From IMG/VR virus record IMGVR_UViG_3300020595_000061, positions 1 to 46,148 of that record: a stretch of DNA of 46,148 nucleotides. The stretch is one strand, 5' to 3'. This DNA comes from a virus. Position 1 is the stretch's first letter, and every line of letters starts with the position of its first letter. This document shows, in pieces, positions 1-46,148 of this stretch. The translations under genes were made by a program, and so were the position numbers. The notes under the pieces are model-generated. The model made no database searches and was not told where the DNA came from. It worked only from the letters and a program-made list of their open reading frames with translations.

Positions 1-309
1 GCTGATGGTACTAAGTATTGGTACCTAAACGGTAAACTACACAGAGAAGATGGTCCTGCTGAGGAGTGGGCTGATGGGGGTAAGTGTTGGTACCTAAACG
101 GTAAACTACACAGAGAAGGTGGGCCTGCTTGTGAGTGGGATGATGGGGATAAGTGTTGGTACCTAAACGGTAAACAACACAGAGAAGATGGGCCTGCTGT
201 TGAGGGCACGGGTTTTCCTACGCTTTGGTATCTAAACGGTAAGAAACTCAGAGAAGAAGAGTTCAATGAGCGTACAAATAAACCTTGCCTTAATAAGGCT
301 GTAACATGA
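1..309 (+). CDS. WYLNGK-HREDGPA repeat protein, 5' truncated by window edge
   Basis: The reading frame is open from base 1 and ends at TGA 307-309, giving 102 residues with no start in the window. It consists of 23-residue units of the form W-A-D-G-x-K-x-W-Y-L-N-G-K-L-H-R-E-D-G-P-A-x-E, four in number, with a divergent last unit and the tail EEEFNERTNKPC. The same units and tail occur in genes at the right edge (45384-46148), so this is most likely the 3' end of the gene cut off at 46148. Such Trp/Tyr/Gly repeats resemble MORN-like or YwqK-like repeats found in phages and giant viruses. Their function is unknown. It is followed at once by an overlapping small reading frame. Confidence 0.8.
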   Translation, partial: ADGTKYWYLNGKLHREDGPAEEWADGGKCWYLNGKLHREGGPACEWDDGDKCWYLNGKQHREDGPAVEGTGFPTLWYLNGKKLREEEFNERTNKPCLNKAVT

Positions 310-428
310 GGTGGTGGTTCCTTCAGTCTTTACCCCACACAACACACAGGGGGTACCCAAACATAGCGAAGTATCCAATAAAACAACCAAAAACTCCAAG
401 TAATAAAGGAATAAGGTCAAATGCTTAG
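306..428 (+). CDS. Possible 40-residue protein coupled to the repeat gene
   Basis: An ATG overlaps the stop of the preceding repeat gene (ATGA at 306-309) and opens a 40-codon frame ending at 428, eight bases into the next small gene. An AAGG lies about 8 bases upstream. The product is basic (starts MRWWFLQ) with no recognised domain. The overlap at both ends suggests translational coupling, as commonly seen in packed phage early regions, but the frame is short and could be chance. Confidence 0.3.
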   Translation: MRWWFLQSLPHTTHRGYPNIAKYPIKQPKTPSNKGIRSNA

Positions 429-555
429 CTTCCTATTGATAGCGTGTTTAATATTATTATGCTTCTTCGTGGCCACAGGGAGAGCCTGGGCCATACTAGG
501 CTGGATAGCAACGGGACTCGCCCTACCCATAGGGGCAATCCTCACAAACCTGTAG
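421..555 (+). CDS. Small two-helix membrane protein (44 aa)
   Basis: ATG 421 follows an AAGG/AAGGT Shine-Dalgarno region. The 44-residue product has two hydrophobic stretches, roughly residues 3-18 (LSFLLIACLILLCFF) and 22-42, joined by a short Gly-Arg-containing turn, so it probably inserts in the inner membrane as a hairpin. No family is recognised. Tiny membrane proteins of this kind are frequent in early regions of lytic phages, where some inhibit host functions or superinfection. Nothing here shows which applies. It is the last early gene before a strong hairpin and a T7-like promoter. Confidence 0.6.
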   Translation: MLSFLLIACLILLCFFVATGRAWAILGWIATGLALPIGAILTNL

Positions 556-588
556 TCTACATTACCCGTACCTAACTAGAAACCACAG

Positions 589-630
589 GGACACACTCAG
601 TTCACGCTGGGTGTGTCCACACTCTTTAAG
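589..630 (+). terminator. Strong hairpin followed by CTCTTTAA
   Basis: Bases 589-600 and 607-618 pair over 12 positions (one U-G wobble) around a 6-nt loop (601-606). They are followed by ACACTCTTTAAG. It lies between the last small early gene (ends 555) and the T7-like promoter at 666, so a terminator or processing site for the upstream transcript is likely. The trailing CTCTTTAA is shared with the hairpins at 695, 8131, 43582 and 44388. Confidence 0.5.
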
Positions 631-665
631 TAACCGACAAAACGCAGTACGCCCCCGTGACTAAC

Positions 666-685
666 TCGCTAGTCCCTATAGGGCA
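666..685 (+). promoter_or_regulatory. Candidate promoter for the phage T7-like RNA polymerase
   Basis: The 20-mer TCGCTAGTCCCTATAGGGCA matches two identical minus-strand copies (29488-29507 and 43459-43478) at 19 of 20 positions, while the flanks differ. The core CTATAGG equals the T7 promoter around its start site (TATAGG, start at the first G). It reads rightward into the gene at 745. Orientation agrees with the downstream transcription unit at all three copies. Confidence 0.65.
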
Positions 686-694
686 GTATAAGAT

Positions 695-720
695 GAGCCA
701 CACTTCGTGTGTCTCTTTAA
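695..720 (+). promoter_or_regulatory. Conserved 5-bp/3-nt hairpin with CTCTTTAA (copy 1)
   Basis: GAG-c-CACAC-TTC-GTGTG-t-CTC-TTTAA: a 5-bp stem (699-703 with 707-711) and 3-nt loop, extended past a C/T mismatch by GAG/CTC. Copies at 8131 and 43582 keep the structure with a compensating base-pair change. Hairpins of this geometry form the early promoters of phage N4's virion RNA polymerase. An RNA processing site is the alternative. The gene start follows at 745. Confidence 0.55.
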
Positions 721-744
721 TAGCATAATAACAGAGGGTTTCAC

Positions 745-1146
745 ATGACAATTAAAAAACTACACCCAAACAGCTTAGCTAACCTTCTACCTAAGTTCAC
801 ACCAGAGAATGCTAAAGCCGCACAACTGAAATCCGTAGAATCACGTAAGGCTAATAGGATAGCACGTGAGGCGCTTGCCTTGACCGCAGCCGAGCTCAAG
901 ATGGACGCTAATCAATTAATGTCAGTTAACAGCCTGACAGCCTTAGATGTGCTTAGGCTCTCTATGGTTAAGGCCCTGTCAAGGGATGATGTAGATACAG
1001 CAGTCGATATTGCTAAAGCACTAGCAGAGTTTGAGACACCCAAGCTAGGTCGTGTTGAACAAACCAACATCGAAGTTAAGGCAGAGGATATGTCGGATAA
1101 AGAAATCGAAGAGAAACTAACACTACTTATGGGGAGTAAGAAGTAA
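745..1146 (+). CDS. Putative DNA-binding protein, possible small terminase
   Basis: This 133-residue gene starts after GAGGG with good spacing. It opens with HPNSLANLLPKFTPENAK, resembling the N-terminal Asn-Leu-x-Pro-Phe-x-Pro pattern of many phage small-terminase or DNA-binding proteins. A basic stretch follows (residues 28-42, SVESRKANRIAREAL), then a long helical part and an acidic end. A small terminase binds packaging sites and guides the large subunit, but terL is far away on the other strand (41.4-43.0 kb), so the assignment is tentative. It ends in a TAATG overlap with the glutaredoxin gene and is the first gene after the promoter cluster at 666-720. Confidence 0.45.
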   Translation: MTIKKLHPNSLANLLPKFTPENAKAAQLKSVESRKANRIAREALALTAAELKMDANQLMSVNSLTALDVLRLSMVKALSRDDVDTAVDIAKALAEFETPKLGRVEQTNIEVKAEDMSDKEIEEKLTLLMGSKK

Positions 1147-1382
1147 TGCTATTCAAAGTATACGGGAAGAACAGTTGTAAGTACTGCACGTTAGCAATAG
1201 AGCACCTTGAGATGTTAGGTAAGGATTATGTTTATATGGTATTAGACGAAGACTACAATCTATCAGACTTCAAGAGTACCTTCCCTGGGGCTACTTCAGT
1301 CCCTCAGATAATGACAGTTAGTAATACTGAGGTGCACAACATAGGTGGTTACGATGAACTTAAAGAACTACTAAAAGGATAA
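1146..1382 (+). CDS. Glutaredoxin
   Basis: The 78-residue product is a single thioredoxin-fold domain of the usual glutaredoxin size. The redox pair is C11-K-Y-C14, the cis-proline loop is TSVPQ (residues 50-54), and the glutathione-side GGYDEL is at 67-72. In phages such proteins pass electrons to ribonucleotide reductase, and a class II reductase lies downstream at 5705. The start overlaps the preceding stop (TAATG), implying translational coupling. The following gene begins four bases after the stop. Confidence 0.9.
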   Translation: MLFKVYGKNSCKYCTLAIEHLEMLGKDYVYMVLDEDYNLSDFKSTFPGATSVPQIMTVSNTEVHNIGGYDELKELLKG

Positions 1383-1386
1383 CCGT

Positions 1387-1836
1387 ATGAGTATCAATGA
1401 CGCAACACCAGATCAATGGGATTCAGTGTCTTCAGCTACTGGAGTACCTACCAGTGCTTCTACAGAAGAGATGCTTAATAAGTACCAGACTATGGCTGAA
1501 GAGGAAGCAGAAGGGTTGTGGACTAAGGTTAAAAAGAGAAGTGGGGAAAGAGGGGGTTTCTTAGGCCCAGCACTAGGGCTTCGTGTACCAATACCAAGAA
1601 CCACACCCGAAGAACCAACCACTGAAGTAGATCCAGTGAACAACCCATCACACTACAACACTGGTGGTGTCGAGGCGATCCAAGCTATAGAAGCTAGTAT
1701 GCCCACTGAGGCATTCCAGGGGTACCTCAAAGGCAACTGCATGAAGTACATCTGGCGCATGTCGTATAAGGGGAAAGCCAAGGAGGACACCCTCAAGGCT
1801 CAGTGGTACCTCAACAGGCTAATAGAGACACTCTGA
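1387..1836 (+). CDS. DUF3310 protein, T7 gp1.7 nucleotide kinase-like
   Basis: The C-terminal half (about residues 82-149) has the DUF3310 signature: NNPSHY, then EAIQAIEASM, FQGYLKGNCMKYIWR and a final KAQWYLNRLI. T7 gp1.7 has the same pattern (KPSHY, IEAIEVIARSM, FKGYCFGNILKY) and has been reported to phosphorylate dTMP and dGMP, so a nucleotide-kinase role in dNTP supply is plausible here. The first 80 residues are low in recognisable motifs and may be a linker. An AAGGAT Shine-Dalgarno precedes the start, and the stop overlaps the HNH gene (TGATG). Confidence 0.7.
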   Translation: MSINDATPDQWDSVSSATGVPTSASTEEMLNKYQTMAEEEAEGLWTKVKKRSGERGGFLGPALGLRVPIPRTTPEEPTTEVDPVNNPSHYNTGGVEAIQAIEASMPTEAFQGYLKGNCMKYIWRMSYKGKAKEDTLKAQWYLNRLIETL

Positions 1837-2135
1837 TGGATAAGTCAAGCCACAAGTACAAGGCCCAGTACGATAGGAACTTCAGGAAGAAGAGATGGGG
1901 GATGATCTTTGAGTACTTTGGTGGTAAGAGGTGCCAAGACTGTGGTGTTGCATCGGAGTACCCCATCTATGATCTACATCACAGAGATGCTTCAACTAAA
2001 GACTTCTCTATTGGTTCACTAATACGTAGAAGGTGGACAGTGTTAGTGCTCGAGGTAGCTAAGTGTGACCTCCTGTGCTCTAACTGTCACAGAATTAGAC
2101 ATGATATAGAAAGAAAACAACAACGAGAGTTATAA
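1836..2135 (+). CDS. HNH endonuclease
   Basis: Starting at ATG 1836 gives 99 residues coupled to the preceding stop. Zinc-knuckle pairs C33-x-x-C36 and C81-x-x-C84 flank the core Y45-D-L-H-H49, with H85 and H89 after the second pair, the arrangement of small phage HNH nucleases. The protein is strongly basic at both ends, as expected for DNA binding. HNH genes between replication genes may be homing endonucleases or take part in packaging or host DNA breakdown; the sequence does not decide. A longer start at 1803 would overlap the upstream gene and lacks a better ribosome site. Confidence 0.85.
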   Translation: MDKSSHKYKAQYDRNFRKKRWGMIFEYFGGKRCQDCGVASEYPIYDLHHRDASTKDFSIGSLIRRRWTVLVLEVAKCDLLCSNCHRIRHDIERKQQREL

Positions 2136-2184
2136 AAGTGAACTAAACCTAACCCAATCCCGGGCGGCACCCAAAGGAACTAAC

Positions 2185-4020
2185 ATGAAACTAGTATTTG
2201 ATATAGAAAGTAACGGACTACTCGAGGAGATCACAACCATCTGGTGTATCGTCTGTCAAAACGTAGAGACTAAGGAAATCATCTCCTTCTCGGATCACGA
2301 CAGTACATTACGCAGTATCCAAGAGGGCCTTAATTACCTTGAGGCCGCTGATGTCCTAATAGGTCACAACATAATCGGCTATGATATACCTGCAATAAAG
2401 ATAGTCACAGGTCTTGATCTCTTAGATAAGAAATGTTACGACACCTTTGTCATGTCTCAAACGCTACGTTACAAACGTAACCACCTACACGGTCTGAAGG
2501 GGTGGGGTCAGAAACTAGGAGACAGTAAATTAGATTATAGTGATTGGACTCAATACACACCAGAGATGTTAACTTACTGTATTCAAGATGTAGAGCTGAA
2601 CACGAAGGTATACGAAGAGTTAATGAAGGAGTTTAAACAGCTTCACTCAAAGTTTCCCTTGATTACTAAGGGTCTTAAAGTTGAGCATGATGTCTTCAAG
2701 TTCAACACAATGGTCAGGGAGCAGGGTTGGAACTTCGACAGTGAGAAGGGTAAGGTTAGTCTAGCGGCTATGAATGCAAGGGCTGAAGAGATAAAGGGAT
2801 CTATTGAACCACACCTGGGGACACACACAGTGTTTATTGATAAAGAACCTAAGACCGCTAAGTTCAAGAAGAACGGAGAGTACACCGCAGTGACTGTACG
2901 TCTACTCTCAGAACACCTAGGGAGAGAAGTACTACCCACAGACACACACGTTATGCCTGCGGGGGCAACCTTTCAACGTAGTAAGTCAATTAAGACTAAG
3001 TTAGGTCAGACAGAGCTAGTCAAGGAGTGGTTACTAAACAGTAAAGGTTGGAAGCCCGATGAGTACACCCGCAAGAAGACCGCTTATGGTTGGTCTAACG
3101 GTGGTCCTAAGTTCACAGAGACTTCCCTAAGTAAACTAGGAGAAGTCGGTGTGATGATAGGTGAATACTACACACTACGTAATCGTATCAGTGTCATGGA
3201 TAGTTGGTTTGAGAAGTTAAACAATGGTCGTATCCACGGTAATATGTGGACTATCGGTACTCCTTCTTTCAGGGCGAGACATGAGATCATCGTTAATCTA
3301 CCGGGCATCCATGCATCCTGGGGTCGTGAGCTACGTGAGTGCTTCGCTGCTGATGATGGTGACCTGATTGTAGGTGCAGACTCAAGTGGTAACCAACTAC
3401 GTGGCCTTTGTCACTATGTGGGGAACGAAGAGTTCACTGAGGAAGTTATATTTGGTGACCAACACCAACGTAATGCAGATGCATTGGGGTGCTCTCGTCC
3501 AGTGGCTAAGTCTTTCCTGTATGCCTACTTGTTTGGTGCAGGTGATTCTAAGTTAGGTCAAGTGTTGAGTGGCAAGAGTAACTCTGCGGTTGGTAAGAAG
3601 GCTCGTGCTGACTTCGCTAGTGCTATTCAAGGTCTAGTTCAGATCAAGAGGCAAGTTGAAGGTGAGTGGAACCGTAAGCAGAATACGCAAGGGAACGGTT
3701 GGATACATGGGCTAGACGGTAGACCTGTGTTCATCAGCTCTGAGCATCAGTGCCTCAACTACTTACTGCAATCAGCTGAGGGTATTACTTGTAAAGCAGC
3801 TGTGTCATATCAAATGCAAAAGATCAAGGAAGAAGGACTAAGGGCTAAACCCCGTATCTTCTACCACGATGAGTCTGCTTGGTCTGTACACCCTGATGAT
3901 GCTGAGCGTGTTGGTCAGATACTAAAGGATAGTTTCAAAGAAGCACCTAAATGGTTTGGTGTAGAATGCATGGATGGTGGTGATGCAATGATCGGCACTT
4001 CCTATGCAGATGTTCACTAG
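2185..4020 (+). CDS. DNA polymerase, family A, with 3'-5' exonuclease (T7 gp5-like)
   Basis: 611 residues (T7 gp5 has 704). The N-terminal proofreading domain has Exo I DIESNG (residues 6-11), Exo II IGHNIIGYDIP and Exo III QDVELNTKVY. The polymerase domain has motif A around D399 (GADSSGNQLR), motif B with K442 and Y446 (AKSFLYAYLFGAG), and motif C H561-D562-E563. The Tyr in motif B is the T7-type residue. It replicates the phage genome together with the primase-helicase at 8330. A possible thioredoxin-type processivity partner is not visible. AAGGA precedes the ATG. The shorter length comes mainly from the middle of the protein. Confidence 0.95.
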   Translation: MKLVFDIESNGLLEEITTIWCIVCQNVETKEIISFSDHDSTLRSIQEGLNYLEAADVLIGHNIIGYDIPAIKIVTGLDLLDKKCYDTFVMSQTLRYKRNHLHGLKGWGQKLGDSKLDYSDWTQYTPEMLTYCIQDVELNTKVYEELMKEFKQLHSKFPLITKGLKVEHDVFKFNTMVREQGWNFDSEKGKVSLAAMNARAEEIKGSIEPHLGTHTVFIDKEPKTAKFKKNGEYTAVTVRLLSEHLGREVLPTDTHVMPAGATFQRSKSIKTKLGQTELVKEWLLNSKGWKPDEYTRKKTAYGWSNGGPKFTETSLSKLGEVGVMIGEYYTLRNRISVMDSWFEKLNNGRIHGNMWTIGTPSFRARHEIIVNLPGIHASWGRELRECFAADDGDLIVGADSSGNQLRGLCHYVGNEEFTEEVIFGDQHQRNADALGCSRPVAKSFLYAYLFGAGDSKLGQVLSGKSNSAVGKKARADFASAIQGLVQIKRQVEGEWNRKQNTQGNGWIHGLDGRPVFISSEHQCLNYLLQSAEGITCKAAVSYQMQKIKEEGLRAKPRIFYHDESAWSVHPDDAERVGQILKDSFKEAPKWFGVECMDGGDAMIGTSYADVH

Positions 4021-4028
4021 AGGGCTAA

Positions 4029-4955
4029 ATGATGGACAAGAAGATACAAATATTAATTGATGCTGATTCAATATACTTTAGGATAGCGATGGCTACCCAG
4101 AAAGAAAAAGATATGCGAGTAAACATACGTAAGACACTGCTGGGCATCGAGAACACTTGTACTATCTTTGACCCAGGGGATATGAGGATAGCCGTTAAGG
4201 GACATGGGAACTTCCGCACGTCAATCGCTGACAGCTATAAGGGTAACCGTAAGCGTGAGTTAGAACCCGGTGAGAAGAAAGCCTTGAAGTATGGTCATCA
4301 GCACTTGATTGATAAGTATGATGCTATTATGGCCCACGACATGGAGGCTGATGATTTGGTCTCCATTTGGGCCTGGGAGTGTATTCAGAGTAACCAACCT
4401 TACGTCATTGTGCATATAGATAAAGACCTAAACATGATCCCCGGTAATCATTATAACTTCGTAAAGAAAGAAGAGTACTACGTGGACTTTGAGAAAGGTC
4501 ACTATAACTTTATGATGCAGATGCTAGTTGGTGATGCTACAGACAACATCCCTGGTATCAAAGGAATAGGTCCAAAGAAAGCTGAGAAGTTACTACTTAA
4601 CTGTCCCTTCGACAGGCGTTGGCAAACTGTAAGTAACTGCTGGTCAGATAAGAAACAAATGCTTATCTCCGCTAGATTACTATGGATGGCTACAACCTTC
4701 GAGGAAGCTGAGAGTAACAACATGTTGATGCTAGATTACATAGAGGCTAAGTCAGTAGGAGACTTCTGGGCACGAGGCATACCACTGGAGGTTGAAGATG
4801 AAGAACATACACAGAGTGAAACCCCTGAGTGCGAACAAGATGTTTGCGAAGAGGGGGAGGGTGACTTACAAGACAGCAGCCTACAAGAAGTACCAGTGGT
4901 CAATCAGGTGCGAGATGGTGGGGGAGGTGTGGACATTCGGAACAAATCAAGTTGA
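4029..4955 (+). CDS. 5'-3' exonuclease / flap endonuclease (T7 gp6-like)
   Basis: 308 residues, close to T7 gp6. Metal-binding acidic residues appear in the expected order: D11-A-D13, E106-A-D-D109, D131-K-D133 and G168-D-A-T-D-N173, followed by the helix-hairpin-helix GIKGIGPKKAEKLL (from about 177). It removes RNA primers and degrades DNA 5' ends. The last 55 residues are acidic and low in complexity and are encoded in the stretch that also encodes the start of the RusA gene in another frame (158-nt overlap from 4798). A second ATG at 4032 is an equal start candidate. Confidence 0.9.
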   Translation: MMDKKIQILIDADSIYFRIAMATQKEKDMRVNIRKTLLGIENTCTIFDPGDMRIAVKGHGNFRTSIADSYKGNRKRELEPGEKKALKYGHQHLIDKYDAIMAHDMEADDLVSIWAWECIQSNQPYVIVHIDKDLNMIPGNHYNFVKKEEYYVDFEKGHYNFMMQMLVGDATDNIPGIKGIGPKKAEKLLLNCPFDRRWQTVSNCWSDKKQMLISARLLWMATTFEEAESNNMLMLDYIEAKSVGDFWARGIPLEVEDEEHTQSETPECEQDVCEEGEGDLQDSSLQEVPVVNQVRDGGGGVDIRNKSS

Positions 4956-5154
4956 GTTCACTGTAGAGGGAGGTCTTTCTAACAGGGGTGCTGATCTTGA
5001 TAATATAATAAAACCCCTCTTGGATACCTACCAAGGTATCTTTGAGGAGTTCAATGACAACAAAGTGTACCACATAGAACTCACTAAGAAGATCGTTAAG
5101 AAAGGTGAAGAATATATCAGCGTACATATCACTAAAGCAGAGAAGAATATATGA
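4798..5154 (+). CDS. RusA-like Holliday junction resolvase
   Basis: The ATG at 4798 is preceded by GGAGG with 6-base spacing, giving 118 residues. The N-terminal PLSANKMFAKRGRVTYKT and the acidic cluster ADLDNIIKPLLD with a later NDNK match the RusA family, in which Asp residues bind metal and cut four-way junctions. It probably resolves branched replication intermediates before packaging. The N terminus lies inside the exonuclease gene in another frame, and the family motifs begin within that overlap, so the overlap is real for this gene. Its stop overlaps the next start (ATGA). Confidence 0.85.
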   Translation: MKNIHRVKPLSANKMFAKRGRVTYKTAAYKKYQWSIRCEMVGEVWTFGTNQVEFTVEGGLSNRGADLDNIIKPLLDTYQGIFEEFNDNKVYHIELTKKIVKKGEEYISVHITKAEKNI

Positions 5155-5567
5155 GTGAGGTAAAGAACCAAGGGGAACGTAGAGAGCGTGAAACACATGG
5201 TAGTGTGATGAGAACACCTGATGGTACAGTCCTCTACTCTTCCCACCGACACGACTACAGTGAGCGTCGAGATGCTATAACTGGCAATATCTACATGCTA
5301 GATGGGGGTCCTGACTACACAAGGTGTTCTGCTAATGGTGATGAAGAGTTCCTATCTGTTATGTCAAGTGCAGATCATGTGTCCATAAGACATGCAGTCA
5401 CATGGTCTACCCTGGGGAAGAGTGGCAAGCTACCTTACAAGTGTATCCCAATTGCCAGTATGGACACAGAGCACCTGCAAGCTTGTATGGAGACCCAAGC
5501 GTCAACCATGTCTCAGCTACATTATAAAGTAATGCAGAATGAATTGGAGTATCGAGATGGAAATTAA
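5151..5567 (+). CDS. Conserved phage protein of unknown function
   Basis: 138 residues beginning at an ATGA overlap with the RusA gene. The central part has HRHDYSERRDAITGNIYMLDGG and DYTRCSANGDEE, a pattern seen in uncharacterised proteins of T7-like phages near replication genes. There is no signal peptide, membrane segment or recognised catalytic motif. The position between recombination and nucleotide-metabolism genes suggests an early role. Function unknown. Confidence 0.75.
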   Translation: MSEVKNQGERRERETHGSVMRTPDGTVLYSSHRHDYSERRDAITGNIYMLDGGPDYTRCSANGDEEFLSVMSSADHVSIRHAVTWSTLGKSGKLPYKCIPIASMDTEHLQACMETQASTMSQLHYKVMQNELEYRDGN

Positions 5568-5616
5568 GATGCACACACTAATAGAGAATATAGTTAGAAC
5601 AAGAGGAGATAGATAG
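5557..5616 (+). CDS. Possible 19-codon coupled leader frame
   Basis: ATG 5557 lies 7 bases after GGAG (5546-5549) inside the end of the previous gene and opens 19 codons ending in TAG 5614-5616. That stop shares its G with the GTG start of the next small frame (TAGTG). The good ribosome site and the overlap chain support translation, but the length gives no coding evidence. Confidence 0.22.
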   Translation: MEIKMHTLIENIVRTRGDR

Positions 5617-5705
5617 TGAGGTTTAGTGTACAAACACTATTACGATACATAGTTAAACCAAGTATATCAATAAAACCCACAGTACAAACAAAGGATATAA
5701 CATAA
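5616..5705 (+). CDS. Possible 29-codon frame coupled to ribonucleotide reductase
   Basis: GTG 5616 follows GGAG (5605-5608) at 7 bases. The 29-codon frame ends in TAA 5703-5705, overlapping the ATG of the reductase gene (TAATG). The product begins MRFSVQTLLRYIV and has no known family. The exact overlap with the reductase start suggests a leader frame that couples translation, although the reductase also has an AAGGAT of its own. Confidence 0.33.
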   Translation: MRFSVQTLLRYIVKPSISIKPTVQTKDIT

Positions 5706-7591
5706 TGGAGCAGTATCAACAATTCATCCACAAGAGCCGCTATGCACGTTGGATCCCTGAAGCTAAGCGTAGAGAAACATGGGTAGAGACAGTTAACCGT
5801 TACGTTGGTTTCTGGGAAGCACGAGGACAACTGGATAAAGAAACCAGTGCAAAGATGTTTGATGCCATCCATGACCTGAGGGTGATGCCTTCAATGCGTT
5901 GCATGATGACAGCAGGGACTGCCTTAGATAAGGATAATGTAGCTGGTTTCAACTGTAGTTACCTACACATTGATTCACCCCGTAGCTTTGATGAGTTGAT
6001 GTATGTACTCATGTGTGGTACAGGTGTGGGCTTCAGTGTTGAACGTAACTTTATCAACAAACTACCCATCGTATCCGAAGAGTTCCACCCTACGGACACT
6101 GTGATTGTTGTAGCGGATAGTAAGATTGGTTGGGCATCATCATTCCGTGAGCTGATTGCCATGCTTTATGCTGGTAAGATCCCTAAGTGGGATGTAAGCA
6201 AAGTCCGTGGTGCTGGTGAACGCCTTAAGACATTCGGAGGTCGTGCATCAGGCCCTGACCCACTGGTGGATCTCTTCAACTTCTGTGTGCAACTCTTCCA
6301 GAAAGCTAAGGGACGTAAGTTGTCAAGCATTGAGTGTCATGATGTGTGCTGTAAGATTGCTGATATCGTAGTAGTTGGCGGTGTACGTAGGTCTGCACTG
6401 ATAAGCCTCTCTAACCTCTCAGATCAACGTATGTCCAAGGCTAAGTCAGGGCAGTGGGGGTTAAGTGAGGGTCAACGGAGGTTAGCTAACAACAGCGTAG
6501 CGTACACTGAGAAGCCAGACTTCGAGGCATACCTCAATGAGATGAAGAACATGTACGAGTCTAAAGCTGGTGAGCGTGGTATCTTCAGTCGTGTTGCAGC
6601 TCAGAAGATTGCCGCACGTAATGGTCGGAGAGATGCTACATACGAGTTCGGTACCAACCCATGTAGTGAAATTATACTACGTAGTAATCAGTTCTGTAAC
6701 CTTTCAGAAGTAGTGGTGCGTGCAGGGGATACCCTCGAGGATCTTAAAGAAAAGATAGAGATGGCTGCAATCATTGGGACACTCCAAGCTACATTGACTG
6801 ACTTCCGTTACCTACGTAAGTGTTGGAAAACTAATACAGAAGAAGAAGCGTTACTTGGTGTGAGCCTAACAGGTATTATGGATCATTCAGTACTTAGTGC
6901 AAGGGGTGGTGTGGATGGTGAACTACAAAAGTGGCTTGAAACAATGCGAGACACTGCTGTTGAAGTTAACAAGAAGTGGGCTGCAAAGCTTGGTATCAAG
7001 CAGTCTGCTGCTGTTACAGCTGTTAAGCCAAGTGGTACTGTCTCTCAGCTTGTTGACTCTGCTTCTGGCATTCACCCTCGCTTTTCTAAGCACTACATTC
7101 GTCGTGTACGTTCAGACAAGAAAGACCCACTGGCAGCTTTCATGCAAGAGAAGGGATTCCCAGTAGAGCAAGACAACTCTAGTGAGTCAACACTGATCTT
7201 CAACTTCCCCATAAAGGCCCCCGAGGATAGCGTGACTGTCAAGGAAGTGGGTGCAATGGCCCAACTTGAACAATGGAAAGCCTACCAGAACTTCTATTGT
7301 GAACACAAGCCAAGCATCACTGTCTACTACACAGATGATGAGTTCCTACAGGTATGCCAATGGGTCTGGGATAACTTCGATATGTGCTCAGGGATCTCAC
7401 TGCTGCCCGTTAGCGACCATGTGTACCAACAGGCACCCTATGAGGATATAACCCCTGAGAAGCACACCGAGTTGCTCAAGACTATGCCTACGGATATCGA
7501 CTGGGCTGACCTGGGTGACTTCGAGATGGAAGACAACACTACAGGTTCCCAGGAGTTAGCCTGTGTTGGGGGTGCATGTGAAATTGTCTAG
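5705..7591 (+). CDS. nrdJ: Adenosylcobalamin-dependent (class II) ribonucleotide reductase
   Basis: 628 residues of the monomeric class II type. The N-terminal redox cysteine is C84 (GFNCSY). The catalytic loop is N318-P-C320-S-E322, matching the NPCxE thiyl-radical site. The C-terminal shuttle pair is C620-V-G-G-A-C625 with the family spacing. It reduces ribonucleotides to deoxyribonucleotides without oxygen or a small subunit, but needs host cobalamin. It is shorter than the Lactobacillus enzyme (739). Phage class II reductases with ThyX are typical of marine podoviruses. The upstream glutaredoxin may recycle its cysteines. Confidence 0.93.
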   Translation: MEQYQQFIHKSRYARWIPEAKRRETWVETVNRYVGFWEARGQLDKETSAKMFDAIHDLRVMPSMRCMMTAGTALDKDNVAGFNCSYLHIDSPRSFDELMYVLMCGTGVGFSVERNFINKLPIVSEEFHPTDTVIVVADSKIGWASSFRELIAMLYAGKIPKWDVSKVRGAGERLKTFGGRASGPDPLVDLFNFCVQLFQKAKGRKLSSIECHDVCCKIADIVVVGGVRRSALISLSNLSDQRMSKAKSGQWGLSEGQRRLANNSVAYTEKPDFEAYLNEMKNMYESKAGERGIFSRVAAQKIAARNGRRDATYEFGTNPCSEIILRSNQFCNLSEVVVRAGDTLEDLKEKIEMAAIIGTLQATLTDFRYLRKCWKTNTEEEALLGVSLTGIMDHSVLSARGGVDGELQKWLETMRDTAVEVNKKWAAKLGIKQSAAVTAVKPSGTVSQLVDSASGIHPRFSKHYIRRVRSDKKDPLAAFMQEKGFPVEQDNSSESTLIFNFPIKAPEDSVTVKEVGAMAQLEQWKAYQNFYCEHKPSITVYYTDDEFLQVCQWVWDNFDMCSGISLLPVSDHVYQQAPYEDITPEKHTELLKTMPTDIDWADLGDFEMEDNTTGSQELACVGGACEIV

Positions 7592-7592
7592 T

Positions 7593-7751
7593 ATGGTTGA
7601 TGGGATGAAGACCATTGTTTATGGTCCCGTGATGAAGGCAATGTCTGATGTTGTTGATGGCAGGTTGAAGCTATCGCAAGCCTGCCAGAAACACAGCGTA
7701 ACTAAAGAAGAGATACTAGAGTTAATCTCTAAGTTCTCACACGAAGAGTAA
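7593..7751 (+). CDS. Small protein with HTH-like C terminus
   Basis: 52 residues starting two bases after the reductase stop. There is no clear ribosome site, so re-initiation after the reductase is likely. An internal ATG at 7605 is the alternative start. The C-terminal half, KLSQACQKHSVTKEEILELI, resembles a short helix-turn-helix, but too little is present to call a DNA-binding family. Function unknown. Confidence 0.5.
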   Translation: MVDGMKTIVYGPVMKAMSDVVDGRLKLSQACQKHSVTKEEILELISKFSHEE

Positions 7752-7757
7752 ACTAAC

Positions 7758-7788
7758 GTAACCCCATGGGTGCTCCTGTGGGGTTTAC
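7758..7788 (+). terminator. Intergenic hairpin before the MazG-like gene
   Basis: GTAACCCCA (7758-7766) pairs with TGGGGTTTAC (7779-7788) with one bulged T, around a 12-nt loop, followed by ATTATTAAAGG. It could attenuate transcription or protect mRNA ends. The downstream T-tract is weak, so read-through into the MazG-like gene is expected. Confidence 0.4.
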
Positions 7789-7807
7789 ATTATTAAAGGA
7801 AATACTT

Positions 7808-8125
7808 ATGACAGCAACAACTAGCTACACACTTGATGAATTAGAAGCTAAGGTAGTAGAGTGGGGTTATCAGAAGGGCATCCTACCACAAGGTCAGGCA
7901 TCCAAGCAGTTCAGTAAGACACTAGAAGAAGTCTCTGAGTTATGCTCAGCTATAGAAGATGATGATCACGATGAGATGGTAGATGCTATAGGTGATATCA
8001 TAGTGACACTCATAATGCAAGCAAACATACAGGGTGTGGACCTCAAGGAGTGCTTGGGCTCAGCGTATGCTGTGATATCTAAGCGTACTGGTAAAATGGT
8101 TAACGGTATCTTCGTTAAGGACTAA
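7808..8125 (+). CDS. MazG-like nucleotide pyrophosphohydrolase
   Basis: 105 residues from ATG 7808, which has AAAGGA upstream. An earlier in-frame ATG at 7766 lies inside the hairpin and is rejected. The all-alpha NTP-pyrophosphatase motif is present: E40-E-V-S-E44, then D55-E-M-V-D59 and D63. Enzymes of this superfamily hydrolyse (d)NTPs or related alarmones. In phages they may clean the nucleotide pool or alter host (p)ppGpp. It sits among nucleotide-metabolism genes and is followed by the hairpin at 8131. Confidence 0.8.
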   Translation: MTATTSYTLDELEAKVVEWGYQKGILPQGQASKQFSKTLEEVSELCSAIEDDDHDEMVDAIGDIIVTLIMQANIQGVDLKECLGSAYAVISKRTGKMVNGIFVKD

Positions 8126-8130
8126 AGGTT

Positions 8131-8156
8131 GAGCCACGCTATGCGTGTCTCTTTAA
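8131..8156 (+). promoter_or_regulatory. Conserved 5-bp/3-nt hairpin with CTCTTTAA (copy 2)
   Basis: GAG-c-CACGC-TAT-GCGTG-t-CTC-TTTAA. Compared with the copies at 695 and 43582 the stem has a compensating A-T to G-C change and a different loop, so the paired structure itself is conserved. It lies in the 45-base gap between the MazG-like gene and the gene at 8171. AAGAAGG, the ribosome site of that gene, begins directly at its end. Confidence 0.6.
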
Positions 8157-8170
8157 GAAGGTTTATTACA

Positions 8171-8317
8171 ATGGGAAAGAAGATGCAAACTGAAGCGACT
8201 GTTCCTGAGTTTAAATACACTAAATCTACTCTAAAAGCAGAGAGACAGGAGAAGAGTGAGAGGAAAAAGAAAGGAAGAATATCTAAGGAAACAATCTACG
8301 AACGACGATGGAACTAA
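8171..8317 (+). CDS. Small lysine-rich protein (48 aa)
   Basis: Starts at ATG 8171 behind AAGAAGG. The 48-residue product is very basic, with a KAERQEKSERKKKGRISKE core, and probably binds nucleic acid or an acidic partner. A longer reading from a TTG at 8129 would run through the conserved hairpin and is unlikely. No family is recognised. It directly precedes the primase-helicase gene. Confidence 0.6.
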   Translation: MGKKMQTEATVPEFKYTKSTLKAERQEKSERKKKGRISKETIYERRWN

Positions 8318-8329
8318 CCAGAGGCTCCT

Positions 8330-9967
8330 ATGCGACAATACAACAACTCACCTATGGTAGCCAAGCACCTCCCTTGTGGGGGGTGTGGGTCATCTGATGC
8401 TAAGTGCATTAGAGAGGATGGCTCAGGGTACTGCTTCAGCTGTGCCACTAACTTCAAAAGTACTACACCTAACCAAACACAGGACATCCAAGAGATGGCT
8501 TATCACAACCCAGTAAGCGTAGCAGAAATAGCAACATACTCATCGTACCCCTTGGCATCAAGAGGCATCAGCAAGGGAGTTATAGACCACTTCAACGTCA
8601 AGATGTCAGTAGATGAGGATGGTCGTCCTGAAGCACACTACTACCCGTACACTAAAGACAGTGCTGTCGTGGCTTACAAGGTCCGTACGTTACCTAAGAC
8701 CTTCTTCGCAGTAGGTAACTCCAAGGACCTACAGCTATTTGGGCAAGCACAAGCAATTGCAGGGAAGATCCTAGTGATCACAGAGGGTGAGCTTGACGCT
8801 CTAGCTGTAGCTCAAGCTAACTTCGATAAATACAAGAAGTTCTACCCAGTGGTTTCTGTACCTCACGGTGCCGGTGCAATGGCTGCACTGCTCGCTAATC
8901 GTGATTTCATTCGTCAGTTTGAGAGTGTAGTCCTTATGTTTGATATGGATGAGCCAGGGCAGAGGGCAGCGCATGAAGCGTGTAATATAATCGGTGCGGG
9001 TAAGGTTAAGTTAGCTAAGACGAAAGAGAAGGACCCGTGTGCAGAGCTCCTAGCTCACGGACCGTCCAGTCTTGTAGAAGCTATCTGGAACGCACAGGCT
9101 TGGTCACCCGCTGGTATTGTCATGGGTGAGGAAGTGTGGGAGATGTACCAGAAACGTAAGAACATCACTAGTATCCCATACCCTGAATGTCTCAGTGGTT
9201 TAACTGATAAACTGGATGGTATCCGTCAGGGGGAGATCACTTTGTTTACCAGTGGCACTGGCTCAGGTAAGAGTACGGTTATCAAAGAGATCATCCTCAA
9301 CCTGCTTGCAACCACTGATGAGAAAGTGGGTGTGATAGCACTAGAGGAGTCCGTTGGTGAGTCAGCAGAGAAGTTAATTGGTATGTACCTCTCAAAGCCA
9401 TTACGTAAAGGACACACTGTGACACCTGAAGAAGAACGTAAAGGTTGGGAGCATTTGTTTGCAAATGAAAACTTGATAATGTTAGACCACCAAGGTTCTG
9501 TGGCTGATGAGTCTCTCGTGGACAAGATAGAGCATATGGCACTGATGGGCTGTAAGTACCTTATCCTTGACCACATCACTATCGCTGTGTCAGAAGGTAA
9601 CTCAGGGTTGTCTGGTAATGAAGCTGTAGATAAGCTAATGTCAGACCTATTGAAGATGGTTAAGAAACATGATGTGTGGTTGGGCCTCGTTAGTCACCTC
9701 CGCAAGTCACAAGGAAAGGCTTTCGAGGAGGGCCTCATGCCCTCTATGGATGACATCAAAGGCTCAGGTAGTATTAAACAAATTAGCTTTGATATCATTG
9801 GCTTCACCAGAAACCTCGTAGCTGAGGAAGAAAGTGAGCGTAATGTTATACAACTGCGTGTCCTGAAGGCTCGATACACAGGGGACACAGGGGATGCAGG
9901 CTGTGCAAACTACGATAAGAACACTACTCGACTTACAAAAGGGGAGGTAGGGTTCTCAATGATCTAA
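8330..9967 (+). CDS. DNA primase-helicase (T7 gp4-like)
   Basis: 545 residues (T7 gp4 has 566). An N-terminal zinc-binding primase module uses C16-x-x-C19 and C35-x-x-C38. A Toprim domain follows with E152 (ITEGELDA) and D205-M-D207. A RecA-like hexameric helicase has Walker A GTGSGKST (309-316, K314) and Walker B around YLILDH. It unwinds DNA at the fork and lays primers for the family A polymerase. GAGG lies before the ATG. The next gene, the RNA polymerase, starts 17 bases downstream. Confidence 0.95.
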   Translation: MRQYNNSPMVAKHLPCGGCGSSDAKCIREDGSGYCFSCATNFKSTTPNQTQDIQEMAYHNPVSVAEIATYSSYPLASRGISKGVIDHFNVKMSVDEDGRPEAHYYPYTKDSAVVAYKVRTLPKTFFAVGNSKDLQLFGQAQAIAGKILVITEGELDALAVAQANFDKYKKFYPVVSVPHGAGAMAALLANRDFIRQFESVVLMFDMDEPGQRAAHEACNIIGAGKVKLAKTKEKDPCAELLAHGPSSLVEAIWNAQAWSPAGIVMGEEVWEMYQKRKNITSIPYPECLSGLTDKLDGIRQGEITLFTSGTGSGKSTVIKEIILNLLATTDEKVGVIALEESVGESAEKLIGMYLSKPLRKGHTVTPEEERKGWEHLFANENLIMLDHQGSVADESLVDKIEHMALMGCKYLILDHITIAVSEGNSGLSGNEAVDKLMSDLLKMVKKHDVWLGLVSHLRKSQGKAFEEGLMPSMDDIKGSGSIKQISFDIIGFTRNLVAEEESERNVIQLRVLKARYTGDTGDAGCANYDKNTTRLTKGEVGFSMI

Positions 9968-9984
9968 TAAACTAAGGTGATAAG

Positions 9985-12069
9985 ATGGATTGGTCAGAGA
10001 ATGTAGAGTTATACTTAAGATTAAAGCTTACGGGAAACCAAAGTAGGGCATCCCATGGAGCTAAGTTACTAGCCAAGCACCCGGAGTCTCACAAGAGGCT
10101 CCAAGAGTTTGTACTGGTAGCTCACTCTGTACTCACCAGGCAGGCTAAAGGTGTAAACGATAAGATACTTTGTAAACTAACAGTGACAAGCATCGCTATA
10201 GGTAAGAAGGTGCTGACTTCTCTAACCAACTCAAGGAGGCATAGTTGGAAAGATGAAGTGCGCCTTGGGGATATGTTCATTGAAGCATTCTACCGACTCG
10301 GGTACGTGGACCTCACTAAGTCAGTCTTCAAGTCAAGTAAACCTGTTGAGATAATAATACTCGACACATTCCCGACAGGAATACCAGAGGCTGTAGCTAA
10401 GATGTCTTTACATGGTGTCTGGAGTGAACGCCCTAGGCACATCAATAGGGTCGAGCAGATCATACAGTTTACAAGGGATAGTCCTAAGTTTGTCAAGGGG
10501 GTTGTCAAAAGGTGGGATGAGTTACTCGATGGACCCTTTAAGCCCCTACTAGCAACTGACGCTATTCAGGCAGTGGATAAGCTACAGCAGGTACCTTGGG
10601 TCATTAACAAGGACATACTGAAGGCTGTCAAGAGAAACCCACACAAGTTCTACAAGGAAAATGATAAGTCCCCTGAGAACTTGTCTAAGAAGATAGATTA
10701 CATTTATACAATAACAAAAGCAACAGCACTATCACAGGTTGATCAGTTCTTCTATGCTCTGGATATTGACTACCGTGGTAGGGTGTATTACGTAGAGAGT
10801 TATATGAACTTCCAAGGTTCTGACCTAGCTAGGGGTCTCCTAAGCTTCTCTAATGCAAAGCTAGTAACACCTAGTGGGTTACGTTGGATTAAGATACATT
10901 GTGCCTCCTCGTACAACGAGAGCTACCTTAAGGGTGACATACCCACTTGGTGTACTTCTGACTACAAGACACACTTAGATACTGAGGGACTGGATGATAT
11001 CTCTGTAGACAAGATGACACTAAGGGATAGGGAGTTATGGGTTGATAATAACTATGCTAAAGTCTACCTGACTGCAATGAAGGGACACTTGTACAACTGT
11101 GAGAAACCTGTAGCGTTCCTGGCGAGTTGTATTGAACTCTTTAACTACAAGGAGAGTGATGGTCACTACTACTCTAACCTACCCATACCAGTAGACGGTA
11201 GTAATAATGGATGGCAACACCTGGGCGCTATCTCTAAGGATGAGCAGACAGCGGGTCTCGTTGGTCTGGTTCCCGTGGATATCCAGAATGACTTCTATGT
11301 GCAGACAGCTAAGATGTTAATATCCATAACAAAGGATGAAACCCGTAGGAACATACTGGATCTTATGCCTATGAAGAAGATCAGGAAGGGTGTTAGCAAG
11401 AGGGGCAGCATGACAAGGGCGTACTCAGCAGGTGCCCAGAAGATCTCTGAGAATATGTTCCAAGATTGCATTAAGTATGATTACTGTGTTGAGTATGGGA
11501 TAACAGAGGATGTCTGTAAGGGTCTTGCAAGGGATCTGGTTAAGGCTATAAAGTTAGTTTGCCCTGGGCCCTTGAAGACTATGAAGTTCTTACAGCAACT
11601 AGCTACGAATAGGTTAGATCAGGGCTATGGTTACCTCACATGGACATCCCCATCAGGGTTCCCTGTGATCTACACCTGCAACCACCAACGCTCAGAGAAG
11701 CAAAGGGGTACCATCAGTGGGCTTGGTCAGATCAATCACGTAGCTAAGGTGGATACCTTTGTGGCTGACCGTAGGGGTTTCATGTGTGGTATCTCACCTA
11801 ACTTCATTCACTCACAGGATGCAGCCCACTTGAGTCTAGTTATACAACAGTTCGATGGTGACTTTGGGGCAGTGCACGATAGCTTCAGTACCCATGCATC
11901 AGATGTAGAAGAGTTACTTACAATAACTAAGAGTGTCTTCATAGGTATGTACAACGAAGATAATTATTTTAATAACATTCAAGCTAGAATAGAGGCCACG
12001 GCTATCCAGCCAGAGCTAGGTAGTTTGAACATAGAAGATGTGGGGAAGTCAGATTACTTCTTTGCATAA
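9985..12069 (+). CDS. T7-like single-subunit RNA polymerase with a short N-terminal domain
   Basis: 694 residues (T7 RNAP has 883). The motifs are DYRGRVY (262-268), motif A D404-G-S-N-N-G, motif B K472-R-G-S-M-T-R-A-Y480, a region aligning with the specificity loop after SPSGFP, and motif C H631-D632-S. The carboxyl end SDYFFA matches the T7 foot (SDFAFA). The GR motif sits about 159 residues earlier than in T7, so the N-terminal promoter-binding domain is reduced. It should transcribe from the CCCTATAGG-type promoters at 666, 29507 and 43478 and drive the late arm. AAGGTGAT precedes the ATG. Confidence 0.95.
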   Translation: MDWSENVELYLRLKLTGNQSRASHGAKLLAKHPESHKRLQEFVLVAHSVLTRQAKGVNDKILCKLTVTSIAIGKKVLTSLTNSRRHSWKDEVRLGDMFIEAFYRLGYVDLTKSVFKSSKPVEIIILDTFPTGIPEAVAKMSLHGVWSERPRHINRVEQIIQFTRDSPKFVKGVVKRWDELLDGPFKPLLATDAIQAVDKLQQVPWVINKDILKAVKRNPHKFYKENDKSPENLSKKIDYIYTITKATALSQVDQFFYALDIDYRGRVYYVESYMNFQGSDLARGLLSFSNAKLVTPSGLRWIKIHCASSYNESYLKGDIPTWCTSDYKTHLDTEGLDDISVDKMTLRDRELWVDNNYAKVYLTAMKGHLYNCEKPVAFLASCIELFNYKESDGHYYSNLPIPVDGSNNGWQHLGAISKDEQTAGLVGLVPVDIQNDFYVQTAKMLISITKDETRRNILDLMPMKKIRKGVSKRGSMTRAYSAGAQKISENMFQDCIKYDYCVEYGITEDVCKGLARDLVKAIKLVCPGPLKTMKFLQQLATNRLDQGYGYLTWTSPSGFPVIYTCNHQRSEKQRGTISGLGQINHVAKVDTFVADRRGFMCGISPNFIHSQDAAHLSLVIQQFDGDFGAVHDSFSTHASDVEELLTITKSVFIGMYNEDNYFNNIQARIEATAIQPELGSLNIEDVGKSDYFFA

Positions 12070-12079
12070 GGAGAGTTAC

Positions 12080-12346
12080 ATGGTTAAGAATACAAGCTTT
12101 AATGTGATGGCACTACAAGGTGCAGATATTGATGATATGGAATATATTGAGGAGTTCAACCTAGACCCTAAGTTAGCGTACACCCCAGGCATTAATGATG
12201 CAATGCTTTCCTTGGTTCGCGATGATAACTTGACCTTCTTTAGGTCAGAAGGTGACACTGAAAAAGAAGCACTACGTAAGGCAAATGAATACCACAGCTC
12301 AGCTAAGTCTAGTATCAAACAATTACTGAACAAGATCACACACTGA
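12080..12346 (+). CDS. Hypothetical protein (88 aa)
   Basis: ATG 12080 follows AAGGAG with ideal spacing. An upstream in-frame start at 12038 lies inside the RNA polymerase gene and has no ribosome site. The product is acidic in its first half and has TPGINDAMLSLV and a lysine-containing helical end. No family is recognised. It sits between the RNA polymerase and thyX, so it is expressed with the replication genes. Confidence 0.65.
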   Translation: MVKNTSFNVMALQGADIDDMEYIEEFNLDPKLAYTPGINDAMLSLVRDDNLTFFRSEGDTEKEALRKANEYHSSAKSSIKQLLNKITH

Positions 12347-12379
12347 CATAAACTTTAAACAACACAAAAGAGGTTAGCC

Positions 12380-13033
12380 ATGAGTCAAGTGAACCTAATA
12401 GCACTATCTAAACCCTCAGCCATTACTGGTTGTAACACCGCTAATGAGCTGATAGCCTACACAGCAAGGGTGAGCAACCCAACTAACCAGGGTAACCTTG
12501 AGACAGCACCTAAGCTTGTGCGGTACCTCATCAAGGAGAACCACTGGTCACCCTTTGAGATGGTACACATGACCCTTGAGATTAAGACCACTCGTGACAT
12601 TGCACGACAGATACTACGTCATAGGTCCTTTGCCTTCCAAGAGTTCAGCCAGAGGTACGCTGTGAGTGAAGACTTTGAACTACGGGATTGTCGTTTGCAA
12701 GACTCTACCAACCGTCAGAACTCTGTAGATACCGATGATCGGGAACTGAGCGAAGCTTGGCGTATGAAGCAAGCTGACCTGCTGCGTGAAACTAAGAAGG
12801 TTTATCAGTGGGCTTTGGATAAAGGGATTGCCAAGGAACAGGCTAGGTCAGTACTCCCAGAAGGTAACACTCAATCTACCCTGTATATGTCAGGGTCTCT
12901 TCGATCTTGGATACACTACTGTCAACTAAGGATGGAGGGTGGTACTCAGAGAGAGCACAGAGAGGTGGCTACGCTGTGCTGGAAGATTATTGAAGGTCAC
13001 TTCCCAGATGTAGTAGTGGGCTTAGAGAAATAA
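12380..13033 (+). CDS. thyX: Flavin-dependent thymidylate synthase
   Basis: 217 residues with the ThyX signature R80-H-R82-x7-S90 followed by Q-R-Y, which places FAD and dUMP. It makes dTMP from dUMP with methylene-tetrahydrofolate and a reduced flavin. The length is normal for the family. It supplies thymidylate alongside the reductase at 5705. AGAGG lies before the ATG. It is the last plus-strand gene, and the convergent terminator starts next to its stop. Confidence 0.95.
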   Translation: MSQVNLIALSKPSAITGCNTANELIAYTARVSNPTNQGNLETAPKLVRYLIKENHWSPFEMVHMTLEIKTTRDIARQILRHRSFAFQEFSQRYAVSEDFELRDCRLQDSTNRQNSVDTDDRELSEAWRMKQADLLRETKKVYQWALDKGIAKEQARSVLPEGNTQSTLYMSGSLRSWIHYCQLRMEGGTQREHREVATLCWKIIEGHFPDVVVGLEK

Positions 13034-13076
13034 AAGAAGGGAACCTAGGGCATTACGCCTTGGGTTCCCCTATTTT
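13032..13076. terminator. Bidirectional intrinsic terminator between the convergent arms
   Basis: Bases 13039-13051 pair with 13057-13069 over 13 positions (two G-U) around loop ATTAC. The stem is followed on the plus strand by CTATTTTATG and preceded by AAAAGAA, which gives a U-rich tail on the minus strand. It stops the early arm after thyX and the late arm after the gene at 13126. Confidence 0.88.
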
Positions 13077-13125
13077 ATGTATCAGATGTGATATATTACC
13101 CACACATTAGTGTCGTTTAGTATCA

Positions 13126-16100
13126 TTAATGAGCGTAGTATTGGTACACATTACGTATGCTCTCCCTTATCTTAGCTTGACCAGCCTTAGCATTCTTCTT
13201 GATCTTACTGAGGACTTGCTTGGTGTCTAGGTAGTCACTTAATAGCTTGTTAAAGTGCTGCACCTGTTTAGCTGTCGCTGTCTTTGATCCAAACTCAAAC
13301 CCAACATCATCAGCCATTCTCTTCTTTATGAGAAAAGCCATCCTTTCGGCTTTCTGTTCTACATACTCAGTCTCACTATCCCTGCCGGGATCTGCAGCTT
13401 CTGCTAACATATACGCAAGGTTCTCTGGGACGAAGAAGGGAACATGATCTCTTCCCTTAAAGGAACCCCTATCTACAACCTCCGTCAAGTAGCCCATCAT
13501 CTGAGACTCCCCATTGACTTCAAGGGACACCTTTGTATCTGGTGACACCCTAGATAGCTTCCTCTTAAGAGCAACTTCTGCTCTCTTTCTTGCATCTTCA
13601 TACTCCCCAAAAACATCCCAATCCATAGTAGCTTTTATCCAGTTCTTATTAGACTCCTTGACAATGACATCAAATCCATTAGCATCCATCTTAAGCGCAT
13701 CGTAGATTGGAAATGCGTGAGGGTTCCCGTTGCTCGCAGATATCTGCCTAGCCATAGACTCCCCAGTGTGCGTTAGCGCAATAACAGCAGCGTCTGTTGA
13801 CTGGGGTGGTGACACTATAGATGAGTTAACTGCCTTCATACCCACTTTGATTTCATCACCCCCAGGCTTCTCTATGATTGTAGCCGAAGCAGCAGTCCTC
13901 CTATCAGCACTATAGGATTGTGCCTGCCTCTGCATTCGATCACCCGCAGCGTTAGACATAGAGTACTTGATAGGTTCATTAGCTTTTGTAACAAAGCCAC
14001 CCATCTGTAAGACCATCCCAGCAGGGCCCATTATCTCTAATGGTATATCAGCTAGTGCACTCAGGTATGCTACAGCTTTCATGGTAGCCCGAGCCAGCAT
14101 AGCCTCATAGGAAACCACCTGTTTCAAGCCAGTGATGTAAGGTTCTAGTAAGATCGCACCTACATTATCAGGGTTAGATGACGATCTCATCAATGACTCA
14201 TAGGCATCCTTGAAACCAACAAGGTCCCTGCCCTCAAGTGCAGCCTCTCTCCTCTCTGGTTCCAGTGTTGCCTCTGCGTCTTTAGCCTCTTCATACAAGA
14301 CCGCTAGAAACTCATTGAGGTTCTTCTTGATACTCTGAAGTGCACGACCGTAGCCGAAGGTCATTGTTGTGTACTTATTAAGAGCTTTCTCAGAGAATAG
14401 CCTACTCGCCACTGCTGTAAGAGCTGCGGGGGCATCTAAGTAGTCACCGTACTCCAACCCCACAGTGTTAATATTACCTACTAATGTGTCCTTGAGTTTG
14501 TCACGTATGTCGCCATTGTCTAGTAGCTTCTTATTACCAACCCTCAGTACTCCTGTCAAGAATGACAGGGCGTAATCTCCAATCATCATACCAAAGGCTG
14601 CTAGACCGTTGGTTTTACCATCAGCGTAAGCATTAAACTGTGAAGCATGGGGTTTCTTGTTGACGATAACATTATCATAGTACTTGACAAAATCCATGAG
14701 GCCATCCATGTACAACAGACCATCGTCACCTGAATTATCTATCATCTCAAGTAGTTCTGCATCCTCCTTCGGATCAAGTCCAAGTTCATTGAACTGTGGG
14801 AACTCTGGTGTCTTAAGTCCAACCTTGTTCTCGACAGCCTCATGTATTGCATCAGTTTGTACCACAGACATGGTACCATCGAGGGTACTTTGTAATCGCC
14901 TACCCCACCTGACCAACTGAGGGGTCGCTAGGGTCAATGCCTTGTCACGCTCAACGGGCAGCATCATGTCACCATCCTTTACTAAGTGCATTGCGTACAT
15001 CTCACGTAAGTTGGCTTCTTGTCGAGAGTTAGGCCTAACCATAACAGGTACAGGATTACCCAGTGCAAACCTAACCAGCTTAGAGCTTGTGGGATCTAGC
15101 CCTGACTGTTCTACAAAGACCCTGCCAGTAGCACTTTGCATAGCCCATGTCAAGTAATTAACACCCTTCCTGTTCTGAGCAAGTGCATGGTAGTACTGCG
15201 CTATACTATTACGTAACTCAGACATTGCTTTCTCTGCATCATAGGGTTTATTCAGGGTAGCTGTCTTCTCCTTCGCTCTAAATGCAGCCATCTTCCTTGG
15301 GCCAAACCCTAGTATATTAGCGTACACTTCCTGCTGTGGGGTAAGGGCAGCACCTGCCTGGTATGCTGCAAGGGTTGGTAGTATGATTGAGGTTACCAAC
15401 CTAAGTCTCGCAGGGATAACTGCGTGTGCTATTTGACTCAAGTTGAACATAGCTTGCTTGATGAGACCATCCCCTTTTACCTTCTTAATGGGCTTTATGA
15501 AGAAGCGGGACATCGGGGTTTTTCCCACGCCCTCTCGGACTGGGGGTGTCTTGTAGGGCTCCACCGCAGGTTTGTAGAAGATCCTCTTCCTTAGTGCCTT
15601 ACCCGCCCCTAGTTGGGTAATACCCAGTGGTGTTAAGCTAAACTTAACTTCACCTGTCTTACCTTTAGGTGACACCCGCCTCATCAGCTCAGCGCCTTCC
15701 ACTCCCTTATTGACATTGTAGTACAGCTCTAGGAATGCATCACCAAGCACCGTTGCTTGCTCATCACTTATACTTGTAACACTATCTGGACCACCCGTTA
15801 GTAGCTTCCATTCCCTGTTAATATTATTACCAAGATCCTTGTTCATAGCACTCTTGACATAAGGCTTCTCAAAGGGACCTGCTTGATCTAAGAGACCGTC
15901 ACCTGAGAAGATACGACCTTGCTCATCCTCCACAGCATCTACGCTGTCTAGTCTGTTTAGGAGAGTGTCCTCAGCAACAGCAGCTCCTATTGCAATGTAA
16001 TCAGGGTTGTAACCCACGCCCCAGTCAGGGTTACTGGCATCAAAGGCTTGGTGATCATTAGAGATCACAGAGGTCAGGGTGGAGAAACCACGATCCCCTT

Positions 16101-16572
16101 GGACACGCTTACCCTCCATTGTTTGCCTTTCAATACCGAACTTATAATCACCAACGTGGACAGCTGAGGTAGTGGCTTTAGTCCTAAGCGCAAAACCACC
16201 ATCACGTTCCCCGTCTGATTCAAACGCATTACTGATGTCCCAACCACCATATGATAGACGGGAGTCTTTCTCAGGGTAGTATAGGTTTTGCCTATCAACA
16301 TCTGATTCACTCGCGTCTACCTTCTCTTCCGCAGTCATCCTCCCTTGAGCTAAAGCTTGCTGCTCTTGCTGATAGGCTAATGTATCCTCAACAGGTGCAC
16401 CCCTAAACACTTGAGGGGCATCTGCTGTTACGCCTTGGATAGGTACATTAGTTGGTTGCAGTATGCTCTCTGAGAGAGAGTCTGAGGGTGTGTCCAAAAG
16501 GGTACTGAGGTCCATGCCTTCTTGATGGTCTGAAACCTGTCCCGGTTTTGTTGTTATGTTTACTCTAGCCAT
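13126..16572 (-). CDS. Putative virion-packaged single-subunit RNA polymerase (N4 vRNAP-like core)
   Basis: 1148 residues, last gene of the late virion block. The T7/N4 polymerase motifs occur in order: SATGRVF (480-486) followed by the T7-like pattern P..SK.VRFALGNP; motif A D651-G-K-T-N-G; motif B K729-x3-K733-Y-T-T-M-T-F-G-Y741-G; and motif C Y957-D958-A. Spacings are 82 (A-B) and 225 (B-C); T7 has 94 and 181. The N4 virion enzyme's catalytic core is about 1100 residues. Late position, beside internal virion proteins, suggests it is packaged and ejected to read early genes. Residues 20-30 (MDLSTLLDTPS) repeat the start of the neighbouring 1323-residue protein. The start at 16572 has GGAG; assignment is from motifs only. 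Confidence 0.72.
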   Translation of the reverse strand: MARVNITTKPGQVSDHQEGMDLSTLLDTPSDSLSESILQPTNVPIQGVTADAPQVFRGAPVEDTLAYQQEQQALAQGRMTAEEKVDASESDVDRQNLYYPEKDSRLSYGGWDISNAFESDGERDGGFALRTKATTSAVHVGDYKFGIERQTMEGKRVQGDRGFSTLTSVISNDHQAFDASNPDWGVGYNPDYIAIGAAVAEDTLLNRLDSVDAVEDEQGRIFSGDGLLDQAGPFEKPYVKSAMNKDLGNNINREWKLLTGGPDSVTSISDEQATVLGDAFLELYYNVNKGVEGAELMRRVSPKGKTGEVKFSLTPLGITQLGAGKALRKRIFYKPAVEPYKTPPVREGVGKTPMSRFFIKPIKKVKGDGLIKQAMFNLSQIAHAVIPARLRLVTSIILPTLAAYQAGAALTPQQEVYANILGFGPRKMAAFRAKEKTATLNKPYDAEKAMSELRNSIAQYYHALAQNRKGVNYLTWAMQSATGRVFVEQSGLDPTSSKLVRFALGNPVPVMVRPNSRQEANLREMYAMHLVKDGDMMLPVERDKALTLATPQLVRWGRRLQSTLDGTMSVVQTDAIHEAVENKVGLKTPEFPQFNELGLDPKEDAELLEMIDNSGDDGLLYMDGLMDFVKYYDNVIVNKKPHASQFNAYADGKTNGLAAFGMMIGDYALSFLTGVLRVGNKKLLDNGDIRDKLKDTLVGNINTVGLEYGDYLDAPAALTAVASRLFSEKALNKYTTMTFGYGRALQSIKKNLNEFLAVLYEEAKDAEATLEPERREAALEGRDLVGFKDAYESLMRSSSNPDNVGAILLEPYITGLKQVVSYEAMLARATMKAVAYLSALADIPLEIMGPAGMVLQMGGFVTKANEPIKYSMSNAAGDRMQRQAQSYSADRRTAASATIIEKPGGDEIKVGMKAVNSSIVSPPQSTDAAVIALTHTGESMARQISASNGNPHAFPIYDALKMDANGFDVIVKESNKNWIKATMDWDVFGEYEDARKRAEVALKRKLSRVSPDTKVSLEVNGESQMMGYLTEVVDRGSFKGRDHVPFFVPENLAYMLAEAADPGRDSETEYVEQKAERMAFLIKKRMADDVGFEFGSKTATAKQVQHFNKLLSDYLDTKQVLSKIKKNAKAGQAKIRESIRNVYQYYAH

Positions 16573-16581
16573 ACTGTTCTC

Positions 16582-19500
16582 CTATATCTCCCAGTCATTT
16601 TTATCCTTACCAGTTATCGCATCCCTAACTTTATGTCGGAGTGCAGTGAACGGACCTATTGGTGTACCTTTGAGTAACTTGTTCACACCCATCTCTGTAT
16701 CTTGTTGCATCGAGTCAGTGACACCACCCGCTAAGCTTACTATGGCACTCAGTGCAGGCGCTTGCCCTACGACTTCACCCGCAGCCCACTCACCCACATT
16801 GTCAGTTCTGCTTTGATAGATTGGGAAGACTGTATTGATTACGCGCTCCCCTGTCCCCAAGAGACCTGATGAGTTGATAGCCCTCCTGCCCTTCCCGAAG
16901 TCATCGAGGTAAGGGTTCTCACCACCAAACTTCAAGCGATCCTTAAGCTCTTGAGATGCAAACCCCATGGCAACCATGAGTACCATCATAGAAAAAGCTT
17001 GATATGTCATCTCTGGGCTACCTCGTTTAACGTACTCACCCCATAGCTTGGGGATGAATGTGGATTGAAACACTGAGATAAAACCTTGGAACTGTGTGAA
17101 TAAAGCAAAGCGTGGATCTTGGTAGATCAATGGGCGGTTAGCTGCACCGGGCATCATAATAGCATCGTTAATAAAGTTTGTAGTAGCTACTTGCGTTAAC
17201 TCTTTTAACCGAGCCATATCTACTTCAGTAGCTGTATTGCTTTCCACTTTAATACCAAGTATAGTCAACTCATTGATCCTACCAGTGTCTAATCCAAGGT
17301 TACGAAGGTGCTCGTATGCTTCTTCAACAGCATTAGTCAAGGGGTAGCCTTCAGGGTGACCACTGATTGTCTCCAAGTGATTGAACATGTAGTCCCAGGC
17401 GATACCTGCACGTACAGCACGAGTCATTTGTGTAAACCCTTGCAATCCATTCCACTTAAAGAACACTGAGAGTAAGCTCTGGCGTAGTGCGTTAGTCTCA
17501 GTAACACCTGTCTTAGACGCTGCACCAACTTGGTTGTCAAAGTAACCCAGATCACGTAGTTGTTTCATAGCCGCTGACTCTTTATTGGAGAAGTGCTTCC
17601 TTGTAACGACAGATGACAACTCACCCCCGGCATTGTAGAACATGTTGCCAATCTCTTCACCCATGGCCTTAACGCCACCCTTCCCAAAGATCTGTTCATT
17701 AGAAAGACTCTTCATGGTTAACGATAGCTCCACAAGAGAGCTGACAGTAGCAAGTGGAAGGCCCACGAATACCATGTAAGTTATGAAGTTCTTCTGTATC
17801 CTTTGGATAGACTTACCAAACTCAGAAGTAGCCCTCTTGTAGTTACCAGATTCAGCATCGAGGTAATCCCTCATCTGCCTACCTAGTTTATCAACAGCTT
17901 CTTGAGAAACACCCTGAGCCTTAGCCTCTTCAAGTAATTGATTAATAACACTACCATTGACACCAACATACCTCTGGTATCCTTGGTACCTCGCAGCGGA
18001 CTTAGCAGCATAATCTACGTTAGTAAAGAAATCTCTCTCCATGAAGTCAGCAAACTTTTCATTCTGAGCAAGACCTAAACTACGTGATCTGTGAGAGCCC
18101 GGTGTGGGTGTGCCCTTAGTTACAGAAAATGCACCATCACCTTCGAGTAGTCCATCAATATCAGCCTTCAAGGGATTCTCTAAGATATTCTCTACAATGT
18201 CGTTAGCAGCTCTATCAGAGAGTCTGTACTGGCTCTTAAGTAATGTTTTAAACTTAACCTGCTCTCTTGCAACAGCTGCTTTGTCTAAAGTCTTAAAAGT
18301 AGAAAGATAGTTCTTGACTTTACCCAACTCACCCCCAGCTTCCTTGTAGTACTTATTCTGATCAGCCCACATGGTTTGTGCAGTCTTCTCAGCATCCTCA
18401 AGTACCTTCTTGTAGTCCTGAGCAAGGTTAGGGTCTACCTCAGCACCCTTACGTCTTGCATTTATCTTATTGATAGCTTGGGGGATCTTACTGTAATCTG
18501 GATTACCCTCCTTATCAACAGCAGCTTGCCCTATCTCATAAATCTCATCACTAATACGTCTTCTATCCTTGTCAGTGACCCTCTTCCCATAATTCAACTT
18601 AGCGTAGATCTCAGTTGAATCACCCACCATGTTCTCATACTTAGCTGCAAGATTCCCCTTGAACTCCTCGAAAGTAGCACCTGAGAATGTCTTCTGTAGT
18701 TCACCACCAAACATACCTGATAGTTTCCTAACAGCTCTTGATTGTGACTTCAAGTTTTCTGTAAAGGCATTACGAGTTGAGCCCCTCCAAAGTCCAGGGA
18801 TCTCCGAGACACCCTTCCATAGCAGGTCACTTAAGTTCTTAGCCTCTGCCTTAAGATCTCCTCGAGCACCTTTGTCTCTAAAGCTGTCAGTCTTGTTAGT
18901 CTGAGACTTTGAGTTAGCTCTAGCTTCATCAGCATTCTCTTCATTACTAGCGATCTTGCCATACTTAGCTAGCTCCTCTTGTGCACGAGTGCCTGAGTCA
19001 GATGTACCTGAACCATCTGCTGTACTACCTTCCCATACAGCTTGCTCTGTCTTGGCTTGATCCCACAGACCACCAGCACCACTGAAGGCACCACCGATAG
19101 AGCCACCAGCTACGGCAGCTGAGATCATCCTCTCAGACGCATCAGTGAAGTCAAAGCTATCATCCTTCAGGTGAGCAGCAGTGTACCCTATGAGTTCCTG
19201 TGTTGCCTCTGTGACTGATTCACTTGCTGCACCAATACCAGCGCCCTTCAGCATCTCACCTATGCGCTCACGGCTTCTTATTTGCTTCTTTACGATGTCA
19301 GCCATTTCCGTAGAGACCTTAGCTAGTTGTTGCTTAGTCATACGAGCAGCTGCCTCTTCAGTAATACCCAACCCCTTAAGCTCATCAGAACCTGCTTTGA
19401 GTATCTCCTTAGGTGTTCCCATCTTACCAAAAGTCTTTAACAGAACCCTACCACCAAAGACATCTATAGCGCCCTGCATAACACCACCAGTTAACGCTAG

Positions 19501-20553
19501 TGCAGCTGATTTGGCACCATCCGCTTGCTCATTCCAAATAGCTCCAGTGTAAAGGGAAGCTGGCACTGACAAGGATGCACCCAGGGTAGGTCCCGCAGCT
19601 GCAATAGAAGCCATTGTGGTTGCCATGTATGGTAGTGACATAGCTATATTATTACCTACATACTCAAAAGCATCTCCTGCATTCTCAACTTCCTTATAGT
19701 CAAGTAGTACTTTAGCGCGTCGAGACATCTCATCACCTGCGCGGTACACACCAGACTCAGCCCAGTTCTCAAAAGAAGCATCACCTATGGAGTTACCTAT
19801 TAAAGAAGCGAAACCGTAACCAGCCTCTTTGACACCTACTAATGCGGAACCGAGGGAGCTGCTGAAAGGACTGTATGCCTTGTTCATGATGTTCCTGTCA
19901 TTACTCCTGTACTTCACGATGTCTGAGAGGTAAGCATCCGGGTTCCTCGCGTACTCTGCCTCGTTGATAGCCATTTCTTTGAACACCATAGGGTCATAAC
20001 CCTCTGATACCATAGCCTGGTTTATCTCTGATGCAAGAGCATCGTATTTATCTTGGTTAGGGTCAGAGTACGATGAAGACTTGATGAACTTACCAAACGC
20101 TACAGACTCTAGTTGGTCTGCTGTAACACCCCCAACAGGTTGGAAGACATCGGCTATCATCATTTGCTCGCCAACATCCCTACCTTGAGAGTCCACTACC
20201 CGACCCGTCTTGCGATCATGCGCTGCATTAACATCCATGTCTCGAATGTAGAAGGGTCCATTTTCCTTCATGAATTTACTAAATGCCTTTAGTGACCCAG
20301 TACCTCCTGCGGTTCCCGGTTTGTATGTAGCTCCCCCTGTTTTATCTCTAAACATCTTACTCACTTCAGGTGCATCGAACCCTTGGACCCTATAACGGTT
20401 ACCATCAGCTCCCTCAAATGTATCAACATCAAACATTTTAGTGATTGGTATTAAACCTTGTGGGTTTTCTGATTGTTCAGATGCGTTAACCACTGAGGGA
20501 TCAACCCCAGTGGTTATTGCAGAAGGAGTGTCAAGCAGTTTACTTAAGTCCAT
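16582..20553 (-). CDS. Internal virion/ejection protein with N-terminal nuclease-like domain
   Basis: 1323 residues, almost the length of T7 gp16 (1318). Residues about 36-140 resemble staphylococcal nuclease: D42-V-D44-T-F, R55, D60-A-P-E63 and R118 align with catalytic Asp19/21, Arg35, Asp40, Glu43 and Arg87. A hydrophobic Ala/Gly-rich stretch (MSLPYMATTMASIAAAGPTL) and two later hydrophobic segments could form part of an ejection channel. T7 gp16 has a transglycosylase at this end, and none is seen here. It begins MDLSKLLDTPS, shared with the next gene. The Shine-Dalgarno is GAGG. Confidence 0.75.
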   Translation of the reverse strand: MDLSKLLDTPSAITTGVDPSVVNASEQSENPQGLIPITKMFDVDTFEGADGNRYRVQGFDAPEVSKMFRDKTGGATYKPGTAGGTGSLKAFSKFMKENGPFYIRDMDVNAAHDRKTGRVVDSQGRDVGEQMMIADVFQPVGGVTADQLESVAFGKFIKSSSYSDPNQDKYDALASEINQAMVSEGYDPMVFKEMAINEAEYARNPDAYLSDIVKYRSNDRNIMNKAYSPFSSSLGSALVGVKEAGYGFASLIGNSIGDASFENWAESGVYRAGDEMSRRAKVLLDYKEVENAGDAFEYVGNNIAMSLPYMATTMASIAAAGPTLGASLSVPASLYTGAIWNEQADGAKSAALALTGGVMQGAIDVFGGRVLLKTFGKMGTPKEILKAGSDELKGLGITEEAAARMTKQQLAKVSTEMADIVKKQIRSRERIGEMLKGAGIGAASESVTEATQELIGYTAAHLKDDSFDFTDASERMISAAVAGGSIGGAFSGAGGLWDQAKTEQAVWEGSTADGSGTSDSGTRAQEELAKYGKIASNEENADEARANSKSQTNKTDSFRDKGARGDLKAEAKNLSDLLWKGVSEIPGLWRGSTRNAFTENLKSQSRAVRKLSGMFGGELQKTFSGATFEEFKGNLAAKYENMVGDSTEIYAKLNYGKRVTDKDRRRISDEIYEIGQAAVDKEGNPDYSKIPQAINKINARRKGAEVDPNLAQDYKKVLEDAEKTAQTMWADQNKYYKEAGGELGKVKNYLSTFKTLDKAAVAREQVKFKTLLKSQYRLSDRAANDIVENILENPLKADIDGLLEGDGAFSVTKGTPTPGSHRSRSLGLAQNEKFADFMERDFFTNVDYAAKSAARYQGYQRYVGVNGSVINQLLEEAKAQGVSQEAVDKLGRQMRDYLDAESGNYKRATSEFGKSIQRIQKNFITYMVFVGLPLATVSSLVELSLTMKSLSNEQIFGKGGVKAMGEEIGNMFYNAGGELSSVVTRKHFSNKESAAMKQLRDLGYFDNQVGAASKTGVTETNALRQSLLSVFFKWNGLQGFTQMTRAVRAGIAWDYMFNHLETISGHPEGYPLTNAVEEAYEHLRNLGLDTGRINELTILGIKVESNTATEVDMARLKELTQVATTNFINDAIMMPGAANRPLIYQDPRFALFTQFQGFISVFQSTFIPKLWGEYVKRGSPEMTYQAFSMMVLMVAMGFASQELKDRLKFGGENPYLDDFGKGRRAINSSGLLGTGERVINTVFPIYQSRTDNVGEWAAGEVVGQAPALSAIVSLAGGVTDSMQQDTEMGVNKLLKGTPIGPFTALRHKVRDAITGKDKNDWEI

Positions 20554-20572
20554 ACTTGTACCTCAATTTGTT

Positions 20573-22564
20573 TTATTGTCCGTTAAGTTGTCTCCATGCA
20601 GGAACCCAATTGTCTCGATCAGCTATGTAGCCGTTTTGCTTAAGGTACTCTAAATAACCAGATGTTCCACCCCCAGCATCCTTTACATACCGCTTTCGCT
20701 CATCAGGTGTACGAGACATGTACCCGTGTTGGTACATTGTCTTTAACATTTGACCTCTTAGCCCAGGTTCTTGAGGAAGTCCATTCATTAAATCCAGAAC
20801 TTCACCTACAACAGTGGGTTCAACAGGCTTCCCATTTGGTTTAAGAAACATATCCCCTTCCATCTGCTTAGCAATGCCTTCTTGTAAAGCCAAATTAGTT
20901 AGGTCTCTATCAGACATCTCTTTGTTTTTAGGGTTATTTCTGGTCTCTATGATTGAACTGAACACATAGTCAGAGAGTTCATTAACCTTAGAGGTGTTAA
21001 AGCCATTTTGAATTGCGTACATAGACATTGCTTGAGAGACTTGTGGTATGTTGAAAACACCCGCACCCTCACCCTTTATCATATCATTATCTAACTCAAA
21101 CTTACGTAACTTAGACTCCATGATAGGTTTAATCTGTTTTTGATTATACTCATCCCTTTCCTTATACTCACTAGCCTTAAGGAATCTCTTAGTATCAACA
21201 GGTTGATCATCAGGGCCAAGTAGAACCTCCCTACCCCTTTCATCTTTATTCACACGAAGAGTAACCTCAGCACCAGTCTTAGGGTCAGTCCAGTACTCAA
21301 CTTTGTTTTCATCAGTCATTGTCCTGATAAGTGTAAGATCACCAAGATCACCAGTGTCCTTGTATAACTTAATACTCTCAGGTGTGTACGTGCCGAACGC
21401 CTTGTTAGCAACAGCTATTTTGTTCTCGACACCATTGCCGTATCTCCTAGTTACAAACCCAAGTGAACCGTCATGGTCGTAGCCAAGTGCTCGTGAACCG
21501 AGGTAGATAGTAGCAGCTTCAGATAGAGCACCCTTGTCGAGCACTGTGCCTAGCCCTTCCGCAAAGAAGTCCTTGACCTTACCCCATGCAGGGGGTTTAG
21601 GTACTGCCCTTCCATCTTGACTCGGTGCTGGTTCTTCTGACCTAGCAGTGTTACCCGCAGCTAGGAGTTCACTGAAGTCTGACTCATCGGGTTCAGTTCT
21701 GGGGCTGGGAGGGGTGTCTAAGGTTGTTGCCATCAGTTCTTCAGCTTCCTCTGTGAAACCCTGCTCAGCCATTCTCCCTGCCCTATCAATAGCCCCCAAG
21801 CGAGCTACCTCAGCATCCTCTCTGCTTAACTCAGAAGCTCTCTCATCTCTACTTGTGATTGTATTAGCTATCCCCTCAAGCACTGTAAGATGCGCCCTAG
21901 CATACTCTGGACTAAGTGTGCCTTCTTTCATCCCACTCATGAGTTTCTCTCTCTCAGACTCGTTGTAAGCCAACGCTTTATCTGTCGAACGTGCTGCCAC
22001 AATATCTGATCTGTCCTCGAGGTATTTATAAACATCAGTGCCCTTGAGGTAATCAATAGCAGAACTAAAAGGGGATTGTTGGGTCTTCGGTGACATACTT
22101 GCTCGTATTCCAGAAAGACTGTAGACATCTTCAGGGGAAGCACCTGCCTTCAAGGCAGCTATTGCTGCATCCTCCACAGGGTTAACTAAGGCACCCTGAC
22201 CCCAACGATCCCCTTTGTAGTCGTAAGGGGGTTCAATAGCACCACCTTCAGCCTTATACTCAGGGACACTACCACCTTGCTCGCGTTGCACCTCCCTACC
22301 TGCGTTATTCATCTCTTCTATCTGAGGCTCAAACATTCTCGTAGCCTCTGCATTCATTACAAACTCACCCGGGGTTAACCAAGCGGGTACCGTGTCGGTG
22401 CCCTTGGGACCTCCGGGGTGTTCCTGAGGTATACCTTGCACAGGTGGTACACCTAAACCGCCCAGGAATTGCTCAACGAGATGGGCAGCTGGGCCACCCT
22501 CTCCGAACTCAACAGACACTTGAGCACCATGTCTATCTTTGTGCATAATCTTCTTAATACTCAT
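20573..22564 (-). CDS. Internal virion protein (663 aa)
   Basis: The N terminus has GTDTVPAWLTPGEFVMN, a motif common in phage internal and tail-associated virion proteins, followed by a YKAEGGAI element. The rest is helical, charged and without catalytic motifs. It lies between two other presumed internal proteins in the position held by T7 gp15. It may be part of the ejected core complex. AGGAGAT lies before the ATG. The assignment rests on context and the single motif. Confidence 0.6.
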   Translation of the reverse strand: MSIKKIMHKDRHGAQVSVEFGEGGPAAHLVEQFLGGLGVPPVQGIPQEHPGGPKGTDTVPAWLTPGEFVMNAEATRMFEPQIEEMNNAGREVQREQGGSVPEYKAEGGAIEPPYDYKGDRWGQGALVNPVEDAAIAALKAGASPEDVYSLSGIRASMSPKTQQSPFSSAIDYLKGTDVYKYLEDRSDIVAARSTDKALAYNESEREKLMSGMKEGTLSPEYARAHLTVLEGIANTITSRDERASELSREDAEVARLGAIDRAGRMAEQGFTEEAEELMATTLDTPPSPRTEPDESDFSELLAAGNTARSEEPAPSQDGRAVPKPPAWGKVKDFFAEGLGTVLDKGALSEAATIYLGSRALGYDHDGSLGFVTRRYGNGVENKIAVANKAFGTYTPESIKLYKDTGDLGDLTLIRTMTDENKVEYWTDPKTGAEVTLRVNKDERGREVLLGPDDQPVDTKRFLKASEYKERDEYNQKQIKPIMESKLRKFELDNDMIKGEGAGVFNIPQVSQAMSMYAIQNGFNTSKVNELSDYVFSSIIETRNNPKNKEMSDRDLTNLALQEGIAKQMEGDMFLKPNGKPVEPTVVGEVLDLMNGLPQEPGLRGQMLKTMYQHGYMSRTPDERKRYVKDAGGGTSGYLEYLKQNGYIADRDNWVPAWRQLNGQ

Positions 22565-22578
22565 CTGTATCTCCTAGG

Positions 22579-22977
22579 TCACTTGCCACCGCTGGGTAAG
22601 CCGAAGTTGGGTAAGGCAGTGCCACCATAGGGCACTGGGGAATAGGGGCTATCTCTTGGGATTTCCCTTGGGTTCTCTGGTTGCACAACCCCTGGCTGTA
22701 CTGTCTCAAAGGGTGTCTTACCTGCTTGGTACCTAAAGCCCTGTGTTTTAACTTCAGGCTGCCCCACGGACCCTTGTTGAGGCTGAGGTACTGCTGCTTG
22801 TTGAACCTGGGGTACCCCTTCTTGTTGAGCTATAGGTGCGTTATTGAAAGTACCAGAGGTTGGGTCAAACTGAGTCCAGTCAATGTTGTTCAAAGCACTA
22901 AAGTCCACGGCACCACCACTGGCTTTGTACTGGGGTTTAATAGTGTCAAAGTAACCAGCTATTGGATCTTCTTTCAT
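22579..22977 (-). CDS. Pro/Gln-rich virion-block protein (132 aa)
   Basis: A low-complexity protein rich in Pro, Gln and Val (PQVQQAAVPQPQQ) with a YKASGGAV element near residue 17 that is also seen in neighbouring virion genes. No domain is recognised, and disorder is likely. AGGAG precedes the ATG, and the next gene starts 14 bases after the stop. It is probably a minor virion or assembly component, from its position only. Confidence 0.6.
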   Translation of the reverse strand: MKEDPIAGYFDTIKPQYKASGGAVDFSALNNIDWTQFDPTSGTFNNAPIAQQEGVPQVQQAAVPQPQQGSVGQPEVKTQGFRYQAGKTPFETVQPGVVQPENPREIPRDSPYSPVPYGGTALPNFGLPSGGK

Positions 22978-22986
22978 AGTAGTCTC

Positions 22987-23661
22987 CTATTCACAATTAC
23001 AGTTCACCATTGGACCACAGTTACAACCTTTACCAGCGTAACCACCCTTGTTAGAATACATGCTTCCATCATCAATGTACCCACCACCAGCTCTAAATAA
23101 ACTTTCTTTAATCTGACCAAAACCACCTGCAAGTTTGTTGATGCCAAGTTCGGCAACATTACTGGGGTTCTCAATGAAACCACCTGAGCTCTCTTTTGCC
23201 ATGTTTGATAAAGGAAATGGGGAAAGGGCTGATCTGAGTGAATTAGGTTCAGCGGCCTCACCAATCGGAGGTGCTGCCATGTTAGCCAGACCTGTAGTCG
23301 CTTGTTGAGAAAGAGCACTAGTGGTACCAGCCGCAGCTGCATCTGTAGCACCTGACATAGCTGCTTGTGTCGCAGTTGCCTTAGCCCCCTCTGTTGCTAC
23401 ACTAGCTGCGCCGGGCACTGGAACACCAGCTGTTGCTACGTCAAGGGCCACCCCCTGTGGGGTCACCCCTGAGAGGTCCCCCTTACCACCCAGGCTAGAA
23501 CCCACAGATGCTCCAACTGCCATCCCCAAAGGACCTAGTGGTGCCAGTAATGCACTCCCAATGATGCCTCCGAGCATACCCATCCCAGCGTTACCACCCT
23601 TGGAGGGTGGCTTATTGAGATGCTGCAAGGGTGATCCCTTATACTTATCCATTGTTTGCAT
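22987..23661 (-). CDS. Gly/Ala-rich virion protein with Cys-rich tail (224 aa)
   Basis: ATG 23661 overlaps the preceding stop (TGATG) and has AGGAGG at 6 bases. A hydrophobic glycine-rich segment (about residues 26-58, GMLGGIIGSALLAPLGPLG) could insert in a membrane, as T7 gp14 does during ejection. The middle is Ala/Thr-rich. The C terminus is unusual, ending GKGCNCGPMVNCNCE with five cysteines, which suggests metal or disulfide bonding. The role as an ejection protein is an inference from order and composition. Confidence 0.6.
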   Translation of the reverse strand: MQTMDKYKGSPLQHLNKPPSKGGNAGMGMLGGIIGSALLAPLGPLGMAVGASVGSSLGGKGDLSGVTPQGVALDVATAGVPVPGAASVATEGAKATATQAAMSGATDAAAAGTTSALSQQATTGLANMAAPPIGEAAEPNSLRSALSPFPLSNMAKESSGGFIENPSNVAELGINKLAGGFGQIKESLFRAGGGYIDDGSMYSNKGGYAGKGCNCGPMVNCNCE

Positions 23662-24179
23662 CACTTACCTCCTGATCTAGGTGCTGTGGTGGTTGTAGTT
23701 TGTGCTTGTGGTGCTGCACCAAGGAAGTTGAAGTACCTTTCAGCACCCCTGGCTTGAGAGTCTAAACCCTCTTGGTCTAATGACCTAGCACCTTCAACAG
23801 TCTTACCATACTCTTGACCAGCCTTTAACTTAGCTTCAAGGTCAGCCTGTTGCAGCTGCATAGCTCTATCAACCATTCCAGCTTCACGACCACGGTCTGC
23901 TCTTGCAGAACCTAGTGCACCCTGTTGATTAGAAAGCATAGCACCTTCAGTGTTACGTAGCTGGTTAAGGATGTTTTCAGTACCCAGACCACCTTGCATT
24001 GCGTTTTGAGCAATACGTCCCTGAGCCAGTAGTGCTTTGCGTACCTCATCACTATCAGCGACACGACCTAGTGCACCCTCACGGTACAACCTACCAACGT
24101 CTTGGAGGACGGGGAGGGTTGCCCTTTTAATATCGGGATCTATCTCTTGTATAGTTCTTGTAGTTTCAGTCCTAGCCAT
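23661..24179 (-). CDS. Helical internal virion protein (172 aa), possible T7 gp14 analogue
   Basis: The start is set at ATG 24179 (MARTETTR), which has GAGGAG upstream. An earlier start at 24203 would lie in the previous gene. The product is largely helical, rich in Gln, Ala and Arg (RNTEGAMLSNQQGALGSARADRG), and ends in a Thr-rich tail. Similar small helical proteins stand at the head of internal-protein clusters in podoviruses. No catalytic motif is seen. It is coupled to the next gene by a TGATG overlap. Confidence 0.6.
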   Translation of the reverse strand: MARTETTRTIQEIDPDIKRATLPVLQDVGRLYREGALGRVADSDEVRKALLAQGRIAQNAMQGGLGTENILNQLRNTEGAMLSNQQGALGSARADRGREAGMVDRAMQLQQADLEAKLKAGQEYGKTVEGARSLDQEGLDSQARGAERYFNFLGAAPQAQTTTTTAPRSGGK

Positions 24180-24180
24180 T

Positions 24181-24660
24181 TTATATAACTCCTCTGACAC
24201 CACTTAAGGGGGTGCAGTTGTATTGTTTCTGTAAGAACGCCACATAGTCCGCAGCCATCCCAGTAGAGTGGATTGTATCAGCTCTCCAGTCGGCACCACC
24301 ATGTGCCTTTACGTGTTCGATCATGTAGTCAAAGCAAGATTTCACTGTTAGTGCATTTCTCGATTTACCCACCGAGTAGTCAACGATCATCTCTTTCACA
24401 TCCATGACAGGGTTACCACAGTACTGTTCAATATATGTGCTGCACAACATAAACCCTATCATGTTATCACTCTCACCTACGAACTTAATCGCTAGGTAGT
24501 TTGGATCACCTCCTTTAGTTTTGGATAATAACTCTAAGAAACCAGAAGTCCAGTGTGCCTCGTCTTTATGGTTGTACGCAGCGTAAGTGTCCCCCTCGTA
24601 GGAGGCGCGGACAAGTGTCATAGCATCGTAGACATCGTTTGAGCCCATTAGTTTAATCAT
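24181..24660 (-). CDS. GNAT-like protein, possible T7 gp13-type internal protein
   Basis: 159 residues with strand-helix order resembling acetyltransferase-like proteins: an N-terminal helix (DVYDAMTLVRASYE), a central IGFMLCSTYIE strand pair and a C-terminal FDYMIEHVKAHG helix. No clear acetyl-CoA loop is visible. Degenerate GNAT-like proteins occur just ahead of internal virion proteins in T7-like phages, which fits this position. GGAGAGGA precedes the ATG. Function beyond that is unknown. Confidence 0.45.
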   Translation of the reverse strand: MIKLMGSNDVYDAMTLVRASYEGDTYAAYNHKDEAHWTSGFLELLSKTKGGDPNYLAIKFVGESDNMIGFMLCSTYIEQYCGNPVMDVKEMIVDYSVGKSRNALTVKSCFDYMIEHVKAHGGADWRADTIHSTGMAADYVAFLQKQYNCTPLSGVRGVI

Positions 24661-24675
24661 CTTGTCCTCTCCTGT

Positions 24676-25116
24676 TTATTGGGGTTTAGTTGGCCATGTT
24701 ATCTCATCTAGTGAGGTTGCCCACTTATACATCTCCGGTATGTCTCGCAGTGCCTGCCTGTATGTCACCCACTCTGCTTTCACTGTGGTGGTTAACGGGC
24801 TGTCTGGGAGCTGCGTCCAATCTGATCCTGATACTTCAATATCCCTAAGCCCTCTGACTTGCGACCAAAACCGATTAGATGAAAAAGACCACTTGTTATC
24901 AACCCAATCATGCCAACCATTTGAGCAAGCATCTCTAATCTCCCAACCACCGTCCCAATACCAAGTGTTTAACACAACCTGATCGTCGGAGGTGTGGGGG
25001 ATATGCCTAGCAACACAGCCGTTGTAAGTTTTTCCATCTTCATACATATCATCAACAGCAGGGCTAATAGTGTACGCCACTTCGCCGTTAGTTTTTACCA
25101 TTGCTACTTTTATCAT
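24676..25116 (-). CDS. Tail fibre assembly chaperone-like protein
   Basis: 146 residues. The C terminus carries DWTQLPDSPLT, WVTYRQALRDIP and ITWPTKP, the signature of phage tail assembly chaperones that follow tail-fibre or tip genes. The N-terminal half is Trp-rich and may bind the fibre. Its start overlaps the stop of the preceding tail-tip gene (ATGA-type), consistent with a dedicated chaperone for that product. Confidence 0.65.
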   Translation of the reverse strand: MIKVAMVKTNGEVAYTISPAVDDMYEDGKTYNGCVARHIPHTSDDQVVLNTWYWDGGWEIRDACSNGWHDWVDNKWSFSSNRFWSQVRGLRDIEVSGSDWTQLPDSPLTTTVKAEWVTYRQALRDIPEMYKWATSLDEITWPTKPQ

Positions 25117-25799
25117 GTAAAAGTTCCTATTAAATTTGTTCTAAATCCACCGCCATAAGAAACCCCATAAGATCCAACTATTGCAATTACTGCATTTTGT
25201 GCGCGGATAGTTCTATTCGTATAATCCCACCGTGAATGCAGCGCCCAAACCGCTGAAGTCTGGGAGCCAATAGTTTGTCTTCCCACAAAACTTTTCCCGC
25301 TCATAATAGAATAAACTCCCGCCATGCTTGTTAATGAAAATATAGTTCCAGTTGCGCCAACGCTTGTAAAGTCATCAAATGCTACTTGCTGGCACCTAAA
25401 ATTTCCATTGTTAGAGCTAAACGCTTGATCTCCGTTTGTTTTATTTACCTCTAAGCCATAATCTCCGCTATTGTTAGCAGGCATATCTGAAGACTTAATG
25501 GCAATTACCCAATCAACAGATATGTTGCTTGTTGCTAGATAATCTAAGCCAAAAACAAAAGATGCATATGTTGTAACATTAGTAAACTCTGAAAACCATA
25601 CTAAATGGTCACCTGATTCAGTAGACGGTTTTGCAAAAATAACGTAGCTTGACGGAGTGTTGGCGGGGAATGCAACAGGATAATAGGTGTTTGTGGTTCC
25701 TGCTGTAGCCGTCCCACTTGCAAACACAGAAAGATTATCGTATGTGCCATCTATCTGCGTAAACCCGCTAGAGTTTATGCTACTAATTCCGTAACTCAT
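25113..25799 (-). CDS. Tail tip or receptor-binding protein (228 aa)
   Basis: A Ser/Thr/Gly-rich beta-type sequence beginning MSYGISSINSSGFTQIDG, like the small terminal domains on phage tail tips. No enzymatic motif is seen. It overlaps both neighbours by four bases and lies between a tail-tip gene and a tail chaperone, so it probably takes part in host recognition. It appears richer in AT than the flanking genes, which would fit exchange of host-range modules; this was judged by eye. Confidence 0.5.
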   Translation of the reverse strand: MSYGISSINSSGFTQIDGTYDNLSVFASGTATAGTTNTYYPVAFPANTPSSYVIFAKPSTESGDHLVWFSEFTNVTTYASFVFGLDYLATSNISVDWVIAIKSSDMPANNSGDYGLEVNKTNGDQAFSSNNGNFRCQQVAFDDFTSVGATGTIFSLTSMAGVYSIMSGKSFVGRQTIGSQTSAVWALHSRWDYTNRTIRAQNAVIAIVGSYGVSYGGGFRTNLIGTFT

Positions 25800-26077
25800 A
25801 TTCTAAATACCTGCACTTTATAATCATGGCTGTTATATTGATCGGAATTTGAAATAACAAACTGACCAGAACCCATAGAAACAGAAACGTAAAAATTTGA
25901 ATAAGCTAACTCGTTTAAGCCCCAAGTTCCATCGGTTGCCATGCCAGAAACTGTAACTGTAACACTAGAGCCAGCGCCAACAGAGCCAGTAAAAAAGCCT
26001 ACATACCTGCATTCTCTATCAGAAGTATCTAGCCTGACGTTGCCGCTAGAATCCCAGATCTGAAGTCCGTAAGCCAT
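25796..26077 (-). CDS. Small tail tip protein (93 aa)
   Basis: Begins MAYGLQIWDSSGNVRLDT, a pattern seen in short proteins near tail-tip genes of several phage types, followed by predicted beta strands. It is coupled to the upstream gene by a TAATG overlap and to the downstream gene by an ATGA overlap. It is probably a structural part of the adsorption apparatus. Function is inferred from context. Confidence 0.5.
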   Translation of the reverse strand: MAYGLQIWDSSGNVRLDTSDRECRYVGFFTGSVGAGSSVTVTVSGMATDGTWGLNELAYSNFYVSVSMGSGQFVISNSDQYNSHDYKVQVFRI

Positions 26078-27273
26078 TACGTCAAATCCCCTAACTTAAC
26101 TCTAAGAATGTTACTTGAGTCGTAGACTTTTAGTACGGATGAAGTTATTTCCATGCGCTCGCCAGAGGTTGCGCTTTTAATGTTTAACCCACTTGCACCA
26201 GCAGTCCCGGCGATGTTCACTTGCGCCACATCTATTGTACCTGTCTTCAACAGACCACCATCAATTGTAGTGATCTGAGAGCCAACGGGGTTTGCTAATT
26301 CATTATTTAAGTTCGTAAACGTAACCAAACCATCAAACGAGAATGAAGAGAACGTATTTGAGAACACGATAGTTTGTGTGCCGCCCGGATCAGCTTCAGT
26401 CACATAGTAGCTACAAGCCCAGTAGTCTGCATCACCCCCTGTGACAGCTGGGGGTGTGCGGGACCAGTTGGCTGTCAGTCCTGAGAAAGAACCACTAGTG
26501 AGATCATATGAGGTTGCTGTTGGTGTTGCAGGGGCACTTGTGGCTGAGAGGGCGTAGTATATGTAACCAGAAGCGTTACGTGTGCCAGTGGCACCATCAG
26601 ATGCCAACATAGCAGCATACCATTCAGAGGCTAGTACAGTGCCTGTGCTTGCCCTACTACTGACGACAGCTGAGGCCCTCCAAAGAACATCACCAGTCCC
26701 AACAGCATCTAAGTTAGTCCAACCATCGTTAGTTACAGTCCTTGAGTATGTGGAGGTTTCAAAAGTATACGTTAACGTACCCTGTGGTGTTGTTGGTGTT
26801 GACCCCGTGTTCCTGTAATACAAGTTAACAGTGGCTGTGTTAAAACCATCAACAGCTTCTGTATTGTTAGATATCAATATTGGAGCAGACCAACTGTCAA
26901 AGGCGATGGTGTCTACGTCACCCCTGTCAGCAATGTTCACTTGGATAGAGTATAAGTAAGCACCATCTGCTAACAGGGGGGTCATCCTATGCCAACCATC
27001 AAAGTCTGTAACAGATCCCGTAGATGAATTGGTTAGTGTTGTTGTGGAGTACTTATAAGTAGACTCCACAGTGATCTCTTGAGCAAAGGGCATTGTATCA
27101 GCCGACCATCTTTTATAAAGGACTAAAGTGACAGCGTTGACTGCCGTATCTCCAGAACCTGGAAGTCCAGTCGTACTTTCCGATGAAGTACCCATGGGTA
27201 CACTGTTACTTAGTTCATACAAAAAGCTATCTAGTTGGATATCTCCCGTAACGGGTGGTCTTAACACAGTCAT
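26077..27273 (-). CDS. Tail fibre/tip protein (398 aa)
   Basis: A Thr/Ser-rich beta-structured protein. The end, with TIDGGLLKTGTIDVAQVNI and then MEITSSVLKVYDSSNILRVKLG, resembles the C-terminal region of tail-tip attachment proteins. The N terminus (LRPPVTGDIQLDSFLYEL) may dock to the tail. GGAGG precedes the ATG. The stop of the upstream nozzle-like gene and this start share base 27273. It likely contacts the host surface. Confidence 0.55.
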   Translation of the reverse strand: MTVLRPPVTGDIQLDSFLYELSNSVPMGTSSESTTGLPGSGDTAVNAVTLVLYKRWSADTMPFAQEITVESTYKYSTTTLTNSSTGSVTDFDGWHRMTPLLADGAYLYSIQVNIADRGDVDTIAFDSWSAPILISNNTEAVDGFNTATVNLYYRNTGSTPTTPQGTLTYTFETSTYSRTVTNDGWTNLDAVGTGDVLWRASAVVSSRASTGTVLASEWYAAMLASDGATGTRNASGYIYYALSATSAPATPTATSYDLTSGSFSGLTANWSRTPPAVTGGDADYWACSYYVTEADPGGTQTIVFSNTFSSFSFDGLVTFTNLNNELANPVGSQITTIDGGLLKTGTIDVAQVNIAGTAGASGLNIKSATSGERMEITSSVLKVYDSSNILRVKLGDLT

Positions 27274-29438
27274 TACCTACTACCTCCTTTCCTAACGTCT
27301 ATTTGAATACCAGACAACCTCCAGTTCTCACCTACATTACTTTCATCTGTGATTCTAAAGTTAAGTAACCTCCCTGTGAGCCTAGCGTCTGTTTTATAGT
27401 CCTTCCCGATAATGAACAATGGGTTTTCACTGTTCCCCGCTGCACCATTAGCTGTCAATGGGTTTGAAGCGAGGGATGCGCCCGGTGCATTAGTGGCTCT
27501 GAACCTGAGCCTGAGAGTGATGTCATCGCTAATGTCCTTACTTGCCCAGAGAGCAACAGATGCTAGTGACTCCACATCAAACTCAGGAGACATTGGTGCT
27601 TCTGTCCTCTCTACGTAAGATTCATAGTTTGCATTGTTTATATCGGTATGTTTATTATTAAAATCAACACCATAAATATCACCACTCAGGACAAAAATTG
27701 GCCTTGAGACACTCGGATCTACGTTTGCGGAGAGTGTTCCATTAGCTAAGATACCTTTAGTGTGGCCAGAGATCCCATGTGCTGCTTCACTTATCACCCT
27801 TCGAGACCAAACGTTATCTTCATAGTTGAAGATAAGGACCTCATTGGTATTACCAGTAGATGTTAAGTTAGGGAAACATAACCATAGCTCATTATCTGCT
27901 GTGTTGTTAATCATAAATGCTTTAGTTGAATAATCAGGGCTTACATTATCAAAGTAGTAATCCCTAACCCTGTTGTTAGACAGTGACTTGATGCTTGCAG
28001 GGTGCCCAGAGAACTGGTAGATATCATCAGAACCTACAACAACGTGCGTACCTCTGTGCTCGTGAACTAAGTCTATACCAGAAGCTCCGTGGGTTGAGCT
28101 CACAATACTTGCTACGTAAGGTATTGATGGGTTGCTTGTCTTACTCAATGCGTGGATAGAGTTATTTGTGTACACATACAGGTTCCCTTGCATCGCTGCA
28201 AGCTCTTGTATGATACCTGTGGTGGATAAGGTAAACTCTTCCGCTGTAGAAACACCAGCGCTGTATGGGTTCCAGTTGTGAGGTATAGCACCTGCTGCTG
28301 CAACATCGGAGATCCTAACAACACCTGGTTGGTTCCGTACAGCTGTACCGCTGCTCAGTATGGTGTACCGTGTGCTTGAGTATGTGCCTGTGGGCAACTC
28401 GTTAAGTGTAACCTGAGTATCACTATTAACGGCAGTGATAGTGTAGTCACCCTTGGCAAAAGAAGGTGAACTAATCTTTATAACATCACCAACACTTAGG
28501 CCGTGTCTGGTTGTGAAAGCGAGGGTGTTATTAACATCATCAACGCTAGACACTGGTGGTGAGTTGATCTCTATCAAATTACCTGCAACTAGGGTATCAC
28601 CCCACGCCCTTATAACACCTGCACGTACTTGTACAGTTGCAATAGATCTTACAGTTACATAAACGGTATCACCACTCTCTAAGAACTCTGTAAAGGCAGG
28701 ACTACCACCCGCTGCTACTGCAATAGAAACAAGGTGTGTGTTCGTAACTGGATCTAAAGATGAAGTCACTTGAGAGACTGTGGTTACACTTGTCAGGGTC
28801 ACTGAGAACTTCTTGCGACTATCAGTACCACTGTAAACAGCAACTACCACTTCTTCTAAATCGAAGTTAACCTTCTTGCCTAGGTCAAACTCAGCAACAT
28901 GGATGTCAGAGTTATAAATATCATTAAATGCAACTTGGTTTGTAAAGTATGAATCCCAACCTGGAAGCTCAAAGGCATCTAAGAGGGCCATGTCAGTATT
29001 GCCCGTTGAATCCAAGATGTACCAAGGACGAGCAAGTCCATTATTAATTATTATAGCATACCCACCTTGGTATACTGTGTGTTGCCAGCCACCACCTGTT
29101 GGCACATCAAGCTCGAGGTCTTTAGTGTTACCGTCACTGGCACGTACAATGTAGACTCTATCGGTGGTGTTATCGGTAGCTACTACTACGTAGTAACCAT
29201 TAGATGGTGTTAGGTTAGGGTTAGCCCACCATGCAATATGTATTAGATTACCAACTATTGCATCTCCTGTGAAAGAACTAAAGAGTTTAGCCTCCCCAGA
29301 TATCTTCTCTACACATCCATTATTAAACCGTACATTAAGGACATCACTGAAAGCGTTAGTCGGTAATGCAATGGCAGGTGTGTCTTTAACTAAACCAACA
29401 GCGTTAAGTCCTGTAATAGGGACAACTTGATCTGTCAT
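27273..29438 (-). CDS. Putative tail nozzle / tubular structural protein
   Basis: 721 residues, beta-rich throughout, similar in length to T7 gp12 (794), a beta-propeller nozzle. The opening ITGLNAVGLVKDTPAIALP with NVRFNNGCVEKISGE is typical of podovirus tail and stabilisation proteins. It is the first gene after the late promoter at 29488-29507 and has GGAGG before the ATG. No catalytic motif is seen, so the assignment rests on order and general sequence character. Confidence 0.5.
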   Translation of the reverse strand: MTDQVVPITGLNAVGLVKDTPAIALPTNAFSDVLNVRFNNGCVEKISGEAKLFSSFTGDAIVGNLIHIAWWANPNLTPSNGYYVVVATDNTTDRVYIVRASDGNTKDLELDVPTGGGWQHTVYQGGYAIIINNGLARPWYILDSTGNTDMALLDAFELPGWDSYFTNQVAFNDIYNSDIHVAEFDLGKKVNFDLEEVVVAVYSGTDSRKKFSVTLTSVTTVSQVTSSLDPVTNTHLVSIAVAAGGSPAFTEFLESGDTVYVTVRSIATVQVRAGVIRAWGDTLVAGNLIEINSPPVSSVDDVNNTLAFTTRHGLSVGDVIKISSPSFAKGDYTITAVNSDTQVTLNELPTGTYSSTRYTILSSGTAVRNQPGVVRISDVAAAGAIPHNWNPYSAGVSTAEEFTLSTTGIIQELAAMQGNLYVYTNNSIHALSKTSNPSIPYVASIVSSTHGASGIDLVHEHRGTHVVVGSDDIYQFSGHPASIKSLSNNRVRDYYFDNVSPDYSTKAFMINNTADNELWLCFPNLTSTGNTNEVLIFNYEDNVWSRRVISEAAHGISGHTKGILANGTLSANVDPSVSRPIFVLSGDIYGVDFNNKHTDINNANYESYVERTEAPMSPEFDVESLASVALWASKDISDDITLRLRFRATNAPGASLASNPLTANGAAGNSENPLFIIGKDYKTDARLTGRLLNFRITDESNVGENWRLSGIQIDVRKGGSR

Positions 29439-29487
29439 TGAATACCTCCGTTATTACTTATAGTCATTAGGGTTCACCCCCCGGTAT

Positions 29488-29507
29488 TGTCCTATAGGGA
29501 CTAGCGA
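29488..29507 (-). promoter_or_regulatory. Candidate late promoter for the T7-like RNA polymerase
   Basis: On the minus strand this reads TCGCTAGTCCCTATAGGACA, identical over 20 bases to the copy at 43459-43478 and 19 of 20 to 666-685. It lies 50 bases upstream of the nozzle gene and points into the tail/internal-protein operon. The CTATAGG core matches the T7 start region. Confidence 0.7.
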
Positions 29508-29526
29508 CAACCATACACACACACCA

Positions 29527-29556
29527 CCAGGCCCACGCGTACTACCATGGGCCTGG
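29527..29556 (-). terminator. Hairpin upstream of the second late promoter
   Basis: CCAGGCCCA (29527-29535) pairs perfectly with TGGGCCTGG (29548-29556) around a 12-nt loop. On the minus strand it follows the holin stop (29573) and is followed by a U/G-rich run and then the late promoter, as expected of a terminator closing the upstream operon. Confidence 0.55.
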
Positions 29557-29572
29557 TCAGCTCAGTTGAAGC

Positions 29573-29956
29573 TTAACGTTCTCTTTGTACCCCCTTCGTT
29601 TTCTCGTAAGACCTCATGGCACCGAGACCCAACATACCCATCAGTACTGTCTGCAATAATGAAGTATCTACCTTAGGTATAACGAACCAGATGTCCAGTA
29701 TTGGTGATAAGATTGTAGAGTACAGCAAGGCAATACCGCAGGTCCATCCAATTGCAGGTCGCCATCCAGCAACAAAGAGAGACTTGTGTGCAGCCTCAAC
29801 CTTGTTGATTTCCAACTGACCCTCCAGGAGCGCCTGTGAGTGCTTCTCAGCCATTGTAGCTAACTTATGGGCTAAGGTATACCTCAGGTCTTTATCTACT
29901 ACAACCTCAGTTAGCAGTCCTGTGATGGGACCCATGAGTGTGGTTAGTAATGACAT
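29573..29956 (-). CDS. Holin, GTA-type three-helix family
   Basis: 127 residues. The central pattern INKVEAAHKSLFVAGWRPAIGW followed by CGIALLYSTILSPIL and a final hydrophobic LLQTVLMGMLGLGAM matches the three-helix holins of phages and gene transfer agents. It would open the inner membrane so the endolysin upstream in the operon can reach the wall. AAGGAG precedes the ATG. It is the last gene of the lysis cluster. Confidence 0.8.
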   Translation of the reverse strand: MSLLTTLMGPITGLLTEVVVDKDLRYTLAHKLATMAEKHSQALLEGQLEINKVEAAHKSLFVAGWRPAIGWTCGIALLYSTILSPILDIWFVIPKVDTSLLQTVLMGMLGLGAMRSYEKTKGVQRER

Positions 29957-29968
29957 ACGCTTTCTCCT

Positions 29969-30331
29969 TTAGTAGGGCCACATCACGCGTTTCTCGAAGG
30001 ACCAGAGGACTCTATCATCGACATGGATAAAGGTAGCGTGTATCCCAATACCTGTGAAACCCATCTTAAGTGCCTCCTCGACAATCTTACGCATCTTGAC
30101 ACCATCGCTGTGGTAAATGTCTGCTGCAATACCTTTAGTGTGTGTACCAGGTTTCGCTTTTCGTTTCTCAATGGAGTGCTCTTTAGATCTAAATCCACTG
30201 GTTATTGAAAAGGGGAACCCACAGTTCTCCCTGAGTTGGTCAAGTCTGTGGACAAAAGAAACATCCATCTCATTATCCCCTGTCTCTTGACAGTCAAACT
30301 CCTCTATCTTAAAGTATTTAAACTCACCCAT
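29969..30331 (-). CDS. Endolysin, M15-type peptidase
   Basis: 120 residues forming one zinc peptidase domain. S45-G-F-R-S, the zinc ligands H64 and D71 (GTHTKGIAAD) and H103-V-D105 mark the M15 carboxypeptidase/endopeptidase family, which cuts peptidoglycan stem peptides. There is no signal peptide, so export depends on the holins. The start overlaps the upstream membrane-protein gene closely and has AAGGAT. The size is normal for phage M15 endolysins. Confidence 0.88.
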   Translation of the reverse strand: MGEFKYFKIEEFDCQETGDNEMDVSFVHRLDQLRENCGFPFSITSGFRSKEHSIEKRKAKPGTHTKGIAADIYHSDGVKMRKIVEEALKMGFTGIGIHATFIHVDDRVLWSFEKRVMWPY

Positions 30332-30334
30332 TAG

Positions 30335-30517
30335 TTAATCATCCTTTTTGTTTCCATATATTAATCCTTGCACTGTCTTCGATTCATATATACGAATACC
30401 AATCCAAATTATTGTTAACAAGGAGGCTGTAGGTGGCAACCATGCGGCTACGGACATTATACCTGTCGAAACAGCCAAACCATCGAGTACTTCCTTCGTT
30501 TCCTCTATTGCTGACAT
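30335..30517 (-). CDS. Small holin-like membrane protein (60 aa)
   Basis: The sequence MSAIEETKEVLDGLAVSTG, a hydrophobic stretch (IMSVAAWLPPTASLLTIIWIGI) and a charged KTVQGLIYG tail match small holin candidates adjacent to M15 endolysins. ATG 30517 overlaps the stop of a 17-codon frame (TGATG). A GTG one codon earlier is possible. With the GTA-type holin it may make a two-component membrane-lesion system. Confidence 0.6.
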   Translation of the reverse strand: MSAIEETKEVLDGLAVSTGIMSVAAWLPPTASLLTIIWIGIRIYESKTVQGLIYGNKKDD

Positions 30518-30570
30518 CACTCCGTTATCTCTTTTAGTTTTCTCTTTGAACTGTTAGTTAGTTGTAACAT
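30517..30570 (-). CDS. Possible 17-codon leader frame for the holin-like gene
   Basis: ATG 30570 has a good AGGAG upstream and opens 17 codons ending TGA 30517-30519, which overlaps the holin-like ATG. The holin-like gene itself has a poorly spaced ribosome site, so coupled translation through this frame could set its level and timing. The product is too short to judge. Confidence 0.33.
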   Translation of the reverse strand: MLQLTNSSKRKLKEITE

Positions 30571-30599
30571 TCAAATATCTCCTGTGTGTGATTGATTTA

Positions 30600-30926
30600 T
30601 TAGTGGTAGTTAAATGAGCTTCTCCCACCAAGTCGTACCGTTATGTAAAACCCGTGACAGACTAACCATGCAGGTATCTTGGTTAAAAGCGGTGACCTGC
30701 ATACATCACGGCGCATGGCTATGAGGAAACGACCATCACAGTTAATACGGTCAACCTCACTCCCACCCTTCCCGTAACCCCAGTCGTGGTGTTGCCAACT
30801 GGCCTCTACAAAATAACTACTGGCAAGTTTAGTAATTAGCATTCGCAATGACGTTGGAAACCACTCAGGTCCAATACCGTTGCCATACGCTAGCTGATCT
30901 TCTAGTGATAAATCAGACCACCTCAT
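30600..30926 (-). CDS. Phospholipase A2-like protein
   Basis: 108 residues. The central W44-Q-H-H47-D48-W-G-Y-G-K-G-G with D59-R60 and C63-D64 resembles the His-Asp calcium/catalytic loop of phospholipase A2-like phage and viral proteins. It may hydrolyse membrane lipids at lysis or entry. It is translated by ATGA overlap with the preceding small gene and lies next to the lysis genes. The second disulfide pattern of classical enzymes is absent, so activity is uncertain. Confidence 0.5.
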   Translation of the reverse strand: MRWSDLSLEDQLAYGNGIGPEWFPTSLRMLITKLASSYFVEASWQHHDWGYGKGGSEVDRINCDGRFLIAMRRDVCRSPLLTKIPAWLVCHGFYITVRLGGRSSFNYH

Positions 30927-31129
30927 AGCCCAAGCTTCGCTGACATAAGCTTAGCTCCCTCATCAGCCTGTGAGAGCAATCTACCTATCTGCTCGACCGT
31001 TGTACAGCTTGACAAAGCGTTTAAAACTCGAGCCTCCATCCCGTCAATAGTTGCGGCGACCATCGCCAACTGCTCACCCTTTTCCAGTTGCTTTTTAGCA
31101 AGATGTAGTGCTGTCTCGTTCTCGCCCAT
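30923..31129 (-). CDS. Hypothetical helical protein (68 aa)
   Basis: A charged, helical 68-residue protein (ALHLAKKQLEKGEQLAMVAATI) without cysteine pairs in motif context or membrane segments. GAGGA precedes the ATG. Its stop overlaps the phospholipase-like gene start. It lies between a fibre-associated gene and the lysis cluster. No family is recognised. Confidence 0.6.
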   Translation of the reverse strand: MGENETALHLAKKQLEKGEQLAMVAATIDGMEARVLNALSSCTTVEQIGRLLSQADEGAKLMSAKLGL

Positions 31130-31158
31130 GTCAATATCCTCATTTTAAGTTTTGGGTT

Positions 31159-31476
31159 TTACCAAGGTGTCCCAGAGGCCGTGATTGGTGATATAGATTC
31201 TTCGATCTGAGCAACAATAGCGGCTTCAATGCTTGCCACCTGTTCTTCGCCAAGTGAATCTTTAGCCCAGCCAACAGCCATCTCTTGAGTAATGTCAGCG
31301 TATGGGACATAACTAGATGCTGCTGGATCAGGGGAAAAACCACAAGTGCCATAAGACCGGCCTGAGTAAATTACACCATCTACTACTTCGCTATCGACTG
31401 CCTGCCAGTGTGCAGCAATTACTGCGCCATCTGCAATTTTGTGGTCTAAGTTTGATACTACCCAAGTTACCGACAT
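31159..31476 (-). CDS. Conserved tail-associated protein (105 aa)
   Basis: Begins MSVTWVVSNLDHKIADGAVI with AAHWQAVDSE, a pattern found in short phage proteins next to tail fibres. The centre has SPDPAASSYVPYADIT and the C terminus is helical and acidic. GAGGA is upstream of the ATG. It follows the tail fibre by four bases and may be a fibre-linked structural or assembly factor. The function is not established. Confidence 0.6.
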   Translation of the reverse strand: MSVTWVVSNLDHKIADGAVIAAHWQAVDSEVVDGVIYSGRSYGTCGFSPDPAASSYVPYADITQEMAVGWAKDSLGEEQVASIEAAIVAQIEESISPITASGTPW

Positions 31477-31480
31477 TGTG

Positions 31481-34123
31481 TTATTCCTCTAATTGTGCAA
31501 CACGGTTGCGTAATGATTGTATCTCTTTGATTAGCACTGGGACTAGCTTTGAGTAGTCAACACCCATCATGTCGTCTTCAGTCTCGCCTTGTGATACTGC
31601 TTCAGGAGCAACCTCAAGTAGCTCCTGTGCAATCATGCCGTAGTCTTGATGTGAGCCATCAGCTTTCCAGTCATACTTGCGTACTTGGATGGAGTCTATC
31701 TTGCTACCTGCGTCATCAGCGTCTGCAATGTTTTCCTTGAGGCGTTGGTCTGATGAGGTGTTGTAGGATGTTGTTGTTCCGTTAGTAAAGATAGTGCCTA
31801 CAGCGCCGTTAGCATTTCTAAAAGCAACGTGTCCTTCGTTACCTGTGCCAGCTCTTCTCGATTCAAAAAGGTAACCGCTAGAGCTTTCTGCGGTTATTCT
31901 TGCTGAAAAAGAACCACTAGCAGTACCCACCAGCAAGTTACCGCTTGCATCAAACCTGCCGTACTCAGTATCGCCGCCAGCCTGTACAAAAGATATACCA
32001 TCGCCGTTTTGGTCGTTAAGTTGTAAACCACCAGAGGTAGAAAGATACTTAATTGAGGCGTATGTTGCGTTATCTCCACGATAGACTCTTAACTCATTAC
32101 CACCTTTGACTTGCACGTTGCCTGATGAGTCTATGCGCATGCGTTCTGTTGGAGCAGAATCTGTTGTTGCACTTCTCGTTCCAAAAACAAGGTCATATTT
32201 ACCAAAGCCAGTATTTGACGTCCCAAGTGCGCCTATATACGCGCCTGAGTTCGTTGCACTGTTCGAGTAACCGTAAGTGGTAAGAAAGTATCTTCCGTTC
32301 CCGTATTCACCCCCGCCCATATGCAAAAAGCTGTTTGCAAGGGTTGTATCTGAACTAGAAGAAGTGTCTGCCTGTGAGAGAACGCTATTTATTTTACCTT
32401 TCGGCGCGCTGGTACCAACACCAACATTTCCTGTGCTGGTAATACGCATGCGTTCTGTGCCGTTGCCAGTACCAAAGGCAATGGTTTGGGCATCAATTTT
32501 TAAATCGCCATAATCAGATGTGGCTCTGTCATATGCTTGGATGTAGCTTGTAGTGCCAGCAGCAAACTCTATCCCATGCTGTCCTGTTCCTTCAGATATA
32601 ACAAGTTGGTTTAAAGGACTAGACGTACCAATACCTAAAGACTCCGCAGACGCATCCCAGAACAACTTAGTACCAAAGGCAACATCACCTGCGCCATCTA
32701 CAGTAAGCCCACCCAGCGTGGCTGTGCCGTTTACATTTAACGCGGCAAAGTCAGGGCTATCGCCTGTACCTAAACCTAAGTTACCCCTTGCAGTACCAGC
32801 GTCTGCCAACCCAGAGAGGTTACTACTTTTAAGAAGGGCACTTGCTGCCACGTTAGAGGTTGCAGTGTCAGTATAACCAGTGTAATAACTTCCAGGTTGA
32901 GTATTAAGTGTGTCAGCGTTAACGTTAGTTGCTAATGAAAAGGTACCATACGCAACAATCACCAGGATATCACCTGTAGCTGCTCCTGAACTTAAAGTGA
33001 GACTTGAGCCACTTGTCGCGGTGTAGTCAACACCATTGACAAGATGTAACCCTGAGAGATAAACATCTATAAAACCGGGGTCATACCCTAAAGAAGAACT
33101 ATCGTCATCATTACCACTAAACACTGTCTGGTTATTGGTAGCTGTGTACTTAAACCTAGCTGATGTTCCGTTAACTGCTGACCCAGCGTTTTTCCAGCCA
33201 GAGGTACTATATACTTTCATCAGCTGTGCAGTGGTGTCGAAGTACAAAACACCTTGTGCCAAAGCATTACCGTCATTGTCCGTGGTCGGAGCTGAGGCTT
33301 TTGCACCTAGGAACCTATCATCGAAAAGGTCATAAGAAGCTGATGCACTTGTTGCAGAAGAGGCTGCATTAGCCTCAGCAGTCTCAGCATTAACCTCAGC
33401 AGTCTCAGCAGCAGTTGCGCTAGATGTTGCGGATGTTGCTGATGCGCTAGCTTCACTAGCTTTAGTTGTGGCAGTGGTTGCGCTAGATGTTGCGGATGTA
33501 GCTGATGCGCTAGCTTCACTAGCTTTAGTTGTTGCAGTGGTAGCTGAGGTGCTTGCACTAGTTGAAGAAACACCTGCTGACGTTGCAGAGGTTGCAGCGC
33601 TCGTAGCTGAAGCCGCAGCGTCAGTAGCACTTGTGCCTACACTATCAGCAGATGCTTGTGCAGCTAATGCATCGGAAGTTGCACTTGTAGCACTCGTGGC
33701 TGCACTTGTAGCACTCGTGGCTGCACTTGTAGCACTCGTGGCTGCACTTGTAGCACTCGTGGCTGCACTTGTAGCACTGCCAGTGGAAGATGTGGCACTT
33801 GTCGAAGCCGAGGTAGCGCTCGTGCTGGCGTTAGCCTCAGCAGTCTCAGCGTCAGTCTTAGCTGTCCCAGCAGCAGTTGCGCTAGATGTTGCGGATGTAG
33901 CTGCTGAAATAGAAGAACTCTCACTTGACGCTGCTGCTGCAGCACTGCTGGTCGATGTGGTGGCACCCGTAGCGGCTTCTGTAGCTGAGGAAGCTGCATT
34001 TGCTTCGGATACAGCTGCTGCTTCTGCACTAACTGCTGCTGCATTATTAAAAGATTGAACTTGACTACCGCCAGAGTCCCCGAAAGAACCCCCAAGAGCC
34101 GTATCATCTGTTATGTATGTCAT
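31481..34123 (-). CDS. Tail fibre with C-terminal S74 self-cleaving chaperone
   Basis: 880 residues. Residues about 28-270 are Ala/Ser/Thr repeats in heptads (SATSAAT), likely a long trimeric stalk. The middle has fibre-type beta repeats (GNVGVGTS, RMRIDSSGNV). The end is an intramolecular chaperone: S791-D-Q-R-L-K796 carries the Ser/Lys pair that cleaves after folding in endosialidase-type fibres, and a coiled coil closes the protein. The stalk coding region has 21-bp and 63-bp direct repeats. AAGGAG precedes the ATG. It should bind the host receptor. Confidence 0.88.
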   Translation of the reverse strand: MTYITDDTALGGSFGDSGGSQVQSFNNAAAVSAEAAAVSEANAASSATEAATGATTSTSSAAAAASSESSSISAATSATSSATAAGTAKTDAETAEANASTSATSASTSATSSTGSATSAATSATSAATSATSAATSATSAATSATSATSDALAAQASADSVGTSATDAAASATSAATSATSAGVSSTSASTSATTATTKASEASASATSATSSATTATTKASEASASATSATSSATAAETAEVNAETAEANAASSATSASASYDLFDDRFLGAKASAPTTDNDGNALAQGVLYFDTTAQLMKVYSTSGWKNAGSAVNGTSARFKYTATNNQTVFSGNDDDSSSLGYDPGFIDVYLSGLHLVNGVDYTATSGSSLTLSSGAATGDILVIVAYGTFSLATNVNADTLNTQPGSYYTGYTDTATSNVAASALLKSSNLSGLADAGTARGNLGLGTGDSPDFAALNVNGTATLGGLTVDGAGDVAFGTKLFWDASAESLGIGTSSPLNQLVISEGTGQHGIEFAAGTTSYIQAYDRATSDYGDLKIDAQTIAFGTGNGTERMRITSTGNVGVGTSAPKGKINSVLSQADTSSSSDTTLANSFLHMGGGEYGNGRYFLTTYGYSNSATNSGAYIGALGTSNTGFGKYDLVFGTRSATTDSAPTERMRIDSSGNVQVKGGNELRVYRGDNATYASIKYLSTSGGLQLNDQNGDGISFVQAGGDTEYGRFDASGNLLVGTASGSFSARITAESSSGYLFESRRAGTGNEGHVAFRNANGAVGTIFTNGTTTSYNTSSDQRLKENIADADDAGSKIDSIQVRKYDWKADGSHQDYGMIAQELLEVAPEAVSQGETEDDMMGVDYSKLVPVLIKEIQSLRNRVAQLEE
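33415..33540. repeat. 63-bp direct repeat in the tail-fibre stalk
   Basis: Bases 33415-33477 are repeated with few changes at 33478-33540 and encode a repeated 21-residue block (TTKASEASASATSATSSA). In-frame duplication lengthens the stalk by three heptads and could vary by recombination. Confidence 0.85.
33681..33779. repeat. 21-bp tandem repeat in the tail-fibre stalk
   Basis: Four exact copies of a 21-bp unit (33681-33764) and a partial fifth. Each encodes one heptad SATSAAT. The identity at DNA level suggests recent expansion or slippage and a stalk of changeable length. Confidence 0.92.
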
Positions 34124-34132
34124 GCTAACTCC

Positions 34133-35146
34133 TTAAATTAAACCCCCTGCATTAAAGCTCACATGTGATTGACCAGCGGAGAGCTTGCGTTTCTTCTCTT
34201 CATTGTTCAATTCCAAAATAGCCTCTGCAAACCGAGCTTTATATTTCTCTGATTGTTGATCTTCTTGTAGATAATCAAAGCACCTATGCAATGCACCAAA
34301 CAACAAGACACGTTCATTCTGATCTTTTAACCAATTACCAATCTCTGCTGCATACCTCACGTATGACCCACTAAGTGCTTGATACGTTCTCTGCTCTAGG
34401 AACGTGAGTGCATCATGCTCAGCTTGAGTTTTAACTTCGTAGACAACAGGGGCTGCTTGTGCTTCAGCCAGTGTGACAGTGGCGGGGACAACCTGACGAG
34501 CATCTAAAGCTGGTAATCTTCTGTAGTAGAACAACTCAAGTGTATCTCCTGTGCTCAACAACTCACCTGCGATCAAGAGGGATGAGCCCTTTCTAGTGAA
34601 GTACCCACTGTTGTGGGTGTTATCGTTGTAATCGTAGAATACCTTAGTATCTACAGTCTCGTTGTATACAGTGTCCCTGTAAGCATTGTGTGCACTAACA
34701 CTAGGTGCACCTGTCGTTGCTATGATTGCAAAGTCACTTTGATTAGCATCAGTGATTAGCACAGCCCCAACTGAAGAACCCACCTCTGGTCTATTGATAG
34801 AACCCATAGACCGAAGTACAATGAAAGAAACTGTATCGTGTGGAACTGCTAATGTAGCGTTAGTTATGCCTGGGTTTGTATCGTTGGTGTCAAGCGTAGC
34901 ATCCTTAATGGAGTAGCTTGTAGCCGCTGCATATACCCCCTCCGATGTTTTTGTGCAGTAGGTTGTTGGGGTTCCTTCCCCAACAATGTAATACTGTGAA
35001 GACTCTAAAGGTGGGATCTCTAGGAGACGATATGATTCGTCTGCGGCATATCTTAAACTCGATTGAATGATATCGTCGGGAAGGACAGTCTCTTCACGGT
35101 TAGCCCAACCCCTTACCATCTTTACTAAATTTGCGTATGTAGCCAT
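34133..35146 (-). CDS. Head-tail adaptor-like structural protein
   Basis: 337 residues from ATG 35146 (MATYANLVKMVRGWANR), preceded by GGAGAGG. An upstream start at 35194 is in the previous gene. The beginning, with LPDDIIQSSLRYAADESYR, and the end, with LFGALHRCFDYLQEDQQ and KYKARFAEAILELNNEE, match the helical ends of podovirus adaptor proteins that bind under the portal; a beta insertion is between. It lies between the capsid genes and the tail fibre as expected. No catalytic motif is seen. Confidence 0.55.
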   Translation of the reverse strand: MATYANLVKMVRGWANREETVLPDDIIQSSLRYAADESYRLLEIPPLESSQYYIVGEGTPTTYCTKTSEGVYAAATSYSIKDATLDTNDTNPGITNATLAVPHDTVSFIVLRSMGSINRPEVGSSVGAVLITDANQSDFAIIATTGAPSVSAHNAYRDTVYNETVDTKVFYDYNDNTHNSGYFTRKGSSLLIAGELLSTGDTLELFYYRRLPALDARQVVPATVTLAEAQAAPVVYEVKTQAEHDALTFLEQRTYQALSGSYVRYAAEIGNWLKDQNERVLLFGALHRCFDYLQEDQQSEKYKARFAEAILELNNEEKKRKLSAGQSHVSFNAGGLI

Positions 35147-35159
35147 TGGGCCTCTCCTG

Positions 35160-35429
35160 TTACCATTTGACTTTATCAGCCCAGTAAGCAGCACTCATTG
35201 GACCTCTCTTTATATTCTTTCCATGCCTAGCCTTAAAACTCTTTCGTTTAGCTTTCATCTTGTCAGACTCACCTGACTTAGGTTCCCCTGCGGTTGAGGC
35301 CCCTTGCTCTCCAAACCGTATTAGCTTTTGCTCACCCTTACTAGATGCAAGTACAACATGGCTTTTCTTAGGGTGACTCGGAGTTCTCTTCGGTTTATTA
35401 GCTTTCATCTTGCTCTTATCAATTGCCAT
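35160..35429 (-). CDS. Conserved basic phage protein (89 aa)
   Basis: A Lys/Arg-rich protein with the pattern KLIRFGEQG, then KAKRKSFKARHGKNIKRG and MSAAYWADKVKW. This C terminus is widespread in uncharacterised proteins of virulent podoviruses. The charge suggests binding to DNA or to acidic capsid surfaces. GAGGGG precedes the ATG. It overlaps none of its neighbours. Function unknown. Confidence 0.7.
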   Translation of the reverse strand: MAIDKSKMKANKPKRTPSHPKKSHVVLASSKGEQKLIRFGEQGASTAGEPKSGESDKMKAKRKSFKARHGKNIKRGPMSAAYWADKVKW

Positions 35430-35438
35430 GGAAACCCC

Positions 35439-35756
35439 TCAGTACGACATTAACACTGGATACTCTGACTTCATAATCCCAATCACCTTAAGGACTGCTT
35501 TGGGGTCATGCATGAAGTTTGCATCATGTATATCAATCTTGTACTTAGTTAAGATATCTAAAGCCACTATGTCGGGTATCGTACACGCTTTCTTATATGC
35601 AACATCCCTACCTCTTAACTTACTACTCTCTCGGTCAGCTCTAGCTTGCTTTATGAAAGGTGCTGTATCTTGATGAATCTCAAAGTCACCTGTGGTTGTG
35701 TCAAGGCCTCCGGTCATCCCACCTGCGGTGTTGATATTATAGTAATTAGAATCCAT
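35439..35756 (-). CDS. Conserved head-region protein (105 aa)
   Basis: Begins MDSNYYNINTAGGMTGG and ends with IPDIVALDILTKYKIDIHDAN and a helical tail. Similar short proteins follow capsid genes in related podoviruses, but no function is recognised. AAGGAG precedes the ATG. It may be a head-completion or virion-surface protein from its position. Confidence 0.6.
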   Translation of the reverse strand: MDSNYYNINTAGGMTGGLDTTTGDFEIHQDTAPFIKQARADRESSKLRGRDVAYKKACTIPDIVALDILTKYKIDIHDANFMHDPKAVLKVIGIMKSEYPVLMSY

Positions 35757-35773
35757 TAGTCTACTCCTTGTTC

Positions 35774-36001
35774 TTAATTCGTTATTGCTACGAAGCGACC
35801 AGTCTTGCCAATGACACCCAGCACAGGGCCAGCTACCAGGAAGTCAATGCTGCCCTTGATAAAACGTGCTGATGTGAGCTCATAACCACCAGTGGTGGAT
35901 GCGGTAGTTACCCATGTGCAGTCCTCAGCAGGTAGGTTGTACTGTGTTCCAGCTGTGAATCCGTTAGCTGTTGTTGAAATTGTGCCTTTGATTACCAACA
36001 T
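35774..36001 (-). CDS. Small beta-rich protein after the capsid gene (75 aa)
   Basis: A 75-residue protein of mostly beta character (MLVIKGTISTTANGFTAG). It could decorate the capsid, as small proteins after capsid genes often do, but no family signature is seen. The gene begins just beyond the capsid terminator, so it depends on read-through or a weaker promoter not recognised here. AGGAG is upstream of the ATG. Confidence 0.6.
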   Translation of the reverse strand: MLVIKGTISTTANGFTAGTQYNLPAEDCTWVTTASTTGGYELTSARFIKGSIDFLVAGPVLGVIGKTGRFVAITN

Positions 36002-36027
36002 AATTACTTATCTCCTAAAGTAATAAT

Positions 36028-36065
36028 AAAAAAAAAAGGGGAAGCAGCCCTTAAGCCACCTCCCC
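36028..36065 (-). terminator. Intrinsic terminator after the capsid gene
   Basis: On the minus strand an 11-bp stem (36065-36055 with 36048-36038, three G-U pairs) with a 6-nt loop is followed by ten consecutive T residues. It starts 19 bases after the capsid stop. Termination here would leave capsid and upstream messages more abundant than downstream tail messages, like the T7 terminator after gene 10. Confidence 0.92.
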
Positions 36066-36084
36066 ATAGGTGTTACTTCAGACC

Positions 36085-37152
36085 TTACTTAAGGCCGTAA
36101 ATAGCTCCACAACCCAATGGGTTCTTAACTTCAAGCGTGGTCTCTTCTACCAGCATACCAACAGTAGAGTCACCCTTCTGGCCCACATCTACCTCGGCCA
36201 AAGGACGCAAGGTTGCAATTGCAAACCACTGAGGGTCATACACAAGTGCACATGAGTCAGAGAAATCATTTGCAGTACCAGCAGTACCAGTCTGGAGACC
36301 CATGATGTAGTTTGGAACTACCATCAGATCACCGAAGTCAGACATGTAGATATCAACAGACTGACGTAACTTACCGTTCTCATCAATGTTACGAACAACA
36401 CCAGTGTCACTAACCATTAGGTCAGAGAAGTCACGGCGAAGCTTAGGGGATAACATAATCTTAGTCGCCTTACCACCTTGCTCGTAAATCTTCTGCATAG
36501 TACCGTCAATGTCAGTCAAACTCAAGGCAACTCGTGAAGAATCGGCAAGCAAGGTAGGTACGGCAGTTCCCTTACTAGCAGTGGTTGTCAGTGCAGTACC
36601 TGAAGCGTAAGTACAGGTGGTAGAGTTATTCACGAATGACTGGTAACCACCCATAGTGCGAGTGCCAGAGCCACTAGCGACTTGATAGCCGTTAACAAGA
36701 TCATGCTCAACGTCACGACGAAGCTCAGTACCACGCTTCTTCAACTGATAGGCATACTCATCAGCAACACCTGCTTGATCTACTGCTCGGCGAGTGCCGG
36801 AGACAGCGATGGTCTTACCGTTAATCTGAGTGTAGTTACCCAGACGAGTACGGAAAGGGCCAACTGGGTTGTAAGCAGCGCCACCTTCAGAGCCGCCAGC
36901 ACCAGGTTGTTCGTAATTAGCACCATCTACAAGCTTAGAGTTGCCGGGTGCAGCAAGCTCATCAGTCTGCCACTCATGAAAGATTGCAGTAGCTTTGCTT
37001 TTACCGATAGACGAAAGGAATGGAGTCTCATCACGAGTGATAAGGGAGATAAAGTTAGCAAGATCTTCACGTTGTGAAACATTGCTGCTATTAGTTCCAG
37101 AGGCAACGCCTCCAGCTGGTCCTGTGGTAGTTCGACCGCCAATTGTGGGCAT
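36085..37152 (-). CDS. Major capsid protein, SU10/DUF5309 type
   Basis: 355 residues. The N-terminal part REDLANFISLITRDETPFLSSIG with FHEWQTDEL is typical of the SU10-type (DUF5309) HK97-fold capsid family. The P-domain region and the C-terminal beta sheet (CGAIYGLK at the end) follow. It assembles the icosahedral shell on the scaffold encoded just upstream. AAGGA precedes the ATG, and a strong terminator follows. There is no sign of a -1 frameshift product. Confidence 0.88.
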   Translation of the reverse strand: MPTIGGRTTTGPAGGVASGTNSSNVSQREDLANFISLITRDETPFLSSIGKSKATAIFHEWQTDELAAPGNSKLVDGANYEQPGAGGSEGGAAYNPVGPFRTRLGNYTQINGKTIAVSGTRRAVDQAGVADEYAYQLKKRGTELRRDVEHDLVNGYQVASGSGTRTMGGYQSFVNNSTTCTYASGTALTTTASKGTAVPTLLADSSRVALSLTDIDGTMQKIYEQGGKATKIMLSPKLRRDFSDLMVSDTGVVRNIDENGKLRQSVDIYMSDFGDLMVVPNYIMGLQTGTAGTANDFSDSCALVYDPQWFAIATLRPLAEVDVGQKGDSTVGMLVEETTLEVKNPLGCGAIYGLK

Positions 37153-37173
37153 AGTTGTATTCCTTATAATTAA

Positions 37174-38265
37174 TTAAAGTTTCAGAGAGTTTGCTGCATA
37201 TTCCCGCAGAAAAGCCATCTGGTCATCAGAGGAAGCATTTTCATGGAAAGCTCTTGCCTTCGTCATCTTGGATGCGTCCTGCTTCTGACGATTGGGTGAC
37301 TTCGCCTTTTTAGTAGGTACTGCTTTCTTTGAAGGAGCAGCCTTACGTTTGGCTTGGCCCTTAGTGACACCTTGTTTCAACACACGGTAATCATTTAGTA
37401 GCCGAACAATGTTAGGATCAACAATAGAGTCTACAAGCTCTTCAGACACACCTTCACCTACGGCAAAACTACGTATACTAGCTGCTAGGTCATGGTTAAA
37501 ACCAGGTAACTGTATTTCAATATTTTCATTAAAGTAAGTTAGTTTCTCTTCCCAGAGTTGTTCCTGAATAGACTGTTGTTGTTCTTTCAACTTCCCTTGT
37601 AAGCCTTCACGCTGCTTGCGAGCATCCCAGTATCTCTTCTGGATTTGTTCACGTTGATCCTTCAGTTCGCTAACCTTGTAAGTATCCCCATCAACACGAG
37701 CCTTATCAATCTCAGACTCAACATCATGGTATTCTTTAGCAAGGTTTTGTTCAGTTCCTACTAGAATTGCAGCAGAGGCGTTACCAAGTTCTTGCACTTC
37801 AGCTAGAGCTTTTGTTCTCTCTGCATCATGTACTTTCTTAGCTTCACCTAGTTCACGACCCTTTCTACTAAGTGAGATGTCAGTCTGATAGCCTTTCAGG
37901 AGATCCGCAAAGGACACATCCATCTCTTCACCATCAATCTTAACACGGACTCTAGCATCCAGATCTAAGTCATCAGCAGTAAACACATCGGTTTCTTGGG
38001 TAGCCTCGGCATCCTCATCCTCTATCTCAACTTCTTCTTCCTCATCTCCCTCTTCAGTAACGGTTTCTTCAGACTCTTCAGGGCCTTCTACTTCATCTGA
38101 TTCCACCGGGTCAACCTCTGGAACTTCCCCTATAGGTAGCGAAGCTTCGTTCTCAAGGAAATCTGAGTTACTTAGCACAGCATCTAGGAGGTTCTGTTCG
38201 GTCTGACCGTTATCGGACATCTGCACATTGTCATCCATAGTGGGTAGAGTAGTGTTGTCTGTCAT
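37174..38265 (-). CDS. Capsid scaffolding protein
   Basis: 363 residues: a very acidic N-terminal third (runs of Glu/Asp around residues 50-90), a charged coiled-coil middle (about 140-240, rich in Glu/Lys/Gln) and a basic Lys/Ala-rich C terminus. This layout and the position directly before the capsid gene match podovirus scaffolds that guide shell assembly and then leave. GAGGG precedes the ATG. Confidence 0.85.
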   Translation of the reverse strand: MTDNTTLPTMDDNVQMSDNGQTEQNLLDAVLSNSDFLENEASLPIGEVPEVDPVESDEVEGPEESEETVTEEGDEEEEVEIEDEDAEATQETDVFTADDLDLDARVRVKIDGEEMDVSFADLLKGYQTDISLSRKGRELGEAKKVHDAERTKALAEVQELGNASAAILVGTEQNLAKEYHDVESEIDKARVDGDTYKVSELKDQREQIQKRYWDARKQREGLQGKLKEQQQSIQEQLWEEKLTYFNENIEIQLPGFNHDLAASIRSFAVGEGVSEELVDSIVDPNIVRLLNDYRVLKQGVTKGQAKRKAAPSKKAVPTKKAKSPNRQKQDASKMTKARAFHENASSDDQMAFLREYAANSLKL

Positions 38266-38279
38266 ATTTAATCCCTCTT

Positions 38280-38519
38280 CTATTTAGCAACAGCTTTCTT
38301 AGCTGCTACTTTTTGCGTAGTTAGCTTAACCACAGGTGTTAGCTCAGCCACAGGTGTTAGGTTAGCTTCATAACGATCCTTGAGACTATAGAGACTCACC
38401 AAGCTGCTCGAGTTCGTCTTACACTTACCTGCAGCACGCATTGAATCATATTCTAACAATCTGATCATCCCCATTACATTATCTAGCAGGGCTTTATAAT
38501 TAATCTCTCTACTGTCCAT
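38280..38519 (-). CDS. Hypothetical head-region protein (79 aa)
   Basis: A helical N-terminal half (NYKALLDNVMGMIRLLEYDS) and a Lys/Ala-rich tail with a small internal repeat (LTPVAE/LTPVVK). The start overlaps the upstream gene by 11 bases and has GAGG. It lies between portal and scaffold. No family is recognised; an assembly role is possible from context only. Confidence 0.6.
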   Translation of the reverse strand: MDSREINYKALLDNVMGMIRLLEYDSMRAAGKCKTNSSSLVSLYSLKDRYEANLTPVAELTPVVKLTTQKVAAKKAVAK

Positions 38520-38823
38520 CGTCCTCTACCTCTCTTCCTAAGTGTTGTATGTTCTTCCCGTACATCTCGTATTGTACTAATTTAGCCTTAACATCGCCTA
38601 GTGATAACACACAAGAGTAGATAAATTCTCTAGTCTTAACCTCATGGGGTGCCGTGTTGAGGAACTTAAGGTAGTAATCTACCATAAGTTCCCCATAAGC
38701 TCCAGTGAAAAACCCTTCACGTTCTCTCGAAGCGAACTGAGCGTTCACTAAGGCTTCCTTTGCTGCAATATCGGGATGCATAATATTCAACCGCTTCTCG
38801 GCTGTCTTCTTGTACTTATCCAT
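38509..38823 (-). CDS. Hypothetical head-region protein (104 aa)
   Basis: A mostly helical protein with KEALVNAQFASREREGFF in the first half and an acidic end. AGAGG precedes the ATG, 13 bases after the portal stop. No membrane segment or known domain is seen. It overlaps the next gene, so the two are probably made together. Function unknown. Confidence 0.6.
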   Translation of the reverse strand: MDKYKKTAEKRLNIMHPDIAAKEALVNAQFASREREGFFTGAYGELMVDYYLKFLNTAPHEVKTREFIYSCVLSLGDVKAKLVQYEMYGKNIQHLGREVEDDGQ

Positions 38824-38836
38824 ACTTTACCTCTTG

Positions 38837-41056
38837 TTAGGTTGGTTGTTGTCCTTGCATCATTGCCACCATCTCTCCTCCAGATATCTGACCTTGTGAT
38901 GTAGGTTGTTCCATTGGTTCTTCTACGGGTGCTGCTTTCCCACCACCCATTATAACCGACACCTTCCCAAGGATCTGCTCATACGTTGGGTGTTCAGGAA
39001 CATCTGTACCTGCTTTGTAGGCTTCTAGTGCTAGGTCACCCCACTCTTGGTAGTGCTTATCTATAGCGACTGCCAGTTGCTTGGTGTTATCTTGCACAGT
39101 ATTAGCACTTTGAGCATCCGTGTATCTGACATTAGCTTCTGACAGATCAACATCAGCTTTAGTCTTCCTGTTCTGAAGTTCCTGTGTCTCCTGAGCACTC
39201 TTAGTTTGCGATTCGACTGCCTTAGCAGCGTTCTCCTTAAACTCATCAGTAGTGTAATCTTCTAGGAAATCATTACTTGACAAACCCATGGCCTCTAGTA
39301 GTTTAGTCGCAAGTACCGCAGGGGCTTCTGGTCTAACAATACTACCAGCTCCAGCTGAGTTCAACGAGGGTAATATCTGTTGACCCACTGTTGTTAGTTT
39401 GTTAATCAGATTAGCATTACTATTCTCACCAATGTCCAATATTACATCACACTCCATACGATCCGGTAGACTCGCACAGTCCACAACTTCTGTCATACCA
39501 CCAACACAGACATTCATCTGCTTGGTTTGCTTACGGATAGACGAGTACACACCTTCACATAGACGCTTGAGACCTGTCTCAGCAAACCTACGGGCAATGT
39601 GTTGGATACGTTTCTGGGAAGCAGACTGAACAGCAGCCATCTTACCTTCACTGTTCCCAGAGACATACAGTGTGTCGTTTAGACCTTGAGCAGCCTTAGA
39701 CATACCTGTCGCTTGCTCCTTAATGATCTGGAGGTGTTGCAATAGTGGTACTGTGCCAGTCGAGATGGTCTCGGGGGGTAATGCAGCGACAGCACCCTGG
39801 GGACTACCGTTAGTCGGTATGATCTGCTTTGGCTTCATGTGCTGTAATGCAGAGAAATCTACTACATTTGGATCAGCTAGCTTAGGGCTGTAGTTAGTTA
39901 GGTAGGTGTTCTCCACGAAGCCCCTTAGAATAGCCGTAGCAGCCAATGTGGACGAACGGGTAAGGTCAGCTATGGATAGTCCGTAGAACTCGTGAGGGAT
40001 GTCTATAGGAGACAGAGAGGCTACCTGTATAAAATCACAGTCCTCCTCATGGAACACCTTACTGCCAATCATAATAAATCGTTTAAGCTCAGCAATGCCA
40101 TCACCATCACGGTCAACATTCATCCAGCATTCAGTCACAGGTAGTTCACGGTTAGCCTCTACGGGCATACTGTCAGTGGCACCTTGCCAGTAAGACATAC
40201 CAACCACCTCTTTACGGGCAGCAACATCTTGACTATAGCGGGTATTCCCTGACCACGCCATACCACCTAACTCATCCCACTCGTCATCACTGATAGTCTC
40301 AGCAATGTCAGGCCAGTGCTTACGGATCTCACTACGTGTCATGTCTGTTTGTATACCAACAAAGTTAGCATCATCAATAGATGTAGCATCACGGGAAATA
40401 CGAAAGTTCTCTGGGGGGATGTTCTCTAGGCGAACCTTAGAACGATCCACTGTGCGCTTAATGCGTACATTCACGTAGACAAGTTCAGCATCACCAGTAG
40501 CATCTACCTCATTCTCAAACTCCAAATCACCTACGATCTCTACCTCTCCATCAGACAAGAGCTCATCAAGTTTTACTTGAGATATAACTTCATACTCTTC
40601 AAAGGTTGTGTAGTAATCTTCTACACAGTCCCACCTAATAATACCATTCTTCCAAAGGAGGGCAGACTTAATCCATGTTTGGATCAACTCCCATCCATTA
40701 TTCTGTTTAAACAAGCAGTAGTTAGTTACCAATGAGGCATCATGGGCTTGCTTGTGTGCACCGGGGGAGGCTGCATAGGGGTTGAACTTAGCAAGCTTAC
40801 CATTGTTTAGGAACAAATCACACAGCACAGCCGTGTAAGCCTCAACAGTCTCTGTGGTAGACGTATCTACGATGGCGCTCACACCTTGAGGCTTTAAGTG
40901 GCCCTTAGCTACACCAGCGTACTCATAGGTACTCTTCTCACGCTCCTGAGAGAGGTCTGAGGAGTTCAACCAATCACCGACACTGTTAGCGATACCTTGT
41001 TCGACTAAGTTTGATAGTTGCTCGTCTGTTACTTTTTCTTTATATCCGTGACTCAT
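38837..41056 (-). CDS. Portal (head-tail connector) protein
   Basis: 739 residues from ATG 41056 (MSHGYKEK), which overlaps the preceding stop (TGATG). A start four codons earlier, at 41068, is less likely. The patterns IPPENFRISRDATSIDDANFVG and LWKNGIIRWDCVEDYY are typical of podovirus portals of roughly N4-like size. A Gln-rich helical C terminus (ELQNRKTKADVDLSEANVRY) may form the barrel. It forms the dodecameric DNA gate that the terminase docks on. Confidence 0.85.
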   Translation of the reverse strand: MSHGYKEKVTDEQLSNLVEQGIANSVGDWLNSSDLSQEREKSTYEYAGVAKGHLKPQGVSAIVDTSTTETVEAYTAVLCDLFLNNGKLAKFNPYAASPGAHKQAHDASLVTNYCLFKQNNGWELIQTWIKSALLWKNGIIRWDCVEDYYTTFEEYEVISQVKLDELLSDGEVEIVGDLEFENEVDATGDAELVYVNVRIKRTVDRSKVRLENIPPENFRISRDATSIDDANFVGIQTDMTRSEIRKHWPDIAETISDDEWDELGGMAWSGNTRYSQDVAARKEVVGMSYWQGATDSMPVEANRELPVTECWMNVDRDGDGIAELKRFIMIGSKVFHEEDCDFIQVASLSPIDIPHEFYGLSIADLTRSSTLAATAILRGFVENTYLTNYSPKLADPNVVDFSALQHMKPKQIIPTNGSPQGAVAALPPETISTGTVPLLQHLQIIKEQATGMSKAAQGLNDTLYVSGNSEGKMAAVQSASQKRIQHIARRFAETGLKRLCEGVYSSIRKQTKQMNVCVGGMTEVVDCASLPDRMECDVILDIGENSNANLINKLTTVGQQILPSLNSAGAGSIVRPEAPAVLATKLLEAMGLSSNDFLEDYTTDEFKENAAKAVESQTKSAQETQELQNRKTKADVDLSEANVRYTDAQSANTVQDNTKQLAVAIDKHYQEWGDLALEAYKAGTDVPEHPTYEQILGKVSVIMGGGKAAPVEEPMEQPTSQGQISGGEMVAMMQGQQPT

Positions 41057-41208
41057 CACTGCCTCCAAGGGGTTGTTGGAGACTTCTCCAGTTCTTTACT
41101 AGAGTATGAACCAGCCTTGGTCATCTCTCGGGGTTTCTTGCTATTCTCTTTCTTACTCCCACTATTCCCTTCTTTCTTCTGCTTAGGTGCTTCTTCATTA
41201 AATCGCAT
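41056..41208 (-). CDS. Small basic protein before the portal (50 aa)
   Basis: ATG 41208 follows GGAGGGAA. The 50-residue product is hydrophilic and Lys/Ser/Glu-rich (APKQKKEGNSGSKKENS) and likely disordered. Its stop overlaps the portal start. T7 has the small tail-assembly gene 7.3 in the equivalent place before its portal gene, so an assembly role is possible. There is no sequence signature to confirm it. Confidence 0.6.
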   Translation of the reverse strand: MRFNEEAPKQKKEGNSGSKKENSKKPREMTKAGSYSSKELEKSPTTPWRQ

Positions 41209-41250
41209 AGTTCCCTCCAAGGGTCAATCTATCAATCATTATAATGAAGA

Positions 41251-41370
41251 CTATTGCTGCATGACCTGCCACTGTACATGTGGCTTTGCAGGTACGGTCT
41301 TCTTTAATAAAAAGGTATCGTTTATTCCCCAGCGATACCAGACTGGTTGAGGACTAATGGAATTCTTCAT
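41251..41370 (-). CDS. Small protein coupled to terL (39 aa)
   Basis: The ATG overlaps the terL stop (ATGA at 41370-41367) and opens 39 codons: MKNSISPQPVWYRWGINDTF and a basic tail. It fills the gap between terL and the next gene. The start-stop overlap and the Trp/Tyr-rich content suggest a real gene, but no family is recognised. Confidence 0.5.
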   Translation of the reverse strand: MKNSISPQPVWYRWGINDTFLLKKTVPAKPHVQWQVMQQ

Positions 41371-43019
41371 AACCAAGTAGTTTCATCCTCGTTGTACTGA
41401 GAGACTCTTGTTGACCACGGTACATTGTTACTCTGTAGTTTATCTGCGTGAGTACGTAAGACCTCACAACCTATGGCTAATCCAATTACTGTATCATCAT
41501 TACAACCAGCAGCTGCTTCTGTCTTACCTGTGTCCGTAGATATGTAATCCTTTAATTCTTGAATCATAATGTTAGATGGGATATCGAGCTCTTCGTTCTC
41601 TATGAGAGACTTCAAGTTACCGATGATAGCTGGCTTAGAAGCTGATGTAGTCCTAAAGCCTACACGGGTAGAAGCCTCACTGTTGACATTAGCCTTCTTA
41701 GTTTGCTTATACAAGTTGACATAATTCATTGCTTCAAGCTTCTGTATCGTTGCAATACCCATAGAGTTAGACTCTGGACATAATAATGAATTATTATAAT
41801 AGCGACCTAGGTAGAATAGGAGTTCCCCAAAGAGACTTGGATCTACCCTATTGTCCCTGTAAAGGGCCATTACTTTATAATCTTTACTCAATACCACAGC
41901 CGTGGAGTAATCCTGACCAACACCCAATGCCACATCAGCAGCAATGACATAGTTATCCTCCCACTTTGGGTACTTAAATATGTGTAGCTTACCCTCACGG
42001 TTATCTTCAAACTGCTTGCTGTTAGCATCCCACGCTCTGTGGCTCTCCGGGGTCTCTGGTATTAGTTGTTCTAACTTCTCTATATTGAAGACATTAGATC
42101 CTGAGACTAGAAATGCTTCCTCAGCTGTAGCTGGGTATTCCTGTCGGAACTTATGCTCACCCCCTTCAGCTATCTTCAACCTTCTCCAGTAGAGTTGATC
42201 ATTATCAATATTAAATCTTTCAACTAACTTCTCTTCCTCTACTGACAAGACCATACCCTCTGGGTGGGACCTACGGTATTCATCTGTAATAAACCATGGT
42301 AGGAAGATAGGTAAATATTCATTATCACCTGCAACAGCATCCTTCCACAACCTGTAGAACTCCCCTTGAGCACCATTAGCTGTAGACTCGAGTATTACCT
42401 CAGTACCAGCGGTCTGTGGGATACCCTGGAATAAACCTGCAAGGATCTTCTCATCGTGGTTCCAGAAGGCAACCTCTGAGAGGTGTGCGATTGTTGGGGT
42501 GGTACCTCGACCAGCTTCAGGTGCACCAGCAGTGTACAGACGATAACTAGCTTTAGCTGTCTTATCCTTGAAGTAAGGCGAACTGATGATAACCTCTTTA
42601 GCATTACTACGTTCCTCTGTGGGTGCTAGGCTCTTTGGCATGTTCCTGATGAGGTTCTTCGACATACTGAAGAGAGCATCTGAAGTAGCACTATCGTGTG
42701 CCATAACTACTGACCTCGAGTGTGGAGAGAAGTATGACTTCCAGTACACCCTACCTACACAGTACGTCGAGATACCCTGCTGTCTTGCCTTGAGGATTAT
42801 CGCTCGTACACGACCAGTGTCCTTGAGTTGCTTTGTTAGTTTTTCCGAGATGATGGTCTGTGCTTGGTTTAACTCAAAGGGTACAAACCCTTTACTAGCG
42901 TCCTTAGTCACAATCCTTATCTGTTCCTGTGCGAAGCGTGTGAAGTCCTTGGAGTATTCCTCGAGTAACTTACGCTTCTCCATCTCTCTTATGAGTTTAA
43001 CTACTTCTGTCTTGTCCAT
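41367..43019 (-). CDS. terL: Large terminase subunit
   Basis: 550 residues. The ATPase has a Walker A-type loop KARQQGIST (about residues 78-86), a substrate loop AGRGTTPTIAHLSEVAFW and a VILESTANG motor element. The C-terminal RNase H-like nuclease begins with YVIAADVALGVGQDYS. It packs DNA into the prohead through the portal. The gene is reached from the promoter at 43459-43478 across a repeat-rich leader of about 440 bases. GAGGA precedes the ATG. Confidence 0.93.
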   Translation of the reverse strand: MDKTEVVKLIREMEKRKLLEEYSKDFTRFAQEQIRIVTKDASKGFVPFELNQAQTIISEKLTKQLKDTGRVRAIILKARQQGISTYCVGRVYWKSYFSPHSRSVVMAHDSATSDALFSMSKNLIRNMPKSLAPTEERSNAKEVIISSPYFKDKTAKASYRLYTAGAPEAGRGTTPTIAHLSEVAFWNHDEKILAGLFQGIPQTAGTEVILESTANGAQGEFYRLWKDAVAGDNEYLPIFLPWFITDEYRRSHPEGMVLSVEEEKLVERFNIDNDQLYWRRLKIAEGGEHKFRQEYPATAEEAFLVSGSNVFNIEKLEQLIPETPESHRAWDANSKQFEDNREGKLHIFKYPKWEDNYVIAADVALGVGQDYSTAVVLSKDYKVMALYRDNRVDPSLFGELLFYLGRYYNNSLLCPESNSMGIATIQKLEAMNYVNLYKQTKKANVNSEASTRVGFRTTSASKPAIIGNLKSLIENEELDIPSNIMIQELKDYISTDTGKTEAAAGCNDDTVIGLAIGCEVLRTHADKLQSNNVPWSTRVSQYNEDETTWL

Positions 43020-43101
43020 CGCTAGAGTCCTCAGTGACTGTTTGTACTTTTGGGGTTCTGTGGGATTCTGTGGGAGAACTTGGGGTACCCCCTCTGTTGT
43101 C

Positions 43102-43245
43102 TGTGAGAGATCCTGTGAGAGATCCTATTAGGTATCCTGTGAGAGATCCTGTGAGGGAACCTATTAGGTATCCTGTGAGAGATCCTGTGAGAGATCCTGT
43201 GAGGGAACCTATTAGGTATCCTGTGAGAGATCCTGTGAGAGCGTG
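43102..43245. repeat. 12-bp tandem repeat array
   Basis: Twelve adjacent 12-bp units of three types, TGTGAGAGATCC, TGTGAGGGAACC and TATTAGGTATCC, arranged in a higher-order pattern; the last unit is degenerate. The array lies in the transcribed leader of terL. Iteron-like arrays of this type often bind initiators or packaging proteins. Confidence 0.93.
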
Positions 43246-43308
43246 TGTCTGTAAGTCAAGGATATAAAGGTACCCTTAATAACTTTAGGCACCCCCCAAG
43301 TTCCCTCC

Positions 43309-43336
43309 CAGTGTCCCATCCCTGTGTGGGACACTG
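43309..43336. repeat. Perfect 10-bp inverted repeat
   Basis: CAGTGTCCCA (43309-43318) pairs with TGGGACACTG (43327-43336) around 8 bases. GGGACACTG recurs directly at 43373-43381. It may be a terminator or protein-binding site in the leader of terL; no U-run follows on either strand. Confidence 0.7.
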
Positions 43337-43397
43337 CAGGTGCACTGTGAGTACACTGTGAGTCCACTGTGGGGGACACTGGGAGAATAGAGGGGGT

Positions 43398-43449
43398 AAC
43401 CTATAGGGATAACCTATAGGGATAACCTATAGGGATAACCCATAGGGAT
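43398..43449. repeat. Four 13-bp tandem repeats with promoter-like core
   Basis: Four units of AACCTATAGGGAT (the fourth has CCATAGGG) immediately downstream, in the direction of terL transcription, of the late promoter. Each contains CCTATAGG, the palindromic start-site half of the promoter motif, without the upstream TCGCTAGT part. Confidence 0.92.
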
Positions 43450-43458
43450 AACCCCACT

Positions 43459-43478
43459 TGTCCTATAGGGACTAGCGA
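43459..43478 (-). promoter_or_regulatory. Candidate late promoter for terL and the head genes
   Basis: On the minus strand the 20 bases TCGCTAGTCCCTATAGGACA are identical to the copy at 29488-29507. It points toward terL, portal, scaffold and capsid. The CTATAGG core matches the T7 initiation region. Confidence 0.7.
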
Positions 43479-43581
43479 GGGGCGAGATAGCAGTGGGGGT
43501 TGCGGGATACTGGAGGTAACTGGGGGTTACTAAGGGGGACCTGAGGGTTAACGTAAATAATGCACAAAGTAGTTGACATTT

Positions 43582-43607
43582 GAGCCACACTACGTGTGTC
43601 TCTTTAA
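43582..43607 (+). promoter_or_regulatory. Conserved 5-bp/3-nt hairpin with CTCTTTAA (copy 3)
   Basis: GAG-c-CACAC-TAC-GTGTG-t-CTC-TTTAA, in front of the first plus-strand gene (43666). It is enclosed by a further inverted repeat GTTGACA (43572-43578) / TGTCAAC (43618-43624). As the first such element of the early arm it would be the leading candidate early promoter. Confidence 0.6.
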
Positions 43608-43665
43608 GAGCTTGTAGTGTCAACCCTGGCACTACTAACCTATTAGTTTATTACGGAGTACCACT

Positions 43666-43821
43666 ATGAACATGAAGACACTACTAAAAGAGAGAGATGA
43701 ACTGGTACGAAGCAGAGATGCTGCTAAGAAGGCCTACGTTATCGCTATGTTTGTACTAGCTATACTGCCCTTTGCACTGGTGATCCTGATGCTTAACCTA
43801 CTTGGGTGTCCCACTCAATAA
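43666..43821 (+). CDS. Small single-span membrane protein (51 aa)
   Basis: ATG 43666 follows CGGAG. Residues 1-23 form a charged helix (KTLLKERDELVRSRDAAKKA) and residues 24-46 a membrane segment (YVIAMFVLAILPFALVILMLNLL). It is the first gene of the plus-strand arm after the control region. No family is recognised. Early membrane proteins may alter the host envelope, but there is no direct evidence. Confidence 0.6.
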   Translation: MNMKTLLKERDELVRSRDAAKKAYVIAMFVLAILPFALVILMLNLLGCPTQ

Positions 43822-43846
43822 ACCACTCCGCGCCTACGGGCGAATT

Positions 43847-43872
43847 TGGTACCGTAATCGTTTACGGTACCA
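43847..43872. repeat. Perfect 11-bp inverted repeat
   Basis: TGGTACCGTAA (43847-43857) is followed by TCGT and its exact complement TTACGGTACCA (43862-43872). It is preceded by a small CGCC-TACG-GGCG hairpin. In the 89-base gap before the gene at 43911 it could be an operator, an RNA end or a pausing hairpin. Confidence 0.75.
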
Positions 43873-43910
43873 TAAATGGGAATAGGTAAATTTTATAAAG
43901 GAGATAGAGG

Positions 43911-44135
43911 ATGAGTGATAGATACAAAATTGGTACAGTGGTGTGCCTAAATCCCAACCCTGGCGTACCAATGACCGTTACAGGCTACGGTAATAATGAC
44001 AGATCTAACAATCCTGTCGTACAAGTCGCCTGGTTAAACGCGAAAATGACAGGATGCTCTTTTGCAATAGGCAACCAATCTGTTCAGCTGTACAAAGGAG
44101 TAATAGGAGATAGCCCATGGCTACCTTACAACTAG
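43911..44135 (+). CDS. DUF2158/YodC-like small protein (74 aa)
   Basis: 74 residues with KIGTVVCLNPNPGVPMTVTG, a central VVQVAWLNAK strand and a final SVQLY. This matches the small beta-barrel pattern of DUF2158 (YodC) proteins (GDVVxLKSGGPxMTV). Their function is unknown. A strong AAAGGAG precedes the ATG. It overlaps the next gene by 19 bases. Confidence 0.6.
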   Translation: MSDRYKIGTVVCLNPNPGVPMTVTGYGNNDRSNNPVVQVAWLNAKMTGCSFAIGNQSVQLYKGVIGDSPWLPYN

Positions 44136-44374
44136 GATCATATGTATCTTACAAGAACACCCCGTACTTGGCAATCAAGTCAACGGGAGGTAATAACCCA
44201 ATGGTCACCCTCATCCAAGCTGGTGATAACAAGAAGCTTCAGGTGTCCAGTAGGGAACTACTACTCCTCCCTTACAGGGCTAAAGAAGAGGCACTTAAGT
44301 CTGGTAAGAAAACCTTGGTTACACGCAAGGGTTACCGGCTGTCTTTAGTCTCTCACCGTTGGCTTGTGGCCTAA
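44117..44374 (+). CDS. Hypothetical basic protein (85 aa)
   Basis: Starts at ATG 44117 behind AGGAG and overlaps the preceding gene. The first 50 residues are beta-like (LGSYVSYKNTPYLAIKST), perhaps another small barrel; the C terminus is basic. No family is recognised. A hairpin with CTCTTTAA follows its stop. Confidence 0.65.
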   Translation: MATLQLGSYVSYKNTPYLAIKSTGGNNPMVTLIQAGDNKKLQVSSRELLLLPYRAKEEALKSGKKTLVTRKGYRLSLVSHRWLVA

Positions 44375-44387
44375 TGTGATATGAACC

Positions 44388-44415
44388 AGTGGTGCCTTCG
44401 GGCATCACTCTTTAA
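44388..44415 (+). promoter_or_regulatory. UUCG-loop hairpin followed by CTTTAA
   Basis: A 9-bp stem (44388-44396 with 44401-44409, one G-T) closes a TTCG loop in the very stable C(UUCG)G form and is followed by CTTTAATTAAT. It differs in stem sequence from the GAGc-CACAC hairpins but shares the trailing TCTTTAA. It may be a terminator or mRNA-protecting element. The next gene starts at 44442. Confidence 0.55.
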
Positions 44416-44441
44416 TTAATAATCAAGATAGGGTAGCCGAC

Positions 44442-44792
44442 ATGAACAAACATATACTACTAGTGATGAAGTACCTTGAAGGCCCCAAAACTGTAAGCGT
44501 AGATGAGCTAAAGAACAACAGCTCTGCTGCTCGTCTTGAGGCTGATAAGCACTACCATGGGTGTAACGGTGGTACTGCTGCTTATGAAGAAGCTGACCGT
44601 GCTAATTGGGCTGCTCATACTGCCTATGGAGCTGCTCACTATGCTCATATTCTTGCTAACACTACTCAGTACTTTGGTAATGCTATAAACTACCGTTGTA
44701 TCCGTGATGCCATTGATGGTTATTTTGATAGTACAGGAGAAGATGGCCAAGACTACCTAAACCACCTGGAGAATACCAAATGGGAGAACTAA
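44442..44792 (+). CDS. Hypothetical early protein (116 aa)
   Basis: Begins MNKHILLVMKYLEGPKTVS and is rich in Ala, His and Tyr in the middle (HTAYGAAHYAHILANT). It appears to be helical and soluble, with no recognised motif. It follows the UUCG hairpin and has no strong ribosome site. Its end overlaps a small hydrophobic frame. Function unknown. Confidence 0.6.
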   Translation: MNKHILLVMKYLEGPKTVSVDELKNNSSAARLEADKHYHGCNGGTAAYEEADRANWAAHTAYGAAHYAHILANTTQYFGNAINYRCIRDAIDGYFDSTGEDGQDYLNHLENTKWEN

Positions 44793-44884
44793 AGATAATG
44801 GCAGCAGCCACCATCATATTCACCCTTTGCGTAATAGCAACTCCTTTATTATTTGATTTTTGTATTAAACATGGAATGTGTTAA
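44780..44884 (+). CDS. Small hydrophobic protein (34 aa)
   Basis: ATG 44780 lies in the end of the previous gene, 8 bases after GGAG. A second in-frame ATG at 44798 would give 28 residues. A single hydrophobic stretch (MAAATIIFTLCVIATPLLF) suggests a membrane peptide. No family is recognised. The coupling to its neighbour supports expression. Confidence 0.45.
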   Translation: MGELKIMAAATIIFTLCVIATPLLFDFCIKHGMC

Positions 44885-44911
44885 ACAACTAACCAAAATG
44901 GACCACACAAT

Positions 44912-45193
44912 ATGAACTACGTATACACCCAAACAAAAAACCCCGACACTGAAGAATCCAATGCCCTTTACATGCTAGGTTATGAGGTGTTGGAGTATGA
45001 AATAGTCAACCAAGAATGGAATGACTGGCTGAGAGAGGTAGAGTCTATCGGAAACACCCACAGTCACAAAGTAGATATACTCGAAACAGTAGTCATAAGA
45101 GAAAGTGGGTTCTTAATGCTACATGAAGTGGAGTTCCACCCAGAGGGTCGAAGCGTTAGCTTCACCGCATACAAGAAGATGTGCCTGTTGTGA
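44912..45193 (+). CDS. Hypothetical early protein (93 aa)
   Basis: An acidic 93-residue protein (MNYVYTQTKNPDTEESNALY) with a beta-rich second half. The ribosome site is weak. Its stop overlaps the GTG start of the next small gene (GTGA). No family is recognised. Function unknown. Confidence 0.6.
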   Translation: MNYVYTQTKNPDTEESNALYMLGYEVLEYEIVNQEWNDWLREVESIGNTHSHKVDILETVVIRESGFLMLHEVEFHPEGRSVSFTAYKKMCLL

Positions 45194-45354
45194 GCACATT
45201 CCTCGCAATCACGCTACTTCTGTCAACCTACCCCATGTTGACCCAATTAAGGTATGTTGATTGCTACCCTGCCCCAAGTAGGCGTAAACGTGGAGCCACC
45301 CGTATGTCCAATAGGGAACTATGTGAAAGACTACGTAACAGGAAGTTCACTTAA
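45190..45354 (+). CDS. Small membrane-anchored basic protein (54 aa), GTG start
   Basis: GTG 45190 overlaps the preceding TGA. The 54-residue product has a hydrophobic N terminus (STFLAITLLLSTYPML) and a basic remainder (PSRRKRGATRMSNRE, then LCERLRNRKF). It may anchor in the membrane with a cytoplasmic basic tail. No family is recognised. The start-stop overlap is the main support. Confidence 0.5.
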   Translation: MSTFLAITLLLSTYPMLTQLRYVDCYPAPSRRKRGATRMSNRELCERLRNRKFT

Positions 45355-45383
45355 CCCACACTTAAACACTAAAGGATAAGACG

Positions 45384-45632
45384 ATGAGTGATTATATAGA
45401 ATATACAGTTAAGGTTTGGGCTAATGGTGATAAAGAGTGGTACCTAAACGATAAACTACACAGAGAAGATGGCCCTGCTGTGGAGTGGGCTAGTGGTACT
45501 AAACGTTGGTACCTAAACGGTAAACAGCTTACCGAAGAGGAGTTCAATGAGCGTACAAACAAGCCTTGCGTTAGTAAGGTTGTAACTATAGAAGGTATTG
45601 AATACAAACTTGTACCTACATCAAAAGGATAA
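45384..45632 (+). CDS. WYLNGK-HREDGPA repeat protein, two-unit copy
   Basis: 82 residues: leader MSDYIEYTVKV, two 23-residue units (WANGDKEWYLNDKLHREDGPA and a divergent last unit) and the tail EEEFNERTNKPC...LVPTSKG. AAAGGATAAG precedes the ATG. The next copy starts four bases after the stop, with the stop lying inside its ribosome site. Leader and tail are identical to the next gene at the DNA level, so the copies are recent duplicates. Function unknown; MORN/YwqK-like repeat proteins are the nearest recognisable type. Confidence 0.8.
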   Translation: MSDYIEYTVKVWANGDKEWYLNDKLHREDGPAVEWASGTKRWYLNGKQLTEEEFNERTNKPCVSKVVTIEGIEYKLVPTSKG

Positions 45633-45636
45633 GACG

Positions 45637-46023
45637 ATGAGTGATTATATAGAATATACAGTTAAGGTTTGGGCTAATGGTACTAAACGTTGGTACCTAA
45701 ACGGTAAACAACACAGAGAAGATGGGCCTGCTTGTGAGTATGCTGATGGCTCTAAGTATTGGTACCTAAACGGTAAACTACACAGAGAAGATGGTCCTGC
45801 TGAGGAGTGGGCTAATGGTGGTAAAGAGTGGTACCTAAACGATAAACTACACAGAGAAGATGGCCCTGCTGTGGAGTGGGCTAGTGGTACTAAACGTTGG
45901 TACCTAAACGGTAAACAGCTTACCGAAGAGGAGTTCAATGAGCGTACAAACAAGCCTTGCGTTAGTAAGGTTGTAACTATAGAAGGTATTGAATACAAAC
46001 TTGTACCTACATCAAAAGGATAA
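45637..46023 (+). CDS. WYLNGK-HREDGPA repeat protein, four-unit copy
   Basis: 128 residues with the same leader and tail as the gene before it but four repeat units instead of two. The extra 138 bp are exactly two 69-bp units. ATG 45637 has AAAGGATAAG upstream; a start at 45598 is inside the previous gene. The array invites unequal recombination, which would change unit number in frame. No targeting signal or membrane segment is seen. Confidence 0.8.
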   Translation: MSDYIEYTVKVWANGTKRWYLNGKQHREDGPACEYADGSKYWYLNGKLHREDGPAEEWANGGKEWYLNDKLHREDGPAVEWASGTKRWYLNGKQLTEEEFNERTNKPCVSKVVTIEGIEYKLVPTSKG

Positions 46024-46027
46024 GACG

Positions 46028-46148
46028 ATGAGTGATTATATAGAATATACAGTTAAGGTTTGGGCTAATGGTACTAAACGTTGGTACCTAAACGGTAAAC
46101 AACACAGAGAAGATGGGCCTGCTTGTGAGTATGCTGATGGCTCTAAGT
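46028..46148 (+). CDS. WYLNGK-HREDGPA repeat protein, 3' truncated by window edge
   Basis: A third copy starts at 46028 with the same ribosome site and leader and runs off the window after 40 codons in its second unit (YADGSK). Base 1 of the window begins within an equivalent unit (ADGTKYW), so the gene probably continues there, with the true junction hidden in the repeats. Confidence 0.8.
   Translation, partial: MSDYIEYTVKVWANGTKRWYLNGKQHREDGPACEYADGSK

Follow-up and report, generated by a model that had tools for sequence, protein, structure and literature searches.

A compact homolog of the N4 virion RNA polymerase, encoded beside a T7-like RNA polymerase in a 46-kb viral sequence

The window (the whole 46,148-nucleotide stretch of viral DNA analyzed here, IMG/VR record IMGVR_UViG_3300020595_000061) carries two convergent gene blocks (Table 1). 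The plus strand encodes a DNA polymerase, an exonuclease, a ribonucleotide reductase, a primase/helicase, a T7-like RNA polymerase (RNAP), and a thymidylate synthase, and the minus strand runs from about 43 kb to 13.1 kb through the terminase, portal, scaffold, capsid, tail fibre, and internal proteins to an ATG-initiated open reading frame (ORF) of 1148 aa, referred to here as the compact polymerase. This gene ends the late block and is convergent with the early block, like N4 gp50, as the initial annotation proposed in calling it the last gene of the virion block. The accompanying description of the virus as a T7-like phage was loose, as the portal is of the SU10 type and Roseobacter phage CRP-7, rather than T7, is the closest isolate. 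The compact polymerase and its 1323-aa neighbor start with nearly the same residues (MDLSTLLDTPS and MDLSKLLDTPS, respectively).

Table 1. Genes, catalytic motifs, and putative promoter elements in the window
Feature	Position	Strand	Basis or context
Compact N4-type virion RNA polymerase homolog, 1148 aa	13126..16572	minus	ORF, family, hhalign, AF2
R484 codon, T/DxxGR motif (= N4 mini-vRNAP R424)	15121..15123	minus	invariant 40/40; aligned to R424
D651 codon, motif A DGKTNG (= N4 D559)	14620..14622	minus	invariant 40/40; aligned to D559
Motif B, K729-x3-K733...Y741 (= N4 R666, K670, Y678)	14350..14388	minus	Y741 39/40; alignment
D958 codon, motif C YDA (= N4 D951)	13699..13701	minus	invariant 40/40; aligned to D951
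T7-like single-subunit RNA polymerase, 694 aa, early strand	9985..12069	plus	PF00940 E 1.2e-54; phrog_414 E 9e-100
Virion structural protein, 1323 aa, adjoins polymerase, probable ejection protein	16582..20553	minus	phrog_6958 E 9.6e-26
Internal virion or tape-measure-like protein, 663 aa	20573..22564	minus	phrog_25241 E 4.8e-9
Major capsid protein	36085..37152	minus	phrog_1328 E 2.8e-77
Scaffolding protein	37174..38265	minus	phrog_3927 E 2.2e-20
SU10-type portal protein	38837..41068	minus	PF23899 E 6.5e-126
Terminase large subunit	41367..43019	minus	phrog_2 E 9.7e-26
Family A DNA polymerase	2185..4020	plus	phrog_17 E 3.1e-92
Primase/helicase	8330..9967	plus	phrog_239 E 2.1e-151
Hairpin element 1, GAG-C-CACAC-TTC-GTGTG-T-CTC; candidate vRNAP promoter ahead of gene at 745	695..715	plus	intergenic
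Hairpin element 2, GAG-C-CACGC-TAT-GCGTG-T-CTC, with a compensatory change; precedes primase/helicase and T7-like RNAP	8131..8151	plus	intergenic
Hairpin element 3, GAG-C-CACAC-TAC-GTGTG-T-CTC; ahead of small early genes	43582..43602	plus	intergenic
T7-type promoter-like motif CGCTAGTCCCTATAGGGCA, ahead of replication genes	667..685	plus	conserved in relatives
T7-type promoter-like motif CGCTAGTCCCTATAGGACA, ahead of late gene 27273-29438	29488..29506	minus	conserved in relatives
T7-type promoter-like motif CGCTAGTCCCTATAGGACA, upstream of terminase-portal-capsid block	43459..43477	minus	conserved in relatives

The translation has every motif residue cited initially at its exact position: G483-R484-V485-F486, D651 in DGKTNG, K729-x3-K733, M737-T738, Y741-G742, and D958 in YDA. 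The pattern P..SK..RFALGNP is also present, but it is better called N4-like (N4: GRMQMLGKYNPQSAKLVRE) than T7-like, the label that it had been given. The protein was also correctly described as a second RNAP, because the window separately encodes a clear T7-like enzyme, whose PF00940 match scores 186 bits against a cut-off of 22. When searched as a single sequence against Pfam, PHROGs, and PDB, the 1148-aa protein had no matches; therefore, this polymerase is something that standard annotation misses. A tblastn search of 50,697 phage records with the protein and three of its relatives likewise gave no matches.

Direct searches with the window protein recovered two close homologs (67 to 70% identity). 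Using the T7-like RNAPs of the window and CRP-7 (gp30) and two relatives as baits, we collected 79 loci. A long opposite-strand ORF lies directly past the RNAP gene in all but 4 of the 51 loci inspected; three of these exceptions end no more than 90 bases from the RNAP gene, the remaining one is likewise short, and the compact polymerase gene is retained in essentially every relative whose sequence extends past the RNAP gene. The homolog family comprises at least 40 proteins of 1.1 to 1.33 kaa, with the gene convergent to a T7-like RNAP gene in related viral contigs. The set of 40 analyzed here (36 full-length proteins, to which the window protein, the two close homologs, and CRP-7 gp33 were added) is one connected BLAST family. 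Matches to phrog_414 (RNA polymerase) were found for 10 of 35 members (best, 4.7e-8), to phrog_2206 (virion RNA polymerase) for 3 (best, 3.9e-11), and to PF00940 for 8 (best, 0.0013). Pairwise distances among the compact polymerases and among the T7-like RNAPs are correlated across 35 genomes (Mantel r = 0.52, reached in 0 of 2000 permutations), and the two enzymes therefore travel together.

CRP-7 (MK613349) is the only cultured relative that we found for this marine phage lineage. Its gp33 is annotated as hypothetical and occupies the same position beside the T7-like RNAP, the only RNAP noted in the isolate paper (PMC6918029). The window protein and gp33 are too divergent for a direct BLASTP link, and a shallow hhalign comparison gave no clear link either; gp33 joins the family through intermediates (via L093, 24% identity), and it differs from the window protein in an altered motif A.

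R484, D651, and D958 are invariant in the 40 homologs, Y741 and R501 are found in 39, and K498 is found in 37. Because the three invariant residues persist down to the lowest identity in the family (about 15%), and because the four motifs share columns with N4 virion RNAPs (vRNAPs) and T7-like RNAPs in an independent three-group alignment, the motifs are not chance resemblances.

The initial annotation had proposed a profile search and a structure prediction compared with N4 and T7 polymerases, and both bore it out. In hhalign, the 40-member family matched 18 Schitoviridae vRNAP domains with a probability of 99.3 (P = 1.3e-20), and the match to T7-like RNAPs was weaker (2.7e-9); eight column-shuffled controls gave P values of 0.69 to 0.99, and a reversed control gave 0.026. 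The window's own six-member subclade, used alone, still matched the N4-type domains (P = 4.4e-9) and returned nothing against T7-type RNAPs. One-to-one alignment with N4 pairs R424 with R484, D559 with D651, R666 and K670 with K729 and K733, Y678 with Y741, and D951 with D958. Among the N4 promoter-contact residues, where the alignment is weak, D901 alone matches (D878), and K114, R119, W129, and R904 differ. An AlphaFold2 model built from 35 sequences (pLDDT 76, pTM 0.77) has the right-hand fold of single-subunit RNAPs. In PDB, Foldseek matched it best to T7 RNAP (3.8e-15) and to mitochondrial RNAPs, and N4 mini-vRNAP (2po4) scored 1.1e-11. VIA-align gave Z scores of 26.2 against T7 RNAP (8dh5_E) and 22.6 against the N4 mini-vRNAP-promoter complex (3c46_B), the latter over 763 aligned residues. 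This match spans model residues 109 to 1148, so that nearly the entire protein is polymerase.

Profile, fold, and conserved catalytic residues thus agree with the proposal of a second single-subunit RNAP of the N4-vRNAP type. There is scarcely any doubt that the protein is an N4-type RNAP homolog, and it is very probably catalytic. The opposite reading, that the motifs merely resemble those of polymerases and the protein is unrelated to them, would fit the empty single-sequence searches; we give it practically no weight, as it is contradicted by the profile, fold, and family evidence. Somewhat less improbable, though still very unlikely, is that a former polymerase now serves as a structural ejection protein in the manner of T7 gp16, without catalysis. 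The protein is large and very divergent, it sits at the end of the ejection-protein block, and the CRP-7 branch lacks the motif A glycine (DARQSNAG). However, there would be little reason for an inactive enzyme to retain R484, D651, and D958 without exception, and Y741 and K498 are nearly as well conserved. We conclude with near certainty that the 1148-aa protein is a catalytic single-subunit RNAP of the N4-vRNAP type, minus the extra 2,400 residues of the N4 protein.

The likeness to N4 gp50 and the other Schitoviridae vRNAPs comprises a homologous polymerase core with the TxxGR motif and motifs A, B, and C, the position as final gene of a leftward late virion block that converges on the early genes, and triloop hairpins, here as putative promoters, ahead of early genes. 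The proteins differ in size: N4 gp50 and the vRNAPs inspected have about 3,000 to 3,600 aa, so that the protein described here is about one-third of their size; the N-terminal (1000-aa) and C-terminal (1400-aa) domains of the N4 protein have no counterpart in the polymerase or in its 1323-aa neighbor. The neighbor was considered as the holder of a missing terminal domain and ruled out for lack of a match. In the tree, the compact family and the Schitoviridae vRNAPs form two separate clades, with a root that could not be placed. The partner polymerase is a gp15/gp16 heterodimer in N4 and an intact single-subunit RNAP in the window. Schitoviridae have genomes of 59 to 80 kb with three RNAP genes, including that heterodimer (PMC7650795), whereas the window has 46 kb, an SU10-type portal, and a single intact T7-like RNAP alongside the compact homolog, and thus falls outside that family. 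T7 RNAP and the Autographiviridae RNAPs share the fold and the catalytic residues with the compact polymerase, but their profile match is the weaker one and is absent for the window's subclade, and the true T7-like enzyme of the window is a separate gene. The tail-tape-fused virion RNAP of P23-45 and the virion RNAPs of phiKZ and AR9 likewise give each phage a virion and a non-virion polymerase; these are relatives of cellular multisubunit RNAPs and have another fold (PMC10770324, PMC10612078).

Two classes of repeated elements accompany the two polymerases. The sequence GAGCCAC(A/G)CTNNG(T/C)GTGTCTCTTTAA occurs in three exact copies, with none expected by chance. Each folds into a 5-bp stem closed by a triloop and extended, past a 1x1 mismatch, by another 3 bp, a topology found at exactly three sites in 46 kb (0.4 expected), all of them intergenic, on the early strand, and before early-strand genes. 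The hairpins are kept in close relatives. One relative (G002) has four sites with the same stem sequence as the window, and another (G004) has four sites of the same topology with the unrelated sequence ttgTgttgc-TTC-gcaacCcaa, in copies overlapping a short ORF (85 aa) on the same strand. Among the window and its relatives, two pairs (a small number) are altered on both sides (A-T to G-C and A-T to T-A). A dimeric operator could likewise maintain a palindrome, a counterpoint to the explanation that we prefer. This hairpin class was not recognized in more distant relatives or in CRP-7; a C-TNC-G hairpin rule as sole criterion was set aside as too weak in distant relatives.

The 13-mer GTTGC-TTC-GCAAC of G004 is identical to the N4 hairpin at position 96. 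Our scan of the N4 left end for triloop hairpins returned C-TNC-G hairpins at 96, 565, and 4554, which, on our own reading, correspond to P1 to P3 in matching the number and region of the three vRNAP promoters (PMC4496689). The N4 template-strand rule specifies a 3'G:C5' closing pair and a loop of 3'A...5'G (PMC4496689). Elements 1 and 3 comply with the loop rule (template 5'-C-GNA-G), giving two GNA loops among the three window hairpins, and element 2 (TAT, not TNC) complies in part. The window hairpins resemble N4 vRNAP promoters, from which they differ in being spread out rather than confined to the left 10% of the genome and in having an extra 3-bp arm past the mismatch.

The second class, CGCTAGTCCCTATAGG(A/G)CA, is present in three exact copies, where about 0.03 would be expected with up to three mismatches, and is conserved at matching places in three relatives (G001 to G003). 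The shorter CTATAGGG was rejected on its own, since its enrichment is modest (8 versus 1.8 expected) and the longer motif is specific. Located before late and replication genes, the CGCTAGTCCCTATAGG motif resembles a T7-type promoter in its sequence. The two element classes fit the two polymerases; which polymerase uses which class is something that we infer. The proposal of an N4-like early program joined to a T7-like late one thereby gains support.

In the reading that we prefer, and consider fairly likely as a whole, the compact catalytic RNAP would be a late product, synthesized alongside the virion proteins and packaged into the capsid, to be ejected along with the DNA when the virion infects its next host. 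It would then start early transcription at the three triloop DNA hairpins, expressing the early and replication genes, with the hairpin at 8131 serving the primase and T7-like RNAP genes; the T7-like RNAP would take over, transcribing replication and late genes from the CGCTAGTCCCTATAGG promoters. Packaging itself we regard as likely: it makes most sense because the polymerase is made late while an early-strand T7-like RNAP already exists, as in N4. Alternatively, the compact RNAP might be active but unpackaged: produced late, it would transcribe late genes within that same infection, and early transcription would fall to host RNAP. The place of the gene in the late block would suit this, and packaging, like ejection, the polymerase-element pairing, and independence from host RNAP, is a step that we infer. 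However, given that the early strand encodes a T7-like RNAP and that T7-type motifs precede late genes, such an enzyme would have no obvious late task, the late genes have no preceding hairpin element, and the gene position equals that of N4 gp50; we therefore consider that alternative improbable.

We also lean toward the view that the hairpins are promoters of the compact polymerase. Their interpretation as operators of a dimeric regulator or as RNA leader hairpins, which would be compatible with a real polymerase, appears unlikely to us but carries appreciable weight: the elements form imperfect palindromes of 9 bp, a T7-type motif stands a short way upstream of element 1, which would put that element in the leader RNA, and distant clades have no recognizable counterpart. 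Elements 2 and 3, however, have no nearby plus-strand T7-type motif, the N4 rule for closing pair and loop is obeyed by most copies, and a relative preserves the topology with an unrelated sequence, in four copies, that contains the 13-mer of N4 position 96.

Schitoviridae vRNAPs have been described as proteins of about 3,500 aa that are unique to that family (PMC12633501, PMC7650795). An IMG/VR survey discarded vRNAP-associated proteins below 2,500 aa, considering most of them to be T7-like RNAPs, and so reduced 3,786 proteins to 1,984 (PMC10654107); the compact class would therefore have been lost, suggesting that such a length filter has a blind spot for compact vRNAPs. The putative vRNAP of StenR_269 and the Zobellviridae, proposed from its size, its helix content, and the absence of cysteine rather than from motifs (PMC10747016), was left out of the comparison. 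We found no description of a compact vRNAP class in the searchable literature, which leaves out most subscription papers. What is new here is a compact vRNAP variant paired with an intact single-subunit RNAP. In one analysis, a heterodimeric RNAPII was present in all but two vRNAP phages, and vRNAPs were inferred to be older than heterodimeric RNAPs (PMC4496689); a vRNAP homolog together with an intact single-subunit RNAP is a combination missing from that age argument.

Because a compact vRNAP relative ends the virion genes and likely hairpin promoters precede early genes, the N4 strategy probably extends beyond N4's own family. A broader picture can be offered only tentatively: a widespread, nearly uncultured marine lineage may use a packaged compact vRNAP with hairpins and a T7-like RNAP with T7-type promoters, a simpler architecture, with that of N4 arising either out of it or alongside it, and the 2,400 extra residues of the N4 protein may be unneeded for packaging and ejection. 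The passage of the giant vRNAP through a narrow tail and the role of its outer two-thirds could be tested with this naturally minimal version. Should the hairpins prove to be its promoters, compact polymerases of this kind could also be useful enzymes for single-stranded templates.

The contig has 69-bp repeats at both ends and probably breaks within them; those at the right-hand end include a near-identical 391-bp duplication (see the table). Shorter repeats lie in the 647-base gap between the terminase and the early genes, which is a possible replication origin or terminal region. A further set of repeats falls within the tail-fibre gene, at whose end a Peptidase_S74 chaperone domain is encoded.

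Repeated elements of the window and the gene that contains one of them
Feature	Position	Strand	Content or setting
69-bp repeats	1-300; 45384-46148		encode WYLNGKLHREDGPA-type protein repeats
391-bp duplication	45412-45711; 45803-46102		within end repeats
12-bp tandem repeats and 13-bp repeats	43089-43457		CTGTGAGAGATC (12 bp); GGGATAACCTATA (13 bp)
21-bp repeats	33366-33994	-	within tail-fibre gene
Tail-fibre gene	31481-34123

In the IMG/VR relative G004 (locus L129), whose polymerase has 35% identity to the compact polymerase of the window, four tandem copies of the hairpin GTTGC-TTC-GCAAC occupy contig positions 57666-57824; its 13 bases are identical to those of the N4 hairpin at position 96. 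Three compact polymerase relatives of the branch resembling Roseobacter phage CRP-7 (L108, L113, and L118) carry a changed motif A (DMDLN.GG) and a changed motif C (IFDN), and P-x-S-K is absent from all three in the family alignment. Their activity has possibly been altered or lost.

The compact polymerase (16572-13126, minus strand) and its 1323-aa neighbor, a probable ejection protein (20553-16582, minus strand), have a common N-terminal motif, MDLSTLLDTPS in the former and MDLSKLLDTPS in the latter, which is likewise present in L001. The motif might represent a packaging tag or, alternatively, a 5' duplication.

The staphylococcal-nuclease signature reads DGDT...R..G.DAPE, and the N-terminal FDVDTFEGADGNRYRVQGFDAPE of the 1323-aa protein is similar to it. 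In sequence comparisons, this signature-like N-terminus was kept in the polymerase-adjoining proteins of every clade examined. An ejection protein with a nuclease-like domain would, if true, be unusual.
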